In this document: positions 1-64,000 of the stretch, in pieces
How positions within the stretch are numbered: position 1 is the stretch's first letter
Layout of the letters: each line of letters begins with the position of its first letter
Assembly: GCA_003024785.1 (NCBI GenBank)
Contig: PUQB01000051.1
Span: forward strand, 641,430-705,429
Length of the DNA stretch: 64,000 nucleotides
Direction: 5' to 3'
Origin: Selaginella tamariscina
Taxonomy: Eukaryota; Streptophyta; Lycopodiopsida; Selaginellales; Selaginellaceae
Position numbers and translations under genes: made by a program
The notes under the pieces: generated by a model
Databases searched by the model: none
What the model saw: only the letters and a program-made list of their open reading frames with translations
Told to the model about the DNA's origin: nothing

Positions 1-2392
1 CCTTCACATAATCCTCCGTAGTTATTTCAACTTCTAAATCGATCCTCATATCGTCCATACCATCGTCGTCTTCACGGCTACTGTTCGTACATGACCGAGC
101 TCCATCCTCGGACTCCCGTACAGTCCGAGTTTCGTCCACTGACAACTTCCGTACTCCATGTTCGGACAAGCCTTCGGCATATTCAGACAGCTTGTCTTTG
201 TCCTCGGACTCCTGTCCACATTCGTCCCTGGGCAACTCCCGTACCCCATCCTTGAGCAGGCCTTCAGCCCCGTATTCAGAATCCTCGGGCCCCTAGAGTC
301 CAACATTCATCCTCGGACCGCTTCCGTACTCCAACTTCGGACATACCGTCTTCGGACGGCTTCTGTAAACTTACACCACCCTCATCTTCGGACGGCTTTG
401 ATAAACTGTCATCTCCATCTTCAGATACATTCCCAGCCTCATACTCGGAGAGTTTCTGTACACTCTCATCCTCAAGCAGACTCGGAAGTCTTCGTATCAT
501 CTCCTCGGACGTCCCATCTTTCTCTTCTAGACCATAATCGGAAACGTTCCCAACTCCATCTTCGGATCCCAATTCGCATCCGATGCAACCACGCACCTCG
601 GACGGTTTCCCAGCTGGCTTCTGTACCTCATAGTCGGATAGTCTCCGTACTTCAGGTGCCCGTACACTCCTGACCTGTTTCCGTACTTCATCGTCCAGCA
701 CCCTGGTTGGGCTTAGAATCTTAATGGGCTCCAATTCTCTAGAGTGGTTATTAGAACCAACCGAAACAGGAGTGTCATTTCCGGCAGAGAACCGAACTGC
801 AGCTTGTACAGCAACTGTAAACTCGACCTCTGGAAACGGAGACGGTGGTCCGGACTCGGATATTCCGGAAGCCGGAGATATCAAGCTCGTTAACGGACTC
901 TCCGGATAGAGGTGGTAGTGACCATTCCGTGTGTAATCCGGTGAAGCAAACGGTGACGGAGATGCAGCCTTGTTCTTGAGAGAGGTCAGCAGCTGTGCAA
1001 ATGGCACGTCAGGAGATGATGGCGTTGTCAAGTGGGCCAACTCAGGCGGCGGAGTAATGGTGCAGTTGACGGCGCCGTCGTGAAAGCCGAGAAAGCAGGC
1101 GGCGTTACAAGCGTTGTCTCGTGAGCATATGGACCAATCGTGAACATCGTGGCCGTTGAATCAAATGCCGGTGAGGATGCATTTGCAGCTGAGTTGGCAC
1201 ATAATGAGACTGTGAATGCAGCTGGCGACTGGACAGTGGATGGATTTCCTGAGTTGGCAAATGACGCTGGCGAGGATGGTGGGGCTAGGAGAGATGGTGA
1301 GAGGCCCACGAACTGGTTGGCAGCTGTTGACGTGGCTGCCACATTTTGCTGGCCATGCGTTTGACGCGGCACCTGGAATCTCCGGTCTTGCTGGGACTAT
1401 CCGCATTCCACGTTTTCGTGAACCTAGGCACCATAGTTTCCCCCAACAGCCTCTCTGTCGCTACACAACACAGTTAAGCTTTAGTACATAATTTATTACT
1501 TATTGCACCTATACTAACTACATATATGTTTACCATAATGAATACATTTTTAATAACAATCAGATGTTATCTAAGATTCTAAACTAACTAAAAATCTGGC
1601 GAGACAAACATATAATTTATAAACAACACTAACTAGATATAAGTGGCTTATGTTAACCAACAAGCAATCGTTTAAAAAATAGGACAGGAGTTCACAACTT
1701 ACATACATATATGCATGTACGTTTGCATGTATATGTGTATAATACACAGACACTTACGCAAGCAGCTACATACCGAGTTAAGTTTTTATAACATAATGTT
1801 ATAGCTTATATTAAATAACTAAGTAAGTATATATATATAATATGCATGCACTTTTTAGTTAAATGCCAACAATGATAACCTGTTGATGTTGCCTAGGATG
1901 TTAACTAACTGAACTCTGGTGAAAAAGACACACAATTCTAAAACATCAACTAGATACATAAAATATTGTATGGATTATACATTAACTAACAAGGAAACAA
2001 CGAACAATCATTTAAAAGATAGACACGGATTTCACCAAACTAAAGCACACTCTAGAAGAAAGTATCATATACGACTATAAGAAACGCTGTATTGCATACA
2101 CAGTATATCTATATAAGGCCTAGCTAGACAAACCAAAGAAGAGAGCACCATGTATAAAGCACTTAATGGTATAAAATGCAACTGAAGTTACACAACACAT
2201 TCACACAAAGAGAAGCTAACCCTTTTAAGCATGTGTGTTTGCTACTTGTACATACACACATATATCGAAAAAACTAAAATATGAAGAAAAAACAACTGAA
2301 GTACACATTTTTTGTAAGAAATTAAGAACACATACCAGCTCAGGAGACGGATCCCGCAGCGGCAACACATTGCCGTCATCACGGTCAGCCAT
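1..2392 (-). CDS. Hydroxyproline-rich glycoprotein family-like protein (plant-specific), two exons, runs off left edge
   Basis: Exon 1 is 2392..2336: an ATG and 19 codons, ending at a good donor (GAGCTG then GTATGTG). The intron is 1461..2335 and ends in TGTGTAG. Exon 2 starts at 1460 and continues past base 1. The encoded order is a Trp/Cys-rich start (RQRGCWGKLWCLG), RKRGMRIVPARPEIPG, a LAPPSSPASF block, MFTIGPYAHET, VTPPAFSAFTTAPSTAP, LTTPSSPDVPFAQLLTS and SGISESGPPSPFPE. These blocks match the plant family annotated in Arabidopsis as 'hydroxyproline-rich glycoprotein family protein' (At5g52430 type, from memory). Its biochemical role is unknown to me. The C-terminal half is a run of acidic SED/SEY-containing degenerate repeats. 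Relative to its inverted copy at 11245-12780, this copy has an extra A near 1348, a missing T near 1052 and a frame break near 290. It is either a decaying gene or one affected by sequence errors. The stop lies outside the window. Confidence 0.72.
1461..2335 (-). other. Intron 1 of the glycoprotein-family gene
   Basis: This 875-bp AT-rich intron separates a 19-codon first exon from the rest of the gene. The donor is GTATGTG and the acceptor TGTGTAG. Phase is 0 on both sides, and the joined frame gives the family's expected Trp/Cys-rich start. The inverted copy on the right keeps only about 130 bp of this intron, next to the acceptor. Confidence 0.65.
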
Positions 2393-3330
2393 AACCCCGG
2401 GCATACGATCCGCCCCTTATCCCGCTTGCATTCACCGAATTCAGCCAAGAACCCTAAGTCCTTCCCCTGTTTCAACTTGTCCCGCTCAGGAACGACCAAT
2501 ATCCGACGAATTCAAGCTGCTGTATGTTCCTCGGCCTCAAGATTTGCACAGATTCAAGCGCCGTATGTCTTTTCACTGTTTCCACGTTTTCCTGACAAAT
2601 AAGTACCTGGAAAATCCACGAATTCGAGCCGCTTGATGCTCCTCGGCCTGCTTGCGCCTAAGATTTGCCCAGATTCAAGCCCAATTGCACAAAGATCTGC
2701 CGAGATCTACACACAGAATGCCAGTGTTCTTCATCCGGGAGGAGCATGTGTGTTCTTCCGGCTATGGCAGAATGTGTGACGGGTTTGACGGGCCGAATGA
2801 ACACGTGGCATCGGCTTATTCGCTAGATGTTGGGATTTAGCCTCGCACATTAATAACGCCCACGTGGCGCGGTTGCAACCGAAGGATTGGGAGATCAATG
2901 ACATGCGGACGTGATTAATGACGGAACGATCGAATTAGGGCATCCATGTGGACCTTTCCTTTTGCCCTTTTTGAGTATTCCACCGCTCGTGCACTGGATT
3001 TGTTTACGTTGCACAAGGCCCTGTTTGTTGGATCACACTATATGTAAGATGTGACGTTTCTCATAAGTACACACCTACACATACACACGTATGTATGTAC
3101 ATATGTGTATGTGTAAGTAGTGGAGCACTAAAGAGATGGATACAAGGGGGTAAGAACAAGCAAGGATTTCAATCGAGGGTATTTATGCAATTGTCAACGT
3201 GGTTATGTGTGCCTATTGGAAAAGCCGATGCTATATGCTCAAAGACAAAGGGACGTGCATGCAAAGTCAAGATTGATCTCGCAAAAGCCGTGCAGAATCT
3301 ATATATTAGGAGATAGAATTCGAATATATC
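2393..3330. other. Upstream region of the left gene; no gene recognised
   Basis: This moderately GC-rich stretch lies 5' of the minus-strand gene and probably holds its 5' UTR and promoter. It contains an inexact repeat (GAATTC near 2436, 2508 and 2619, with CCTCGGCCT at about 2531 and 2641). Open frames here carry no recognisable domain. Confidence 0.35.
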
Positions 3331-3332
3331 TA

Positions 3333-3407
3333 TGTATGCACGCTATCATATATACACCCTTCCTGTATGCACGCTATCATATATACACCCTTCCTGTATG
3401 CACGCTG
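3333..3407. repeat. 31-bp tandem repeat, about 2.4 copies
   Basis: The unit beginning TGTATGCACGCTATCA occurs at 3333-3363 and 3364-3394, with a partial third copy from 3395. The copies are identical, which implies recent duplication. Confidence 0.9.
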
Positions 3408-3449
3408 GCAAGTATGTTCTCACGTCACAAGCGTGTGTGTGGTGCCTTT

Positions 3450-4735
3450 TAAAATAAATTTGTTCAAAGCTTCATGTTGTAGTATGACTAAGATGGATAT
3501 ACTATATATATAAGTTATATGAATAAATACATACATATGCATATCGATGTATATTACGAGAACAAATTTACTTATAGCAATTGAAGATCATTTCATTATA
3601 ATAAAATATATTTCAGTCCCTTACATAAAACATGACATGTGATTAGTATTTGAGAAAATTGACATACGTATCATTTATATATGTACCCTTTCGAACTTCA
3701 ACGTAAAATTTTATGCACTTCAAGTTTAAAATATATTTTGATAAAAATCAATAAAAATTAGTTAATGTTTAATTCTAATTAAATATATATAATATAGTTA
3801 GTTTAAAAATTATGACATTTACTAAACTTTCTTATTTATAATATTTATGATAGTTTACTAGAAATAAACTTCATTCTATTTTTATTTTAAATTTGCTGCA
3901 AATTAAATGTATATAATTAGTTATTAAAAAAATATCATGAAGTTTGATATTGAAGTATGGGATTTAAAACTTTCAAAGTTGTGTGTGTGTGTGTGTAAAG
4001 TTTTCAAGAAGTATACTTATTGTCTAACTAGATTTATTAAAGAAGGAATTATGTTTTATAATTGGATTAAAAGATTATTTGTTATAAATTGAATTGTTAA
4101 GTGGTCTAACAAAGACTATAAAAGTGAACTAGTAATTATGTAATAATTATGCCTTATAAAGTAGGTTATCAAAATAAATAGTCGCAAATGCTATTTTAAA
4201 TGCTGTTTTACTTTTCTAACCTTATGAAAAAATTGAAATATTATACATTATAATTCATAAAGTTTTAATTACATTTTTATAAATTATTACATCCAGAACT
4301 TTCACCTTTTAAAAAATTTCACACCTTAATTTCACCCTTACGAAATTTTCTAATGAATCCCTTCTTAAATTTTTAATTTAATTTTTTTAGTAGTAACGTA
4401 GTCCTTATCATGCTTCATTTACTATATATTTCATTATATTTGAGAGACTAGCTTCCCCGAAAAAAGGTGTTTACAATCTTATAATCGTTAAAAGAAGACT
4501 CACTTTTTTAAAATGTTTAATATTAATTTCTAGACTCAAAAACCAAGGCACAAACCCATTAAATACATTCAATAAAAATTCATTATTGAATATAATTCAC
4601 AATGAGGCCTAAAAACTTCAACAAATACTTATGTCATCTCATTTATTATTTTATTTAACCTTCTTATTCATTTCAATTTTTTATTTAACCTTCTCACTCA
4701 TTTTAATTTTTTATTAATTTTAAGAACTAACACCC
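3450..4735. other. AT-rich intergenic DNA, no gene seen
   Basis: Very AT-rich sequence without credible coding potential. It contains a short GT run near 3980. Confidence 0.6.
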
Positions 4736-4739
4736 AAAG

Positions 4740-5890
4740 AACGACATGTGATAACACGTGGCTACCAAGTAGCATTATCACTATGTGTGATTAACACAAA
4801 AATCTTTCAAGACAACATTTAGAATATGACTTATATGCTAAGTAGATAAGAGACTTAAGATTCATCTTAATTTAAAATCTCTTAAAGTGACTATACTTAA
4901 AGATCTTAAAGAATAATTCAAATATACAGAGATTCTACTTTAGATGACCTAGATATGTTTATGTTATAACCCCATCAAAGAAACATGTGCTTTACATATA
5001 ACCTCACGATAAAGTTAAGGCAACCCCTTTAAAACAATAACTAATTATTAAGGATTTGTGTGGTCAAGCCAAAATCTTAATCTTAGAGTAGTACTTAATA
5101 ATATGAGTGTACATTAATAACAGACACGAGTGTTTTGTGTTCCTATGAAGTAAAGACTCATACTTAGGATTGTTAAGACTTAACCAAAGAGACCATGTGA
5201 ATGTTTCATGAAATTAACAAATTTAAATTGTTCAACCCTTGAACAAGTTCACATATTCTCATGATGAACACCCCTTGATAATAAATAAACCTGATGACAA
5301 GACATAATCGTCCTTTAGCAAATGCCTAAGGCTTAAGTATAAATATGTATGCATACCATAATTTCCAACCCCTTAAAACACATAACACAACTTCAAAAAA
5401 TTGTATTTTGAATATTGTATTATGTATCATCCAACCCAATGTATTGTTATAATAAGTGTTGCACATGAGGTCATAAGTGTGGTTCACATATGTTTACCCC
5501 TCATTGTAAACCTTTAAAAAACTTGATTGTTAATAATTCACACTTACATTTGGACAAAGGCACAAACAATGTTCACAATATAAATTAAATTCATGTCCTG
5601 TTTAGTTACAAATGTTATTTTTAATTTATCATAAATAAGGAGGCATGTGTAAGGCTTCAACCTTAAGACTTTAACATGAAAATGGTTATTAAACAAAAAA
5701 AAGTTAACTAATTCATTATATGCAACATGCCTGATCACAATAGTGTAAATTCACCAATAATAATAGTAAATTTATCATTAAAGTGTGATGTAGCCAAAAG
5801 AAATTAAAGATTTATTATTTTTTAGCATGTTCACCTATTTTACTTTATTTTTTATGAGATAGCCTTTTCCATGTTTCATATTTATATAGG
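4740..5890 (+). repeat. Dispersed ~1.2-kb non-coding repeat, copy 1 (degenerate)
   Basis: The copy opens with a TAACACGTGG-containing segment. It continues with 'aaccccatcaaag', 'acatgtgctttacatataacc', 'caacccttgaacaagttcacat' and 'gcatgttcacc' blocks. These occur in the same order at 17215-18395 and 19575-20710, and reversed at 51700-53015. No ORF, LTR or terminal inverted repeat was recognised. This is the most diverged and most AT-rich copy. Confidence 0.6.
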
Positions 5891-5894
5891 TAAT

Positions 5895-7555
5895 CCTATG
5901 GCACCATTTTAAATAAGATAAATGCAAGAAAATAATCATTCTTATAGCACCATTTTTTTCTAAATAAAATTATTTAACTCCCATATTAAACAATTTATGT
6001 TTTAACCAATAAGAATAAATTGTCTTAATTTAAAATAATTTAATATAAGTACTCTTAATCATTCTCTTACTCTATAGGATGGTTACTTAATTACACATAA
6101 AAAAAAATGGTTCAAGTTAGTGACACTTTAACTTAAATATTACTTATTATTATGATTTGAATCGTACATCAATATTATGGTTTATGCTTTATGATTATTT
6201 AGTTTGATTTTAATGATGACATGTTCTTTTATTACACTCACATTTAAGAAATATTTATCTTTATGTAGTTTAAATTTATCATAATACACTTATAACTAAC
6301 CCATTAAAGTTGCTTTAATGTGTGTTTTGATGGTCATAATATCATAAGTATATAGGATAATTTATGTATCATTGTTATGATAAGTATGTAAAATAGTTTA
6401 TATGTACAAAACTTTCACATTGTTTGTTGTAACCTCTTTTTATTATAAAACATCCATGGAAGTCCATTTCTATAGATTTCTTCATAAATCTTTCAAAATT
6501 TTAATGTATTTAATTTAGTTATGGTATTAATTAATCAAGTCTTTTAATACAATACATTTTATTTTATGTAATAAATTATGTTTTGGTCCTAATGCTATAG
6601 ACTTTGTATATAAGTAAGTATTTCATTTTTAATACTTTCAAATTTTAAATAACATTTTCAATGAATTAGATTTTCAATTCACTTTTAATTTTTATCATAG
6701 TTCTTATACTGTCTTCGGATCAAAAACAAATTAATAATATAAAGACATACAATCAAATAAAAAAGATCATTTAAACATTAACACTACTTTATTTCATAAC
6801 AACATAATTATTGAGTTGATTTATTATTTGCAAATGAATTTAATTATAATAATTCTCAATATTCTATTACACGACAATCTTCATTTTTTATTAACTTTGA
6901 TTTACACCTACATTGGTCTTACTTATCCAACAATATTAAATTTGAGATTTGTTAAAAATGGTTAAGCGAATAGTCTTTGTGTCATTTACAATATAATCAT
7001 TCGTCATCTTGAAAAAATTTAAAAATCTTAACAATATACAATTGATAAATCTCACTCTACTTAAATACAATTGCTTTGTAAACATTGACCCACTACATCT
7101 CTATGAATATTAATGCTTGGGTTCTCTTATTTTTTTTTCAACTTTAGAACAACTTTTTAAAATATTCAACTTGAGTTATACTATTGCTGTAAGATTTTTC
7201 CTGTACACAGGATATTTCCTATTACTACTTTTCTACAAATTATTTCTCCACCGTAGGAAAGTCCTATGTATGCACATGTTATTATTAAAAGTGAACGTCA
7301 ATTTAAGATAGTTGTTTTAGACTCTAAGTTTTGATGCGGATGATTGTATTACTTGGTTAACTAAGATATTCTCAAGCGGACGAACTTAGAAAACTGCTTC
7401 TCACCTTTGATATAGTTTATATTTAATTACTGATTTTCATCGAACAATATCTAGCCAAGCATAAACATCAGAAATATAAGTGGTTTAATTTTGATTAATT
7501 TGCAAATGTTAAAATCCAAAGTAAAAAAATGTAAATATAAAAGTTATATTTATTT

Positions 7556-7593
<38 letters not shown>

Positions 7594-7970
7594 ATCATTC
7601 ACATGGATGAGATGCATTAATCTTGATTTATATCTTCCAAATGTATATAAAATATAAAGTTAGTTAAGTTATATTGAAATCCAGTGACTCTAAACAAGCT
7701 ATAAGAATTCTAGGAGGAAGTAAAGATTAGATACTTCATGTGCATATATAATGTGTACAGTGTGTGTGTGAGAGAGATGCATATACAAATAACATGCACA
7801 AATATTGAAAGTGCCCGCATGTACAAACATCTTATAATGTCTTTCTAGTTTTTTATTTTTCATTTTCTAACCTTATATGGCATGTAATAAAATGCATACA
7901 TATATATGTGTGAGTGTGTGTGTTCTGTTCTCCATAGTTATGTATATTGATATTGTATTGATCAAAATAA
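5895..7970. other. AT-rich intergenic DNA, no gene seen
   Basis: Long AT-rich stretch with many stops in all frames. It includes a (TA)n microsatellite at about 7553-7593. Confidence 0.6.
7553..7593. repeat. (TA)n microsatellite
   Basis: Alternating TA tract of about 40 bp. Confidence 0.9.
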
Positions 7971-8513
7971 CTATGCGCACATATCCATCGTTTTGGCTGC
8001 TTTTGCCAAAGGCAAGGAATCTGCTTCACATCTCTTCCTTTTCCCAGACGATGCCTCTAAAGAGAATGAGACTGCTTCAGCAGGATGATCAAGCATGTAA
8101 TTCATCTTGCAAGCAAGACAGCAAAACTTACAAGCACTCGCATTCTCACTACACTGCTCACATGGTCTACCACACCCGACACACTTCCTATCAGGGAATT
8201 TCTTATTAAACTTCTTCTTGTTAGGCCTGTTTATGAACAAAAGCGACTTGTTATTCTTGTGCACGTCTTTTATGTCAACAACAGTATCTATTTCATACTT
8301 TGGGATTGATGCATGCTTCATTGTCATCTTGATATGGATCAACGAATGATCGTGGTGATCTAACACCTTGTGAGGACACACAAGATCTTCACAAGTACAA
8401 CAGAAGACTGTCACGGGTGCTGCCGGGCGGCATGTGCAATTTTGATGGTAACCTCCATTCTCCCCGCAAGCATCAATAAACTTGACTAACCAACTGCAAT
8501 TAGGGCTCTCCAT
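7971..8513 (-). CDS. PLATZ: PLATZ zinc-binding transcription factor, single exon, 180 aa
   Basis: PLATZ proteins are plant-specific nuclear factors that bind A/T-rich DNA through two zinc-binding regions and mostly repress transcription. The signature WLVKFID stands near residue 8. It is followed by a Cys/His cluster (FCCTCEDLVC, then HHDHSLIHI) and a strand reading DTVVDIKDV. A second cluster (KCVGCGRPC, then CKFCCLACKM, about residues 120-145) matches the family's CEVCER...FCSLGCK module. The tail has a basic KRKR stretch, a possible nuclear signal. I chose the ATG at 8513 because an in-frame upstream TTG is not a likely plant start. The stop is TAG at 7971. Spacing in the first cluster departs from the textbook pattern, with His where Cys is expected, so it may be a divergent member. 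No frameshift was seen. Confidence 0.82.
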   Translation of the reverse strand: MESPNCSWLVKFIDACGENGGYHQNCTCRPAAPVTVFCCTCEDLVCPHKVLDHHDHSLIHIKMTMKHASIPKYEIDTVVDIKDVHKNNKSLLFINRPNKKKFNKKFPDRKCVGCGRPCEQCSENASACKFCCLACKMNYMLDHPAEAVSFSLEASSGKRKRCEADSLPLAKAAKTMDMCA

Positions 8514-9011
8514 TTGCAAACTAAACAATCCTACAACATAACTTATATTTGTACCCTACCTATCTATACCTTTAAGCAAATAATCTAGAAGATATCAATT
8601 AATTACCTTTAATGAGATATTATAAATTAATGAGTTATACAGCAGAATTTCCTTATTCTTCGGATGGGCAAAGAGCACGCACATTAGGTGCATATGCACT
8701 GTTACACACAGTTGCTTCTCTAGGATTTGCAACGGAAAAACGTGCTTAGAGTTTTTAACAATATAAATACAATGTTTCTTAACTTTTGCTCTGTATTACA
8801 GCTAGATGGGATTAAATATAAAACCCACAAAAGGAGAAAAACAAATTAAATAAGAGCTTATGACTCATGTTGGTGGTCTTCCAGAGTAAAGCTCCTTCCT
8901 TACTATTGACTTATTCGAATTTCCGATCCCGTAACGTTTACAAAACGGACGGTAAACACTTCAGCAAATAAAAGTCTTGAGAATAATGGAGAGGATCCCC
9001 CCCCTTCCCCG

Positions 9012-9067
<56 letters not shown>

Positions 9068-9183
9068 AGATATATAGTAAAATAAATTTACTAAGATATG
9101 TGCCAATAGACCCAACAGGTTTTATAATATGTAACTGTGTGTGCATGTATACATTATTTAATACAGCATATACTCATATACCT
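8514..9183. other. Intergenic region upstream of PLATZ, no gene seen
   Basis: AT-rich sequence with a compound microsatellite at 9012-9068. The PLATZ promoter presumably lies here, but I could not pick a convincing TATA element. Confidence 0.5.
9012..9068. repeat. Compound (CT)n-(AT)n-(GT)n microsatellite
   Basis: Three dinucleotide tracts run directly into one another. Confidence 0.93.
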
Positions 9184-9515
9184 CTGACGGGCATCTGCAG
9201 TAGGTCAAGAACATTTTGATGATCCTAACTATTACATATTCCCAAGCCGGTCATTGCGAGCGGCGAAGAAGCTCTTTGATAAAATGCCACAGAGAACATA
9301 TGATCAATGCATATGATGAAGTCTTATTAGGAAAGTTAAGAAACTTCTTAATAAGAAACCCCTAATGTTGTAACAAGTATGTCCAGAATGAGCACATTGT
9401 ACACATGTTCGAGGCGTCCTGTGTATATGCCCAAAATGCGACCTTCCATAAGAAGGATGTTGTTTAATCTCATGAAGAAGCTAGATGTTGTATCTTGGGA
9501 TCATTAATGCCACGA
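9184..9515 (+). pseudogene. PPR gene relic (sense)
   Basis: The fragments 'gggcatctgcag', 'gcgaagaagctctttgataaaatgcca', 'tatgcccaaaatgcg' and 'gatgttgtatcttggga' match repeat units of the PPR gene at 55994-58185. They are in the same order but with large deletions and stops. The relic sits just upstream of kinase copy 1. The kinase copy at 28.5 kb also has a PPR relic beside it. Confidence 0.65.
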
Positions 9516-9764
9516 AGAGCCATGGTGGTTTGTTATGTACGTATGCATGTATATATAATCGTAAATCTACTATTATAATGCATCGGCTAGTATGGGACGA
9601 TATACATCTTATAAGTATACAACTTGTGGTGTGCGTGTGTGCGTGTGATTGATTGCTCTCTCCATGCTGGTGCATAATCATCCGATGGGCCATCTCCATG
9701 CCAATAGATTACGGACACGTGTATGTCAACGATGGAAGCTTAAAGGTAGGAAATGCGATTTCAC

Positions 9765-9771
9765 TATAAAA
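9765..9771 (+). promoter_or_regulatory. TATA box of kinase copy 1
   Basis: TATAAAA lies 81 bp upstream of the ATG at 9852. The same element in the same context is kept before the second kinase copy (28418-28424), so promoter and coding region were duplicated together. Confidence 0.6.
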
Positions 9772-9851
9772 GGTAAGTTTCTTTCTTAGAATTTTAGGTT
9801 TTTAACATTTTAGGTTTTCACTTTCTTCTGGCACAGTTCCCGCATCTTTCT

Positions 9852-10793
9852 ATGGAAGACTTGTCACCTGAGGAGGCATTCCCATGCCTTGCAGCGTCGT
9901 ACTCTATTGTCAAGCTAATCAGATCTGGATCACAAGGCGATGTATTCTTAGCATCAAAGAAGAATGTGAACAATTTAGTAGCATGTAAGTCGATTTTAGA
10001 GGGGGTAGAAACAGCATCAGGGAGATCAGGATCCTGAAAAAGCTTAAGGGATGTCCAGGAGTGATCACCTTACACGAAGTGATAGAGGAGGAGAATTCCA
10101 CAGCATGTCACTTGATTACAGACTTGTGCAGTTTGGACTTGGTGGGACGAGTGCAAAGAAATGGAGGAGGCCTGTCAGAAAGAAGCTGCATTCATCGTCA
10201 AGAGCTTAGCGAGAACATTAAAAAGTATACACGGGTTAGGGATTCTCCACAGAGACATAAAAGTTGACAATGTTTTAATCACACAGGAATCCCCACCTTA
10301 CGAAGTTAAATTGATTGACTTTGGAATGTCCATAGATGGCTTCAAGAAGAGAACAATATTAGGCAGTGTATGTGGTACCGAAGGATGCATAGCTCCTGAA
10401 GTGCTAGTGAATGGTGAATATTCTCCAGCATCTGATATGTGGGGATTGGGACTCGTCATGTATGAGATCTTGTCTGGTAAGAGATCGTTTTCCAACATAA
10501 AAGTCAATGTGGAGAAGAGATTGAAAGCTCAAGAAGATCTACCCAGGTTATTAAATTGGAATGGTGTAAGTGTCAAAGCAAAGGAGCTAATACTTGGGAT
10601 GCTGGATATGAACCCCAGAAAGAGGTTCACTACAGACCAAGTACTTAACCATCCCTGGATTTGTAGGTTTGACGATGAAGGCCTTAGTTCAGAACCAGTA
10701 AAGAGGAGGATTAAAAGGAACAGTGACCTGGTTGACGGTCGTTTACCAGAGAAGAAAAGAATTCGAAGAACTGGTACAACTTTGCTGCTGTAA
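9852..10793 (+). CDS. CAMK-like Ser/Thr protein kinase, copy 1, with two frameshifts
   Basis: This is a compact kinase of about 310 aa with little besides the kinase domain. All core motifs are visible in sequence: a glycine loop GSQGDVF, the beta-3 lysine in ACKSIL, HRDIKVDN (catalytic loop), DFGMS, an APE-equivalent (GCIAPEVL), DMWGLGLVMYEIL, and the subdomain XI arginine in NPRKRFT. A basic tail (KKRIRR) follows. The small size and CAMK character resemble PEP-carboxylase-kinase-like or CDPK-like kinases, but no EF hands or regulatory domain are present and the substrate cannot be inferred. Compared with the 28.5-kb copy, one extra G near 10022 and a 2-bp loss near 10181 break the frame. 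Because every catalytic residue survives, the gene may be intact in reality and these may be sequence errors. The stop is TAA at 10791. Confidence 0.72.
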
Positions 10794-10934
10794 AGACAGC
10801 TCTTGTTGTACATACATGTGTATCAACTTGAATATTAATGTAATTAACGATGTACTTAGCTACTTAATTACCTTTTGTTCTTGATGGCTAGCAATATTAT
10901 GGCAACGTGTATGATTCTCGTGGAATGTAATGAT

Positions 10935-10990
10935 TGCTACGTATGTATGGAACGGGCATGTGCAGTAGAACAAGAACATTTAGGATTGCT
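10935..10990 (+). pseudogene. Tiny PPR repeat remnant
   Basis: About 55 bp resembles a PPR unit ('ggaacgggcatgtgcag...caagaacatttaggat' against 'ggaatgggcatctgcag...caagaacatgttcaat' at 56247). It is too short for certainty. Confidence 0.35.
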
Positions 10991-11111
10991 CAATAAGAGG
11001 TGATACAAGGGCTCTTGTTTCATGGCGATCGTATTCAATAAAATACTGAGAGCTCAGAGAGGATATTATTTAAAATGCCTACTATCTAATCCCATAAAAA
11101 TTAGCTAGTAG

Positions 11112-12780
11112 TTTAGTTAGTTTAGAATCTTTAGATAACATCTGATTGTTATTAAAAATGTATTTATTATGGTAAACATGTATGTAGTTAGTATAGGTGC
11201 AATAAGTAATAAATTATGTACTAAAACTTAACTGTGTTGTGTAGCGACAGAGAGGGTGTTGGGGGAAACTATGGTGCCTAGGTTCACGAAAACGTGGAAT
11301 GCGGATAGTCCCAGCAAGACCGGAGATTCCAGGTGCCGCGTCAAACGCATGGCCAGCAAATGTGGCAGCCACGTCAACAGCTGCCAACCAGTTCGTGGGC
11401 CTCTCACCATCTCTCCTAGCCCCACCATCCTCGCCAGCGTCATTTGCCAACTCAGGAAATCCATCCACTGTCCAGTCGCCAGCTGCATTCACAGTCTCAT
11501 TATGTGCCAACTCAGCTGCAAATGCATCCTCACCGGCATTTGATTCAACGGCCACGATGTTCACGATTGGTCCATATGCTCACGAGACAACGCTTGTAAC
11601 GCCGCCTGCTTTCTCGGCTTTCACGACGGCGCCGTCAACTGCACCATTTACTCCGCCGCCTGAGGTGGCCCACTTGACAACGCCATCATCTCCTGACGTG
11701 CCATTTGCACAGCTGCTGACCTCTCAAGAACAAGGCTGCATCTCCGTCACCGGATTACACACGGAATGGTCACTACCACCTCTATCCGGAGAGTCCGTTA
11801 ACGAGCTTGATATCTCCGGCTTCCGGAATATCCGAGTCCGGACCACCGTCTCCGTTTCCAGAGGTCAGAGTTTACAGTTGCCTGCCGGAAATGACACTCC
11901 TGTTTCAGTTGGTTCTAATAACCACTCTAGAGAATTGGAGCCCATTAAGATTCTAAGCCCAACCAGGGATGAAGTACGGAAACAGGTCAGGAGTGTACGG
12001 GCACCTGAAGTACGGAGACTATCCGACTATGAGGTACAGAAGCCGGCTGGGAAACCGTCCGAGGTGCGTGGTTGCATCGGATGCGAATTGGGATCCGAAG
12101 ATGGAGTTGGGAACGTTTCCGATTATGGTCTAGAAGAGAAAGATGGGACGTCCGAGGAGATGATACGAAGACTTCCGAGTCTGCTTGAGGATGAGAGTGT
12201 ACAGAAACTCTCCGAGTATGAGGTTGGGAATGTATCTGAAGATGGAGATGACAGTTTATCAAAGCCGTCCGAAGATGAGGGTGGTGTAAGTTTACAGAAG
12301 CCGTCCGAAGACGGTATGTCCGAAGTTGGAGTACGGAAGCGGTCCGAGGATGAATGTTGGACTCTAGGGGAGCCGAGGATTCTCAATACGGGCTGAAGGC
12401 CTGCTCAAGGATGGGGTACGGGAGTTGCCCAGGGACGAATGTGGACAGGAGTCCGAGGACAAAGACAAGCTGTCTGAATATGCCGAAGGCTTGTCCGAAC
12501 ATGGAGTACGGAAGTTGTCAGTGGACGAACTCGGACTGTACGGGAGTCCGAGGATGGAGCTCGGTCATGTACGAACAGTAGCCGTGAAGACGACGATGGT
12601 ATGGACGATATGAGGATCGAGTTAGAAGTTGAAATAACTACGGAGGATTATGTGAAGGTGTGTGTGAAGAGCAGGAAGAAGAAGAATGGGTATTATGCAC
12701 ATGGTGAGGAGATTAATAAGATTAACATGGAGCTTAATCTGTTGGATAATGTGATTAGAGGAGTTGATGAGAAGGACTAA
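11112..12780 (+). pseudogene. Inverted, 5'-truncated duplicate of the glycoprotein-family gene
   Basis: This stretch is the reverse complement of 1-1590. Homology begins inside the intron (11112 here, about 1591 in the left copy), so exon 1 and the promoter are missing. The acceptor TGTGTAG at 11239-11244 and exon 2 from 11245 are kept. Conserved blocks follow in order: MRIVPARPEIPG, LLAPPSSPASF, MFTIGPYAHET, STAPFTPPPEV and LTTPSSPDVPFAQLLTS. A deletion after LLTS shifts the frame through the SPF/SPASG region, and a second indel restores it. The acidic SED/SEY repeats continue to about 12360. After another break and a lost A near 12524, the original frame ends at TAA 12778-12780 with an EVEITTEDYVKV C-terminus. 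It probably has no promoter of its own. Confidence 0.75.
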
Positions 12781-15335
12781 CGGTAAATAATGTTCCTTCT
12801 CAACAGGTGTTGCTATATAGACTTTTGATTTTCTATCTAATTCACTAATTGATTCGTCTAACAAATTGTATGATTGAGTTTGCACATCTCTCTACACACA
12901 TACACAATTAATCGTTTGCATTTCACATGCATAAATATAAATTTAAGATATATCTATATATTGTTATATAGTATATATTAAAATAGTAAGTATTATTTAT
13001 GAGAAAATAATATAAATAAATAAATCATATATGTATGCAGTTATGCTTTTGTATATATATATAAATCTATTTAAAATTTAAATTTTGGTATAAATGTATT
13101 TATGTGTGGGTTATGTATATATATTGTTTATGAGTTTTTATAATTTATTCTGAATTTATTATAATGTTTACTTTTATGTATATTAACATATAAGTAATAT
13201 ATTTTCTCTTTTAAATATAAATGAATATATAAACATTATTAATAATTAATATACATAGTTTTTGCATTGTACAGTATATGCAAAGCACTAGACATAAGCC
13301 TAATATATCATAATGAAATTTAAAAAAAGATTCAATCTTAATCATTGTTCTAGACTATAAAATTTTTGTTTTCTAGCTATATCTATTTATACATATTCAA
13401 AATATACATAATTAATGTTCTTAATATATTATGAGATATGATTTAAGATATAGCTTTCTTATAAATTCATTGTTTCAAAGTTAAAACTAATATATACATG
13501 TTAGTGATTAAGATCATGAAATTTACTTAAATGATAAGATCATGTAAACATACATTTAGATAACTTTTTATTATTAAAATTAATTAGTTGATTAGAAATA
13601 TAATGTTGTGATTATTTTAATATTTAACTTGCACATGTAATCTTTTGAAAATATGTTTTATATTCTTCTTCAATTATTTAGTACATGTTTTGATATGTTA
13701 TGCTCACAAATATAATTAAATATGTAATAAATATTAAATTTAACATACTATGTAATTAATAACATACCTCTAGCAACTTTTTAAAATGTTTATAATAAAC
13801 CTCATTAACATATATTCATGAGTAAATCCTTTGCAATTAATAATTTACCCATCAATAATCGTTTTAAATTTTAGCATTATAGGAGTTATTAAACCCCATT
13901 TATAACCATTCTAAATTTTAACCTATGTACTACTAAGGCTGCTAGATTAAGAATAAGTTATGTTTAAGTTGAAGATAAATTCATTAAATTAAGAATAATA
14001 ATTTAATTCATTATTTAAATTTGGGTTAAGATCCAAACTTGAAATAAAATTCATTAGGTTATAATAATCAATGAGTTAAGATTCAATTTAAAAAATAAAA
14101 AATAAATTCACTAAGTTAAATTTAAAAATAAATTCTTTGTGTTAAAGATAATAAATAAATTAATAATTTAATTTAGAAATAAATTAATTAAATTAAAAAT
14201 AACTAAATTAAAAGTTCAACTTAAGAATAAATTTACCACATTAAAAATAAAAGTGTCTAAATAATTAACAACAAACATAAGATAAATTGGATTAAGAATC
14301 TAACTTATCTAATTTATGATAGGTTAAGAAAAATAATCAAGTTAAAGATTCATTAATTAATTAAATTCATCGATTATATACATACCCACAGGACTATATG
14401 GTGACCTAGCTCATGGTAACGACCGTACTGTTTAATCGTTGCATCTCAACCATTTGCCACACTGTCGGGGTAAACAAAGCTAAGAACTATAAGTTTGAAG
14501 TACCTCTCTCTGGTGCTTGAGATATGGCACGCTGTTAACTATGTTAACTATGTTAAGTATAGAAGTCTAGACTCTAGAATGTACTTTACCTTGATGCAGC
14601 GTAGAACTGCATATTTGTGTTTACCATAAAATATATCATCTATACAGAAAAATGAAATGTGTGAGAACACACACACTCCCACATTTACTGATACTTGAGA
14701 TTTGTCTTCAGAGTCGAAGCTTGATAAACTTATTGCATATGGTGCAGCAGCATACTTAAAACTGTATGTTCATGCATTATGGGATAAAATCTTATAAGAA
14801 CATACAAGTATTTTTGAAGTACATGTTATTATTGACAATGCCACCTGTTTGTTGACAATAAATGATGGCGAAGGAGCATAGAAGATGATAAACAATGACA
14901 AATTTGCCCAAGGAAATACCAATGTTTATTAATAATAAACTAACAAGTTAAGGAGAATCGCACACCCAGAAAAGGGTTAGCCCTTGGAAATGACGTTGGG
15001 TTAAGGCTTGATAACTACTGGTGTCTTTGATACTAGGAATGGTGGAGTTCCTCGTCAGCAACACGATCCCTAAAACACAACACCCTAGTCTCGTATAAAC
15101 ATCCCAAAGTAGAATAATAACAATAAGATATAACATTTAAAAACTAGTATAGTTATTTTACGAATTACTGTATGCATGCATGGGTATTCAGAAAAGAGAA
15201 ATATTACGTTTAAATTTTAGATTTGCTCGGCACATCTCATCTGAAAGAATGTAACAGCTGAAAAGGACACTCTAATTTAATTAATCTTACTTAATTGATT
15301 GATAAAATGTAAAGGTATGTATACTGCAGTTATAA
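12781..15335. other. AT-rich intergenic DNA, no gene seen
   Basis: Extremely AT-rich from 12.9 to 14.4 kb, with repeated 'aaataaattca' and 'taagaataa' motifs. Base composition becomes more balanced from 14.4 to 15.1 kb, but no recognisable protein was found there. Confidence 0.55.
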
Positions 15336-16265
15336 CTCCAACAATAGGGGCACCAGCAGTAACTAAGCCTGGACCCAATGCCACATCGCTCCTTTCCACG
15401 GACATAGCCGACCTAGACAATATTCTTTTGTACGGAAAATTAAAATTGTTTTTTGTGTGAATAGTTCTTCGATTCTTTCCTTAACTTATTTGTTTACGAC
15501 TAATAGATGGTGGTATTCCTTGGGCAAGCTCGTCATTGTAATGGAGGATGCCCATGCACCTCATCATCTTCTACTACTCAGGTGCCCAAGCTATCACACA
15601 TGACCAACCAACGTTGTTCTTGAGCTCGCTTTTCTCTCCTAGGACTGCTCCTTCTAGTGGCGACATCGACAATAAGAACATAGAAAATGAGTATGTTGTC
15701 TATGTACTTTCGACTGTTAAAACTTACAACAAGCTATGCAGGGGATTGAGGATCGCGTGGCAATACAAAAAATATGAGAAGCAGCAAGAACAACAAAGGC
15801 AGGACTATGTACGTGTCTTCGACGTAAGGAAGCCGTTGACACCAGTATTGCTGGTGTGCAGTGTTGTAGTTTTCAAGGTGCCACGGCAAAGTCGTTTTGA
15901 GGACTTCACAACGCATTTAACTGCATCACGCTTGGGTTGGATTATAATGCACTCGCTTTGTGCACCACTCTGCATGGACTCGGCGAATGTAGGTACTTAG
16001 GGGCTCGATTGATGTCTAGGACTAACTCCTGAGTTTCATGTATAAGAGTGGGAGTTGCTCTCATGCTTGCTTTATCTCAAGGCCTTGCTCCAGACTGCAA
16101 ACAACGCAGTGGTATTCATCACTGTCCCAACATCACTACTCATGGGCTCTTTGTTAAAGAGGTGGCAACACCTAGCGGATATCCTCCTTTCTGTGAAAGC
16201 GTTGTCTGGTTGATATTTCATGCTTTATTATATTATAGTGATTTAAAGATGAAGTTCTTAAAATT
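15336..16265 (+). other. Balanced-GC island with broken open frames; unidentified
   Basis: About 900 bp stands out from the AT-rich surroundings. Frames break repeatedly: an APAVTKPGPNATSLL segment near 15350, GGIPWASSS near 15510, a 150-codon frame at 15548-16000, and a hydrophobic frame near 16110 (AVVFITVPTSLLMGSLLKR). I do not recognise a family. It may be a decayed gene or multi-exon gene remnant, possibly with a membrane segment, or a transposon fragment. Confidence 0.3.
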
Positions 16266-16269
16266 CTAA

Positions 16270-17214
16270 GGATATATATGTAAATGCTACAAATTTTAGA
16301 GGTATATATATCATTTTTAATATTATATTATTTTACATAAAATTTATTTTCTAAAGATGGCATTTTTATTTATACAAAAACTCATATCACATTTGTACTA
16401 ACACTTAAAATGAAATTTTTTTCACAAGTGCCTTAAAGTTTATTAAAATAAGTGTTATTTTAATTAAAAGAAATAGATGAGTACACATGTACACTTACAA
16501 AAATACTAAGTGTGACTCTTTTATTAAAATTAAGTAAGATAGTTCAAAACATATAAATTATTAAATTTGGAGTACTATTAAATTTACATTTTACACATGG
16601 ATAACTCTTTTATAAAAAAAAATAGGCAACATAATTTTTAAATTTCAAGAAGTACTATTACATCTTTTTAAATTGTTAAAGTACTTAAATTTGTTAAAAA
16701 AAATACTAAGTATAAATAAATTTTCATAAAACATTTGACATAATCTTTTCATAAAAAATTAAGTAAAACATTTAAAATTATATAAATTATGGAATTTTAA
16801 GTATTATTAAATTCCTATGAGGTTCACTTATTGTTAATGATCTAGACCACGTGTGTCCATAAGGCTATAGATTAGCCCCCGTATACAGACTTTTAAATGT
16901 GCAATCTCACCCCTCACTTACATATTTACATTTTTGTAAGTCCAAATGTCCTACCCTTTTGAGGTCTTATTTAAAATTTTGAAATATTTTGAGTTTTGTC
17001 TTAACATCTTCCCAAATACGTTTGTTTAAGTAGAAAAATTGTGAAATAAGGCCTTTACATGTGAACTTGGCTATCACTAACCCCCCTGATTAAATTTACA
17101 TCTTTAGATATACACTTATAAGTACGACTCTTTCATAAAAAATTTGAGGTAAAACACATAAAAACATATATAAATTATTATATTTCAAGTATTATTAGAA
17201 TGTGATCTATAATT
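16270..17214. other. AT-rich intergenic DNA, no gene seen
   Basis: AT-rich sequence without coding potential. Short phrases recur within it ('catttttataaaaaa', 'ttcaagtactatta'), suggesting old internal duplications. Confidence 0.5.
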
Positions 17215-18395
17215 TAGAGTTTTGAGTGACACGTGGCAATACATAGTTCCTATGTGGCCATTTTACATCATCACCCTATGTGAACAACGTGAGAGTTTAA
17301 CTCATATGCTAAGACTGTAAGTTCCCTAAAGTGACTATTTTTTGAATCCCAAATGAAAACCCAAGCATATCTAGGATTTTGCCTTAAGAAACCTAGAAAA
17401 ACTCATGCTGTAACCCTACCAAGGAGACATGTGTTTTACATATACCCCCATAATAGAGCTAATGCATCATTTTAGCACTTTAAGAAATTTCCTTCATTTT
17501 AGAGTACAAGACCAAAAGTACTCTAATCCATGACTAACCCCTAAGGCTTTGTAAGGCCAATCTATACCTTAAACATGGAGTCAGACATAGGCGTTGTGTT
17601 AAGCAAACTTCTAAGCTAAGTTCAAACAACCCTAAGCATGCAACCACAAGAGTGCCTTATGAAAAGGCTCTTATTAATGAGCTTAAGGTATTTAACTTTT
17701 AAACATGTTCACATACCCTCCTGACCAAGTGCTATCTAGCACACTTAGTTATGAGACCTAAACTCCCTTGAGTAGATGCTTAAGGTAAGATCTTCAACTC
17801 CTCGACATTAAACTTGTGACACAATCCTAAAGGTTGTGCCTTGGGCATTGTACTATGCACATCATCTAGCATGGTGTCACATATTAAACATGGCTTACAG
17901 ATGCCAATATAGAATCCCTCTATATAAACCCTTAAAGACGGAACATATTTTCCAAGATCCCACCTCCAAACAATATTTACATTGTGAGTTAGGATGTGTA
18001 ACTTACTTAACTGTATGTGTCATTCTTAGCTTGACGTGGAGGAAAAGGTTGGAGACATGTTTTGACATCTGAACTAGCAGAACATGTACTCTGACAAGAC
18101 CTTGTAGTTTTGCGAATGAATTATTGAAAAAAAGAAGTTAGTTAAGTCCTTATATGCAGCATACTAGTCATGCATGGATTCACTAATGCTAGGGGTAGGC
18201 TTACCCTTAAGGTGTGACATACCCTTACATGTTAAAAGTTAAGGTGGCACAAAGAATGTGTCTTGACGACATAAGTCAGTGGGAAGGAAAGAACCAAAGA
18301 CCTCTTAGTCTTTAGCATGCTCACTCCACACTTACCTTACTTAATGTACTTTATAAAGGGCCTCTCATGTTTTCCTATTTACTAGGATTGTAGCT
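17215..18395 (+). repeat. Dispersed ~1.2-kb non-coding repeat, copy 2
   Basis: The copy begins with a GACACGTGGC segment. It then holds 'gagtttaactcatatgctaagac', 'aaggagacatgtgttttacat', 'catgttcacataccctcctgacc', 'agatgcttaaggt', a 'cttgacgtggaggaaaaggttggagacatg' block and an end near 'ctcatgttttcctattta'. The order of blocks matches copies at 4.7, 19.6, 52-53 and 54 kb. No significant ORF was found. Confidence 0.75.
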
Positions 18396-18399
18396 ATTG

Positions 18400-19135
18400 A
18401 AGAAGGTGGAGATGTTTATGATACTAATGAGAAGCTTTTAAATGAGATGTGAATAAAATACTCTAGAGAATATTTGTGTTAATATGTATTCATTTACATG
18501 TTTTGTGTTCATGTCCAAAAAATTAAATGCATTGTTTGTGTTCGTGTCTTGAAGCTATGTATATAAGTGTTAAGAGTTTTATAATTAGGTGTGGCAGATG
18601 GATCTCAAACAAAATCAGTTTTGATTTTAAAGATGTTTACTATCGCACCAAGAATTATGAGGCACTCATATCAATACTACATGTTTTTAAATCATCAATA
18701 AAATATGGTTTATTTGACATGAAATTAAAAACTTGAGAAAAAATGTTTGGAACTCATGGTTTTGAAAGTGATTTTAACTTTTTGTATTATTTTGAATCTA
18801 GTTTTTTAGTAATTTCTCATGTGTTTAATAATACGATTTTAAGAAACATTTATGGAAGTGGTTTTTAATATTCCTGAAATATAAAAACTATTATAGAACT
18901 TATTTCTTAAGCATCTTTAAACACATAAAACATATAACAACTCATATTAAAAAGTTACACAATCAAACATGTAAACATATACAAAAGCATCATTATTAAA
19001 TATGTTCTCATTTGGTGTTAAAACTACTGTAATACACTTCATGCCAACACACTATCATTAGCATGAAGATAAAGAGAATTTAAAGGGAAAGTTAACATAA
19101 ACGAGAATGTGTTAAGATTATGTTAACTATATATG
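18400..19135. other. Intergenic DNA, no gene seen
   Basis: AT-rich. A 69-codon frame near 18527 shows no recognisable features. Confidence 0.5.
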
Positions 19136-19137
19136 AT

Positions 19138-19574
19138 GAATATGTGTTTGTGTTTGTATGTGTGTTATATCACATATAAAAAGAAGGTTATGTGTTTACA
19201 TGTGTTTGTGTGTGTGAGAGATCTAAAGAGATATTGTGTTTGAACATGCATATCTGTTTGTATGTGTGTTTGTGTAATTACATAAATAGAGAAGATTATA
19301 TGTGTTTGTGTGTTATGTGTAAAAAGGGGAGAGATTAATATGTGTGAGCATGCATTTGTGTTTGTATATGTGTGTGTGATTAGAATGAGAAAAGTGAAGA
19401 TTGTGTGTTTGCATGTGTTTGTTTTTGTGAGAAAAAGAGAGAACTTGTATATAAACATGTGTTTATATTTGTATGTGTGTGTTTAATTAAATAGAGAAGA
19501 TTGTGTGTTTGCATATATTGTGTTTTTATGTGTGTACAAGAGAGAAGATTGTGTGTTTGCATGCATTTGTATGT
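19138..19574. repeat. Degenerate TG-rich minisatellite
   Basis: Imperfect reiterations of 'tgtgtttgcatgtgtttgtgtttgtgtg' alternate with 'agagagaagattg' blocks. The long minus-strand open frames here arise from this low-complexity sequence. Confidence 0.8.
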
Positions 19575-20710
19575 GTGTTGTTAAAGTTTTAACTCGTGAC
19601 AACACGTGGTCATTCGGTGTCAGCACCCTATGTGAGTAACATTACTCTAGGATATGTGAGTAACATTAAGTCTTTTAAGATCACTCTAGGAATTTAACTC
19701 ACGAGACTTAGGGTCTTACTGTAAGTCTCCTATAATGACTTAAAGGATAATCCAAATAGATTTTAAGATTTTGCCCCAATAGACCTAAAAAAGCTCATTT
19801 AAGGAATCACCCTCATCTGGTATTACAACCCCTTTAAGGCGACAAGGAGTACCCTAACCCACGACTAATTCGACCAAGTCATACCCTAGACCTACAATTC
19901 GTACTTAGTGAGGACATGAGTGTGCACCATTGGTGGACATGAGTGTTGTACTAAGTGCTAGGTTTGAATAACCCTAAGTACATGATTTTGCGAATGCCTA
20001 AGAATGAGTTCTTACTAACGAGCTTAGGTCGTTCAACCATTGGATCTCAAGAAGAATACCACCTCTAACCAAGTGTGCCAATAATACATTCAAGTACGAA
20101 ACTTAACCTCCTTTTAGTGAATACCTAAGGTTTAGCACTCTAATACAAGCACAAATATGCATGTTTGTTAATGTTACACCCATGACACAACCCCAAGGCA
20201 TGCCTTTGTGTGTTCTCTAGCCTAGTGTCATATGTCATGTATATTGTTTCCAAGATGTGGACTAAGAGCTACACTTTAAAATGTCAATTTAAAAACGCCC
20301 TTTTTTTATAAACCTTCAGGAATGAAAACTTGTCAACCAAGATTTCATGTTAACAATTAGATAAGAATAAAATGTGTTATGCTTAGCTTTGAGTGTTGTT
20401 CTTAACTTGACTTGAAGGAAAAGGCTGGAGACATGCTTCAATTTTTTACTATTGAAATGTGTATTCCAACAAGACATATCAGATGCAGATTTACAAATGT
20501 TAAGGATGGCTACCTCAATGTGGGATGTACCCTTATAGTTTGAAAGTTGAGGCAGCATAGCACAAGATTATGCCTTGATGACTCAAGCTAGTGTTTGCAC
20601 TAGTAAAAGAATAACAAACTCAATTATGAACCCAAGAACTCTCATTACATATTTTATTTAATATATGTAACAAAGGCTTTTCACATTTTTCTTGTTTTAT
20701 AAGGTGGGCT
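19575..20710 (+). repeat. Dispersed ~1.2-kb non-coding repeat, copy 3
   Basis: This copy starts with 'taactcgtgacaacacgtgg'. It shares 'gagcttaggtcgttcaacca', 'ctaaccaagtgtgcc', 'atacctaaggtttagcac', 'cttgacttgaaggaaaaggctggagacatg', 'ggcagcatagcacaagattatgccttgatgac' and a 3' end near 'ttttataaggtgggcta' with the other copies. Confidence 0.75.
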
Positions 20711-21440
20711 AACACAAAATATCATTCTTAATAGAAATATACTTTGTGACTTTAAAGGCGTGAGGTTAGGGCAACCACAATGATAAAGATTCTTAAAAAA
20801 AATGAAAGTGGTACGTTCACCTCAAGTTTTTTTATAAATATTCAATAACAGTTAGTACCTAAGTGCATTAAGTAGGTTTATTTCTTCTACACCTAAGGTT
20901 ATTAATATAATTCAATAAGTAACAATAATTAACTTTCAAAGTTAAAAAGTAGTCGTAATAAAAAATTATAACATGTGTAAAAAAGAAGATTGTGTGTTTT
21001 TTTTCTGTGGTAAAGAGAACATTTTCCTTTGTATATATATGTAATTTATTAATTTTTTTATTGTCTATGTGACATTATTATAATGAAATTTGTATATGAA
21101 TATACTTAACACAAATTTTGTAAAAATACATAATATTACAAATGCCTACACATATTTATATATATTAATGTGCACACATTTTACATTTATGTACATATAC
21201 AAATACATATATAGAAAAACACACAACATACGATATAGACAAAGAAGACTGATTTTACTATGTGAGAATGTGCATATATCTACATATTTTACAAATTAAT
21301 TAGTGATATGAACATATATTATATTATTATATTGAATTCAAATATTGCTGTTGGCTTACCCGGAAACTCCTTGTGTATATATAAATAGTATCTATATGAT
21401 GGATATAAGTTATAGATATTAAATATAAAAGGTATATGAT
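20711..21440. other. AT-rich intergenic DNA, no gene seen
   Basis: Low-complexity AT-rich sequence with TATA/ACAT runs. Confidence 0.5.
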
Positions 21441-21855
21441 GTGTATTCATATACATTAAGATGTGATATACATACATATATAAAAATGTGTGAGTGTGTG
21501 TGTGGAGAGAGAGTGTATATATTTAGTCACAGTATTTGTACAATGAGATGTGATATTCATATATAATGAGAATATACACACACATGCCGACAATTGTGTG
21601 TGTGGAGAGAGAGAGCATAACCGTAGCGTTTGTACAGTGAGATGATGATATTCATACATAATGAGATGTGTATTTAAGAGAGCATATATACATATATACA
21701 TTCAACCGTAGTGTATGTATAGTGAGATGTGATATACATACATATTGACAATTGTGTGTGTGTGTGTATACATTCAACCCTAGTGTCTTTACAATGAGAT
21801 GTGATATTATACATGATGAGATGCATATTTGTGTGATATACATACATACCGACAT
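21441..21855. repeat. Degenerate tandem repeat, period about 75-95 bp
   Basis: The block 'gagatgtgatat(t/a)catacat' followed by GT/GA-rich sequence recurs near 21466, 21546, 21640, 21724 and 21798. Confidence 0.75.
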
Positions 21856-21919
21856 CTTCTTTGCATCATGAGTCTGTATTGTACATACATATATTCAGTA
21901 GGGTGTTTCAAGGAGTGGG

Positions 21920-22035
21920 GATCAAGCTTATTCCCTTTACAAGATACCCCACATATATTGCATTTTTTTCAATTGATCAAGCTTTTTCCCTTTACAAGAT
22001 ACCCCACATATATTGCATTTTTTTCAATTGCAAGT
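21920..22035. repeat. Direct duplication of about 54 bp
   Basis: The segment 'atcaagctt.ttccctttac' ... 'gcattttttcaattg' occurs twice back to back. Confidence 0.9.
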
Positions 22036-22037
22036 CG

Positions 22038-22390
22038 ATAATTATGAAGACGAGAGGACCCAAAGACATTCTGATATGAAGACGAGAGGACCCAAAGACA
22101 TTCTACACGAAAGCGTTTGTGGATAATTATGAAGACGAGAGGACCCAAAGACATTCTACACGAAAGCGTTTGTGGATAATTATGAAGACGAGAGGACCCA
22201 AAGACATTCTACACGAAAGCGTTTGTGGATAATTATGAAGACGAGAGGACCCAAAGACATTCTACATGAATTATGAAGACGAGAGGACCCAAAGACATTC
22301 TATGAAGACGAGAGGACCCAAAGACATTCTACATGAATTATGAAGACGAGAGGACCCAAAGACATTCTACATGAAAGCGTTTGTGGATAT
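22038..22390. repeat. 53-bp minisatellite, full and truncated copies
   Basis: The unit begins 'aattatgaagacgagaggac', contains 'ccaaagacattctacacga' and ends 'aagcgtttgtggat'. Full-length units are mixed with copies truncated after 'acattct'. The array ends immediately beside the TRIM array. Confidence 0.92.
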
Positions 22391-22399
22391 ATGTTGTAT

Positions 22400-22516
22400 T
22401 GAAAAATAGATCTGGACAGGCCAGGGATTGAACCCGAGACCTCTCACACTGGTGTCAGGTGCTCTACCACTGAGCTACCTACCCGAATTGTGTGTATATT
22501 CAGCTTAGTTTTAACA
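22400..22516 (-). repeat. TRIM LTR, intact copy (left end of the array)
   Basis: This 117-bp LTR runs TGTTAAAA... to ...TTTTTCA and contains a full tRNA-like segment at 22414-22484. It abuts the 53-bp minisatellite, and the primer site expected beyond its end is absent. Confidence 0.8.
22414..22484 (-). other. tRNA-like sequence inside a TRIM LTR
   Basis: These 71 nt have canonical tRNA spacing. The acceptor strands GGGTAGG and CCTGTCC pair over 7 bp with two G-U pairs. The D arm is GCTC/GAGC with the A box TAGCTCAGTGG. A 5-nt variable loop follows, then the T arm with loop TTCAATC and B box GGTTCAATCC. The anticodon arm is degenerate: the stem is poorly paired and U33 is lacking. It is therefore not a working tRNA but could serve as an internal Pol III promoter. 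A T5 run follows its 3' end. Confidence 0.8.
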
Positions 22517-23359
22517 CTCCCCCTAAGCTGAACACACCTAAGTTGAACACACCACACATCCCTACCTGCCAGTCCGGGCCTACCACAGGCCTAAGCTGAA
22601 CACACCACACATCCCTACCTGCCAGTCCGGGCCTACCACAGGCTAGCTTAGTTTTAACACTCCCCCTAAGCTGAACACACCTAAGTTGAACACACCACAC
22701 ATCCCTACCTGCCAGTCCGGGCCTACCACAGGCCTAAGCTGAACACACCACACATCCCTACCTGCCAGTCCGGGCCTACCATAGGCTAGCTTAGTTTTAA
22801 CCTAAGCTGAACACACCACACATCCAACCATAGCTGGTAGGATTACCACACCACACATCCCTACCTGCCAGTCCGGGCCTACCACAGGCTAGCTTAGTTT
22901 TAACCTAAGCTGAACACACCACACATCCAACCATAGCTGGTAGGATTACCACAGGTCATCCAACCATAGCTGGACAGGCCGGGTTCAAGGCCCGGGACCT
23001 CTCATGCCAGTCCCGAATTGTGTGTATATTCAGCTTAGTTTTAACACTCCCCCTAAGCTGAACACACCTAAGTTGAACACACCACACATCCCTACCTGCC
23101 AGTCCGGGCCTACCACATGCCTAAGCTGAACACACCCACATCCCTACCTGCCAGTCCGGGCCTACCACAGGCTAGCTTAGTTTTAACCTAAGCTGAACAC
23201 ACCACACATCCAACCATAGCTGGTAGGATTACCACACCACACATCCCTACCTGCCAGTCCTAAGCTGAACACACCACACATCCAACCATAGCTGGTAGGA
23301 TTACCACAGGTCATCCAACCATAGCTGGACAGGCCGGGTTCAAGGCCCGGGACCTCTCA

Positions 23360-24600
23360 TGCCAGTCCGGGCCTACCACATGTCATCCAACCATAGCTGG
23401 ATAGGCCGGGGATTGAACCCGGGACCTCTCATGCCAGTCCGGGCCTACCACATGCCTAAGCTGAACACACCACACATCCCTACCTGCCAGTCCGGGCCTA
23501 CCACAGGCTAGCTTAGTTTTAACCTAAGCTGAACACACCACACATCCAACCATAGCTGGTAGGATTACCACACCACACATCCCTACCTGCCAGTCCTAAG
23601 CTGAACACACCACACATCCAACCATAGCTGGTAGGATTACCACAGGTCATCCAACCATAGCTGGACAGGCCGGGTTCAAGGCCCGGGACCTCTCATGCCA
23701 GTCCGGGCCTACCACATGTCATCCAACCATAGCTGGATAGGCCGGGGATTGAACCCGGGACCTCTCATGCCAGTCCGGGCCTACCACAGGTCATCCAACC
23801 ATAGCTAGACAGGCCGGGGATTGAACCCGGGGCCTCTCACACCACACATCCCTACCTGCCACAGGGGATTGAACCCGGGACCTCTCATGCCAGTCCGGGC
23901 CTACCACATGTCATCCAACCATAGCTGGACAGGCCGGGTTCAAGGCCCGGGACCTCTCATGCCAGTCCGGGCCTACCACATGTCATCCAACCATAGCTGG
24001 ATAGGCCGGGGATTGAACCCGGGACCTCTCATGCCAGTCCGGGCCTACCACATGTCATCCAACCATAGCTGGATAGGCCGGGGTTCAACCCGGCCCGGGA
24101 CCTCTCATGCCAGTCCGGGCCTACCACATGTCATCCAACCATAGCTGGATAGGCCGGGGATTGAACCCGGGACCTCTCATGCCAGTCCGGGCCTACCACA
24201 GGTCATCCAACCATAGCTAGACAGGCCGGGGATTGAACCCGGGGCCTCTCACACCACACATCCCTACCTGCCACAGGGGATTGAACCCGGGACCTCTCAT
24301 GCCAGTCCGGGCCTACCACATGTCATCCAACCATAGCTGGACAGGCCGGGTTCAAGGCCCGGGACCTCTCATGCCAGTCCGGGCCTACCACATGTCATCC
24401 AACCATAGCTGGATAGGCCGGGGATTGAACCCGGGACCTCTCATGCCAGTCCGGGCCTACCACATGTCATCCAACCATAGCTGGATAGGCCGGGGATTGA
24501 ACCCGGGACCTCTCATGCCAGTCCGGGCCTACCACAGGTCATCCAACCATAGCTAGACAGGCCGGGGATTGAACCCGGGGCCTCTCACACCACACATCCC
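23360..24600 (-). repeat. Derived satellite of about 73-bp units lacking the primer-binding site
   Basis: The repeated unit joins the T arm of the LTR (GGTTCAATCC) directly to the internal region (CCAGCTATGGTTGGATGAC on the minus strand). The sequence between AGCT and GGACAGG, which would hold the primer-binding site and the LTR end, is missing. Longer duplications are also present: the block around 23805-24115 recurs almost unchanged at about 24217-24530. Confidence 0.8.
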
Positions 24601-25141
24601 TACCTGCCACAGGGATTGAACCCGGGGCCTCTCACACCACACATCCCTACCTACCACAGGGGATTGAACCCGGGACCTCTCACACCACACATCCCTACCT
24701 ACCACAGGGGATTGAACCCGGGGCCTCTCACACCACACATCCCTACCTGCCACAGGGGATTGAACCCGGGGCCTCTCACACACACATCCCTACCTGCCAC
24801 AGGGGATTGAACCCGGGACCTCTCACACCACACATCCCTACCTCCCACAGGGGATGAACCCGGGACCTCTCACACCACACATCCCTACCTCCCAGTCCGG
24901 GGATTGAACCCGGGACCTCTCACACCGGTGTCAGGTGCTCTACCATTGAGCTACCTACCCGGGTTGTGTGTATATTCAGCTTAGTATTTAACACGCCCCC
25001 TAAGCTGAACACACCACACATCCCTACCTGCCAGTCCGGGTTGTGTGTATATTCAGCTTAGTATTTAACACGCCCCCTAAGCTGAACACACCACACATCC
25101 CTACCTGCCAGTTCGGGCCTACCACAGGCCATCCAACCATA

Positions 25142-25153
25142 GCTCTGATACCA
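25142..25153 (-). other. TRIM primer-binding site (initiator tRNA-Met)
   Basis: TGGTATCAGAGC on the minus strand, three bases after an LTR end ...TTTTCCA. Confidence 0.85.
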
Positions 25154-25429
25154 TATTGGAAAACAGATCTGGACAGTGTGTATATTCAGCTTAGTATTTA
25201 ACACGCCCCCTTAAGCTGAACACACCACACATCCCTACCTGCCAGTCCGGGCCTACCACAGGCCATCCAACCATATTGGAAAACAGATCTGGACAGGCCG
25301 GGGATTGAACCCGGGACCTCTCACACTGGTGTCAGGTGCCAGTCCGGGTTCAATCCCCAGGATCTCTCACACCGGTGTCAGGTGCTCTACCATTGAGCTA
25401 CCTGCCCGAGTTGTGTGTATATTCAACTT

Positions 25430-27130
25430 AGTTTTAACACTCCCCTAAGCTGAATTCAGCTTAGTTTTAACCACCCGGTGTCAGGTAGCTCAGTGGTTTT
25501 AACACTCCCCCTAAGCTGAATTCAGCTTAGTTTTAACCACACCGGTGTCAGGTGCTCTACCACTGAGCTACCTGCCCGAGTTGTGTGTATATTCACTTAG
25601 TTTTAACACCCCCCTAAGCTGAATTCAGCTTAGTTTTAACCACCCGGTGTCAGGTGCTCTACCACTGAGCTACCTGCCCGAGTTGTGGTATATTCAGCTT
25701 AGTTTTAACACCCCCTAAGCTGAATTCAGCTTAGTTTTAACACTCCCCCTAAGCTGAACACACCACACATCCCTACTGCCAGTCCGGGCCTACCACAGGC
25801 CAGCTTAGTTTTTAACACTCCCCCTAAGCTGAATTCAGCTTAGTTTTAACACTCCCCTAAGCTGAACACACCACACATCCCTACCACAGGCCAGCTTAGT
25901 TTTAATACTCCCCCTAAGCTGAACACACCTAAGCTGAACACACCACACATCCCTACCACATGCCAGCTTAGTTTTAACACTCCCCTAAGCTGAACACACC
26001 ACACATCCCTACCTGCCAGTCCGGGCCTACCACAGGCCAGCTTAGTTTTAACACTCCCCTAAGCTGAACACACCTAAGCTGAACACACCACACATCCCTA
26101 CCAGGCCAGCTTAGTTTTAACACTCCCCCTAAGCTGAACACACCTAAGCTGAACACACCAACATCCCTACCTGCCAGTCCGGGCCTACCACAGGCCAGCT
26201 TAGTTTTAACACTCCCCCTAAGCTCTCACACCGGTGTCAGGTGCTCTACCACTGAGCTACCTGCCCGAGTTGTGTGTATATTCAGCTTAGTTTTAACACT
26301 CCCCTAAGCTGAATTCAGCTTAGTTTTAACCACACCGGTGTCAGGTAGCTCAGTGGTTTAACACTCCCCCTAAGCTGAATTTAGCTCAGTGGTTTAACAC
26401 TCCCCCTAAGCTGAATTCAGCTCAGTTTTAACCACACCAGTGTCAGGTAGCTCAGTGGTTTAACACTCCCCCTAAGCTGAATTCAGCTTAGTTTTAACCA
26501 CACCGGTGTCAGGTGCTCTACCACTGAGCTACCTGCCCGAGTTGTGTGTATATTCAGCTTAGTTTTAACACTCCCCTAAGCTGAATTCAGCTTAGTTTTA
26601 ACCACACCGGTGTCAGGTAGCTCAGTGGTTTAACACTCCCCCTATAAGCTGAATTTAGCTCAGTGGTTTAACACTCCCCCTAAGCTGAATTCAGCTCAGT
26701 TTTAACCACACCAGTGTCAGGTAGCTCAGTGGTTTAACACTCCCCCTAAGCTGAATTCAGCTTAGTTTTAACACTCCCCCTAAGCTGAACACAGCACACA
26801 TCCCTACCTGCCAGTCCAGGCCTAAGCTGAACACACCCCCTAAGCTGAATTCAGCTTAGTTTTAACACTCCCCCTAAGCTGAACACACCACACATCCCTA
26901 CCTGCCAGTCCGGGCCTACCACAGGCCATCCCCTAAGCTGAACACACCACACATCCCTACCTGCCAGTCCAGGCCTAAGCTGAACACACCCCCTAAGCTG
27001 AATTCAGCTTAGTTTTAACACTCCCCCTAAGCTGAACACACCACACATCCCTACCTGCCAGTCCGGGCCTACCACAGGCCATCCCCCTAAGCTGAACACA
27101 CCACACATCCCTACCTGCCAGTCCGGGCCT
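25430..27130 (-). repeat. Derived sub-array built from the PPT/LTR junction and tRNA D-arm pieces
   Basis: Units alternate 'cttagttttaacactccccc' with 'taagctgaattcagctta' palindromes. Fragments carrying the tRNA-like D arm occur in both orientations: 'ctctaccactgagctacctg' near 25555, 25655, 26250 and 26515, and 'aggtagctcagtggt' near 25483, 26343 and 26448. Inversions and template-switch-like fusions have clearly occurred. Confidence 0.75.
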
Positions 27131-27756
27131 ACCACAGGCCATCCCCCTAAGCTGATCCCCCTATAAGGGGAATTTAGCTCAGTGGTTTAACACTCCCCCT
27201 AAGCTGAATTCAGCTCAGTTTTAACCACACCAGTGTCAGGTAGCTCAGTGGTTTAACACTCCCCCTAAGCTGAATTCAGCTTAGTTTTAACACTCCCCCT
27301 AAGCTGAACACAGCACACATCCCTACCTGCCAGTCCAGGCCTAAGCTGAACACACCCCTAAGCTGAATTCAGCTTAGTTTTAACACTCCCCCTACCTGCC
27401 AGTCCAGGCCTAAGCTGAACACACCCCCTAAGCTGAATTCAGCTTAGTTTTAACACTCCCCCTAAGCTGAACACACCACACATCCCTACCTGCCAGTCCG
27501 GGCCTACCACAGGCCATCCCCCTAAGCTGAACACACCACACATCCCTACCTGCCAGTCCAGGCCTAAGCTGAACACACCCCCTAAGCTGAATTCAGCTTA
27601 GTTTTAACACTCCCCCTAAGCTGAACACACCACACATCCCTACCTGCCAGTCCGGGCCTACCACAGGCCATCCCCCTAAGCTGAACACACCACACATCCC
27701 TACCTGCCAGTCCGGCCTACCACAGGCCATCCCCTAAGCTGAACACACCACACATA

Positions 27757-27768
27757 GCTCTGATACCA
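27757..27768 (-). other. TRIM primer-binding site (initiator tRNA-Met)
   Basis: TGGTATCAGAGC, three bases beyond the LTR at 27772-27887. Confidence 0.88.
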
Positions 27769-27771
27769 TAT

Positions 27772-27887
27772 TGGAAACATATCTGGACAGGCTAGGGATT
27801 GAACCCGGGCCTCTCACACCGGTGTCAAGTGCTCTACCATTGAGCTACCTACCCGGGTTGTATGTATATTCAGCTTAGTATTTAACA
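27772..27887 (-). repeat. TRIM LTR, intact copy with adjacent primer site and PPT
   Basis: This 116-bp LTR runs from TGTTAAAT to TTTCCA. It contains a tRNA-like segment at 27785-27854 with complete acceptor, D and T arms. A polypurine tract (AGCTTAGGGGGG) lies immediately upstream on the minus strand, and the primer site lies three bases downstream. It is the best reference copy for the family. Confidence 0.88.
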
Positions 27888-28173
27888 CGCCCCCCTAAGC
27901 TGAACACACCACACATCCCTACTTACCAGTCCGGGTTGTGTGTATATTCAGCTTAGTATTTAACACGCCCCCCTAAGCTGAACACACCACACATCCCTAA
28001 CTGCCAGTCCGGGTTGTGTGTATATTCAGCTTAGTATTTAACACGCCCCCTAAGCTGAACATACCACACAGGTAGGGATGTGTGGTGTGTTCAGCTTAGG
28101 GGGCCGTGTTAAGCTGAACACACCACACATCCCTACCTGCCAGTCCGGGCCTACCACAGGCCATCCAACCATA

Positions 28174-28271
28174 GCTCTGATACCATATTGGAAAATAGAT
28201 CTGGACAGGCCGGGGATTGAACCCGGGACCTCTCACACCGGGTTATGTGTATATTCAGCTTAGTTTTAACA
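28174..28271 (-). repeat. Terminal TRIM LTR (tRNA D arm deleted) plus primer site
   Basis: The primer site is 28174-28185 and the LTR is 28189-28271. The LTR keeps the T arm/B box and T4 run but has lost the anticodon and D arms. It ends the array. Confidence 0.8.
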
Positions 28272-28417
28272 GGTTGCACATGTCGTAATGCACAATCCTG
28301 TGATTGCTCTCTTTCTTGCCAAATTTCACCTATATGTTGGTGCATTCCTACAAGGGCCATCTTCAAGTCGACGATGGAAGCTTAAAGGTCACACAGCGTA
28401 GGAAGTGCTATTTACAT

Positions 28418-28424
28418 TATAAAA
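28418..28424 (+). promoter_or_regulatory. TATA box retained upstream of kinase copy 2
   Basis: TATAAAA in the same context as at 9765, 53 bp before the ATG. Confidence 0.5.
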
Positions 28425-28476
28425 CGTAAGTTTCTTTCTTAGAATTTTAGGTTTTTACTGCTTCCCGCATCTTTCT

Positions 28477-29266
28477 ATGGAAGACTTGTCATCTGAGGAG
28501 GCATTCCCATGCCTTACAGCGTCTTACTCTGTTGTCAAGCTAATCAGATCTGGATTACAAGGCGATGTATTCTTAGCACAAAGAAGAATGTGAACAATTT
28601 AGTAGCATGTAAGTCGATTTTAGAGGGGGTAGAAAGAAACAGCATCAGGATCCTGAAAAGGCTTAAGGGATGTCCAGGTGTGATCACCTTACACGAAGTG
28701 ATAGAGGAGGAGACTTGATTACAGACTTGTGCAGTTTGGATTTGGTGGACCGAGTGCACAAAAATGGAGGAGGCTTGTCTGAGAAAGAAGCTGCATTCAT
28801 CGTCAAAAGCTTAGCGAGAACCTTAAAAAGCATACATGGGGTTAGGGATTATCCATAGAAACATGAAACTTGCCCATCTTACGAAGTTAAGTTGATTGAC
28901 TTTGGAATGTCCATAGATGGCTTCAAGAAGAGAACCAAGTGAATGGTGAATATTCTCCAGCATCTGATGTATGCATCATGCATGAGATCTTGTCTGGTAA
29001 GAGAGCGTTTTCCATGTGGATGAGAGATTGAAAGCTCAAGAAGATCTCCCCAGGTTATTGAATTGGAATGGTGTAAGTGACGAATTAAAGGAGCTAATAC
29101 TTGGTATGCTGGACATGAATCCAGAAAGAGGTTCACTATGGATTTGCAAGTTTGACGATGAAGGCCTTGGTTCAGAACCAGGAAAGAGGAGGATAAAAGG
29201 AACAGTGACCTGGTTGACGATCTTTTACCAGATAAGAAAAGAATTCGAAGAACCGTACAACTTATA
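28477..29266 (+). pseudogene. CAMK-like kinase, copy 2 (decayed)
   Basis: This copy is closely similar to 9852-10793, including its upstream 180 bp and 3' flank to about 29350. The N-lobe is partly preserved (KSILEGVE, RILKRLKGCPG). The catalytic-loop HRD...N segment and the activation loop through the APE motif are deleted, and several frame breaks are present. It cannot encode an active kinase. Its sequence shows which reading copy 1 had before copy 1's indels. Confidence 0.85.
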
Positions 29267-29399
29267 AAGACATACTCTTGTTTTACATACATGTGTGTAA
29301 ATCTAATGCTATGTGCTAAACTTTATACTTGAATGTTAATGTGATTAATGAACACTCGATCGCTTGATATATACTAGATAATGAGTCGTTTAAGTACCA

Positions 29400-30745
29400 A
29401 TGTTTAGACAATGGATCGAAGAGAGCTGGTGAACTCCCCATGATCGTCACATGTTCCTCTCTGTCTGGTATTTGATCAGATATCTTACATGCCTTGGAAA
29501 CATTCCCATCCCCTGTAGCCAGCTTCCACCTTCGGCAGATGCACTGATCATGAATAAGTCGTTTTTCATGACATTCCATCAAAGAGCTTCTTAGCATCTC
29601 ACAGGTGCCCGGAGCAGCAAGGATGGCAGTCCAGGCAATTGGATTTGGATCGACGAACAAGCTCCTTGCTTCTGCACGATGCCACTCTCGGAATGTGCAA
29701 TTCCAGGAGTTCCGTGAACGCACGTTCCGGGCATATGCAACAATCATCACATTCCACGGCTCAGAGATGGCATCGTTTTGCGTGACTGATGCACTTTCCG
29801 AAGATAGTAATCTGTCTGTTCGGATCGCTTGTGTGACTGCTGCACAAACCGAATAAGAGTTTGGATAGTAATCTGTCTGTGCGGTGATCGCTTGCAAGGA
29901 ACTTAGCCTGGATGCGAGTGCCTCATAGATATGTATGTGTAAGGTCCACACAATGTGTATATGCGTGTGTTTCACATTAACAAATATGAGGGTTAAAGAG
30001 AGAAAATGTCATGCGCTAACGAACGGATTACCGTGTTCCGAATATATTGCACCGTATATGCCCTCTCATTCAGTTTCGACAACCGATCGAAGAGCGCCTG
30101 GCTTATTGAACTTCCACATCTACTGCGTATTCATTACGTTAAATGAGCTTATGTTCCTCTCTGGTATTTGATCGAATATATTCCGTCATTCATGTCGGAC
30201 TCCCTATGATCATGGTGCTCCATGAAACGGAGTCCTTGTCATGCCTCTTATTTAAACAATCATTGTCACACAGTGGTGTGCGGTGTATGCAGCTAGCATA
30301 TACAACGTCTGGCTTCTCCATGAGATCAAACAATCTTCAGGATTCTCAAAGTTCCCCACTCCGGGCATATGCACTGGCTCTCGTCTTTCTCCGGCATTCC
30401 TTCTCGCCTATCATACCTTGTTAACATCACATTCCACCTCTGGGGCATCTCCTCAAAGAATCTCTTAGCTTCTTCTAGGAATATGTACTGGTCGTGTTTG
30501 TCCATGAATACGCTGTTTTCTATCAAAGAGCTTCTTAGCCTCGTAGTAACCGAGATTAGGTAGGATCTTTAACAATCTCCTTGCTTGCAAGATGACCACT
30601 CTGGCCATATGAACTGATCATGCAGTTCCAGGAGACAGAGTTTTGCTGCCACATTTCATCAATCATGTTCTTGGCATGCTGCAGATGCCCATTCCAGGCA
30701 ATCATCACGTTGCACGAGGCCAATTGAACTGCATATGTTTGAAGA
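29400..30745 (-). pseudogene. PPR pseudogene
   Basis: On the minus strand, broken frames contain PPR S-type repeat pieces: WNVMIVAYARN, PNPIAWTAILAA, EEAKRFFEEMPQRWNVML and a 'caacgtgatgattgcctgga' segment near 30700. These align with the PPR gene at 55994, including 'aactctgtctcctggaactg'. It lies tail-to-tail with kinase copy 2. Confidence 0.8.
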
Positions 30746-30749
30746 GATA

Positions 30750-31868
30750 TTCAACAGAATTAAGATTACAGTACATAATTAACAGTGTAGGGGCTGAACG
30801 CCTTCGGAGTTTCCAAACCTGACCCTCCAATAGCGGGTTCATCAGATTCGGCTTGCCTAATCTGATTAAAGATTAAATGTTAAGAATATAATTATTAACA
30901 AGATGGAAGTATTACATAGGTGATATGTGTGCTAGATGAAAAACATCTTTTGTTAAATGTTAAAGAGGTATAATATCCACAGTAAATATACATAAAACAT
31001 AATTTTACCCTGAAATTTTATATTTACATATATATCCCTAAAAATTTTATATTTACATATTTACCTCTTTAGAAGGTTTAAACTTGAAAACCCTTCTATA
31101 TATATCCTTGAAAATAATAGTTTGTCTTTTAAAATAATAATATTAATTAAATATAATTTAATTCAATAAAATAATTTTAATAAAATAATTAATAATTAAT
31201 CAATGAAATAATTAATGTTTTTTAAGTGTTAAATAGAAAATGTTATAATAAAAAATTAAAATTTTTTTAAAAATAATTATATATATTGAGATATATATGT
31301 TTAATAAGTTGTATTTTGGACCTAAATTAATAAAATACAAATTCATTATAAATTTTTTGTATTTTTTAGAAATATTTTTTAATTTTTATTTTGAAATTGG
31401 TAAAGTTTTAAATTAGAGTTTTAGGGTATATATGTAAATATAAATTTTAATTAAAATTAGTTAATTCATAATAATTAAATTAAAATCATAAATATATATA
31501 TATTTTTCAATTAATATTATTATTTAAAAATCAAAATATTACTATTGAAGTTTTTCAAAAGTATGTAAATTTAAATTTTTTAAATAAGTATATACGTGAA
31601 TATAAAACTTTAAAGATATATATATAAATATAATAAATTTCAAAGGTATCATAAGACTTTAAACACCCCTTTCTAAAAATGATGTTTCCCACTTATGTGA
31701 TACAATATCAATGATTAAATATATAATAAAAATATTTAATTTAAATTTTATTAAGGAATAAAAACAGAAAATATATTAGTAGACTTAGAATTATTAAGGA
31801 TATATTTGAACTAAATGATTTAGATTTTATGTTAATTTTAAATTTCATATCCTATATTTACTAGAAAT
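30750..31868. other. Very AT-rich DNA, no gene seen
   Basis: Largely poly-A/T-rich sequence with 'atttacatatatatccctaa'-type short repeats. Confidence 0.55.
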
Positions 31869-32075
31869 GTGGACATACCAACGGGTGTCGGTCGTTTGTT
31901 TCGATTGTCGTGTGGGCGGCGGTGCGGGTTTAAGGTTAGTCGGAGGTGCGGGTGTTTTGCACAACGGCGTGATCCTCCCTCTTTCCGCTCGCCGCCGACA
32001 AGTGTAACCAAAACCGTCTGTAGAGGACGTTTGTGTGCGTTGTCGTCGGGATTAATACTTGTAATCTATTTGAGT
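31869..32075 (+). other. Short GC-rich island, unidentified
   Basis: An abrupt GC-rich segment with an Arg/Cys-rich open frame, adjoining the Helitron-like relic. It may belong to that element or to a LINE 5' region. No domain was recognised. Confidence 0.25.
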
Positions 32076-32373
32076 TTACGAGGCTGTGGAGCTTCCTCTG
32101 AGTGGCATTTTTGGTTCTAGCCAGGCCATGGTCTTGTTGTCATAGTCGGCAGGGACATGGGCTGTAATCTGCTGCATCACTGGGTTGACATTGTCTTGGT
32201 GCATCCAAAGGATGTGAGCATGGAGGGCCCCTGTTCTGTATTTTGTAGCGCAGTACATAGTGTGTGATGCGGCCCAGGAGCTGTTTGCTGCCGGTGATGT
32301 AAATCCAAAGGAATGTGTGCGTTCTTTTATGGAAAATCCTAGAGCACTCTACCGGACATTTTGTCCAGTTCAA
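32076..32373 (-). pseudogene. Helitron Rep-domain relic
   Basis: Across two minus-strand frames the sequence reads ...GRITHYVLRYKIQNRG, then ALHAHILWM, then VNPVMQQITAHVPADYDN. It resembles the Helitron-like N-terminal/Rep region, where a 'YxxxFQKRGLPHAH' segment carries the HUH nuclease motif (here HAH). One frameshift separates the halves. No helicase motifs are nearby, so this is a fragment. Confidence 0.6.
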
Positions 32374-32486
32374 CCCCTAAAAAGAAAACCCTAGAATTAG
32401 GTTTTACATAAAAAAGGTTGCTTATCTAGTAGGGTGTTTGCAATGGGTAGATATGCCTATGCATGTAAAATTAATATAATGGTTTA

Positions 32487-32575
32487 TAACATTGACTTAT
32501 TGGTTGGTTAGATTGCCTTATAACTTAAAAGGTCTAGGGTTCAAATCTCATTAACACTTTTTTTAATATGATATG
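32487..32575 (+). repeat. SINE-like sequence 5' of the LINE
   Basis: It has a tRNA-like layout: TTGGTTGGTTAGAT (A-box-like), a B box GGTTCAAATCT, then a T7 run. Confidence 0.4.
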
Positions 32576-32649
32576 GGTTAAGCACGTTTTAGAAAACGAA
32601 TTAGGTTTAAGCTCGTGATTAACACTTGACTAGACCAGGTCAATGTGTA

Positions 32650-35600
32650 GCACATGCCAATATGCTCTTGTGTTTATAGAATTGACATAAGAGATAAGTC
32701 TCCATGCATAGATGGTATTCCGATGGAATTTTTCATACAGGCTTGGCGATGGATGGGAAAAGCAGTGCTTGCTGAATGGAATGTGGCGAAGGATACACAC
32801 CCGGTGCAAGCGTGGAGTTCGGCTTTCACAGATGGATTGGTGGCACTCATCCCGAAGGAAGGTAGTGAAGACACAGCAGAAGTGCGATGTTGGCGTCCGA
32901 TATCCATGATGAACTCTATCTACAAGATCTTCGCAAAGACACTTGCTAACCGTTTGCAGCCGGTCATGCGAGTGATTGTCTCTCAAGCACAAAATGGGTT
33001 TCTCAAGGGCCGACAGCTTTACGAGAATGTGATGACGATGATCTTGGCTGGAGAGTGGGCAGGGAGCCTCCCGGATCCATACTGCTTGCTGTTGCTAGAT
33101 GGGGAGAAGGCCTACGACCGAGTGGATTGGTGCTTTTTGGAGCTTGTAATGAGACAGTTAGGCTTTCTGGCTAGGTTTATGAGATGGACAGCCAGGCTCT
33201 ACAAGCAGTCAACAAGTCGTTTGGTCATTAACGGATGGATGAGCCAGCCGATCCGTCTTTCTAGGTCAGTTCGGCAAGGCTGCCCGCTTGCCCCGTACCT
33301 TTTTTTGATGCAGGCGGAAGCGTTACATGTGTACATGCATCATGATTGGCCAGCCAAGCCTAGGGGATCCCGCTGTCTGAGTGTCAAGGGCCACTACGTG
33401 ACCTCGGCCCACCACGGGAACGGACTGTTCTTGATAGCCTGTTCGCAGATGACACTGGGTTACTGGTGTTAGGAACAATTGAGAATCTGGATAGGGTGAA
33501 GCAGTTGCTTGATCGGTTTAATTTTGCGGCTGGAGGCAAGACGAATTGGCATAAATCCCGTGGTGTTTGGCTAAGTGGATGTGTGCGTCCTGATTGGGGA
33601 GCTGACTGGGATTTTGTATGGGTGGAACAGGGGAGAACAACGAGATACCTAGGGTTTCAACTAGGAGACCGGTATGACACAAATCGACAGAGCGCATTCA
33701 TTTTACAGAGGCTTCTTACGCATATGTGTAGTTGGGGCAACCGTCCACTCTCCCTTCCCGCGAGGCTTGTGGTGGCCAATGCCGTACTTCTGGGTAGCCT
33801 TTGGTTCTATACCGGCGTCTGGAGTCTCAACGCGATGGACTTGAAAGAAATCGAGCAGCTGCTTCGAGTATATATCTGGAAGGGCTCAAATCACAAGCAG
33901 AGGTACCAAGCTCGTGTGCGATGGGATTCTTGTGTGCGCCCACGAGCAAAGGGAGGAGTTGGACTGATATCCCCAGGCCCAGCAGCACGTGCACTAATGG
34001 TGAAGATGATGGTAAGATGCTTCTTCCCAGGTGGACAGCCGTGGAAGGTAATGCTCCGTGCATTGTGTTTGCAAGTCAAGCCTCTTCGGTCCTCCACGGG
34101 AGCAACAGTTCAGTGGGCTGAAGACCCTCGCTGGATTTTCAGTATGCCACCCTTCAAGATTCCAATGTCTCGTGATTCATACAGTGGGACTTTGCTGAGG
34201 TATTGGATGGAGCTCCGTGTGGCCCTTGTACCTGTGCCGCCATCACGGATCGAGGAGTTAGTCTCCCTTCCTTTGTTTCTTCACGAGCTGGTGCACCCGG
34301 TAGGCATTGGAATATCTCTCGGGGATGAGCGAATGCCGCAAGGAGTGAAAGTGATATATAGACGTTGGCATGCAGCAGGGCTGCACACAGTGGGCCAGCT
34401 TCGGGAGGTGCTACAAGGCTTCAGGGGTATGTGGCCGGAACGTGCTACTCATGTGGGGGATTGGTGCCGCATTGGCACAATGGTATGGTATGTGGCTGAC
34501 TTGGACACTCAGGAGGGAGCCGGCTTTCAAGTGGGACCTGACGGTCTTCTGACCCCGCACACGATTCACTTCTCCCCTCTCCCGGAGCTGGTAGATGTTG
34601 GCTTGGTGCGTGTGTTGGACATGGCAAAGAAGAGGCCGACTGTGGACCCGGAAATCAAGCATGGCCAATGGAGGCATTTGATGCTCTTTCGAAATCAGCT
34701 AGTGGAGGAATTGGAGATGGACCCGAAGATGTGGAGATGGAGAAGTGCAACAGGACGTGGTTTCTTTAGCTATGAACCACGAGTGGGACGAAAGGCTTTT
34801 GCTGGCCAGCAACACCCGTCAAAGTTGGAGGAGAACCTGGGTAGAGTCGGGTTACCTCAGTCGCTGGCGCAAGCATTGGGGAGTGAGCTCTGGGCAGGCT
34901 ACTGGTCGAGTGGGATAAAAACCTTTATGTGGCTCCTTCTGCAGAACAGTTTAGCAGTTAGAGATAACATCCGGGGACTTCCTTGCAACGCATGTGTGTG
35001 CTGTGGAGAAGTGGAGACCGAGAGACACTGTCTATGGGATTGTCACGCAACCAAAGCAGTCTGGAGCAGAGCGATGACCATGGTTCAGAGATTGGGTCGG
35101 GGAGATGATGCTACAATAGGTTGGGAGACTGCCTGCCTTGGTGAACATGTGGTACATGTGCGTGCAACAGCAGGAGTATGGCGCGTACCTGGGAGGTTGG
35201 ACACCAGGCCGGTCTTTGATCCCGGGGACTGCAAGAGGTGATGGAAGAGTCGCCCGGACTCTGGGTGAATCAGTGGTATTTTTTGCGAGGGGTGACCATG
35301 TGGACGATCTGGCGAGCCCGCAATGCAGAGGTTTTTCAAGGGCACAGATGGAGTCTGCAACGAACGATAGCATTTATGTGGGTAACCTTAGTCTCATTAG
35401 TAGCCGGATCATATAAGGAAGCACGTGATACGTGCGACATAGGGGAGTACCGGGTGTACGAGGAACAGTGGTTGCCAGCACTTGGCCGCATTGTGTGAGG
35501 ACATGGGAGCTTGCGTGCATCCGTTTACTGGAGGTGGCAACCACCTTTGTGGTTTCTAGAGGGAGATGCTTCCTTGGATGCTGCCTGGAGAGACTGAGTT

Positions 35601-35780
35601 CCACCTGCTGCAACTTGATGAGTTGATGTGGCTGATGGCTGACATGGCAGGTGGCTGACGTGGCAGGCTGCTGATGTGGCAAAGGTAGATGGATCTAGGC
35701 TAGGTATAGGAGGTAGTGGGCAATAGAAAATAAGGTAGCTTTCTTCTCATTCCACAAGGAATTCTCTGATGTACACTACT
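32650..35780 (+). mobile_element. Non-LTR retrotransposon (plant LINE), 5'-truncated with frameshifts
   Basis: The reverse transcriptase begins at DKSPCIDGIPMEFF and proceeds through LIPKEG, WRPISMMNSIYKIFAKTLANRL, QNGFLKGRQ, LDGEKAYDRVDW and RQGCPLAPYLF to the catalytic FADD near 33445. The downstream frame (33466-35200) ends in a zf-RVT-type region: IKTFMWLLLQNSLAVRDN, then CVCCGEVETERHCLWDC. Frame breaks occur between about 33370 and 33440, before FADD, and near 35200. The endonuclease domain is absent, as expected for 5' truncation. A GTGGCTGACRTGGCAGG-type short repeat lies in the 3' end (35620-35680). Confidence 0.88.
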
Positions 35781-35811
35781 ACACTATCGAATAAGACACA
35801 CAAAATTCCAG

Positions 35812-35895
35812 AATTGACGAGTTGGTTATCCTTGCGATTTGTAAAACAAAGGTTGCTAGTTCGAGTCTTGCTAACATACCCTTTTCAAAAAAAGG
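35812..35895 (+). repeat. SINE-like sequence 3' of the LINE
   Basis: GAGTTGGTTATCC (A-box-like) is followed by TTTGTAAAACAAAGG, resembling a tRNA-Thr anticodon region, and then GCTAGTTCGAGTC (B box). Confidence 0.42.
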
Positions 35896-35899
35896 GTTT

Positions 35900-36164
35900 A
35901 GGAACGTAATTAGCTGGTTAAGCACGGGTTTAGGGACGGATTAGGTTAGGGACGCTTAACCACGGTTTAGCACGGGATTAGGCAGGAGGAGGTTAAGGAC
36001 GGCTAATTACTGTTTAGCCCGGGTTTAAGAAGGAATTCTGGATCCATGGGTATGTCCAAAAAATTATCATAATAAAAAAAATCTTGTATTTAAATTATTT
36101 AAAAACATTATAATTATATTAAATCGATTGATAATATTTATATTCAAGATAAAAAAGCTTGGAT
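35900..36164. other. Intergenic, short internal repeats
   Basis: Repeated 'ttaagcacgggttta', 'gggacgg' and 'attagg' phrases. They also occur more weakly near 32570-32620 on the other side of the LINE. No gene seen. Confidence 0.5.
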
Positions 36165-36169
36165 ACTGT

Positions 36170-36371
36170 TGTAAGATACTGTGTATTATGTAACGTAATG
36201 TATATACGCATGTGTATATACACACATGCATAGTGACACATGGGTGGTGATCTGGCCGCCATGTGTCAGCGCCACGTGTCGCATGTGTGCCACGTGGCAG
36301 GAGTCTCCTGTATATAAGCAGGGTTTTTGTAGCTTAATGGATCTGACATTTTAATATATATCGGCTCTTTC
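36170..36371 (+). repeat. 5' LTR of gypsy element 1
   Basis: It begins TGTAAGATACTG and ends GGCTCTTTC. It carries CCACGTGTC (36272-36280), the palindrome GCCACGTGGC (36289-36298) and a TATA box TATATAAG (36311-36318). After the LTR comes TTGGTGGAGAAGTTGGG, a possible primer site resembling the 3' end of tRNA-Ala. Confidence 0.88.
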
Positions 36372-36425
36372 ATTGGTGGAGAAGTTGGGTATTCCTTTCT
36401 TCCGCCTTTTCCTTTTCGTGTTTTC

Positions 36426-39400
36426 ATGACGAATATGGAGACGGCGTTTAGCATTATTGCTACTGCTATTGATGCACAAACAAAGTTGTTGGAGCGCTTT
36501 GTTGAGGGTTCGTCCTCCTCTTCCCCGTCTGAGCCTCATGCCGGGGGATCTGCTTCTAGTACTCCTTCATCTTCTTCACAGGCCACAAATCCGAGGGTTC
36601 GACCCCGATCTTTTTGTGGTGATCCGGGAGATGATGTATACCACTGGTTTGATCATTTCCAAGTCATTGTTCGTTACCATGGTTGGGATGAGGCCCGTGC
36701 TCTCAGAGAATTCCCTACATGTTTGGAAGGTCCTGCGCTCAAGTGGTATAATGGATTGGCTGCGGAGATTCAAGCCAATAGTAATCGGTTAACGGAATGC
36801 CTCAAACGTACGTTTGGCAAAGTTGAGGATTCAGATGATGCTTTCCAACAACTGCATGCGATACGACAACATCCTGGTGAGTCTGTTATGCGGTTAGTAT
36901 TAGGTTCGGGGATTTAGTTCGGCGTGCATATCCTAACATGCCTGAGCCTATTAAGCTCGGTATGTTATGGCCAACTATGCGACCCGAACTTGTTCGATTC
37001 GTTCGGGCTCTTCGTCCTACCACATTGGAGGAAGCTTTTGCACTAGCTCAACGTTTTGAGTTGGTGCCTGGTGAGGGCCGTGTTCCCCTTGGGTTACCTG
37101 CTCCTCTTGTTCAGCGTGCTGATCCAATGGAGGTTGATGCTGCTGCATATGTGCCCGCACGGCAAGCCTTTCGTGGTCGACCTCGGGGCCCACCCCGTGG
37201 ACCACCTCCACGAAATCGTCCTGCACCTGCTCCAGTCCTGCCCGTGGTGGTCAAAATCCACGGATTCGTGACAGGAGGAATCGGAACAATGCAGGTCGAC
37301 CCAATCAAGTTCATTGTTGGGCCTGTTGGGCACCTGGACATACTTGGGGGCATGCGATGTGTATCCTGATTGGCGTCCACCACATCCAGGCTGGCGACCA
37401 TATGTTCCGGATGGTGTGCCTGTGGCGGCCATTATGCTAATGATGAGCTTCAGATGACGAAGCCTCTCTTGCAGGTGGATCTGTTGCGGAAAACAGTAAT
37501 CGTACGGGCGACGGAGGGATCCCGTGCGATGGAGACTTCACCTCCATGTTTTTTCCGCTATGCATATCAAGGTTTGCAAGTTCCACCAATCATCCAGTTT
37601 TCACATTTTCTGCACGGTGAATGATCTTTCAGTCACAGTGCTTGTGGATACAGGATCCAGTATGTCTTCCATAACTGCTTCTCTAGCGCATCGGTGCTCA
37701 TTACCCTTAAGACGTGCAGATAAGGTCTTGCACATTTTATATGGTAATGGGCAGTCTCGTGCAGTATCACAGTACACCACTTTGACTATGCTGGTTATGG
37801 GTGCCAACTGTAAGTTTCCCTCTGGGTCTCTTAGGGTTGTCCCTTCCCAGGTCTTTGACATCATTCTGGGATGTGATTGGTTAAAGCAGTCGAAAGGTAC
37901 ATGTGATTTTTCACTCTCTCCTCCTGTATTACGCTTGGAGTCTGTGTCTTTGCAGTCTGTTCCTTTACGTCCAGAGAAGCTTGTTGCTGTTTGTATCACG
38001 CATACAGCTCCTTTGATTCCGGTCTTGGGGTGGTGTTCATCTCAACAGGTTCAAATGCCGGATCCGTCACCTGAGTGTCGAGCACACTGCATCGAACAAC
38101 TTAAGAAACAGTATGCAAGTTTGTTCAAATTTGATCTGTCCCAAGGTGCACGTGTGAAGACTCGACACTGTATACCCACCGGCAATGCAAAGCCTTTCAA
38201 AGTCCCGGTTCGACGCAGGTCACCAAAGGAGTTATCAGCCATGCGAACAGCTGTTACTGATATGATTGGTAAACGAGTGTGTCGTCCGTCACGGAGTCCA
38301 TGGGCATGTGAACCTCATTTGGTTCCCAAGCCTGATGGATCTCTCCGATTTTGTGTGGATTACCGACCTCTTAACGATGTTACCATCAAAGATGTCTATC
38401 CACTTCCGAACTCTGCCGATCTATTAGATCGTTTGGGTCAGAGTCGATGGTTTACTAAGTTGGATTTGGCATCAGGATATTGGCAGGTTCCTATGGCTGA
38501 GGAGGATATTCCAAAAACGGCCTTCCGGACACCATTTGGTCTTTACGAGTTTTTGGTCATGCCTTTTGGATTGACTTCAGCTCCTGCCACCTTTCAACGC
38601 ATGATGGATGAGCTTCTTTCCGATATGCCTGATATCACTGCCGATTTTATCGACGATGTGCTCATTCATGGGTCTGGTTCTTGGGAGGATCACATTCGTG
38701 ATGTACGGCGCGTTCTTGATCGATTTCGAGAAGTTGGCCTGAAGTTGAAACTTGAAAAGTGTGTGTTTGGTTCGACCGACACCACTTACTTGGGTTACCG
38801 TATATCTCGAGAGGGTTTACAGGTGGATCCAATGAAGTTGCGAGCTGTTCGAGAGTTCCCTCGTCCCGTACAGTACAGGAAGTCCAGCGTTTCTTGGGCA
38901 CGGTGCAGTACTTGGGTCGATTCATCGATCATCTCACTGATCGAACTGCCCCTCTTCGGGAGTTAGTTCGTCCACAGGTATCTTTCAGGTGGACTCGCAG
39001 GTGTCAGCAGGCATTTGACCAGTTAAAAGAGTTCCTGACAACTCCACCATTGCTTCAATACCCAGATTTTACTCGTCCGTTCATTTTACGAGTAGATGCC
39101 TCAGATGTTGGTATTGGTGGTGTATTGATGCAAACTGATGCTGTGGATTCTTCAATTCGACACCCGGTGGCTTACATTAGTCGAGTACTCACGCCGGCTG
39201 AGCGGAATTATTCCACTACTGAAAAAGAATGCCTTGCTGCTGTTTGGGGTTTTGAACGACTTCATGCCTACTTACATGGGAGTGAAACACTTTTGGAGTG
39301 TGATCATGCTGCTGTCACTTCCTTTAAAACGGAAGAATTTAGTGGGTCGTGTAGCCAGATGGGCATTACGTCTCCAAGTATATAACTTTAAGGTGGTGCA

Positions 39401-40878
39401 CAGGCCTGGGCGAACAATGGTGGATGCGGATGCACTTTCTCGAGCACCCCTTTCTGATTCCACTTTGCCTGCTCATGCAGTCGCTGCAGCATTCGGTTTG
39501 ATACAAGCCCCTCAGGTATTCGATGCCGACTTACCATCCTTGGAACAGTGGCAGGATGCCAAAAACATGAACCGTGGACGAGGCAATTACGGATGCGTTT
39601 GCAATCCTTCTTCCGAACCGGTTTCGACAATATCATGCTCAGTTTCGACTTCAGGATGGTTTATTGTATTTTATTGGGACAAATCCAGAGACAGATGGCG
39701 TTTGGTGCCCTCTACATATGTTCCACACCTTCTTCGAGCATATCATGATTCGCCTATTGTTGGAGGTCATCTTGGTCACCAACGAGTGTTGGAGAAGCTC
39801 GCAGATCCTTTTATTGGCCTAGCATGCGTGGTGATGTGATCAGGTATATTCAGAGTTGTCCCATTTGTCAAACTCGGAATTCCTCTACGACTCGGGCCAT
39901 GGGGGTGTTAGAATCCATCAACGTCTCTCGCCCTTTTGAGTTAATTGCAGTGGATTTAATGGGACCTTTTCCACGTTCTTCTCAAGGTAACCAGTACATC
40001 ATTGTCGTATCTGATTATTTAACTCGTTGGGTGGAGGTTGGTGCTCTTCCGGATGCAACTGCCTGTCAACAGCTTTGTTTTTGTTCGATAATGTGGTTTT
40101 GCAGCATTCTTGTCCAGAGCGGATGTTATCAGATAATGGCCCCGCTTTCATTGCAGAGGTATTCCGAGTGTTGTGTGAGAGGTTAGGGGTAAAACACTCA
40201 TTTGCCTCTCCATATCATCCACAAACTGATGGTTTGGTGGAGCGATTGAATCGGACCTTCAAGGGTATGATCTCGAAGTATGTGAACTTCAATCACACTG
40301 ACTGGGATTGGTATTTGCGATGCTTGAGATTTGCTTATGTAACAGGCATTCAGAGTTCGATTGGTATCTCTCCATTCAAGGCATTGTATGGATATGATCC
40401 TAAGTTGCCTAGTGAATTGGGATTATCATCGAATCTGCCACGTGCCGAGGATGAAAATGTGGGCTCGACATTTGGATGCTGTCTTACCTCTTCTGCGTGC
40501 AGAGTCTGCTGAACATCTTGGTCGAGCTCAAATACAGCAACAATCTTCTTACAATGCACGACATCAAACTCCACCAGACTATGCTGACGGTGACTTAGTA
40601 CTGGTACGTTTTCCCAAGCTAACTGCACCTGGGCTTGCAACTGGTTTATTACATAAGTGGCTTGGTCCCTACCGAGTTCTCCGAAAGGTTGGTCCTCAGG
40701 TGTATCAGGTACAGTTGGTGGGATCTCATGAGGTTGAGATAGTTCACGTAGTTCGAATGAAACGGTTTGTTGTTCGAGACTCGTTGACTACATTCGGTCA
40801 TACCTTAGATGGCCCAACTCACACGGATCCAGGACCATCAGATCCATCACCATCTACACAACCGCAGAGGGGGGATAA
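36426..40878 (+). pseudogene. Gag-pol of gypsy element 1, interrupted by frameshifts
   Basis: Domains appear in order. The Gag starts METAFSIIATAI and ends near a CCHC-type region. The aspartic protease has VLVDTGSSMSS. The RT has FCVDYRPLND, WFTKLDLASGYWQ and the catalytic FIDDVL. The RNase H has LRVDASDVGIGG. The integrase has HLGHQRV with CPICQTRN (HHCC zinc), and the DDE residues in VDLMGPF, SDNGPAF and the Glu of GLVERLN. A C-terminal GPYRVLRKVGPQVYQV block has no chromodomain seen. Frame breaks occur near 36895 (a T lost from a TTT run), 37430-37620, 38870, 39325, 39600-39800 and 40065. Not autonomous as written. Confidence 0.88.
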
Positions 40879-41071
40879 TGTAAGATACTGTATATTATGT
40901 AACGTAATGTATATACGCATGTGTATATACACACATGCATAGTGACACATCTGGCCGCCATGTGTCAGCGCCACGTGTCGCATGTGTGCCACGTGGCAGG
41001 AGGTCTCCTGTATATAAGCAGGGTTTTTGTAGCTTAATGGATCTGACATTTTAATATATATCGGCTCTTTC
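40879..41071 (+). repeat. 3' LTR of gypsy element 1
   Basis: It matches the 5' LTR with one short deletion in the 'gggtggtgatctgg' region and a few substitutions. Confidence 0.9.
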
Positions 41072-41076
41072 ACTGT

Positions 41077-41596
41077 GTGCATTAAATATGTATGTATACA
41101 TAAATTTTATTTAAAAAATATTAAACACATGAAATCAGAATAATAATAGTTTCATTTCAACATGTATAAATATATATTATATAAAAGTAGACTGCGTGTG
41201 AAATATGGAGCTTGTTTACCTTTATAAACATGTATTCTACATTTAAATTTGAGTGTAAAATTATATATCCACATTGATTTTGTAAGCATTCATTCTAAAT
41301 TTATACGTATTCATAACCACGTATATATATAATTAATTTCTCTTTATATATGTTTTCTAGTTCGTTATAATGTAAATAGTTTCACACACAAGCGGAAAAG
41401 GAAAAAAAAAAACTTATAATTGTGAATTATTTATCGTGATTTTTAAAGATATACGTGGTTTAAATTTTATTTTAATTATTTTAAAAATAATAATTTTTAA
41501 AAGGTTATAATAAGGTGCATCTTAATGGGTTTAAATTTTATTTAAAATTATAATTTAAAAAAATATTACTATATCCTAGTTATTAGAGTAATATAT
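41077..41596. other. AT-rich spacer, no gene seen
   Basis: AT-rich DNA between gypsy element 1 and the foldback at 41597. Confidence 0.5.
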
Positions 41597-41973
41597 GTGG
41601 TGTTGGTGATATTGAGTTTTTAGTCGATAGACACGATTACAATCGATAGCTGATTCTAAGCTTTGAAGTTCTGTAGCACTTGCTAATTGTTTGTGACGAA
41701 CACGCTTTTGTTGCTCCGTAGGACTCGTTTTACAAAGAAAACTCTTATGTAAAATTGGCTTCTACTGGTACACGAGAATGCAAACTTAAAACGAGCTATT
41801 TCACTGTATAAATGACTGCTTATTTTCACGTACATCATGCGGAGCAACAAAAGCATGTTCGTCCGGACCACTGCAAAGGAACAAACAATTAGCAAGTGCT
41901 ACAGAACTTCAAAACTTAGAATCAGCAAATAATTGTGTCCATCGACTATAAAACTCAATTCCACCATCACCAC
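41597..41973. repeat. Large foldback (inverted repeat) in the MTPSL promoter
   Basis: The left arm (41597-41718) and right arm (41840-41973) are imperfect reverse complements of about 120-130 bp. They share an uninterrupted 'gaagttctgtagcacttgct'-type core continuing into 'aattgtttgt'. The right arm has a ~17-bp insertion. The right arm contains the likely TATA box of the terpene synthase gene, and the loop is about 120 bp. Confidence 0.88.
41947..41953 (+). promoter_or_regulatory. Likely TATA box of the MTPSL gene
   Basis: TATAAAA lies 63 bp upstream of the ATG at 42010, inside the right arm of the foldback. The matching site in the left arm is degraded. Confidence 0.6.
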
Positions 41974-42009
41974 AAATATCAGAAAATTAATCTACAAAGA
42001 CACACGTAT

Positions 42010-43160
42010 ATGGCTAGTGATAAGCTTCTCAAAGAGCTCTCAAGCAGCACCCACTTCGAGTTACCCCATATCAAAAGCACTATCCCATTCGAGTGTTATC
42101 CCAATTTTGCTCGAGTCAACAATGAGGCCAACCAGAGGGCTATGCAGGTGCTAGGGATAACCGATAGCAAAGCTAAGTTGAAATTCATCCAGTCCAGAAT
42201 AGTCATGTGTGGAAGTCTCATGATTCCAAGAGGAGAAGATGATAATCGAATGATCCTCGCCAGCAAAAACCTTGTGGGTGTGTTCGCGATTGATGATATA
42301 TTCGAGTCTCAACCTCGAATTGCAAAGCATTTGCTCTGGTTGCTAGCGAATGATGCCTATGACGAGTCCTGCAACACAGGTAACATAGGAAATTGCAGAA
42401 GAAATACTTAAATTTACAGGGGGAGGATTTCAATATCCTCGAGAGTGGCTGTTGTTCCGAGAGGTACACTGTGAGCTCAGACGCCAAATGTCACCAGAAT
42501 TATTCGAGCGCTACCACAGAGCTCTCATTACTTTTCTCAGCACGGTCTTGAATGAAGAGGTTGAAAACCACCGTCTCAAGGACCACATTCCAGATCCAGA
42601 GACATATCGCACCATGCGACGAAGAACTATTTTCGCCGATGGCCCAATACTCTTAGTTGGCCAGTTCTGCATGGGAGTTGACCTGGACAAAGAAGATTAC
42701 GAATCTGCAGATTTTATCAACTTGGTGGACGCCATTTCTGATCACATTGCACTCACAAACGACTTGTTCTCTTTTAGGAAGGAGCTCTATAGCAAAATGT
42801 ACTACAACTGGATCTCTGTGCTTATCAACCATGGCCTTAGTCTCCAAGCAGCAATCAGCAGAGTGTGCGACATGATTCTGGAGACCGAAGCCAATATATG
42901 GAAGCTGCAGAAGAAACTTGTTGAGAGAGCATGTGTGAACGGGAAGAAAGATTTGCTCAAATATGTAAATGCCATGCCCTTGGCTTGCTTCTGGCAACCT
43001 GAGGTGGAGTTTCATCACCGGGCGGTACCATGGATATAATAATCCTCTCATAACCGGCCAGGAGTTTCATGGAACCTGGCTGCTTCATCCTGAGGCTACC
43101 ATCGTTCTTCAGCTTCAGGAATGCCACTATTCACATCCTTATCTGATCACATCTGATTGA
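42010..43160 (+). CDS. MTPSL: Microbial-type terpene synthase-like protein (MTPSL), two exons, frameshift near 3' end
   Basis: Class I terpene synthases ionise prenyl diphosphates using Mg2+ held by two motifs. MTPSLs make mono- or sesquiterpenes in non-seed plants and lack the usual plant alpha/beta domain layout. Exon 1 is 42010-42379 and exon 2 starts at 42420. The joined frame is continuous (CNTG, then GGFQYPREWLLF). The Asp-rich motif is DDIFE (about residue 95). The NSE motif is in NDLFSFRKE, with all expected ligands (N, S and E). The typical C-terminal block GNLRWSFITGRYHG follows in the +1 frame. An extra T in GCTTGCTTCTGG (about 42983-42994) shifts out of frame, giving an early stop at 43039; removing the shift would carry the frame to TGA at 43160. 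Product specificity cannot be read from sequence. The gene sits alone between two inverted gypsy elements. Confidence 0.85.
42380..42419 (+). other. Apparent 40-bp intron of MTPSL
   Basis: The sequence begins GTAACATAGG and ends AAATTTACAG. It has in-frame stops and its length is not a multiple of three. Removing it joins the two coding blocks in phase 1 at a position that keeps the conserved GGFQYPREW segment. Confidence 0.7.
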
Positions 43161-43451
43161 TCTGTCTTTTTACAAGCAAAATAATTGGAGGGGACACGCG
43201 GCAGCGTATTTTCCTTAAATAAAACGATTGGTTTATGATTTAAAAAATAATCAGGTCTATGTTAATCTGTTATGATGGTTAACGAGACAGCACAGCACTT
43301 TTTTATATATATTTTTAATAATGCATATAAAATTATTATATTAGTGGTTGTTATTATGTTAACTTTTGCAAACAATGAAATTTGATGCAGAGTCTTAACT
43401 ATAACGACAAATGTCAATTTTAAATCCATTATAACAAACTTAATTATTTAG
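43161..43451. other. MTPSL 3' flank, no gene seen
   Basis: AT-rich, with no recognisable feature up to the target duplication of gypsy element 2. Confidence 0.5.
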
Positions 43452-43456
43452 AACTT

Positions 43457-43673
43457 GAAAGAGCAGATATATTAAATGAAAATCTGATATATATTAGTTT
43501 ACAAAAAAACCCTGCTTATATACAGGAGGTCTCCTGCCACGTGGCACACATGCGACACGTGGCGCTGACACATGGGGCCAGATCACCACCCATGTGTCAC
43601 TACGCATGTGCGTATATACACATGCGTATATACGGTACGTTACCTAATATACAGTATCTTACACTATCCTCCC
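43457..43673 (-). repeat. 3' LTR of gypsy element 2
   Basis: It begins TGTAAGATACTG and ends CTGCTCTTTC on the minus strand. It contains the same pair of ACGTG boxes (43547-43562 region) and a TATATAAG. A purine tract lies just inside it (GCAGAGGGGAGGATAG). Confidence 0.88.
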
Positions 43674-46600
43674 CTCTGCGGCTGTGTAGATGGTGATGGA
43701 TCTGATGGTCCTGGATCCGTGTGAGCTGGGCCATCTAAGGTATGACCAAATGTACTCAACGAGTCTCGAACGACAAACCGTTTCATTCGAACCACGTGAA
43801 CTATCTCAACCTCATGAGATCCCACCAACTTTACTTGATATACCTGAGGACCAACCTTTCGGAGTACTCGGTAGGGACCAAGCCACTTGTGTAATAAACC
43901 AGTTGCAAGCCCAGGTGCAGTCAGCTTGGGAAAACGTACCAGGACTAAGTCACCGTCAGCAAAATCTGGTGGAATTTGATGTCGTGTATTGTAAGAAGAT
44001 TGCTGCCGCATTTGAGCTCGACCAAGATGTTCAGCAGACTCTGCACGCAGAAGAGGCAAAACAGCATCCAAATGTCGAGCCCACATCTTTGCATCCTCGG
44101 CACGTGGCAGATTCGATGATAACCCCAATTCACTAGGCAACTTAGGATCATATCCATACAATGCCTTGAATGGAGAGATACCAATCGAACTCTGAATGCC
44201 TGTTACATAAGCAAATCTCAAACATCGCAAATACCAATCCCAGTCCGTGTGATTGAAGTTCACATACTTCGAGATCATACCCTTGAAGGTCCGATTCAAT
44301 CGCTCCACCAAACCATCAGTTTGTGGATGATACGGAGAGGCAAATGAATGTTTTACCCCTAACCTCTCACACAACACTCGGAATACCTCTGCAATGAAAG
44401 CGGGGCCATTGTCTGATAACATCCGCTCTGGACAAGAATGCTGCAAAACCACATTATCGAACAGAAACAAAGCTGTTGACATGGCAGTTGCATCCGGAAG
44501 AGCACCAACCTCTACCCATCGAGTTAAATAATCGGATACAACAATGATGTACTGGTTACCTTGAGAAGAACGTGGAAAAGGTCCCATTAAATCCACTGCA
44601 ATTAACTCAAAAGGCGAGAGACATTGATGGATTCCAACACTCCCATGGCCCGAGTCGTAGAGGAATTCCGAGTTTGACAAGTGGGACAACTTTGAATTAC
44701 CTGATCACATCACCACGCATGCTTGGCCAATAAAATGATCGGCGCAGCTTCTCCAACACTCGTTGATGACCAAGATGACCTCCAACAATAGGTGAATCAT
44801 GATATGCTCGAAGAAGGTGTGGAACATATGTAGAGGGTACAGCCAAACGCCATTTGTCCTCTGGATTTGTCCCAATAAAATACAATAAACCACTCTTGAA
44901 GTCGAAACTGAGCATGATATTGTCGAAACCGAGGTTCGGAAGACGGAATTGCAAACGCATCGCGTAATTGCCTCGTCCATGGTTCATGTTTTTGAGCATC
45001 CTGCCACTGTTCCAAGGATGGTAAGTCGGCATCGAATACCTGAGGGGCTTGTATCAAACCGAATGCTGCAGCTACTGCATGAGCAGGCAAAGTGGAATCG
45101 GAGAGGGGTGCTCGAGAAAGTGCATCCGCATCCACCATTGTTCGCCCAGGCCTGTGCACCACCTTAAAGTTATATACCTGGAGACGTAATGCCCATCTGG
45201 CTACGCGACCCACTAAATTCTTCCGTTTTAATAAGGAAGTGACAGCAGCATGATCACACTCCAAAAGCGTTTCACTCCCATGTAAGTAGGCATGAAGTCG
45301 TTCAAAACCCCAAACAGCAGCAAGGCATTCTTTTTCAGTAGTGGAATAATTCCGCTCAGCCGGCGTGAGTACTCGACTAATGTAAGCCACCGGGTGTCGA
45401 ATTGAAGAATCCACAGCATCAGTTTGCATCAATACACCACCAATACCAACATCTGAGGCATCTACTCGTAAAATGAACGGACGAGTAAAATCTGGGTATT
45501 GAAGCAATGGTGGAGTTGTCAGGAACTCTTTTAACTGGTCAAATGCCTGCTGACACCTGCGAGTCCACCTGAAAGATACCTGTGGACGAACTAACTCCCG
45601 AAGAGGGGCAGTTCGATCAGTGAGATGATCGATAAATCGACCCAAGTACTGCACCGTGCCCAAGAAACGTTGGACTTCCTGTACTGTACGGGGACGAGGA
45701 ACTCTCGAACAGCTCGCAACTTCATTGGATCCACCTGTAAACCCTCTCGAGATATACGGTAACCCAAGTAAGTGGTGTCGGTCGAACCAAACACACACTT
45801 TTCAAGTTTCAACTTCAGGCCAACTTCTCGAAATCGATCAAGAACGCGCCGTACATCACGAATGTGATCCTCCCAAGAACCAGACCCATGAATGAGCACA
45901 TCGTCGATAAAATCGGCAGTGATATCAGGCATATCGGAAAGAAGCTCATCCATCATGCGTTGAAAGGTGGCAGGAGCTGAAGTCAATCCAAAAGGCATAA
46001 CCAAAAACTCGTAAAGACCAAATGGTGTCCGGAAGGCCGTTTTTGGAATATCCTCCTCAGTCATAGGAACCTGCCAATATCCTGATGCCAAATCCAACTT
46101 AGTAAACCATCGACTCTGACCCAAACGATCTAATAGATCGGCAGAGTTCGGAAGTGGATAGACATCTTTGATGGTAACATCGTTAAGAGGTCGGTAATCC
46201 ACACAAAATCGGAGAGATCCATCAGGCTTGGGAACCAAATGAGGTTCACATGCCCATGGACTCCGTGACGGACGACACACTCGTTTACCAATCATATCAG
46301 TAACAGCTGTTCGCATGGCTGATAACTCCTTTGGTGACCTGCGTCGAACCGGGACTTTGAAAGGCTTTGCATTGCCGGTGGGTATACAGTGTCGAGTCTT
46401 CACACGTGCACCTTGGGACAGATCAAATTTGAACAAACTTGCATACTGTTTCTTAAGTTGTTCGATGCAGTGTGCTCGACACTCAGGTGACGGATCCGGC
46501 ATTTGAACCTGTTGAGATGAACACCATCCCAAGACCGGAATCAAAGGAGCTGTATGCGTGATACAAACAGCAACAAACTTCTCTGGACGTAAAGGAACAG

Positions 46601-48141
46601 ACTGCAAAGACACAGACTCCAAGCGTAATACAGGAGGAGAGAGTGAAAAATCACATGTACCTTTCGACTGCTTTAACCAATCACATCCCAGAATGATGTC
46701 AAAGACCTGGGAAGGGACAACCCTAAGAGACCCAGAGGGAAACTTACAGTTGGCACCCATAACTAGTGTAGTCGAAGTGGTGTACTGTGATACTGCACGA
46801 GACTGCCCATTACCATATAAAATGTGCAAGACCTTATCTGCTCGTCTCAAGGGTAATGAGCACCGATGCGCCAGAGAAGTAGTTATGGAAGACATGCTAG
46901 ATCCTGTATCCACAAGTACTGTGACTGAAACATCATTCACTCGTGCAGAAAATGTGAAAACTGGATGATTTGGTGGAACTTGCAACCCTTGATATGCATA
47001 GCGAAAAAAACATGGAGGTGGAGTTTCCATCGCACGGGATCCCTCCGTCGCCCGTACGATTACTGGTTTTCCGCAACAGATCCACCCGCAAGAGAAGCGT
47101 CATCATCTGGAAGCTCATCATCAGACATAATGGCCGCCACAGGTACACCATCCGGAACATATGGTCGCCAGCCTGGATGTGGTGGACGCCAATCAGGATA
47201 CACATCGCATGCCCGCCAAGTATGTCCAGGTGCCCAACAGGCCCAGCAGTGAACTTGATTGGGTTGACCTGCATTGTTCCGATTCCTCCTGTCACGAATC
47301 CGTGGATTTTGACCACCACGGGCAGGAACTGGAGCAGGTGCAGGACGATTTCGTGGAGGTGGTCTACGGGGTGGGCCCCGAGGTCGACCACGAAAGGCTT
47401 GTCGTGCGGGCACATATGCAGCAGCATCAACCTCCATTGGATCAGCACGCTGAACAAGAGGAGCAGGTAACCCAAGGGGAACACGGCCCTCACCAGGCAC
47501 CAACTCAAAACGTTGAGCTAGTGCAAAAGCTTCCTCCAATGTGGTAGGACGAAGAGCCCGAACGAATCGAACAAGTTCGGGTCGCATAGTTGGCCATAAC
47601 ATACCGAGCTTAATAGGCTCAGGCATGTTAGGATACGCACGCCGAACTAAATCCCCGAACCTAATACTAAACCGCATAACAGACTCACCAGGATGTTGTC
47701 GTATCGCATGCAGTTGTTGGAAAGCATCATCTGAATCCTCAACTTTGCCAAACGTACGTTTGAGACATTCCGTTAACCGATTACTATTGGCTTGAATCTC
47801 CGCAGCCAATCCATTATACCACTTGAGCGCAGGGCCTTCCAAACATGTAGGGAATTCTCTGAGAGCACGGGCCTCATCCCAACCATGTAACGAACAATGA
47901 CTTGGAAATGATCAAACCAGTGGTATACATCATCTCCCGGATCACCACAAAAAGATCGGGGTCGAACCCTCGGATTTGTGGCCTGTGAAGAAGATGAAGG
48001 AGTACTAGAAGCAGATCCCCCGGCATGAGGCTCAGACGGGGAAGAGGAGGACGGACCCTCAACGAAGCGCTCCAACAACTTAGTTTGTGCATCAATAGCA
48101 GTAGCAATAATGCTAAAAGCCGTCTCCATGTTCATTGTCAT
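43674..48141 (-). pseudogene. Gag-pol of gypsy element 2, interrupted by frameshifts
   Basis: The domain set is the same as in element 1. Gag starts at 48141 and has a CCHC knuckle (CWACWAPGHTWRAC). The protease (DTGSS) and RT (FIDDVL) lie in one 479-codon frame at 45591-47030. RNase H and the start of the integrase are at 44797-45798, and the integrase core with its C-terminus is in one 341-codon frame at 43664-44689. Breaks fall near 47840, 47040, 45640, 44890 and 44690, at positions mostly different from those in element 1. A Gag frame also ends with a stop near 47060, upstream of the protease frame; this may be the natural gag/pol boundary. Confidence 0.88.
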
Positions 48142-48195
48142 GGAAACAAGAAAAAGAAAATGCGGAAGAAAGGAATACCCAACTTCTCCACCAAT

Positions 48196-48400
48196 GAAAG
48201 AGCAGATATATTAAATGAAAATCTGATATATTAGTTTACAAAAAACCCTGCTTATATACAGGAGGTCTCCTGCCACGTGGCACACATGCGACACGTGGCG
48301 CTGACACATGGGGGCCAGATCACCACCCATGTGTCACTACGCATGTGTGTATATACACATGCGTATATACGGTACGTTACCTAATATACAGTATCTTACA
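48196..48400 (-). repeat. 5' LTR of gypsy element 2
   Basis: This 205-bp LTR ends CTCTTTC next to the same TTGGTGGAGAAG primer-site candidate as in element 1. Confidence 0.88.
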
Positions 48401-48405
48401 AACTT

Positions 48406-51400
48406 ACTTATGTATAACCAGCATTCCAAGTTTATCAGTTAAAAAAACTAATGTATGTTGATTATACATTAACTGTTATTGACTAATTTTAATCAAATGT
48501 TGACCAATATGTTCTGGCATTAACTAAACATGGATAATCCAGGCTCACTTTAAAAATTCCAACTTTATTAAACTTTGAACTTATCTTAATTTAAACATAT
48601 TTTATTATAAAAGAAATATTAACTATTTATATAGTTGCTTGTCTTTAAACTAAATCAAAACAAATTTCTATTAGAGTTAGTTGGGACAATGTTTTTAAAA
48701 CATATAGTAAAAGAGTAATACATATGCTCAAAGACTCATGAGGTGATGAAAATGTTAGGTATCATTTATTCATGGTCGAATGTCAACAGAAAAAATTTTT
48801 AATTTAAATACCATTAGGTCAAGAGATCGAAGTTGAGTTTTGAGTTGCTTTTAATAAATTTAAAATAATCTTTTTATAAGTTTAAGAATAAATATTTTCA
48901 TATTTAAATAAATTTTTATATTCTATAGCTTAAGTATGTTTTAGTGATTTATAAATAAAGTACCATATAATGATTAAACACAAGTTAATTTGTCATAACA
49001 TTGTATAATAATGGTCATGTAACAATAATGTCAATGTAATTCTAAAATGTTTAAATTAGTATTGGGATTAACATTTGTTTAGACTTTAAATTTATATTTT
49101 TCTAATTTAGTTTTAAATTAAACTATGTAATATATAATTTAAAATAGAAAGATACTCTTTTCTAACGTTAAAATTACATAAGTAAAATTATAAAATATAT
49201 TAATATTTTATTTATATGTTTTAAATTCGAAGAGTCATTTATTCATAATAAATAATAGTGTAATTGGTTACATCACTTACCTTCTTATGAGTTTAGTTTG
49301 AAATATTAAAATATTTATAATTTATAACTGTATATATTATACTTTAAATTCAAAGTTTATATAATTATTGTTTCTTCATTACATTCACATTAGAGTTTTA
49401 ATAAACTGAAGTAAATTTTTCTCAAAAATTTAAGTGGAGATGATTAATGTTGCTTCATTTATTAAGGAGAATTTGTAGTATTAATTATTTTTTATTATTT
49501 CTTAAATAAATTAAAACCATATTCTTTCTTTAAATATTCTAATCTTTATATGATTAGTATTTCAATTACTTTTAAAATTTTTAATAATAAGAAATTAATA
49601 TATCCTATTTAAAATAAGGCAATGTTTTAATTATACGATTGATATTTTATTATCATTCATCTAAGAAATGTTTAGAATATTAGAAAAATCAAGTTGAAAT
49701 AAAATCTAAATTGTTTTAAAAGATATTTTTCATCATCTTTTTTCTTTTAACTGTAAGATATTTTCGTTTGTTTTATGATTTAAAATTAAGCTTATCTTAT
49801 TATATATCTTTAAAATATATATTACATCACTCCCACTTACATATTATTTTTGAAACAATTTGTTTCAAATTTAAATAATTCATATTTATTTATTACAATA
49901 CTCTTTAATGTAGTATGATTATTATTCTTATTCACATATATCATATTCATATTAAAGTTTTAAATAATGGATCATAACATATTAATATACACACATTATA
50001 TGTGTAAATTTATTACATCCATGACATTGTAATGAAGTTCATATTAAAATTTTAAACAAATAAAATGTTATTAAAAAATTTTAATTTTTTTCTTAAGCAA
50101 AAATTATATATGAAATAAATTTAAATCATCCAAGTAAGACATATCCTCAAAATATAGTTTATGATTGGCTTAATACATGATATTATTAAAATATTATAAT
50201 TTTTCTTTATTGTTAAAAAATAAAATAAGAATAATTACATTTTTTAAAAATAAAATTTAAATATTTTAATGAAGACATATTTTTAGTACATACTGCATTA
50301 TAAATTTCTAAAATCACTATGAACATACTAAGAGTCTTCATTTACACTTTCATGTTAGGGCAATGAAGACCCTTTAATTTGTATTAAAAAAATCTAGTTA
50401 ATATATAATAAGTAGTGATAAAAATCCAAAATAAATGAGAATAAATGTGTCAATATAAGCATGTGTGTGCATCTTATCTATGCCTAAAACATATAAATGA
50501 ATGATAACATAACATAAACAAAAGTGTTTATTTATATTAAATTCTTATTATGTGTGGTCTAAATAATATTATGTAAAACTTGCATTAAGTGCAATTTTTA
50601 TATTTGTTTTCATTAGATATTATATATAAGGTGTGATCTTGTTCATGGTAAAGTGAGTGGAATTTAATAAGTAAACTCACATGGATGACATTTACATGAG
50701 ATTAATAATGTATATAAAGCCCTAATTTTCTAAGGCTCTATATGTTTTAATCCTGTTTTTATTAATAAGATTAATTGTCAATGAATTTTTAAGTTTGATG
50801 ATATTAAGACTTTAATTTGTATGTGATGTTTTTCTCATTTAAATATATTTATGTTAATTCATTTTTAACAATATTAACATCAATATTCATGTGAGTATTA
50901 AACACATTAAGCCATTTACAATAAAATAAAACATAAAATAATATTTTTAATGATAACATGTTAACATAATTAATACAAAGATGTTTCTTTTATCAATGTC
51001 ACATTGGATAATGGAAATAACAATTGCTAAGGAGTTATGAGTTGATATACCAATAAAACTAATGATAGTGCATATAATATTCTTTTCTTTAAAACATGCA
51101 TTAGAAAACATAAAGGCTTATAAATAAAATAACTTTAAACATTGTGATTCAGTATTAATAATATCATGATCGAGTTATAACAACATTTTTATCATGGTTG
51201 TTATGAATTATCAATATATGTTATTATAAATTACTAAAATATGTTATGAATTATTAGAATATGTTAATTTCATTAAATATGTAATGTGATATTTTAGTAA
51301 CATCGTATGCACGATAAACATGCATAGCAAGTGTCACATCATTTGTCATAGTTTTTATTAAATTCCTCTTTACTTTGGACGTTGACTGTTGTTACCTACC

Positions 51401-51695
51401 AAACTATGTTGATAAGCCCTAGTTGTAGAAGAAACATGCCCGCTTAGTGGGATATCTAGTGATGGTCCGGCTAGATGTTATTAGGTATTTGCAAGAAACT
51501 CTAGGCAAAACTAGCACTTCCATTTAAAAAACTCTTACTCTGATTTTCCGTGTCTTAGTTAGGTTTTTGGGTGGTTCTGGTGAGTTTGACATATTAGATA
51601 TGGGTAGAAACACCCTTAGGGTTGACCTAACTCCCCTCAGGTTAGGATTTAGGGGTTAATGGGTCATTAATTAGCTCACTAAGTATATTCCCTCT
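48406..51695. other. AT-rich intergenic DNA, no gene seen
   Basis: About 3.3 kb of highly AT-rich sequence with stops throughout. No repeat with clear termini was recognised. Confidence 0.6.
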
Positions 51696-51699
51696 GGGA

Positions 51700-53015
51700 A
51701 TAAGATTCCATGCCAGCCCACTTATGTAAACAGGAAAATAAGGGGGGGGCTCTGTCACATATATTAAGTAGTACATGTAGGAGAGCTCCTAGGTTCATGA
51801 CTGAGTTCATTGCTCTTTTGTTGGTGCTTCAGTTTGTGTCGTTAAGGTACAACCCTTTATTGTGCCATTCTAACTTCCAGATGACAGGGTACATCCCACC
51901 TTCGGGGTAGCTCACCCTTAATGTTGGCGAATCTATGCCTAGAAGGTCTTGTCGGAATGTACGTTCCAAGAGACAAAAGTTGAGGTTTGTCTCTAGTCTC
52001 CTCCTCCACATCAAGCTAGGTGTAACACTCATGGCCAAGCAACGCACATTCGTGTCCTTGCCCAACTGTGGGTGTGAGATCTTGTTTGACAGGTTCATAT
52101 TACCTAGTTCCTAAGGGTTCACTAAGGGGTTCTAGAGTTGGCATTTAGGAGCCACATTTGTGGCACTTGGTGCAACTCTTGAATCTAAGGGCTCTAATAT
52201 GATAGAAGGTAGTGTTACATGGAGATGTGACATTGGGCTAAATGTCACACAATACAATGCCAGAGGTATGCCCTTTAGGGTCGTGTCATGGGTTTGTTGT
52301 CAAGGGATTGAATACTTTAATAAACATGTATGCTTGTGTTCGCATTAGGGTGCTAAACCTTAAGCATCTGCTCAAGCGAGGTTAGGTATCGTAACTAAGT
52401 GTGCTTTGGCACACTTAGCTAGGGGGTGTTCTCCTTAGGATTTAAGGGTTGAACAACCTAAGCTCATTCGTAAAAGCCCTATCATGAGACACTCGTAATG
52501 TCATGTACTTAGGGTTATCCAAACCTAGCCTTAGGGAGTTTGCTTAGTAGAACATTTGTGTTCCCCTAAGGTGCACACTCAAGTCCTCACTAAGTTCTAA
52601 GGTATGACTTGGCCACTCAAATCCTTAGGGGTTAGTCGTGGTTCAAAGTACCCCTTGTTACCCTAAAGGGGTTGTTTTCCCGGATGAGGGTGATTCCTCA
52701 AAGGGTAAGTGACGATGCCTTAGCTCTGTCACGAGGCATGTGTGAGACACATATCCTTTGTGGGGTTAGGGCATGAGCCTATCTAGGTCTATTGGGATAG
52801 AATCATAAAGTCTACTCGGGATATCCTCTAGAGTTCAGGGGATGGTCATTATAGGGGGCTTAGGGTATTACTCTAAGTTTTCTGTTTAACTAGGCATCTG
52901 AGTCAGACTCTTAGGGTCATCTTGGAAGACTTAGCATTGTTCACACAGGGAATTGACATTAGAAGGTCACTTGGCGGCCACGTGTTAACCTTCCGGGTTA
53001 AAACTCTAACATCAT
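51700..53015 (-). repeat. Dispersed ~1.2-kb non-coding repeat, copy 4 (inverted)
   Basis: On the minus strand it starts 'aacccggaaggttaacacgtgg'. It then shares 'gagcttaggttgttcaaccc', 'ctagctaagtgtgcc', 'gcagatgcttaaggtttagc', 'gacacgaccctaaagg' and 'cttgatgtggaggaggagac' with copies 2 and 3. Composition is less AT-rich than in copy 1, so it may be the youngest copy. Confidence 0.78.
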
Positions 53016-54055
53016 TAACACGTAAAAAGAGAATATATTAAAATATTTATGGATTAGTGGTGTATATTCTCTCTCTTTATTAAATAAGGTTGTAATTATG
53101 GTGGTTTTACATAATCATAATAAAGTATAAAAATACTAGCTTAAGACCTCTATCAAAGTCAATGTCATGTTCCCCGTACATGCATGGTGCTCATGCATGA
53201 CATGAATCCATTGTTACTATGCCATGCAAAATACTCATGCATATATACATACATGTCCCATTCTCTAATGATCACTTTGTGAGCCAGTCAATTCACAAAG
53301 TGAAAAGCAATTTCACTTCATGAACAGTTGGTTTGTAAAATGAGGTGTTGTTTCACTTATTGACCTAATCGAATGAAGAAGTGAGCATCCTTCTTACTTT
53401 GTGATTAATTCAATTCATGAAGTGAGAAACCGTCTCACTTCATGAGCTGGGCAACTATATGTCATAAATTATAAAAAAAAGATATTTTTTAGGAACTATA
53501 GCCTTAGATTTATATTTTTGTTTTCATTGCGCATTCATGCAACTCTGTATGTAATCTCTTTATGTTTTCTTCACACAATGTCATTCACTTAATCTAATTC
53601 TTAAAACTTAAGGAAATTGATTACGTTCTAAATAGTGTGATTAGGCAGTTTTTATGCTTATTCTTTACAGATAATTGGTTAATTTATAAGTTGAAAGGGG
53701 TTTCAATTTGTCTTTTTGTGAAATTAAAAAGATGTTGTATGATAAAATGTTATATTTTGATATTTACAAACTAACTACATAAGATTTGGGAAATAAAAAC
53801 ACATTTCACATCTTTATGATAAGATTGCATTATATTTATTTTCATTAATAAGATGGTCTTGACAATTATGGTGCACAAGATTTATTTGGGTTTTTGTCTA
53901 TAAAGGATCTTTTTAACTATGTGAGTTATCATGACTTGTAATATGACATGATGGAACACATTGTAGAATAGTTAGAAACCAGTCGTGCAACTCTGTAGCA
54001 TACCTTGCAGGCTCATAGTTGGATTAGTGTCTTCACATCCAGATGCTTTTGCATT
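53016..54055. other. Intergenic DNA; short palindromic repeats at 53270-53450
   Basis: Reiterated 'ttcacttcatgaa' and 'cactttgtga' motifs form many small inverted pairs between 53270 and 53450. No gene seen. Confidence 0.5.
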
Positions 54056-54650
54056 TGTTGCAATGAGGTAATTTTGCACTAGGTTGGGGTTTATTATGGC
54101 CATGAACATATTATAACCTAATCTTCATGTGAAATTGTTTCTCAAGATGTGGGCTATCTCATTATAGCCCTTTAAATTCAAAGGCTACACTTGGTTTCAC
54201 AAACATGGCTTAAAGATGCCACCTCTAGAACCCCTTTGGAAATTCTCAAAAATTTAATAAAGAGAACATGTCAACCAAGATCTCACATTCACAGTTGGAC
54301 AAAGATATGAATTTGTTCCACTTAGTTATTATTGCTGCTCTTAACTTGATGTTGAGGAGGAGGCTGGAAACATGCCTCAATTTCTAACTCTTTAAACGTG
54401 TAATTTTACAAGACCTCTCATGTATAAATTCACCAATGTTAAGGGTAGGCTACCTCAAAGATGGGATGTGCCCCTATCATATAAAAGTTGAGGCGGCACA
54501 ACAGAAGGTTGTGCCTTGACGATACAAGTTAAAGCTTGCACCAATATAAGAATAATGAATTTAATTATGAATCTAAAAACTCTCATTACATATCTTACTT
54601 AATATATGTGATAAAGACCCCTAATGTTTTCTTATTTTGTAAAGTGGGCT
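54056..54650 (+). repeat. Dispersed ~1.2-kb repeat, copy 5 (3' half only)
   Basis: It contains 'catggcttaaagatgccacctctagaa', 'cttaacttgatgttgaggaggaggctgg', 'gatgggatgtgcccctatcat' and 'gaggcggcacaacagaaggttgtgccttgacga', matching the second half of copies 2 and 3. Confidence 0.72.
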
Positions 54651-55638
54651 AGCATAGAATATCATTTTAAATAAGAGCTAACTTATGACTCATTAGGTTT
54701 AGGGCATGGGATTAGGACAACCCTAGATGTGTTTTTACTTATATCAAATATGTTAAACTTACCAAAACTAATTAATAACCCAATCAAAACATGACAAATG
54801 AGAGTAAATTTTTTTTAAAAGGTAAGTGCTACCTTTGCCTAGAGTTTTTCGAAGTATTTAGTGACAGCTAATTGGAATACCTTTAAACACCTAAGTGCAT
54901 TAAATAGAATTGTTTTTCACTACATCTAACATCAACATAATTTAATAAGTAACAACAGTCAACTCTAAAGTAAAATAGTAAAAACTATGATAATGGAACA
55001 TTTATTGTATGAAATGGTCACGTAATAAATGTTCCACTACATGACTCTAGTGATGTTTTCTTTATGTTTTTTCATTTCACTGCAAGTTGGAGTGTTATGG
55101 CATATATACATATATAATTATAGATGGTGACATTAGCAGAGAGGGTGGCTACATGAAAGAATGTAGTTGTCATTTTAGTGTTTATGCTAAGATGATGGTA
55201 AAGTTTGAACGACTGAAGATAATGTAATTTAATTTTGTAAGAAAGTTTGGTTTTATAATTATATATATAACTTAATTATAAATAATATAGAAGTCAATAG
55301 ATACAATAATTGAGTTAATACACATACACATGTGCATTTCCACACGTATTTCTCATAAAAAAACTTTCATAAGAGAGTAGATTTGACTTAATCCATATTT
55401 ATCTCTTTATTGTAGATTAAGTTTATTAATAAAAATTGATTTCAATAACACATTTAAATTTTAATATAATTTATTTATTAAAGTATACTATTATAAATAT
55501 TAAACGATTAACAAAGAATGCCCAGAATGGGCATTAGTAATATTCTGGAAATAGTATATGTATATGTGTGTGTGTATATAGAATAATTAATTTAAATAGA
55601 TTTTGTATATTAATATAAATATTAAAAGAGTTGGAAAA

Positions 55639-55682
<44 letters not shown>

Positions 55683-55990
55683 TTCTAAATTTGCATGCAT
55701 TCACATGTATAAAGAAATGCACATAGTTGGACCTAAGCATTTTTTATTACTTGTTATATATTATTAATGAAGAGGGTATTAATTAATAAGAGTTTTACTG
55801 TGTGTATATATAGAGAGAGAAAGAGATTTGTCTGTGTGTATATATAGAGAGAGAAAGAGATTTGTCCGTCTGATTTATATGTACGCATATATATCTGATA
55901 CACGTGTAATGTCATACGTTTTAACTGGGAATTAATTGTTAATTACCCTTATTTTTGCCCTTAATATCAAACCCGAAGTGATGTCATTGA
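54651..55990. other. Intergenic DNA upstream of the PPR gene
   Basis: AT-rich with an (AC)n/(AT)n microsatellite at 55641-55682 and a direct duplication of about 32 bp (TGTGTATATATAGAGAGAGA unit) at 55798-55867. A short 'aatgcccagaatgggcatt' near 55517 resembles a PPR repeat fragment and is also a small palindrome. Confidence 0.55.
55641..55682. repeat. (AC)n-(AT)n microsatellite
   Basis: Pure dinucleotide tracts. Confidence 0.93.
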
Positions 55991-55993
55991 TGG

Positions 55994-58185
55994 ATGGCTA
56001 CTGGTGTAGAATCTGTAGCAAACTACGCTGAAAGAGTGCGAGCATGTGGGAGGAAGAGAGATTTACACACAGGGAAGCAGCTCCACGCGGAGTTCCTCGC
56101 AAGCGATAATCGAACAGACAGATTTCTATCCAATCTCTTCATAGAAATGTTTGGAAGATGCAACAGTATCGAGGACGCACGGAAAGTGTTCGATGCCATC
56201 TCTCATCCAAATGCATACTCGTGCAACCTGATGATTGCTGCATATGCCCGGAATGGGCATCTGCAGCTCGCCAAGAACATGTTCAATCAAATGCCGGACC
56301 GAAACTCTGTCTCCTGGAACTGCATGATAAGTTCATATGCCCAGAGTGGTCATCTTGCAGCAGCAAGAAGATTGTTCGATGACATGCCCGATCCGAATCC
56401 AATCTCCTGGACTGCCATCGTTACTGCGTATGCCCAAGCCGGGCATCTGCGGGAGGCTAAGAAGCTCTTTGAGCGAATGCCACGAAGAACAGCCTATTCA
56501 TGGACAAGCATGATCAGTGCATATGCCGAAGGTGGACATCTCAAAGATGCTAAGAAACTCTTTGATGAGATGCCCCAGAAGAACGTCGTAGCGTGGAATG
56601 CGATGATAACAGGGTATGCCCAGAATGGGCATATTGCGGAAGCCAGGCACATGTTTGAGGAAATGGCGGAGAAAGACGAGGCCTCCTGGAATGTGATGAT
56701 CACTGCATACGCGCAGAATGGGGAGCTTCCAGAGGCAAAGAGGTTGTTCGATTTCATGGAGAAGCCAGATGTCGTATCTTTTACTTCTATGATCACTGCA
56801 TATGCCCGAAACGGGGATTTGTCCGAGGCGAAGTTGATGTTTGAAGGCATGCCGGAGAAGAACATTGTGTCATGGAATGCCATGCTAGCTGCATACACTG
56901 CCAACAATGAGATGAGACGCGCAAGAGAGTTGTTTGATAAGATGTTTGAGAAGGACTCTGTTTCGTGGAGTACCATGATCACGGGGTATTCCAAGGAAGG
57001 GAACGTTTGCGAAGCACGCAAGATATTCGATCGAATGCCAGAGAGGAATGTAACTGCATTCAACACAATGATATCTGGATATGCTATGAATGGGGACGTT
57101 CACAAGGCGAGGGCTCTCTTCGATCGGATGTCGAAACGCGACACTGTTTCGTGGAACACGATGATTACTGCGTATACTCAAAACGGGGACCTACTCGAAG
57201 GCAAGCTCTTGTTCGACATATCACCAGAGAAGTCGCTGCTGTCGTGGACTTCGCTGCTGGTGGATACGCAGAGTGTGGTAGACTTGATGATGCCGTGAAG
57301 TTGTTCAAGGAGATGCCGGAACAAGACGTCGTGGCGAGGAACGTGATGATCTCCTCGTACGCCCGTGCGGGACATGTGGCAGAGTCCAGGAGCCTGTTCG
57401 ACAGCATGACGTGTAGGAGCAGAGTTACATGGAATGCGATGATCGCTGCCTACGGACAGAACGGGTTGGGTCTGGAAGGGATACTCGTGTTCAGAACCAT
57501 GGATCTGGAGGGTGTTGACGCCGACGAGATCACGTTCGTTAGCGTTGTAGATGCATGTGCCATCGTGGGTGACCTGATAACGGGACGGATCTTGCATGTG
57601 GAGGTAGTCGAGAACAGAATAGATTACCTCGGTCCCGTTCTGAGCAATGCCCTCGTTACCATGTATGCCAAGTGTGGCCTGGTGGAGTGCTCAGAAGCGA
57701 TATTCGCGAGCACGCCCGTGCGGGACACGTGGTCGTGGAACTCCATGATCGCTGCGTATGCACTCGCAGGGAGGCACGACACGTCGCTCTTCTTGTCGAG
57801 AAAAATGCTGTTGGACGGTACGGACTTTGATGAGGTCACGTTTATCGTGGTGCTGTCCTCTTGCAGCCACGCTGGATTTCTGGAGTACGGACTATTTCAG
57901 TTTGGTAACATGGGAAGTGACTATCATGTAGAGTCAACCCTGGATCACTGTGTGTGCATGGTGGATCTTCTCGGACGGATCGGACGGCTAGAGGAAGCCG
58001 ACGAGTTCATCCGGCGGATGCCATTCAATGCTGAAGTTGTTTCATGGACGACACTATTGAGTGGGTGCAGGATGCACCACGACTTTGAGAAGGCCCGGAG
58101 AGTCGTACATGAGATGCTTGAGCTCCAACCCGACAAGGTTGTTTCGTATATTATGTTGTCCAATATATTGGCTGAATGCCTTTAA
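55994..58185 (+). CDS. Pentatricopeptide repeat (PPR) protein, S-repeat rich with E-like C-terminus, one frameshift
   Basis: PPR proteins bind organellar RNA in a base-specific way; PLS-type members mostly direct C-to-U editing. An N-terminal region (HTGKQLHAEFL, FLSNLFIEMFGRC) leads into about eleven tandem 31-residue S-type repeats, such as NSVSWNCMISSYAQSGHLAA. Then come longer P/L-type units (DADEITFVSVVDACAIVGD, SNALVTMYAKCG). A final E1-like segment reads VVSWTTLLSGCRMHHDFEKA and ends SYIMLSNILAECL. There is no DYW deaminase, so if it acts in editing it would need a partner. No convincing transit peptide was seen. A single lost base near 57250 splits the gene into frames 55994-57298 and about 57235-58185. 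With that indel ignored it is about 730 codons with no other break, so an assembly error is plausible. Several relics of this family lie elsewhere in the window. Confidence 0.85.
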
Positions 58186-58694
58186 TTATTTTATAAACCA
58201 TGACATTAATAACTTAAAACTTAACGCCGTCAGGATCACGCGTGTTAGTTATGTTAACGTCGGTACGTGTGGGGCAATGGATTATGTGGGTCCACTTTAG
58301 TCAAGATGTGCTACATTGAAAAAGTTTCTATTTGAGCTTCCCGACACGTTGCAATTCTTGTCGGGCACGGATCTTGATGAAGTAATGTAACGTTTGTCAC
58401 TTTGTCGCCTCCGTTCGATGCTTGTTAAGTGGGTACAAAACGGAGGTTTCCTGTATGTAAGCTCGTATATACGTGCGTATGTATACTTCATACATGTATG
58501 ATATTCAAGAGCGTACTGTGTAGAAAGAGACACAATATCTTTGTACGTCGTAGATAAACCATATGTTCTACTGCACATATGGACTAGATATAATCAATTC
58601 ACCTAGTTTTCCTCAGCTACAAACAATATTTACAATTGTGTGCGTGCACAATAAATCGGAAAAAAAGGAGGGAAAGAAAAAGAAAAGAAAAACC
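58186..58694. other. Spacer between convergent PPR and NINJA genes
   Basis: It holds the 3' UTRs of two convergent genes. No independent gene was recognised; a 93-codon minus frame lacks features. Confidence 0.5.
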
Positions 58695-60963
58695 TCATCT
58701 AGTTGAAGGTGGTGGACTAAAGGTTAGCCTCTTGGAAGGGCTGACGACGATGCATTTCTCGGGATTCGAAACGTCGACTCCTCCTGCGTGTTTTACGAAC
58801 TCTTTAGCACTCATGTGTTGTCCATGGCAAGCACACACAATCTTCACGTCCCCTTTCTTGTATGCAAATAGAACGCCACTTATTGTCTTCCCATCGGGAC
58901 CTGTCCCTGTGGTAGACACCCATGGCAGCTCCCGCGTATCTCTGGGACGTACTGACTCCTTCGAGCAGCTCCCCTCGGCTATCTCCTTCTTGGGACACTT
59001 AAATGCTGAGCTGGTACTGTTCCGCATGATTAGGTTCGACTGTGTATCTGTCAAGGACTGCGTATCTGTCAACGACCGCAATGCGGCGCTCTCGGAGAGT
59101 GTCCTTATGAGTGAGCTGCTACCGGCCTGGCTTCTCACCGGGCTCGGCATCTGTACAACGTGTTGTTGCGGAAGCTTGCCGTCTTGGTTTCGGAATGTCC
59201 CCAGTGAGGCCGACCTGAATAGACTGGGCTTGCTTGGTCCTGGTGAACAATCTGCACATAAACATGGTAAAGTTAGCACACTGATCATACACCTAGAAGC
59301 ACACTTATATCCAGACAAACTGTTTATGATATACTCTCTCTCTCTCTCTCTCTCACACACCACACACACATTACGGTGCAGGTATATTATGTGTGTTTAC
59401 AATGTGTTTATAGTGTGTGTAAGAAGATCACTTACCTGAACATTTCAAGTGTCGAAATACAGTTTGTTTATATGTAATCTAAGTATATATTATGCGTGTA
59501 GGTCTGCTACATAATGTATACTTTATACAATTTGATTACATGACTTCTTGAAGGAGAGAGTCATAATCATATACTAAGTTATTAACATTAACCTACATTC
59601 TTATATAACATTACTGTGCAGGAATTATTCCTACATGCATGTGTTGTCGGATACGCAAGTGTTTAGAATGTCATTATGTTAAGTTAAGCATTAAGATTCA
59701 TTACCTCATTATCTTCAATATATAAGGGAACAAACGCGTATACATTACACGCACAAACACACTAGACAAATATACATACATGTACACCTATCTAGATAAA
59801 ACATGCATGCATGCGTGTATGCCACTGTTTAGAAGTTGGTTAACATTTCATACGACATTATTATTAATACAATTTAGTTTTCAAGGTTTCATGCCATCAT
59901 TAACCTACATTCTCTAGCTAGCATCTTTGTATGCAAGGGTTTGTTGTATATATTATTGGTTACATGTTGAAGTTGATCGATATACTCATATATTTAATTT
60001 AATTTATGAATAATATTCAATAACTGAAGAATATATGATTAATGAGTGATTACTTATCTAACCTTGAGATGTTAAACTGCTCGGTGCGTCCTGTATACAG
60101 GAGTCTACGTTCCTGAGACTCCCCTGTCTAGTAAGCACATTCTCTACGGTTTTATCCCCATCATGTTCCTCGTTCTTCCTGTCCAAGAACTTATGTGCCC
60201 ATTCATTGGGCTCATGTACACGATTCGGCCGTATAACACCACCACTCACCGTACTTCCAGTAAGAGAGTCTTCCTCTTCCACCTTAACCTTGATGAAGCT
60301 CCCGTAATCCTGTTTAGGCTTCCGACCTCGACCCCTTAAACCTCTAGTAACCTTCCTCTTCTTGACCTCCTCTTGGTGTTCTTCCTGTTCCTCACCTGCA
60401 TTGTCACAGGACTTACTCCTCTGGTGTGACGTCTTCACACTCTTCCCAGCCTTCCGGAGCTGCTTCTGTTCATCTATGAGTATCCTCCTTTTCTTCCGTT
60501 TCTGGAACTGAGCTTCCCGTTTCAACCTCTGCTGCTCGAGTACCCTCCAATCCACCATGGATTCCGACCTCAATAACCCCGCATTGACGCAAGCAACAGG
60601 AGTAGTCTCTTCTTTGTCTGCAGTCTGTGTCTCTGTCGATGTCTCCTCGTCCTGTTTCCTAAACATGGACAAGCCTAAACTGAGCTCTAAACCACTCTCA
60701 TCTCCACCTGTCGCTGCCTGTTCCTTTGGCTGTTCTTCTGGGACAACCGGTACGTTGTTGGGTTTGATGCAGAGACGAGGCAGCAAAGGCTGGAGCTTGA
60801 GGAGTAAGTCCTGTGTGTTCTCTCTGTTTCCCGGATCTGTGGACGATGAAGCTGTCGCTGTAGAGGGGACATGGCCTTCTATATCTACCTTGACTGTCAT
60901 CCTGAACTGGACATGACCAACATCGCTGCTGCTTGTCGTTGTACTGCTGCTGTTGTTGATCAT
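58695..60963 (-). CDS. NINJA: NINJA/AFP family transcriptional adaptor, two exons, 485 aa
   Basis: NINJA and ABI-five-binding proteins are nuclear adaptors. They recruit TOPLESS co-repressors through an EAR motif and connect to JAZ (jasmonate) or ABI5 (abscisic acid) signalling. Exon 1 is 60963-60063 and exon 2 is 59251-58695; the sum is 486 codons in frame. The EAR motif ELSLGLS lies near residue 94. A basic RKR/KKRRI region (about 150-165) is a likely nuclear signal. A second basic patch follows (KKRKVTRGLRGRGRKPK). The C-terminal Jas-binding-like module reads LPWVSTTGTGPDGKTISG, then VKIVCACHG, SAKEFVKHAGG and IVVSPSK, ending eight residues before the stop. The gene is apparently intact, one of the few here without a break. 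Whether it is NINJA-like or AFP-like needs a tree. Confidence 0.9.
59252..60062 (-). other. Intron of NINJA/AFP gene
   Basis: The 811-bp intron has donor CAAG/GTTAGATAAG and acceptor TTTATGTGCAG/AT. It is phase 1. It contains a (CT)n(AC)n microsatellite at 59334-59370. Confidence 0.8.
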
Positions 60964-61261
60964 TTGAGAGACAGAAAGCAGGATTGAAAAGATTGTTTCT
61001 ACATACTACTCACGGATTGAATCGAACAAGAATTGCACAATGCAAGGGAGATGATCCATCTGGTGAACATGCACCTGTCTGTATGTGTGCTGCGCAGCAT
61101 CTGTCGCGGAATTCCGGCACGGAATCCAGAAACGGAATAACAGGGGATTATGCTACCGGCTAAACGTTCCGCTTCGGAATGTCGATAAGATACAGCCCCG
61201 GGAGCCGTCAGATCCGGAGCTGCCTCGGACCGCCGCCGAGCGGCGCTATTGCATTAACAAC

Positions 61262-61339
61262 ACGTGTCGCGCCAACTACGGAGGTTTATGTATACACCCA
61301 CGTGTCGATTACCCATTCTCATAATTTTCACCACGTGTC
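61262..61339. promoter_or_regulatory. Cluster of three ABRE/G-box elements upstream of NINJA/AFP
   Basis: ACGTGTC stands at 61262-61268, 61300-61306 and 61333-61339, each within CACGTG. The cluster lies 300-376 bp upstream of the ATG. Paired ABREs typically confer abscisic-acid induction through bZIP factors, and AFP genes are known ABA-responsive genes. Confidence 0.6.
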
Positions 61340-61785
61340 GACACGCAGGCCATGCCAGACAAGTATGATGCAAACTATTCCAAACTAAAGCAACCCGTAT
61401 AAATATCAAATATTTATACGTTGGATCATCAACAACTGGACATTCCATGAAGTTATTGGATCCTATTGTTTATTTATAACTAGTTCAATACGTTATATAT
61501 ATGTACATTTATACGTATTAATAATGAATGTCTGTACGACGTACGGTTTTCAGATTTAGGCAGGCACTCGTGGTGCATTCTACAGCCGCTCAAGCAACTA
61601 GGTATAGACTTAACCCATGTCTCACGATGTATATATTTAACATTTATAAATTAAATTGCTTAGTTGTTATTACATAAATAAGTTGTTCTCCCTCGTACCA
61701 CGATAGTCTGAACTATATACAAGAAATAAGTCAATTTATATAGTAACAAAGAAGGTTTATATATATATAGATCATGTTTGTATGG
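61340..61785. other. Intergenic, no gene seen
   Basis: AT-rich; distal upstream DNA of the NINJA gene. Confidence 0.45.
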
Positions 61786-62035
61786 GGCCCTAGCAGCTCA
61801 ACAGTGTCGTTCACGAAACAACTTTGGCATTGGGTGCCATCCGTCGGATGATCTCGTGGACTTACTCCAGCCATCCAGAAGATCCACCATGCACACAGGC
61901 ATCGTAACACCGCATAGGATAAACAGTGACGTGGCGTGCCTACGTATGCAGTGCTCATACGTGTCTCGTGTGCAATGTACGTTGCGTGTTGTGGCATATG
62001 CAGTAATCATAAAAGTTAAATACATGACACCTGGC
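61786..62035 (-). pseudogene. PPR gene relic (C-terminal part)
   Basis: On the minus strand FMITAYA is followed by VCMVDLL and, after a frame shift, 'tcatccgacggatggcaccc'. This aligns with CMVDLLGRIGRLEEADEFIRRMP near 57955-58025 of the PPR gene. Confidence 0.65.
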
Positions 62036-64000
62036 CTTTGAACAATATCTCCGGCTTTTTAAAGAGTTTCTGTTTTGGGCACACACAGTGAGCAACATAT
62101 ATTCGAACATCTCCTAAAATGCAAAAGAATAAAAGAGATTTTTAACTTCTTTAAGGTTAGGACTGATGACATTAAATAATAAAATAAGTTTGATATCTGG
62201 AATAATAATAAGAATACATTAGACATTAAAGTTAAATTATAAATTCAATTCTTCTAAGTTTGATTATTTATAATATGTTCTTGGAATATGCCACAAGAAT
62301 ATTCAAGTGCTTCAGTGTACATGGTGAAAAGCGCCTACGAAGATTCACATACAAATAATAAATACATATGCATGTACTCCCCACACACGTTGTTTGCTAC
62401 GTGTATACGTGTAATTCCTATAATCATATATTGAAGCTATAAATTTAAAATACTTTATATAATATAAAGTACATACATCAAGAATGTGCATCTTTTAATT
62501 AAGGTTTCCATTGTGGTGGAACAATAACTTAATAACTCAGTGGGTGTTTATTTGTTATAGACATGAAACAATTCGTTAAGTCGTTTCATCTTACATTTGT
62601 TTGATTAAATTCTTCTGGTGTATTATTAATCAGGTTTAAATATATGATGTTGTACAATGACAGTGGCACCGGCAAAGTCCGTGCCTGTGCGCACGTGTGC
62701 GTGTGCGTGCGTGCATATACAAAGCTGTGTAACTACTAGTGGCTATAATCCAAGCAAATAGGAGCTTCACAGCAGCACTTTGACATTATAATTTAAAATC
62801 GTAATCTGTCATATTCTGTACGATAAAACTGTATGCAAGTAGAAATTGTGCGTGTGTGTGTGTGTGTTGTGTGCTATATAGCTACAAGATAAAAGAACGA
62901 GTCCTTTTCAATACTCAACCACTTCATATGTTGGCATAAGCTAAAAGGTTACATATGTCACGTATATCTTAATTATTATAAATTTTTATGTTTGTTGTCA
63001 TAGCTGCGTTTATGTATATGTACATATACATATATACTTACATTTACAAGGCATAAAATTAACACTTTGTAGGACCATTTTGTGTACTTAACAATATTTA
63101 AATGATCAATTTTAATATATTTTTCATCTTAAATGAATAATTGCATGCGTGAGCACACAAGCTGCTCCTTGTGTATGTGTATAACTTATACTGAAGCAAG
63201 AACTAACGGAAATCACACGCAAGAATTCATATCATTTTGCATATCAGCTTATATAATAATCTGACTAACTTCATTACTATTAGACCATTCCACTTATTAC
63301 ATCAATATACCTTTGAACATAAACGAGTGTTTTCTCTTAGTGTGCATTATAAAAAAACAGAATAAATGATTAAATTATATTGATTGTACAGAAACGACTA
63401 AGTCTTATTGAGCTGGAGAAAATACTCGCAGGTCCGCACACACGCACACGCACTGTGTCACATATAGATGTCCTTGCTATATATTCATATTTTTATTCCA
63501 TTAAACACCTTAATTTGGAATCACTTCAAAGCACTCTGTTACCAAGTGGAACCAGTAGAACAAAACTTCTTTGTAAATCTTATTTTATTTAATAATTTTA
63601 ATTTTAATTTTCTGTAATAATATTATTTAATTCTATACTTTTTAGAAAGAACATACTTTAATTAAATTATAAAAATTATTAAATTTAATAGTATAGAGTA
63701 GGTGTATTTCCTACTTAACATCAACATCTGCTAATGAGAAACTTCATTAAACTTACTATAATTTAAAACTACGATTTAATTTTTATTATTAAGTGCGATA
63801 ACAAATAAGAGTTATTAACAAGTAATCCTTAATAATTAAGTTTTTAGCATTTTCTCGTTTGATCCCACATGTGTGTTTGTACATACACGCACACACACAA
63901 ACACAACACTTTATAAATGGATAAATCTGATGTATAAACATATTTAATATTGACACCACTGGTTTCTTATTCTTATAAAGTCTATCCACACACACACACA
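62036..64000. other. AT-rich intergenic DNA, no gene seen
   Basis: Contains a GT-rich tract at 62848-62868, a CACGTGTGCGTGTGCGTGCG patch near 62693 and CA-rich runs at the right edge. No coding sequence was recognised. Confidence 0.55.

Follow-up and report, generated by a model that had tools for sequence, protein, structure and literature searches.

Miniature non-autonomous LTR retrotransposons (TRIMs) that bear a tRNA were defined as Helenus in a survey that reported them from fungi, animals and one lycophyte (Kojima, 2024; PMC10886601). Helenus elements are 311-1263 bp long, have two LTRs and no coding capacity, and are flanked by target site duplications of 4-5 bp (5 bp in plants). Many of them display no consistent tRNA identity and keep boxes A and B, and an origin by insertion of a SINE into a TRIM has been proposed (PMC10886601). 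The sole plant family described there, Helenus-1_SMo of Selaginella moellendorffii, combines a 120-bp LTR with an 85-bp interior and produces 5-bp target duplications. Helenus is grouped with Cassandra and Ajax as TRIMp3, that is, Pol III-transcribed TRIMs (PMC10886601). Like Helenus, these two have LTRs with a Pol III promoter sequence of small-RNA type, but it is 5S rRNA in Cassandra (PMC7215508) and 5S-derived in Ajax, which comes from two nemertean worms (PMC10886601). Tandem arrays are a separate theme: Cassandra forms long ones (PMC7215508), and tandemly arrayed TRIMs have been reported as 129 subfamilies in 35 of 43 plant genomes, with 8 TRIM subfamilies in S. moellendorffii (Gao, 2016; PMC4717578). 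The main text of the latter paper contains no occurrence of "trna", and our literature search for plant tRNA-bearing LTRs returned nothing beyond Kojima (2024).

We analyzed a 64,000-nt stretch of the Selaginella tamariscina genome (contig PUQB01000051.1, positions 641,430-705,429; "the window"), in which an array on the minus strand consists almost wholly of pieces of one unit of about 203 bp (Table 1). When a single 203-bp unit was used as a tiling model, 94.9% of the 5,875 array bases were placed as identical, whereas the reversed array reached 80.5%, a single shuffled version 75.1% and five stretches from elsewhere in the window 74.7%-76.3%. Read on the minus strand, the unit comprises an LTR of 117-120 bp, an initiator-Met-type primer binding site (PBS), an 83-bp interior and a purine-rich tract, and both ends of the array are LTR sequence. 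The TRIM anatomy and the 5.9-kb array described in the initial annotation were thus recovered by Rfam, pattern searches, alignment and tiling. The interior proved shorter than the roughly 90 bp given there.

Table 1. Features of the array and its flanks (positions in the window; sizes as in the feature column)
Feature	Position	Strand	Evidence
Whole array of rearranged TRIM units	22397-28271	-	203-bp unit tiling, 94.9% identical; 168 segments, 167 junctions
Left flank TGTTG, possible target duplication	22392-22396	.	4/5 identical to right flank GGTTG
Terminal 3' LTR, complete, 120 bp	22397-22516	-	BLAST 89.5% over 114 bp vs 27769-27887 LTR; alignment
tRNA-like sequence, terminal LTR	22413-22484	-	RF00005 41.2 bits; pairs acceptor 7/7, D 4/4, T 5/5, G-U counted
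Purine tract GGGGGAG immediately preceding terminal LTR	22517-22523	-	Pattern GGGGGAGTGTTAA at 22511-22523
Hairpin across interior end, purine-rich tract and LTR start; tract mostly in loop	25040-25094	-	-25.4 kcal/mol, z -5.87
Complete interior, 83 bp, PBS to purine-rich tract GGGGGCG	25071-25153	-	Alignment and tiling
PBS core, second copy	25143-25153	-	Pattern search
tRNA-like sequence broken by rearranged insert	25290-25407	-	RF00005 46.0 bits
PBS TGGTATCAGAGC, adjoins 27769-27887 LTR	27757-27768	-	Pattern search (11-mer 27758-27768); sequence
Complete LTR, 119 bp	27769-27887	-	BLAST and alignment
tRNA-like sequence with boxes A and B, 27769-27887 LTR	27784-27854	-	RF00005 41.0 bits; A-B pattern 27796-27849; T stem 4/5
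Inverted unit segment, forms long hairpin	28071-28112	+	Tiling segment 3; Rfam mir-3622 38 bits vs gathering 78
PBS core, third copy, adjoins 5' terminal LTR	28175-28185	-	Pattern search
Terminal 5' LTR, 86 bp, box A lost by internal deletion	28186-28271	-	Alignment and tiling
Right flank GGTTG, possible target duplication	28272-28276	.	Random window 5-mer pairs agree in at least 4/5 at frequency 0.019

The PBS core TGGTATCAGAG occurs exactly three times in the window (exact pattern search), each time inside the array and on the minus strand, and TGGTATCAGAGC is part of the search pattern used for Cassandra (PMC7215508). The purine-rich tract precedes LTR starts and reads GGGGGAG or GGGGGCG depending on the copy; the interior has the PBS at one end and this tract at the other. 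Five LTR copies were aligned; one holds an insert and one is cut. An LTR of about 117 bp had been placed at 27772-27887; the LTR is present, but we set its end three bases further, where it closes with CAATA rather than forming TG...CA. This boundary gives 120 bp for the left terminal copy and a better match between the flanks of the array.

Rearrangement of the array is extensive, with about 167 junctions. A tandemly arrayed TRIM is defined by at least three LTRs and at least two interiors in tandem; here LTR and interior pieces are many and mostly in a single orientation, the majority being partial and out of register, and repeat periods of 48, 72, 102 and 153 bp are present. An intact LTR-interior-LTR copy, expected from the unit parts to measure about 323 bp, was found neither by tiling in the array nor in the rest of the window. 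Outside the array the window holds no dispersed copy, BLAST giving only short matches with E values of 0.83 or worse. Microhomology at the junctions averages 1.48, versus 0.70 at random positions; this figure carries no weight in our argument, since the junctions are for the most part duplicates of one another and tiling leaves the breakpoints free to shift. Rfam also lists microRNA families for the array, and these were rejected, each falling short of its cut-off.

The LTR body is a tRNA-like sequence of 71-72 nt. It exceeds the gathering score of the Rfam tRNA family RF00005 (29) at three places, in agreement with the largely tRNA-shaped body noted earlier, and a fourth match (24897-24953, minus strand) reaches 26.2 bits, under that score. 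In the three LTR copies that span both tRNA ends, all acceptor (7/7) and D-stem (4/4) pairs can form, and the T stem has 5, 4 and 5 of 5 pairs. ARAGORN found no tRNA gene in the window under the bacterial code and no tRNA in any of the five LTR copies under the standard code at the default threshold, and its relaxed anticodon calls differ between copies. Since Rfam scores it above the cut-off while ARAGORN finds none, the body is tRNA-shaped yet not an intact tRNA gene; a cluster of functional tRNA genes is rejected on the same ARAGORN results. The disagreement among relaxed calls supports an assignment to Helenus, being the state reported for many of its members (PMC10886601).

Whether the tRNA part acts as a promoter was judged from its signals. 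The box A-box B pattern is present at four sites, and a run of 4-5 T follows the tRNA part in three of the four aligned copies reaching that far. CAA lies 4-6 nt ahead of the tRNA start in all three copies having both that part and the start. Plant tRNA genes carry signals of both these types, and CAA occurs within 10 nt upstream in only 36%-45% of angiosperm tRNA genes (PMC11700998); because genes with CAA are a minority and the triplet is common, we regard it as weak evidence for a Pol III start. By eye, the LTR start was also searched for a TATA box: TATA lies at -14, too near the tRNA, and TTAAAA at -30 to -25, and neither was used. The main competing view accepts a Helenus-type TRIM and contests the promoter step, having Pol II drive the element and a dead tRNA fragment ride in the LTR as a passenger. 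It would account for the absence of ARAGORN calls at default settings, the loss of box A from one terminal LTR, and the 27769-27887 LTR, which has just TTT at the terminator position, not a T-run of 4, and one T-stem mismatch. Against it stand the near-complete stem pairing in three copies, the retention of boxes A and B at four sites, and the small remainder of the LTR outside the tRNA part (32 bp before and 16 bp after it in the 22397-22516 copy). We therefore consider Pol II improbable as the driver, and the element probably uses Pol III, as far as sequence signals indicate.

A plain tRNA-derived satellite, in which a pseudo-tRNA gene was expanded in tandem without retrotransposition, would agree with the strong local amplification and its short periods, and with a window that contains neither an intact element nor a dispersed copy. 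It predicts neither LTR-bounded ends, nor the order of PBS and tract, nor matching flanks. The unit, however, has LTR sequence on either side of the interior, with PBS and purine-rich tract correctly ordered and oriented; its dimensions agree with those of a known TRIM family (PMC10886601); and the array is bounded by LTR sequence on both sides, with flanks that match at 4 of 5 positions, an imperfect match that hinges on the CAATA rather than the CA end, chosen after the flanks were seen. The right-flank paralogue offered no informative span for an empty site, the paralogy (9725-10821 versus 28367-29296) starting 95 bases past the array edge. We judge a satellite very unlikely. A tRNA-derived SINE mobilized by a LINE is hardly credible despite its tRNA-like head with boxes A and B and the SINE insertion invoked for the origin of Helenus (PMC10886601), since the repeat includes 32-33 bp upstream of the tRNA start, the unit ends at PBS and purine-tract junctions, and neither a LINE-like nor a poly(A) tail is seen. 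A Cassandra or 5S origin was rejected, no 5S family being among the 22 Rfam matches listed for 21000-29000 (E up to 1). A prokaryotic or viral source was also rejected: searching bacterial/archaeal and viral contigs with a 40-base IUPAC pattern derived from the tRNA part returned 0 matches in each set, evidence only against a bacterial, archaeal or viral origin of that exact string.

The locus is best read as a TRIM whose LTR includes a promoter of tRNA type, and we are confident that the array is of Helenus type. It shares with Helenus the tRNA-derived LTR, boxes A and B, PBS, purine tract and discordant tRNA identity. The initial annotation had proposed an undescribed system, but the class, including a spikemoss family, had already been named (Kojima, 2024; PMC10886601). 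The family is most likely Helenus-1_SMo or a close relative, a likeness drawn from dimensions alone and not from sequence (LTR 120 bp and interior 85 bp, versus 117-120 and 83 bp here). The Helenus survey mentions tandem arrays only for LTR-11_DR of zebrafish (PMC10886601). Cassandra arrays are LTR-interior repeats in register (PMC7215508); plant tandemly arrayed TRIMs consist of LTRs and interiors, inverted units included, with 5-bp flanking duplications, and the maize examples have 3-5 LTRs in register (PMC4717578), unlike the scrambled pieces found here.

One further feature of the unit is the hairpin around the purine tract. Its stem has 18 pairs, and none of 200 shuffles was equally stable. 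The words "hairpin" and "inverted" do not occur in the main text of the Helenus paper (PMC10886601), and the hairpins described in a bivalve TRIM paper are situated inside the interior. A parallel comes from Sire LTRs, in which the U3 start and the sequence upstream of the purine tract have been described as probably forming a stem whose loop holds that tract (PMC3601003). Sire-type Copia elements are autonomous, unlike the TRIM here, and the likeness concerns the described structure. Tentatively, and with the balance against it, the LTR could be nearly all machinery, made up of a hairpin arm, a Pol III gene of tRNA type and a terminating T-run, and the hairpin could be a signal for packaging or for second-strand priming that a Sire-type Copia element also uses.

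We propose that the element may have inserted once at this site and that rounds of local duplication, deletion and inversion would then have amplified and shuffled it where it stood. In its life cycle, boxes A and B of the 5' LTR would direct Pol III to start a short distance ahead of the tRNA-like part. Part of the transcripts would pass the short T-run in the 5' LTR and be terminated only by its counterpart in the 3' LTR; the resulting RNA would carry a repeat of about 87 nt at either end. Initiator-Met tRNA would then prime at the PBS, the purine tract would prime the second strand, and an autonomous Copia element would presumably supply the proteins.

An independent reading from sequence alone thus supports the existence of tRNA-promoted TRIMs in a plant and their capacity to build up long scrambled arrays. 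Arrays of this kind can raise the apparent number of tRNA genes and the amount of sequence annotated as satellite. According to Kojima (2024), there is no indication of the Cassandra partner, and the section on plant Helenus names no partner element (PMC10886601). If the role suggested for the hairpin is true, its sharing would reveal which autonomous lineage partners a Pol III-promoted TRIM, and the hairpin also would help account for the scrambling of the array. The purine-tract hairpin is thus a clue, open to testing, to which Copia lineage mobilizes such elements.

The minus-strand array is built from recurring pieces of one ~203-bp unit, and it is very probably an array of Helenus-type TRIMs, Helenus being defined as TRIMs (miniature non-autonomous LTR retrotransposons) that bear tRNA-derived LTR sequence (Kojima 2024, PMC10886601). 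Indeed, Rfam RF00005 matches, a primer binding site (PBS), an interior and a purine-rich tract bear out the initial annotation of a TRIM array with a tRNA-bearing LTR; its proposal of an undescribed system falls, because Helenus had already been defined. The plant section of that paper describes one family, Helenus-1_SMo of Selaginella moellendorffii, with 5-bp duplications and with dimensions close to those found here (LTR, 120 versus 119–120 bp with CAATA as the end; interior, 85 versus 83 bp). A search of the literature from 2024 on for Helenus, TRIM and retrotransposon together found nothing besides this paper.

The PBS string, TGGTATCAGAG(C), adjoins the LTR; exact search located three occurrences of the 11-mer in the whole window, every one of them inside the array. 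The primer is presumably initiator-Met tRNA, whose 3′ end would pair with it. The purine-rich tract at the end of the complete interior reads GGGGGCG, and ahead of the terminal LTR GGGGGAG. The string TGGTATCAGAG is also part of a search pattern for Cassandra, a TRIM with a 5S rRNA promoter in its LTR (PMC7215508).

Features of the array and of the surrounding window
Feature	Position	Strand	Details
TRIM array	22397–28271	−	LTR sequence at both edges
Left terminal LTR	22397–22516	−	120 bp with CAATA as end; three bases shorter with CA
LTR	27769–27887	−	119 bp with CAATA as end; three bases shorter with CA
Terminal LTR	28186–28271	−	box A lost
Complete interior	25071–25153	−	83 bp
RF00005 match	27784–27854	−	41.0 bits
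RF00005 match	22413–22484	−	41.2 bits
RF00005 match	25290–25407	−	46.0 bits
RF00005 match, under gathering score	24897–24953	−	26.2 bits
Predicted hairpin	25040–25094	−	55 nt, 18 pairs, −25.4 kcal/mol
Different tandem array	21920–22389		units of 53, 55 and 29–38 bp
Right array flank	28367–29296		76.8% to 9725–10821
Protein-kinase-like ORF	10116–10793		within 9725–10821
PPR-repeat ORF	55991–57298		
Fragments resembling PPR-repeat ORF	29525–30718		69–84% to 56082–57137
Terpene synthase gene piece	42389–43039		Pfam Terpene_syn_C_2
LTR retrotransposon	36169–41072	+	reverse transcriptase and protease matches
LTR retrotransposon	43456–48401	−	96.2% identical to the preceding
Inverted duplication, 1.6 kb	1–1592; 11112–12658		96.0% identical

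The LTR body is tRNA-like, with RF00005 matches above the gathering score of 29 at three places. In the three LTR copies that include both tRNA ends, with G-U counted, the acceptor stem (7/7) and D stem (4/4) are paired throughout and the T stem at 5, 4 and 5 of 5 positions, the 4 belonging to the 27784–27854 copy. ARAGORN at default settings reported no tRNA in the whole window (bacterial code) or in 5/5 LTR copies (standard code); with relaxed thresholds, the three copies with both tRNA ends were called as undetermined Trp/Leu, Arg, and Val with an intron. What the LTR carries is a pseudo-tRNA whose core is promoter-like, the state reported for many Helenus elements (PMC10886601).

Boxes A and B were found in the tRNA-like part. 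A CAA triplet lies 4–6 nt upstream of the tRNA start in 3/3 copies showing this part, and the T-run measures 5, 4, 4 and 3 in those aligned LTR copies, four in all, that extend to it. Among angiosperm tRNA genes, 36–45% have CAA within 10 nt and 67–72% a T-run of at least 4 (PMC11700998), so these signals are compatible with Pol III without being decisive. Together with the two boxes they make use of Pol III probable. Pol III would transcribe the element via boxes A and B, and full-length RNA would need read-through of the first T-run, because both LTRs hold an identical one. Following the established LTR-retrotransposon cycle, reverse transcription would start at the PBS, the purine tract would prime the second strand, and a Copia-type partner would integrate the element.

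One of two remaining points of interest is the degree of scrambling. A Viterbi tiling with one LTR and one interior, both orientations allowed, covered the 5,875 array bases with 168 segments and an identity of 94.9%; identical settings gave 80.5% for the reversed array, 75.1% for one shuffle and 74.7–76.3% for five other window stretches. The junction count varies with the jump penalty (137 to 184 across four settings). At the setting used, the 167 junctions fall into 50 types, neighbours one base apart being possibly the same junction, and 143 belong to the 26 types that occur more than once. Most junctions therefore look as if they were made once and then copied, and Tandem Repeats Finder periods including 48, 72, 102 and 153 bp agree with this. 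The tiling contained no intact LTR-interior-LTR copy, and BLAST beyond the array in the window gave only short matches (E 0.83 or worse).

The five-base flanks (TGTTG and GGTTG, plus strand) agree at 4/5 positions, a level reached by random window 5-mer pairs at a frequency of 0.019 for one fixed boundary; the CAATA end on which the match depends was chosen after the flanks were seen. With the CA end of the initial annotation (LTR at 27772–27887) the match disappears. It is suggestive of a target duplication. The different tandem array ends no more than ~10 bases from the left edge. To the right, the flank looks like a decayed copy of the stretch holding the protein-kinase-like ORF, and beyond it lie fragments that resemble the PPR-repeat ORF.

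The second point is a predicted hairpin in which the interior end pairs with the LTR start (z −5.87; 0/200 shuffles as stable); the loop contains the first LTR bases along with most of the purine tract. Among 31 purine-tract/LTR junctions found by pattern search, which are not independent copies, 21 have at least 12 of the 18 ungapped positions paired; in the other 10 the arm is rearranged or shifted. Likewise, the purine tract next to Sire LTRs probably sits in the loop of a stem-loop structure, and a systematic search in other elements was considered warranted (PMC3601003). This likeness hints, as a lead only, at a Sire-type Copia partner.

Elsewhere in the window, the two LTR retrotransposons, in opposite orientation, flank the gene piece whose best PDB sequence match is named terpene synthase. 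We read the 36169–41072 element as Gypsy-like from the domain order in its ORFs. S. moellendorffii is known to have terpene synthases of the microbial type, and so are bryophytes (PMC7826640). Taken with the dimensions shared with Helenus-1_SMo, the gene piece makes a Selaginella host likely.

Tandemly arrayed TRIMs have been reported for 129 subfamilies in 35/43 genomes, and S. moellendorffii has 8 TRIM subfamilies making up 1.19% of the genome, with 1,177 and 10,158 in two copy-number columns (Gao 2016, PMC4717578). S. moellendorffii also has 1290 tRNA loci versus 432 in Physcomitrella (Bermudez-Santana 2010, PMC2888827), a count to which, we infer, Helenus contributes.
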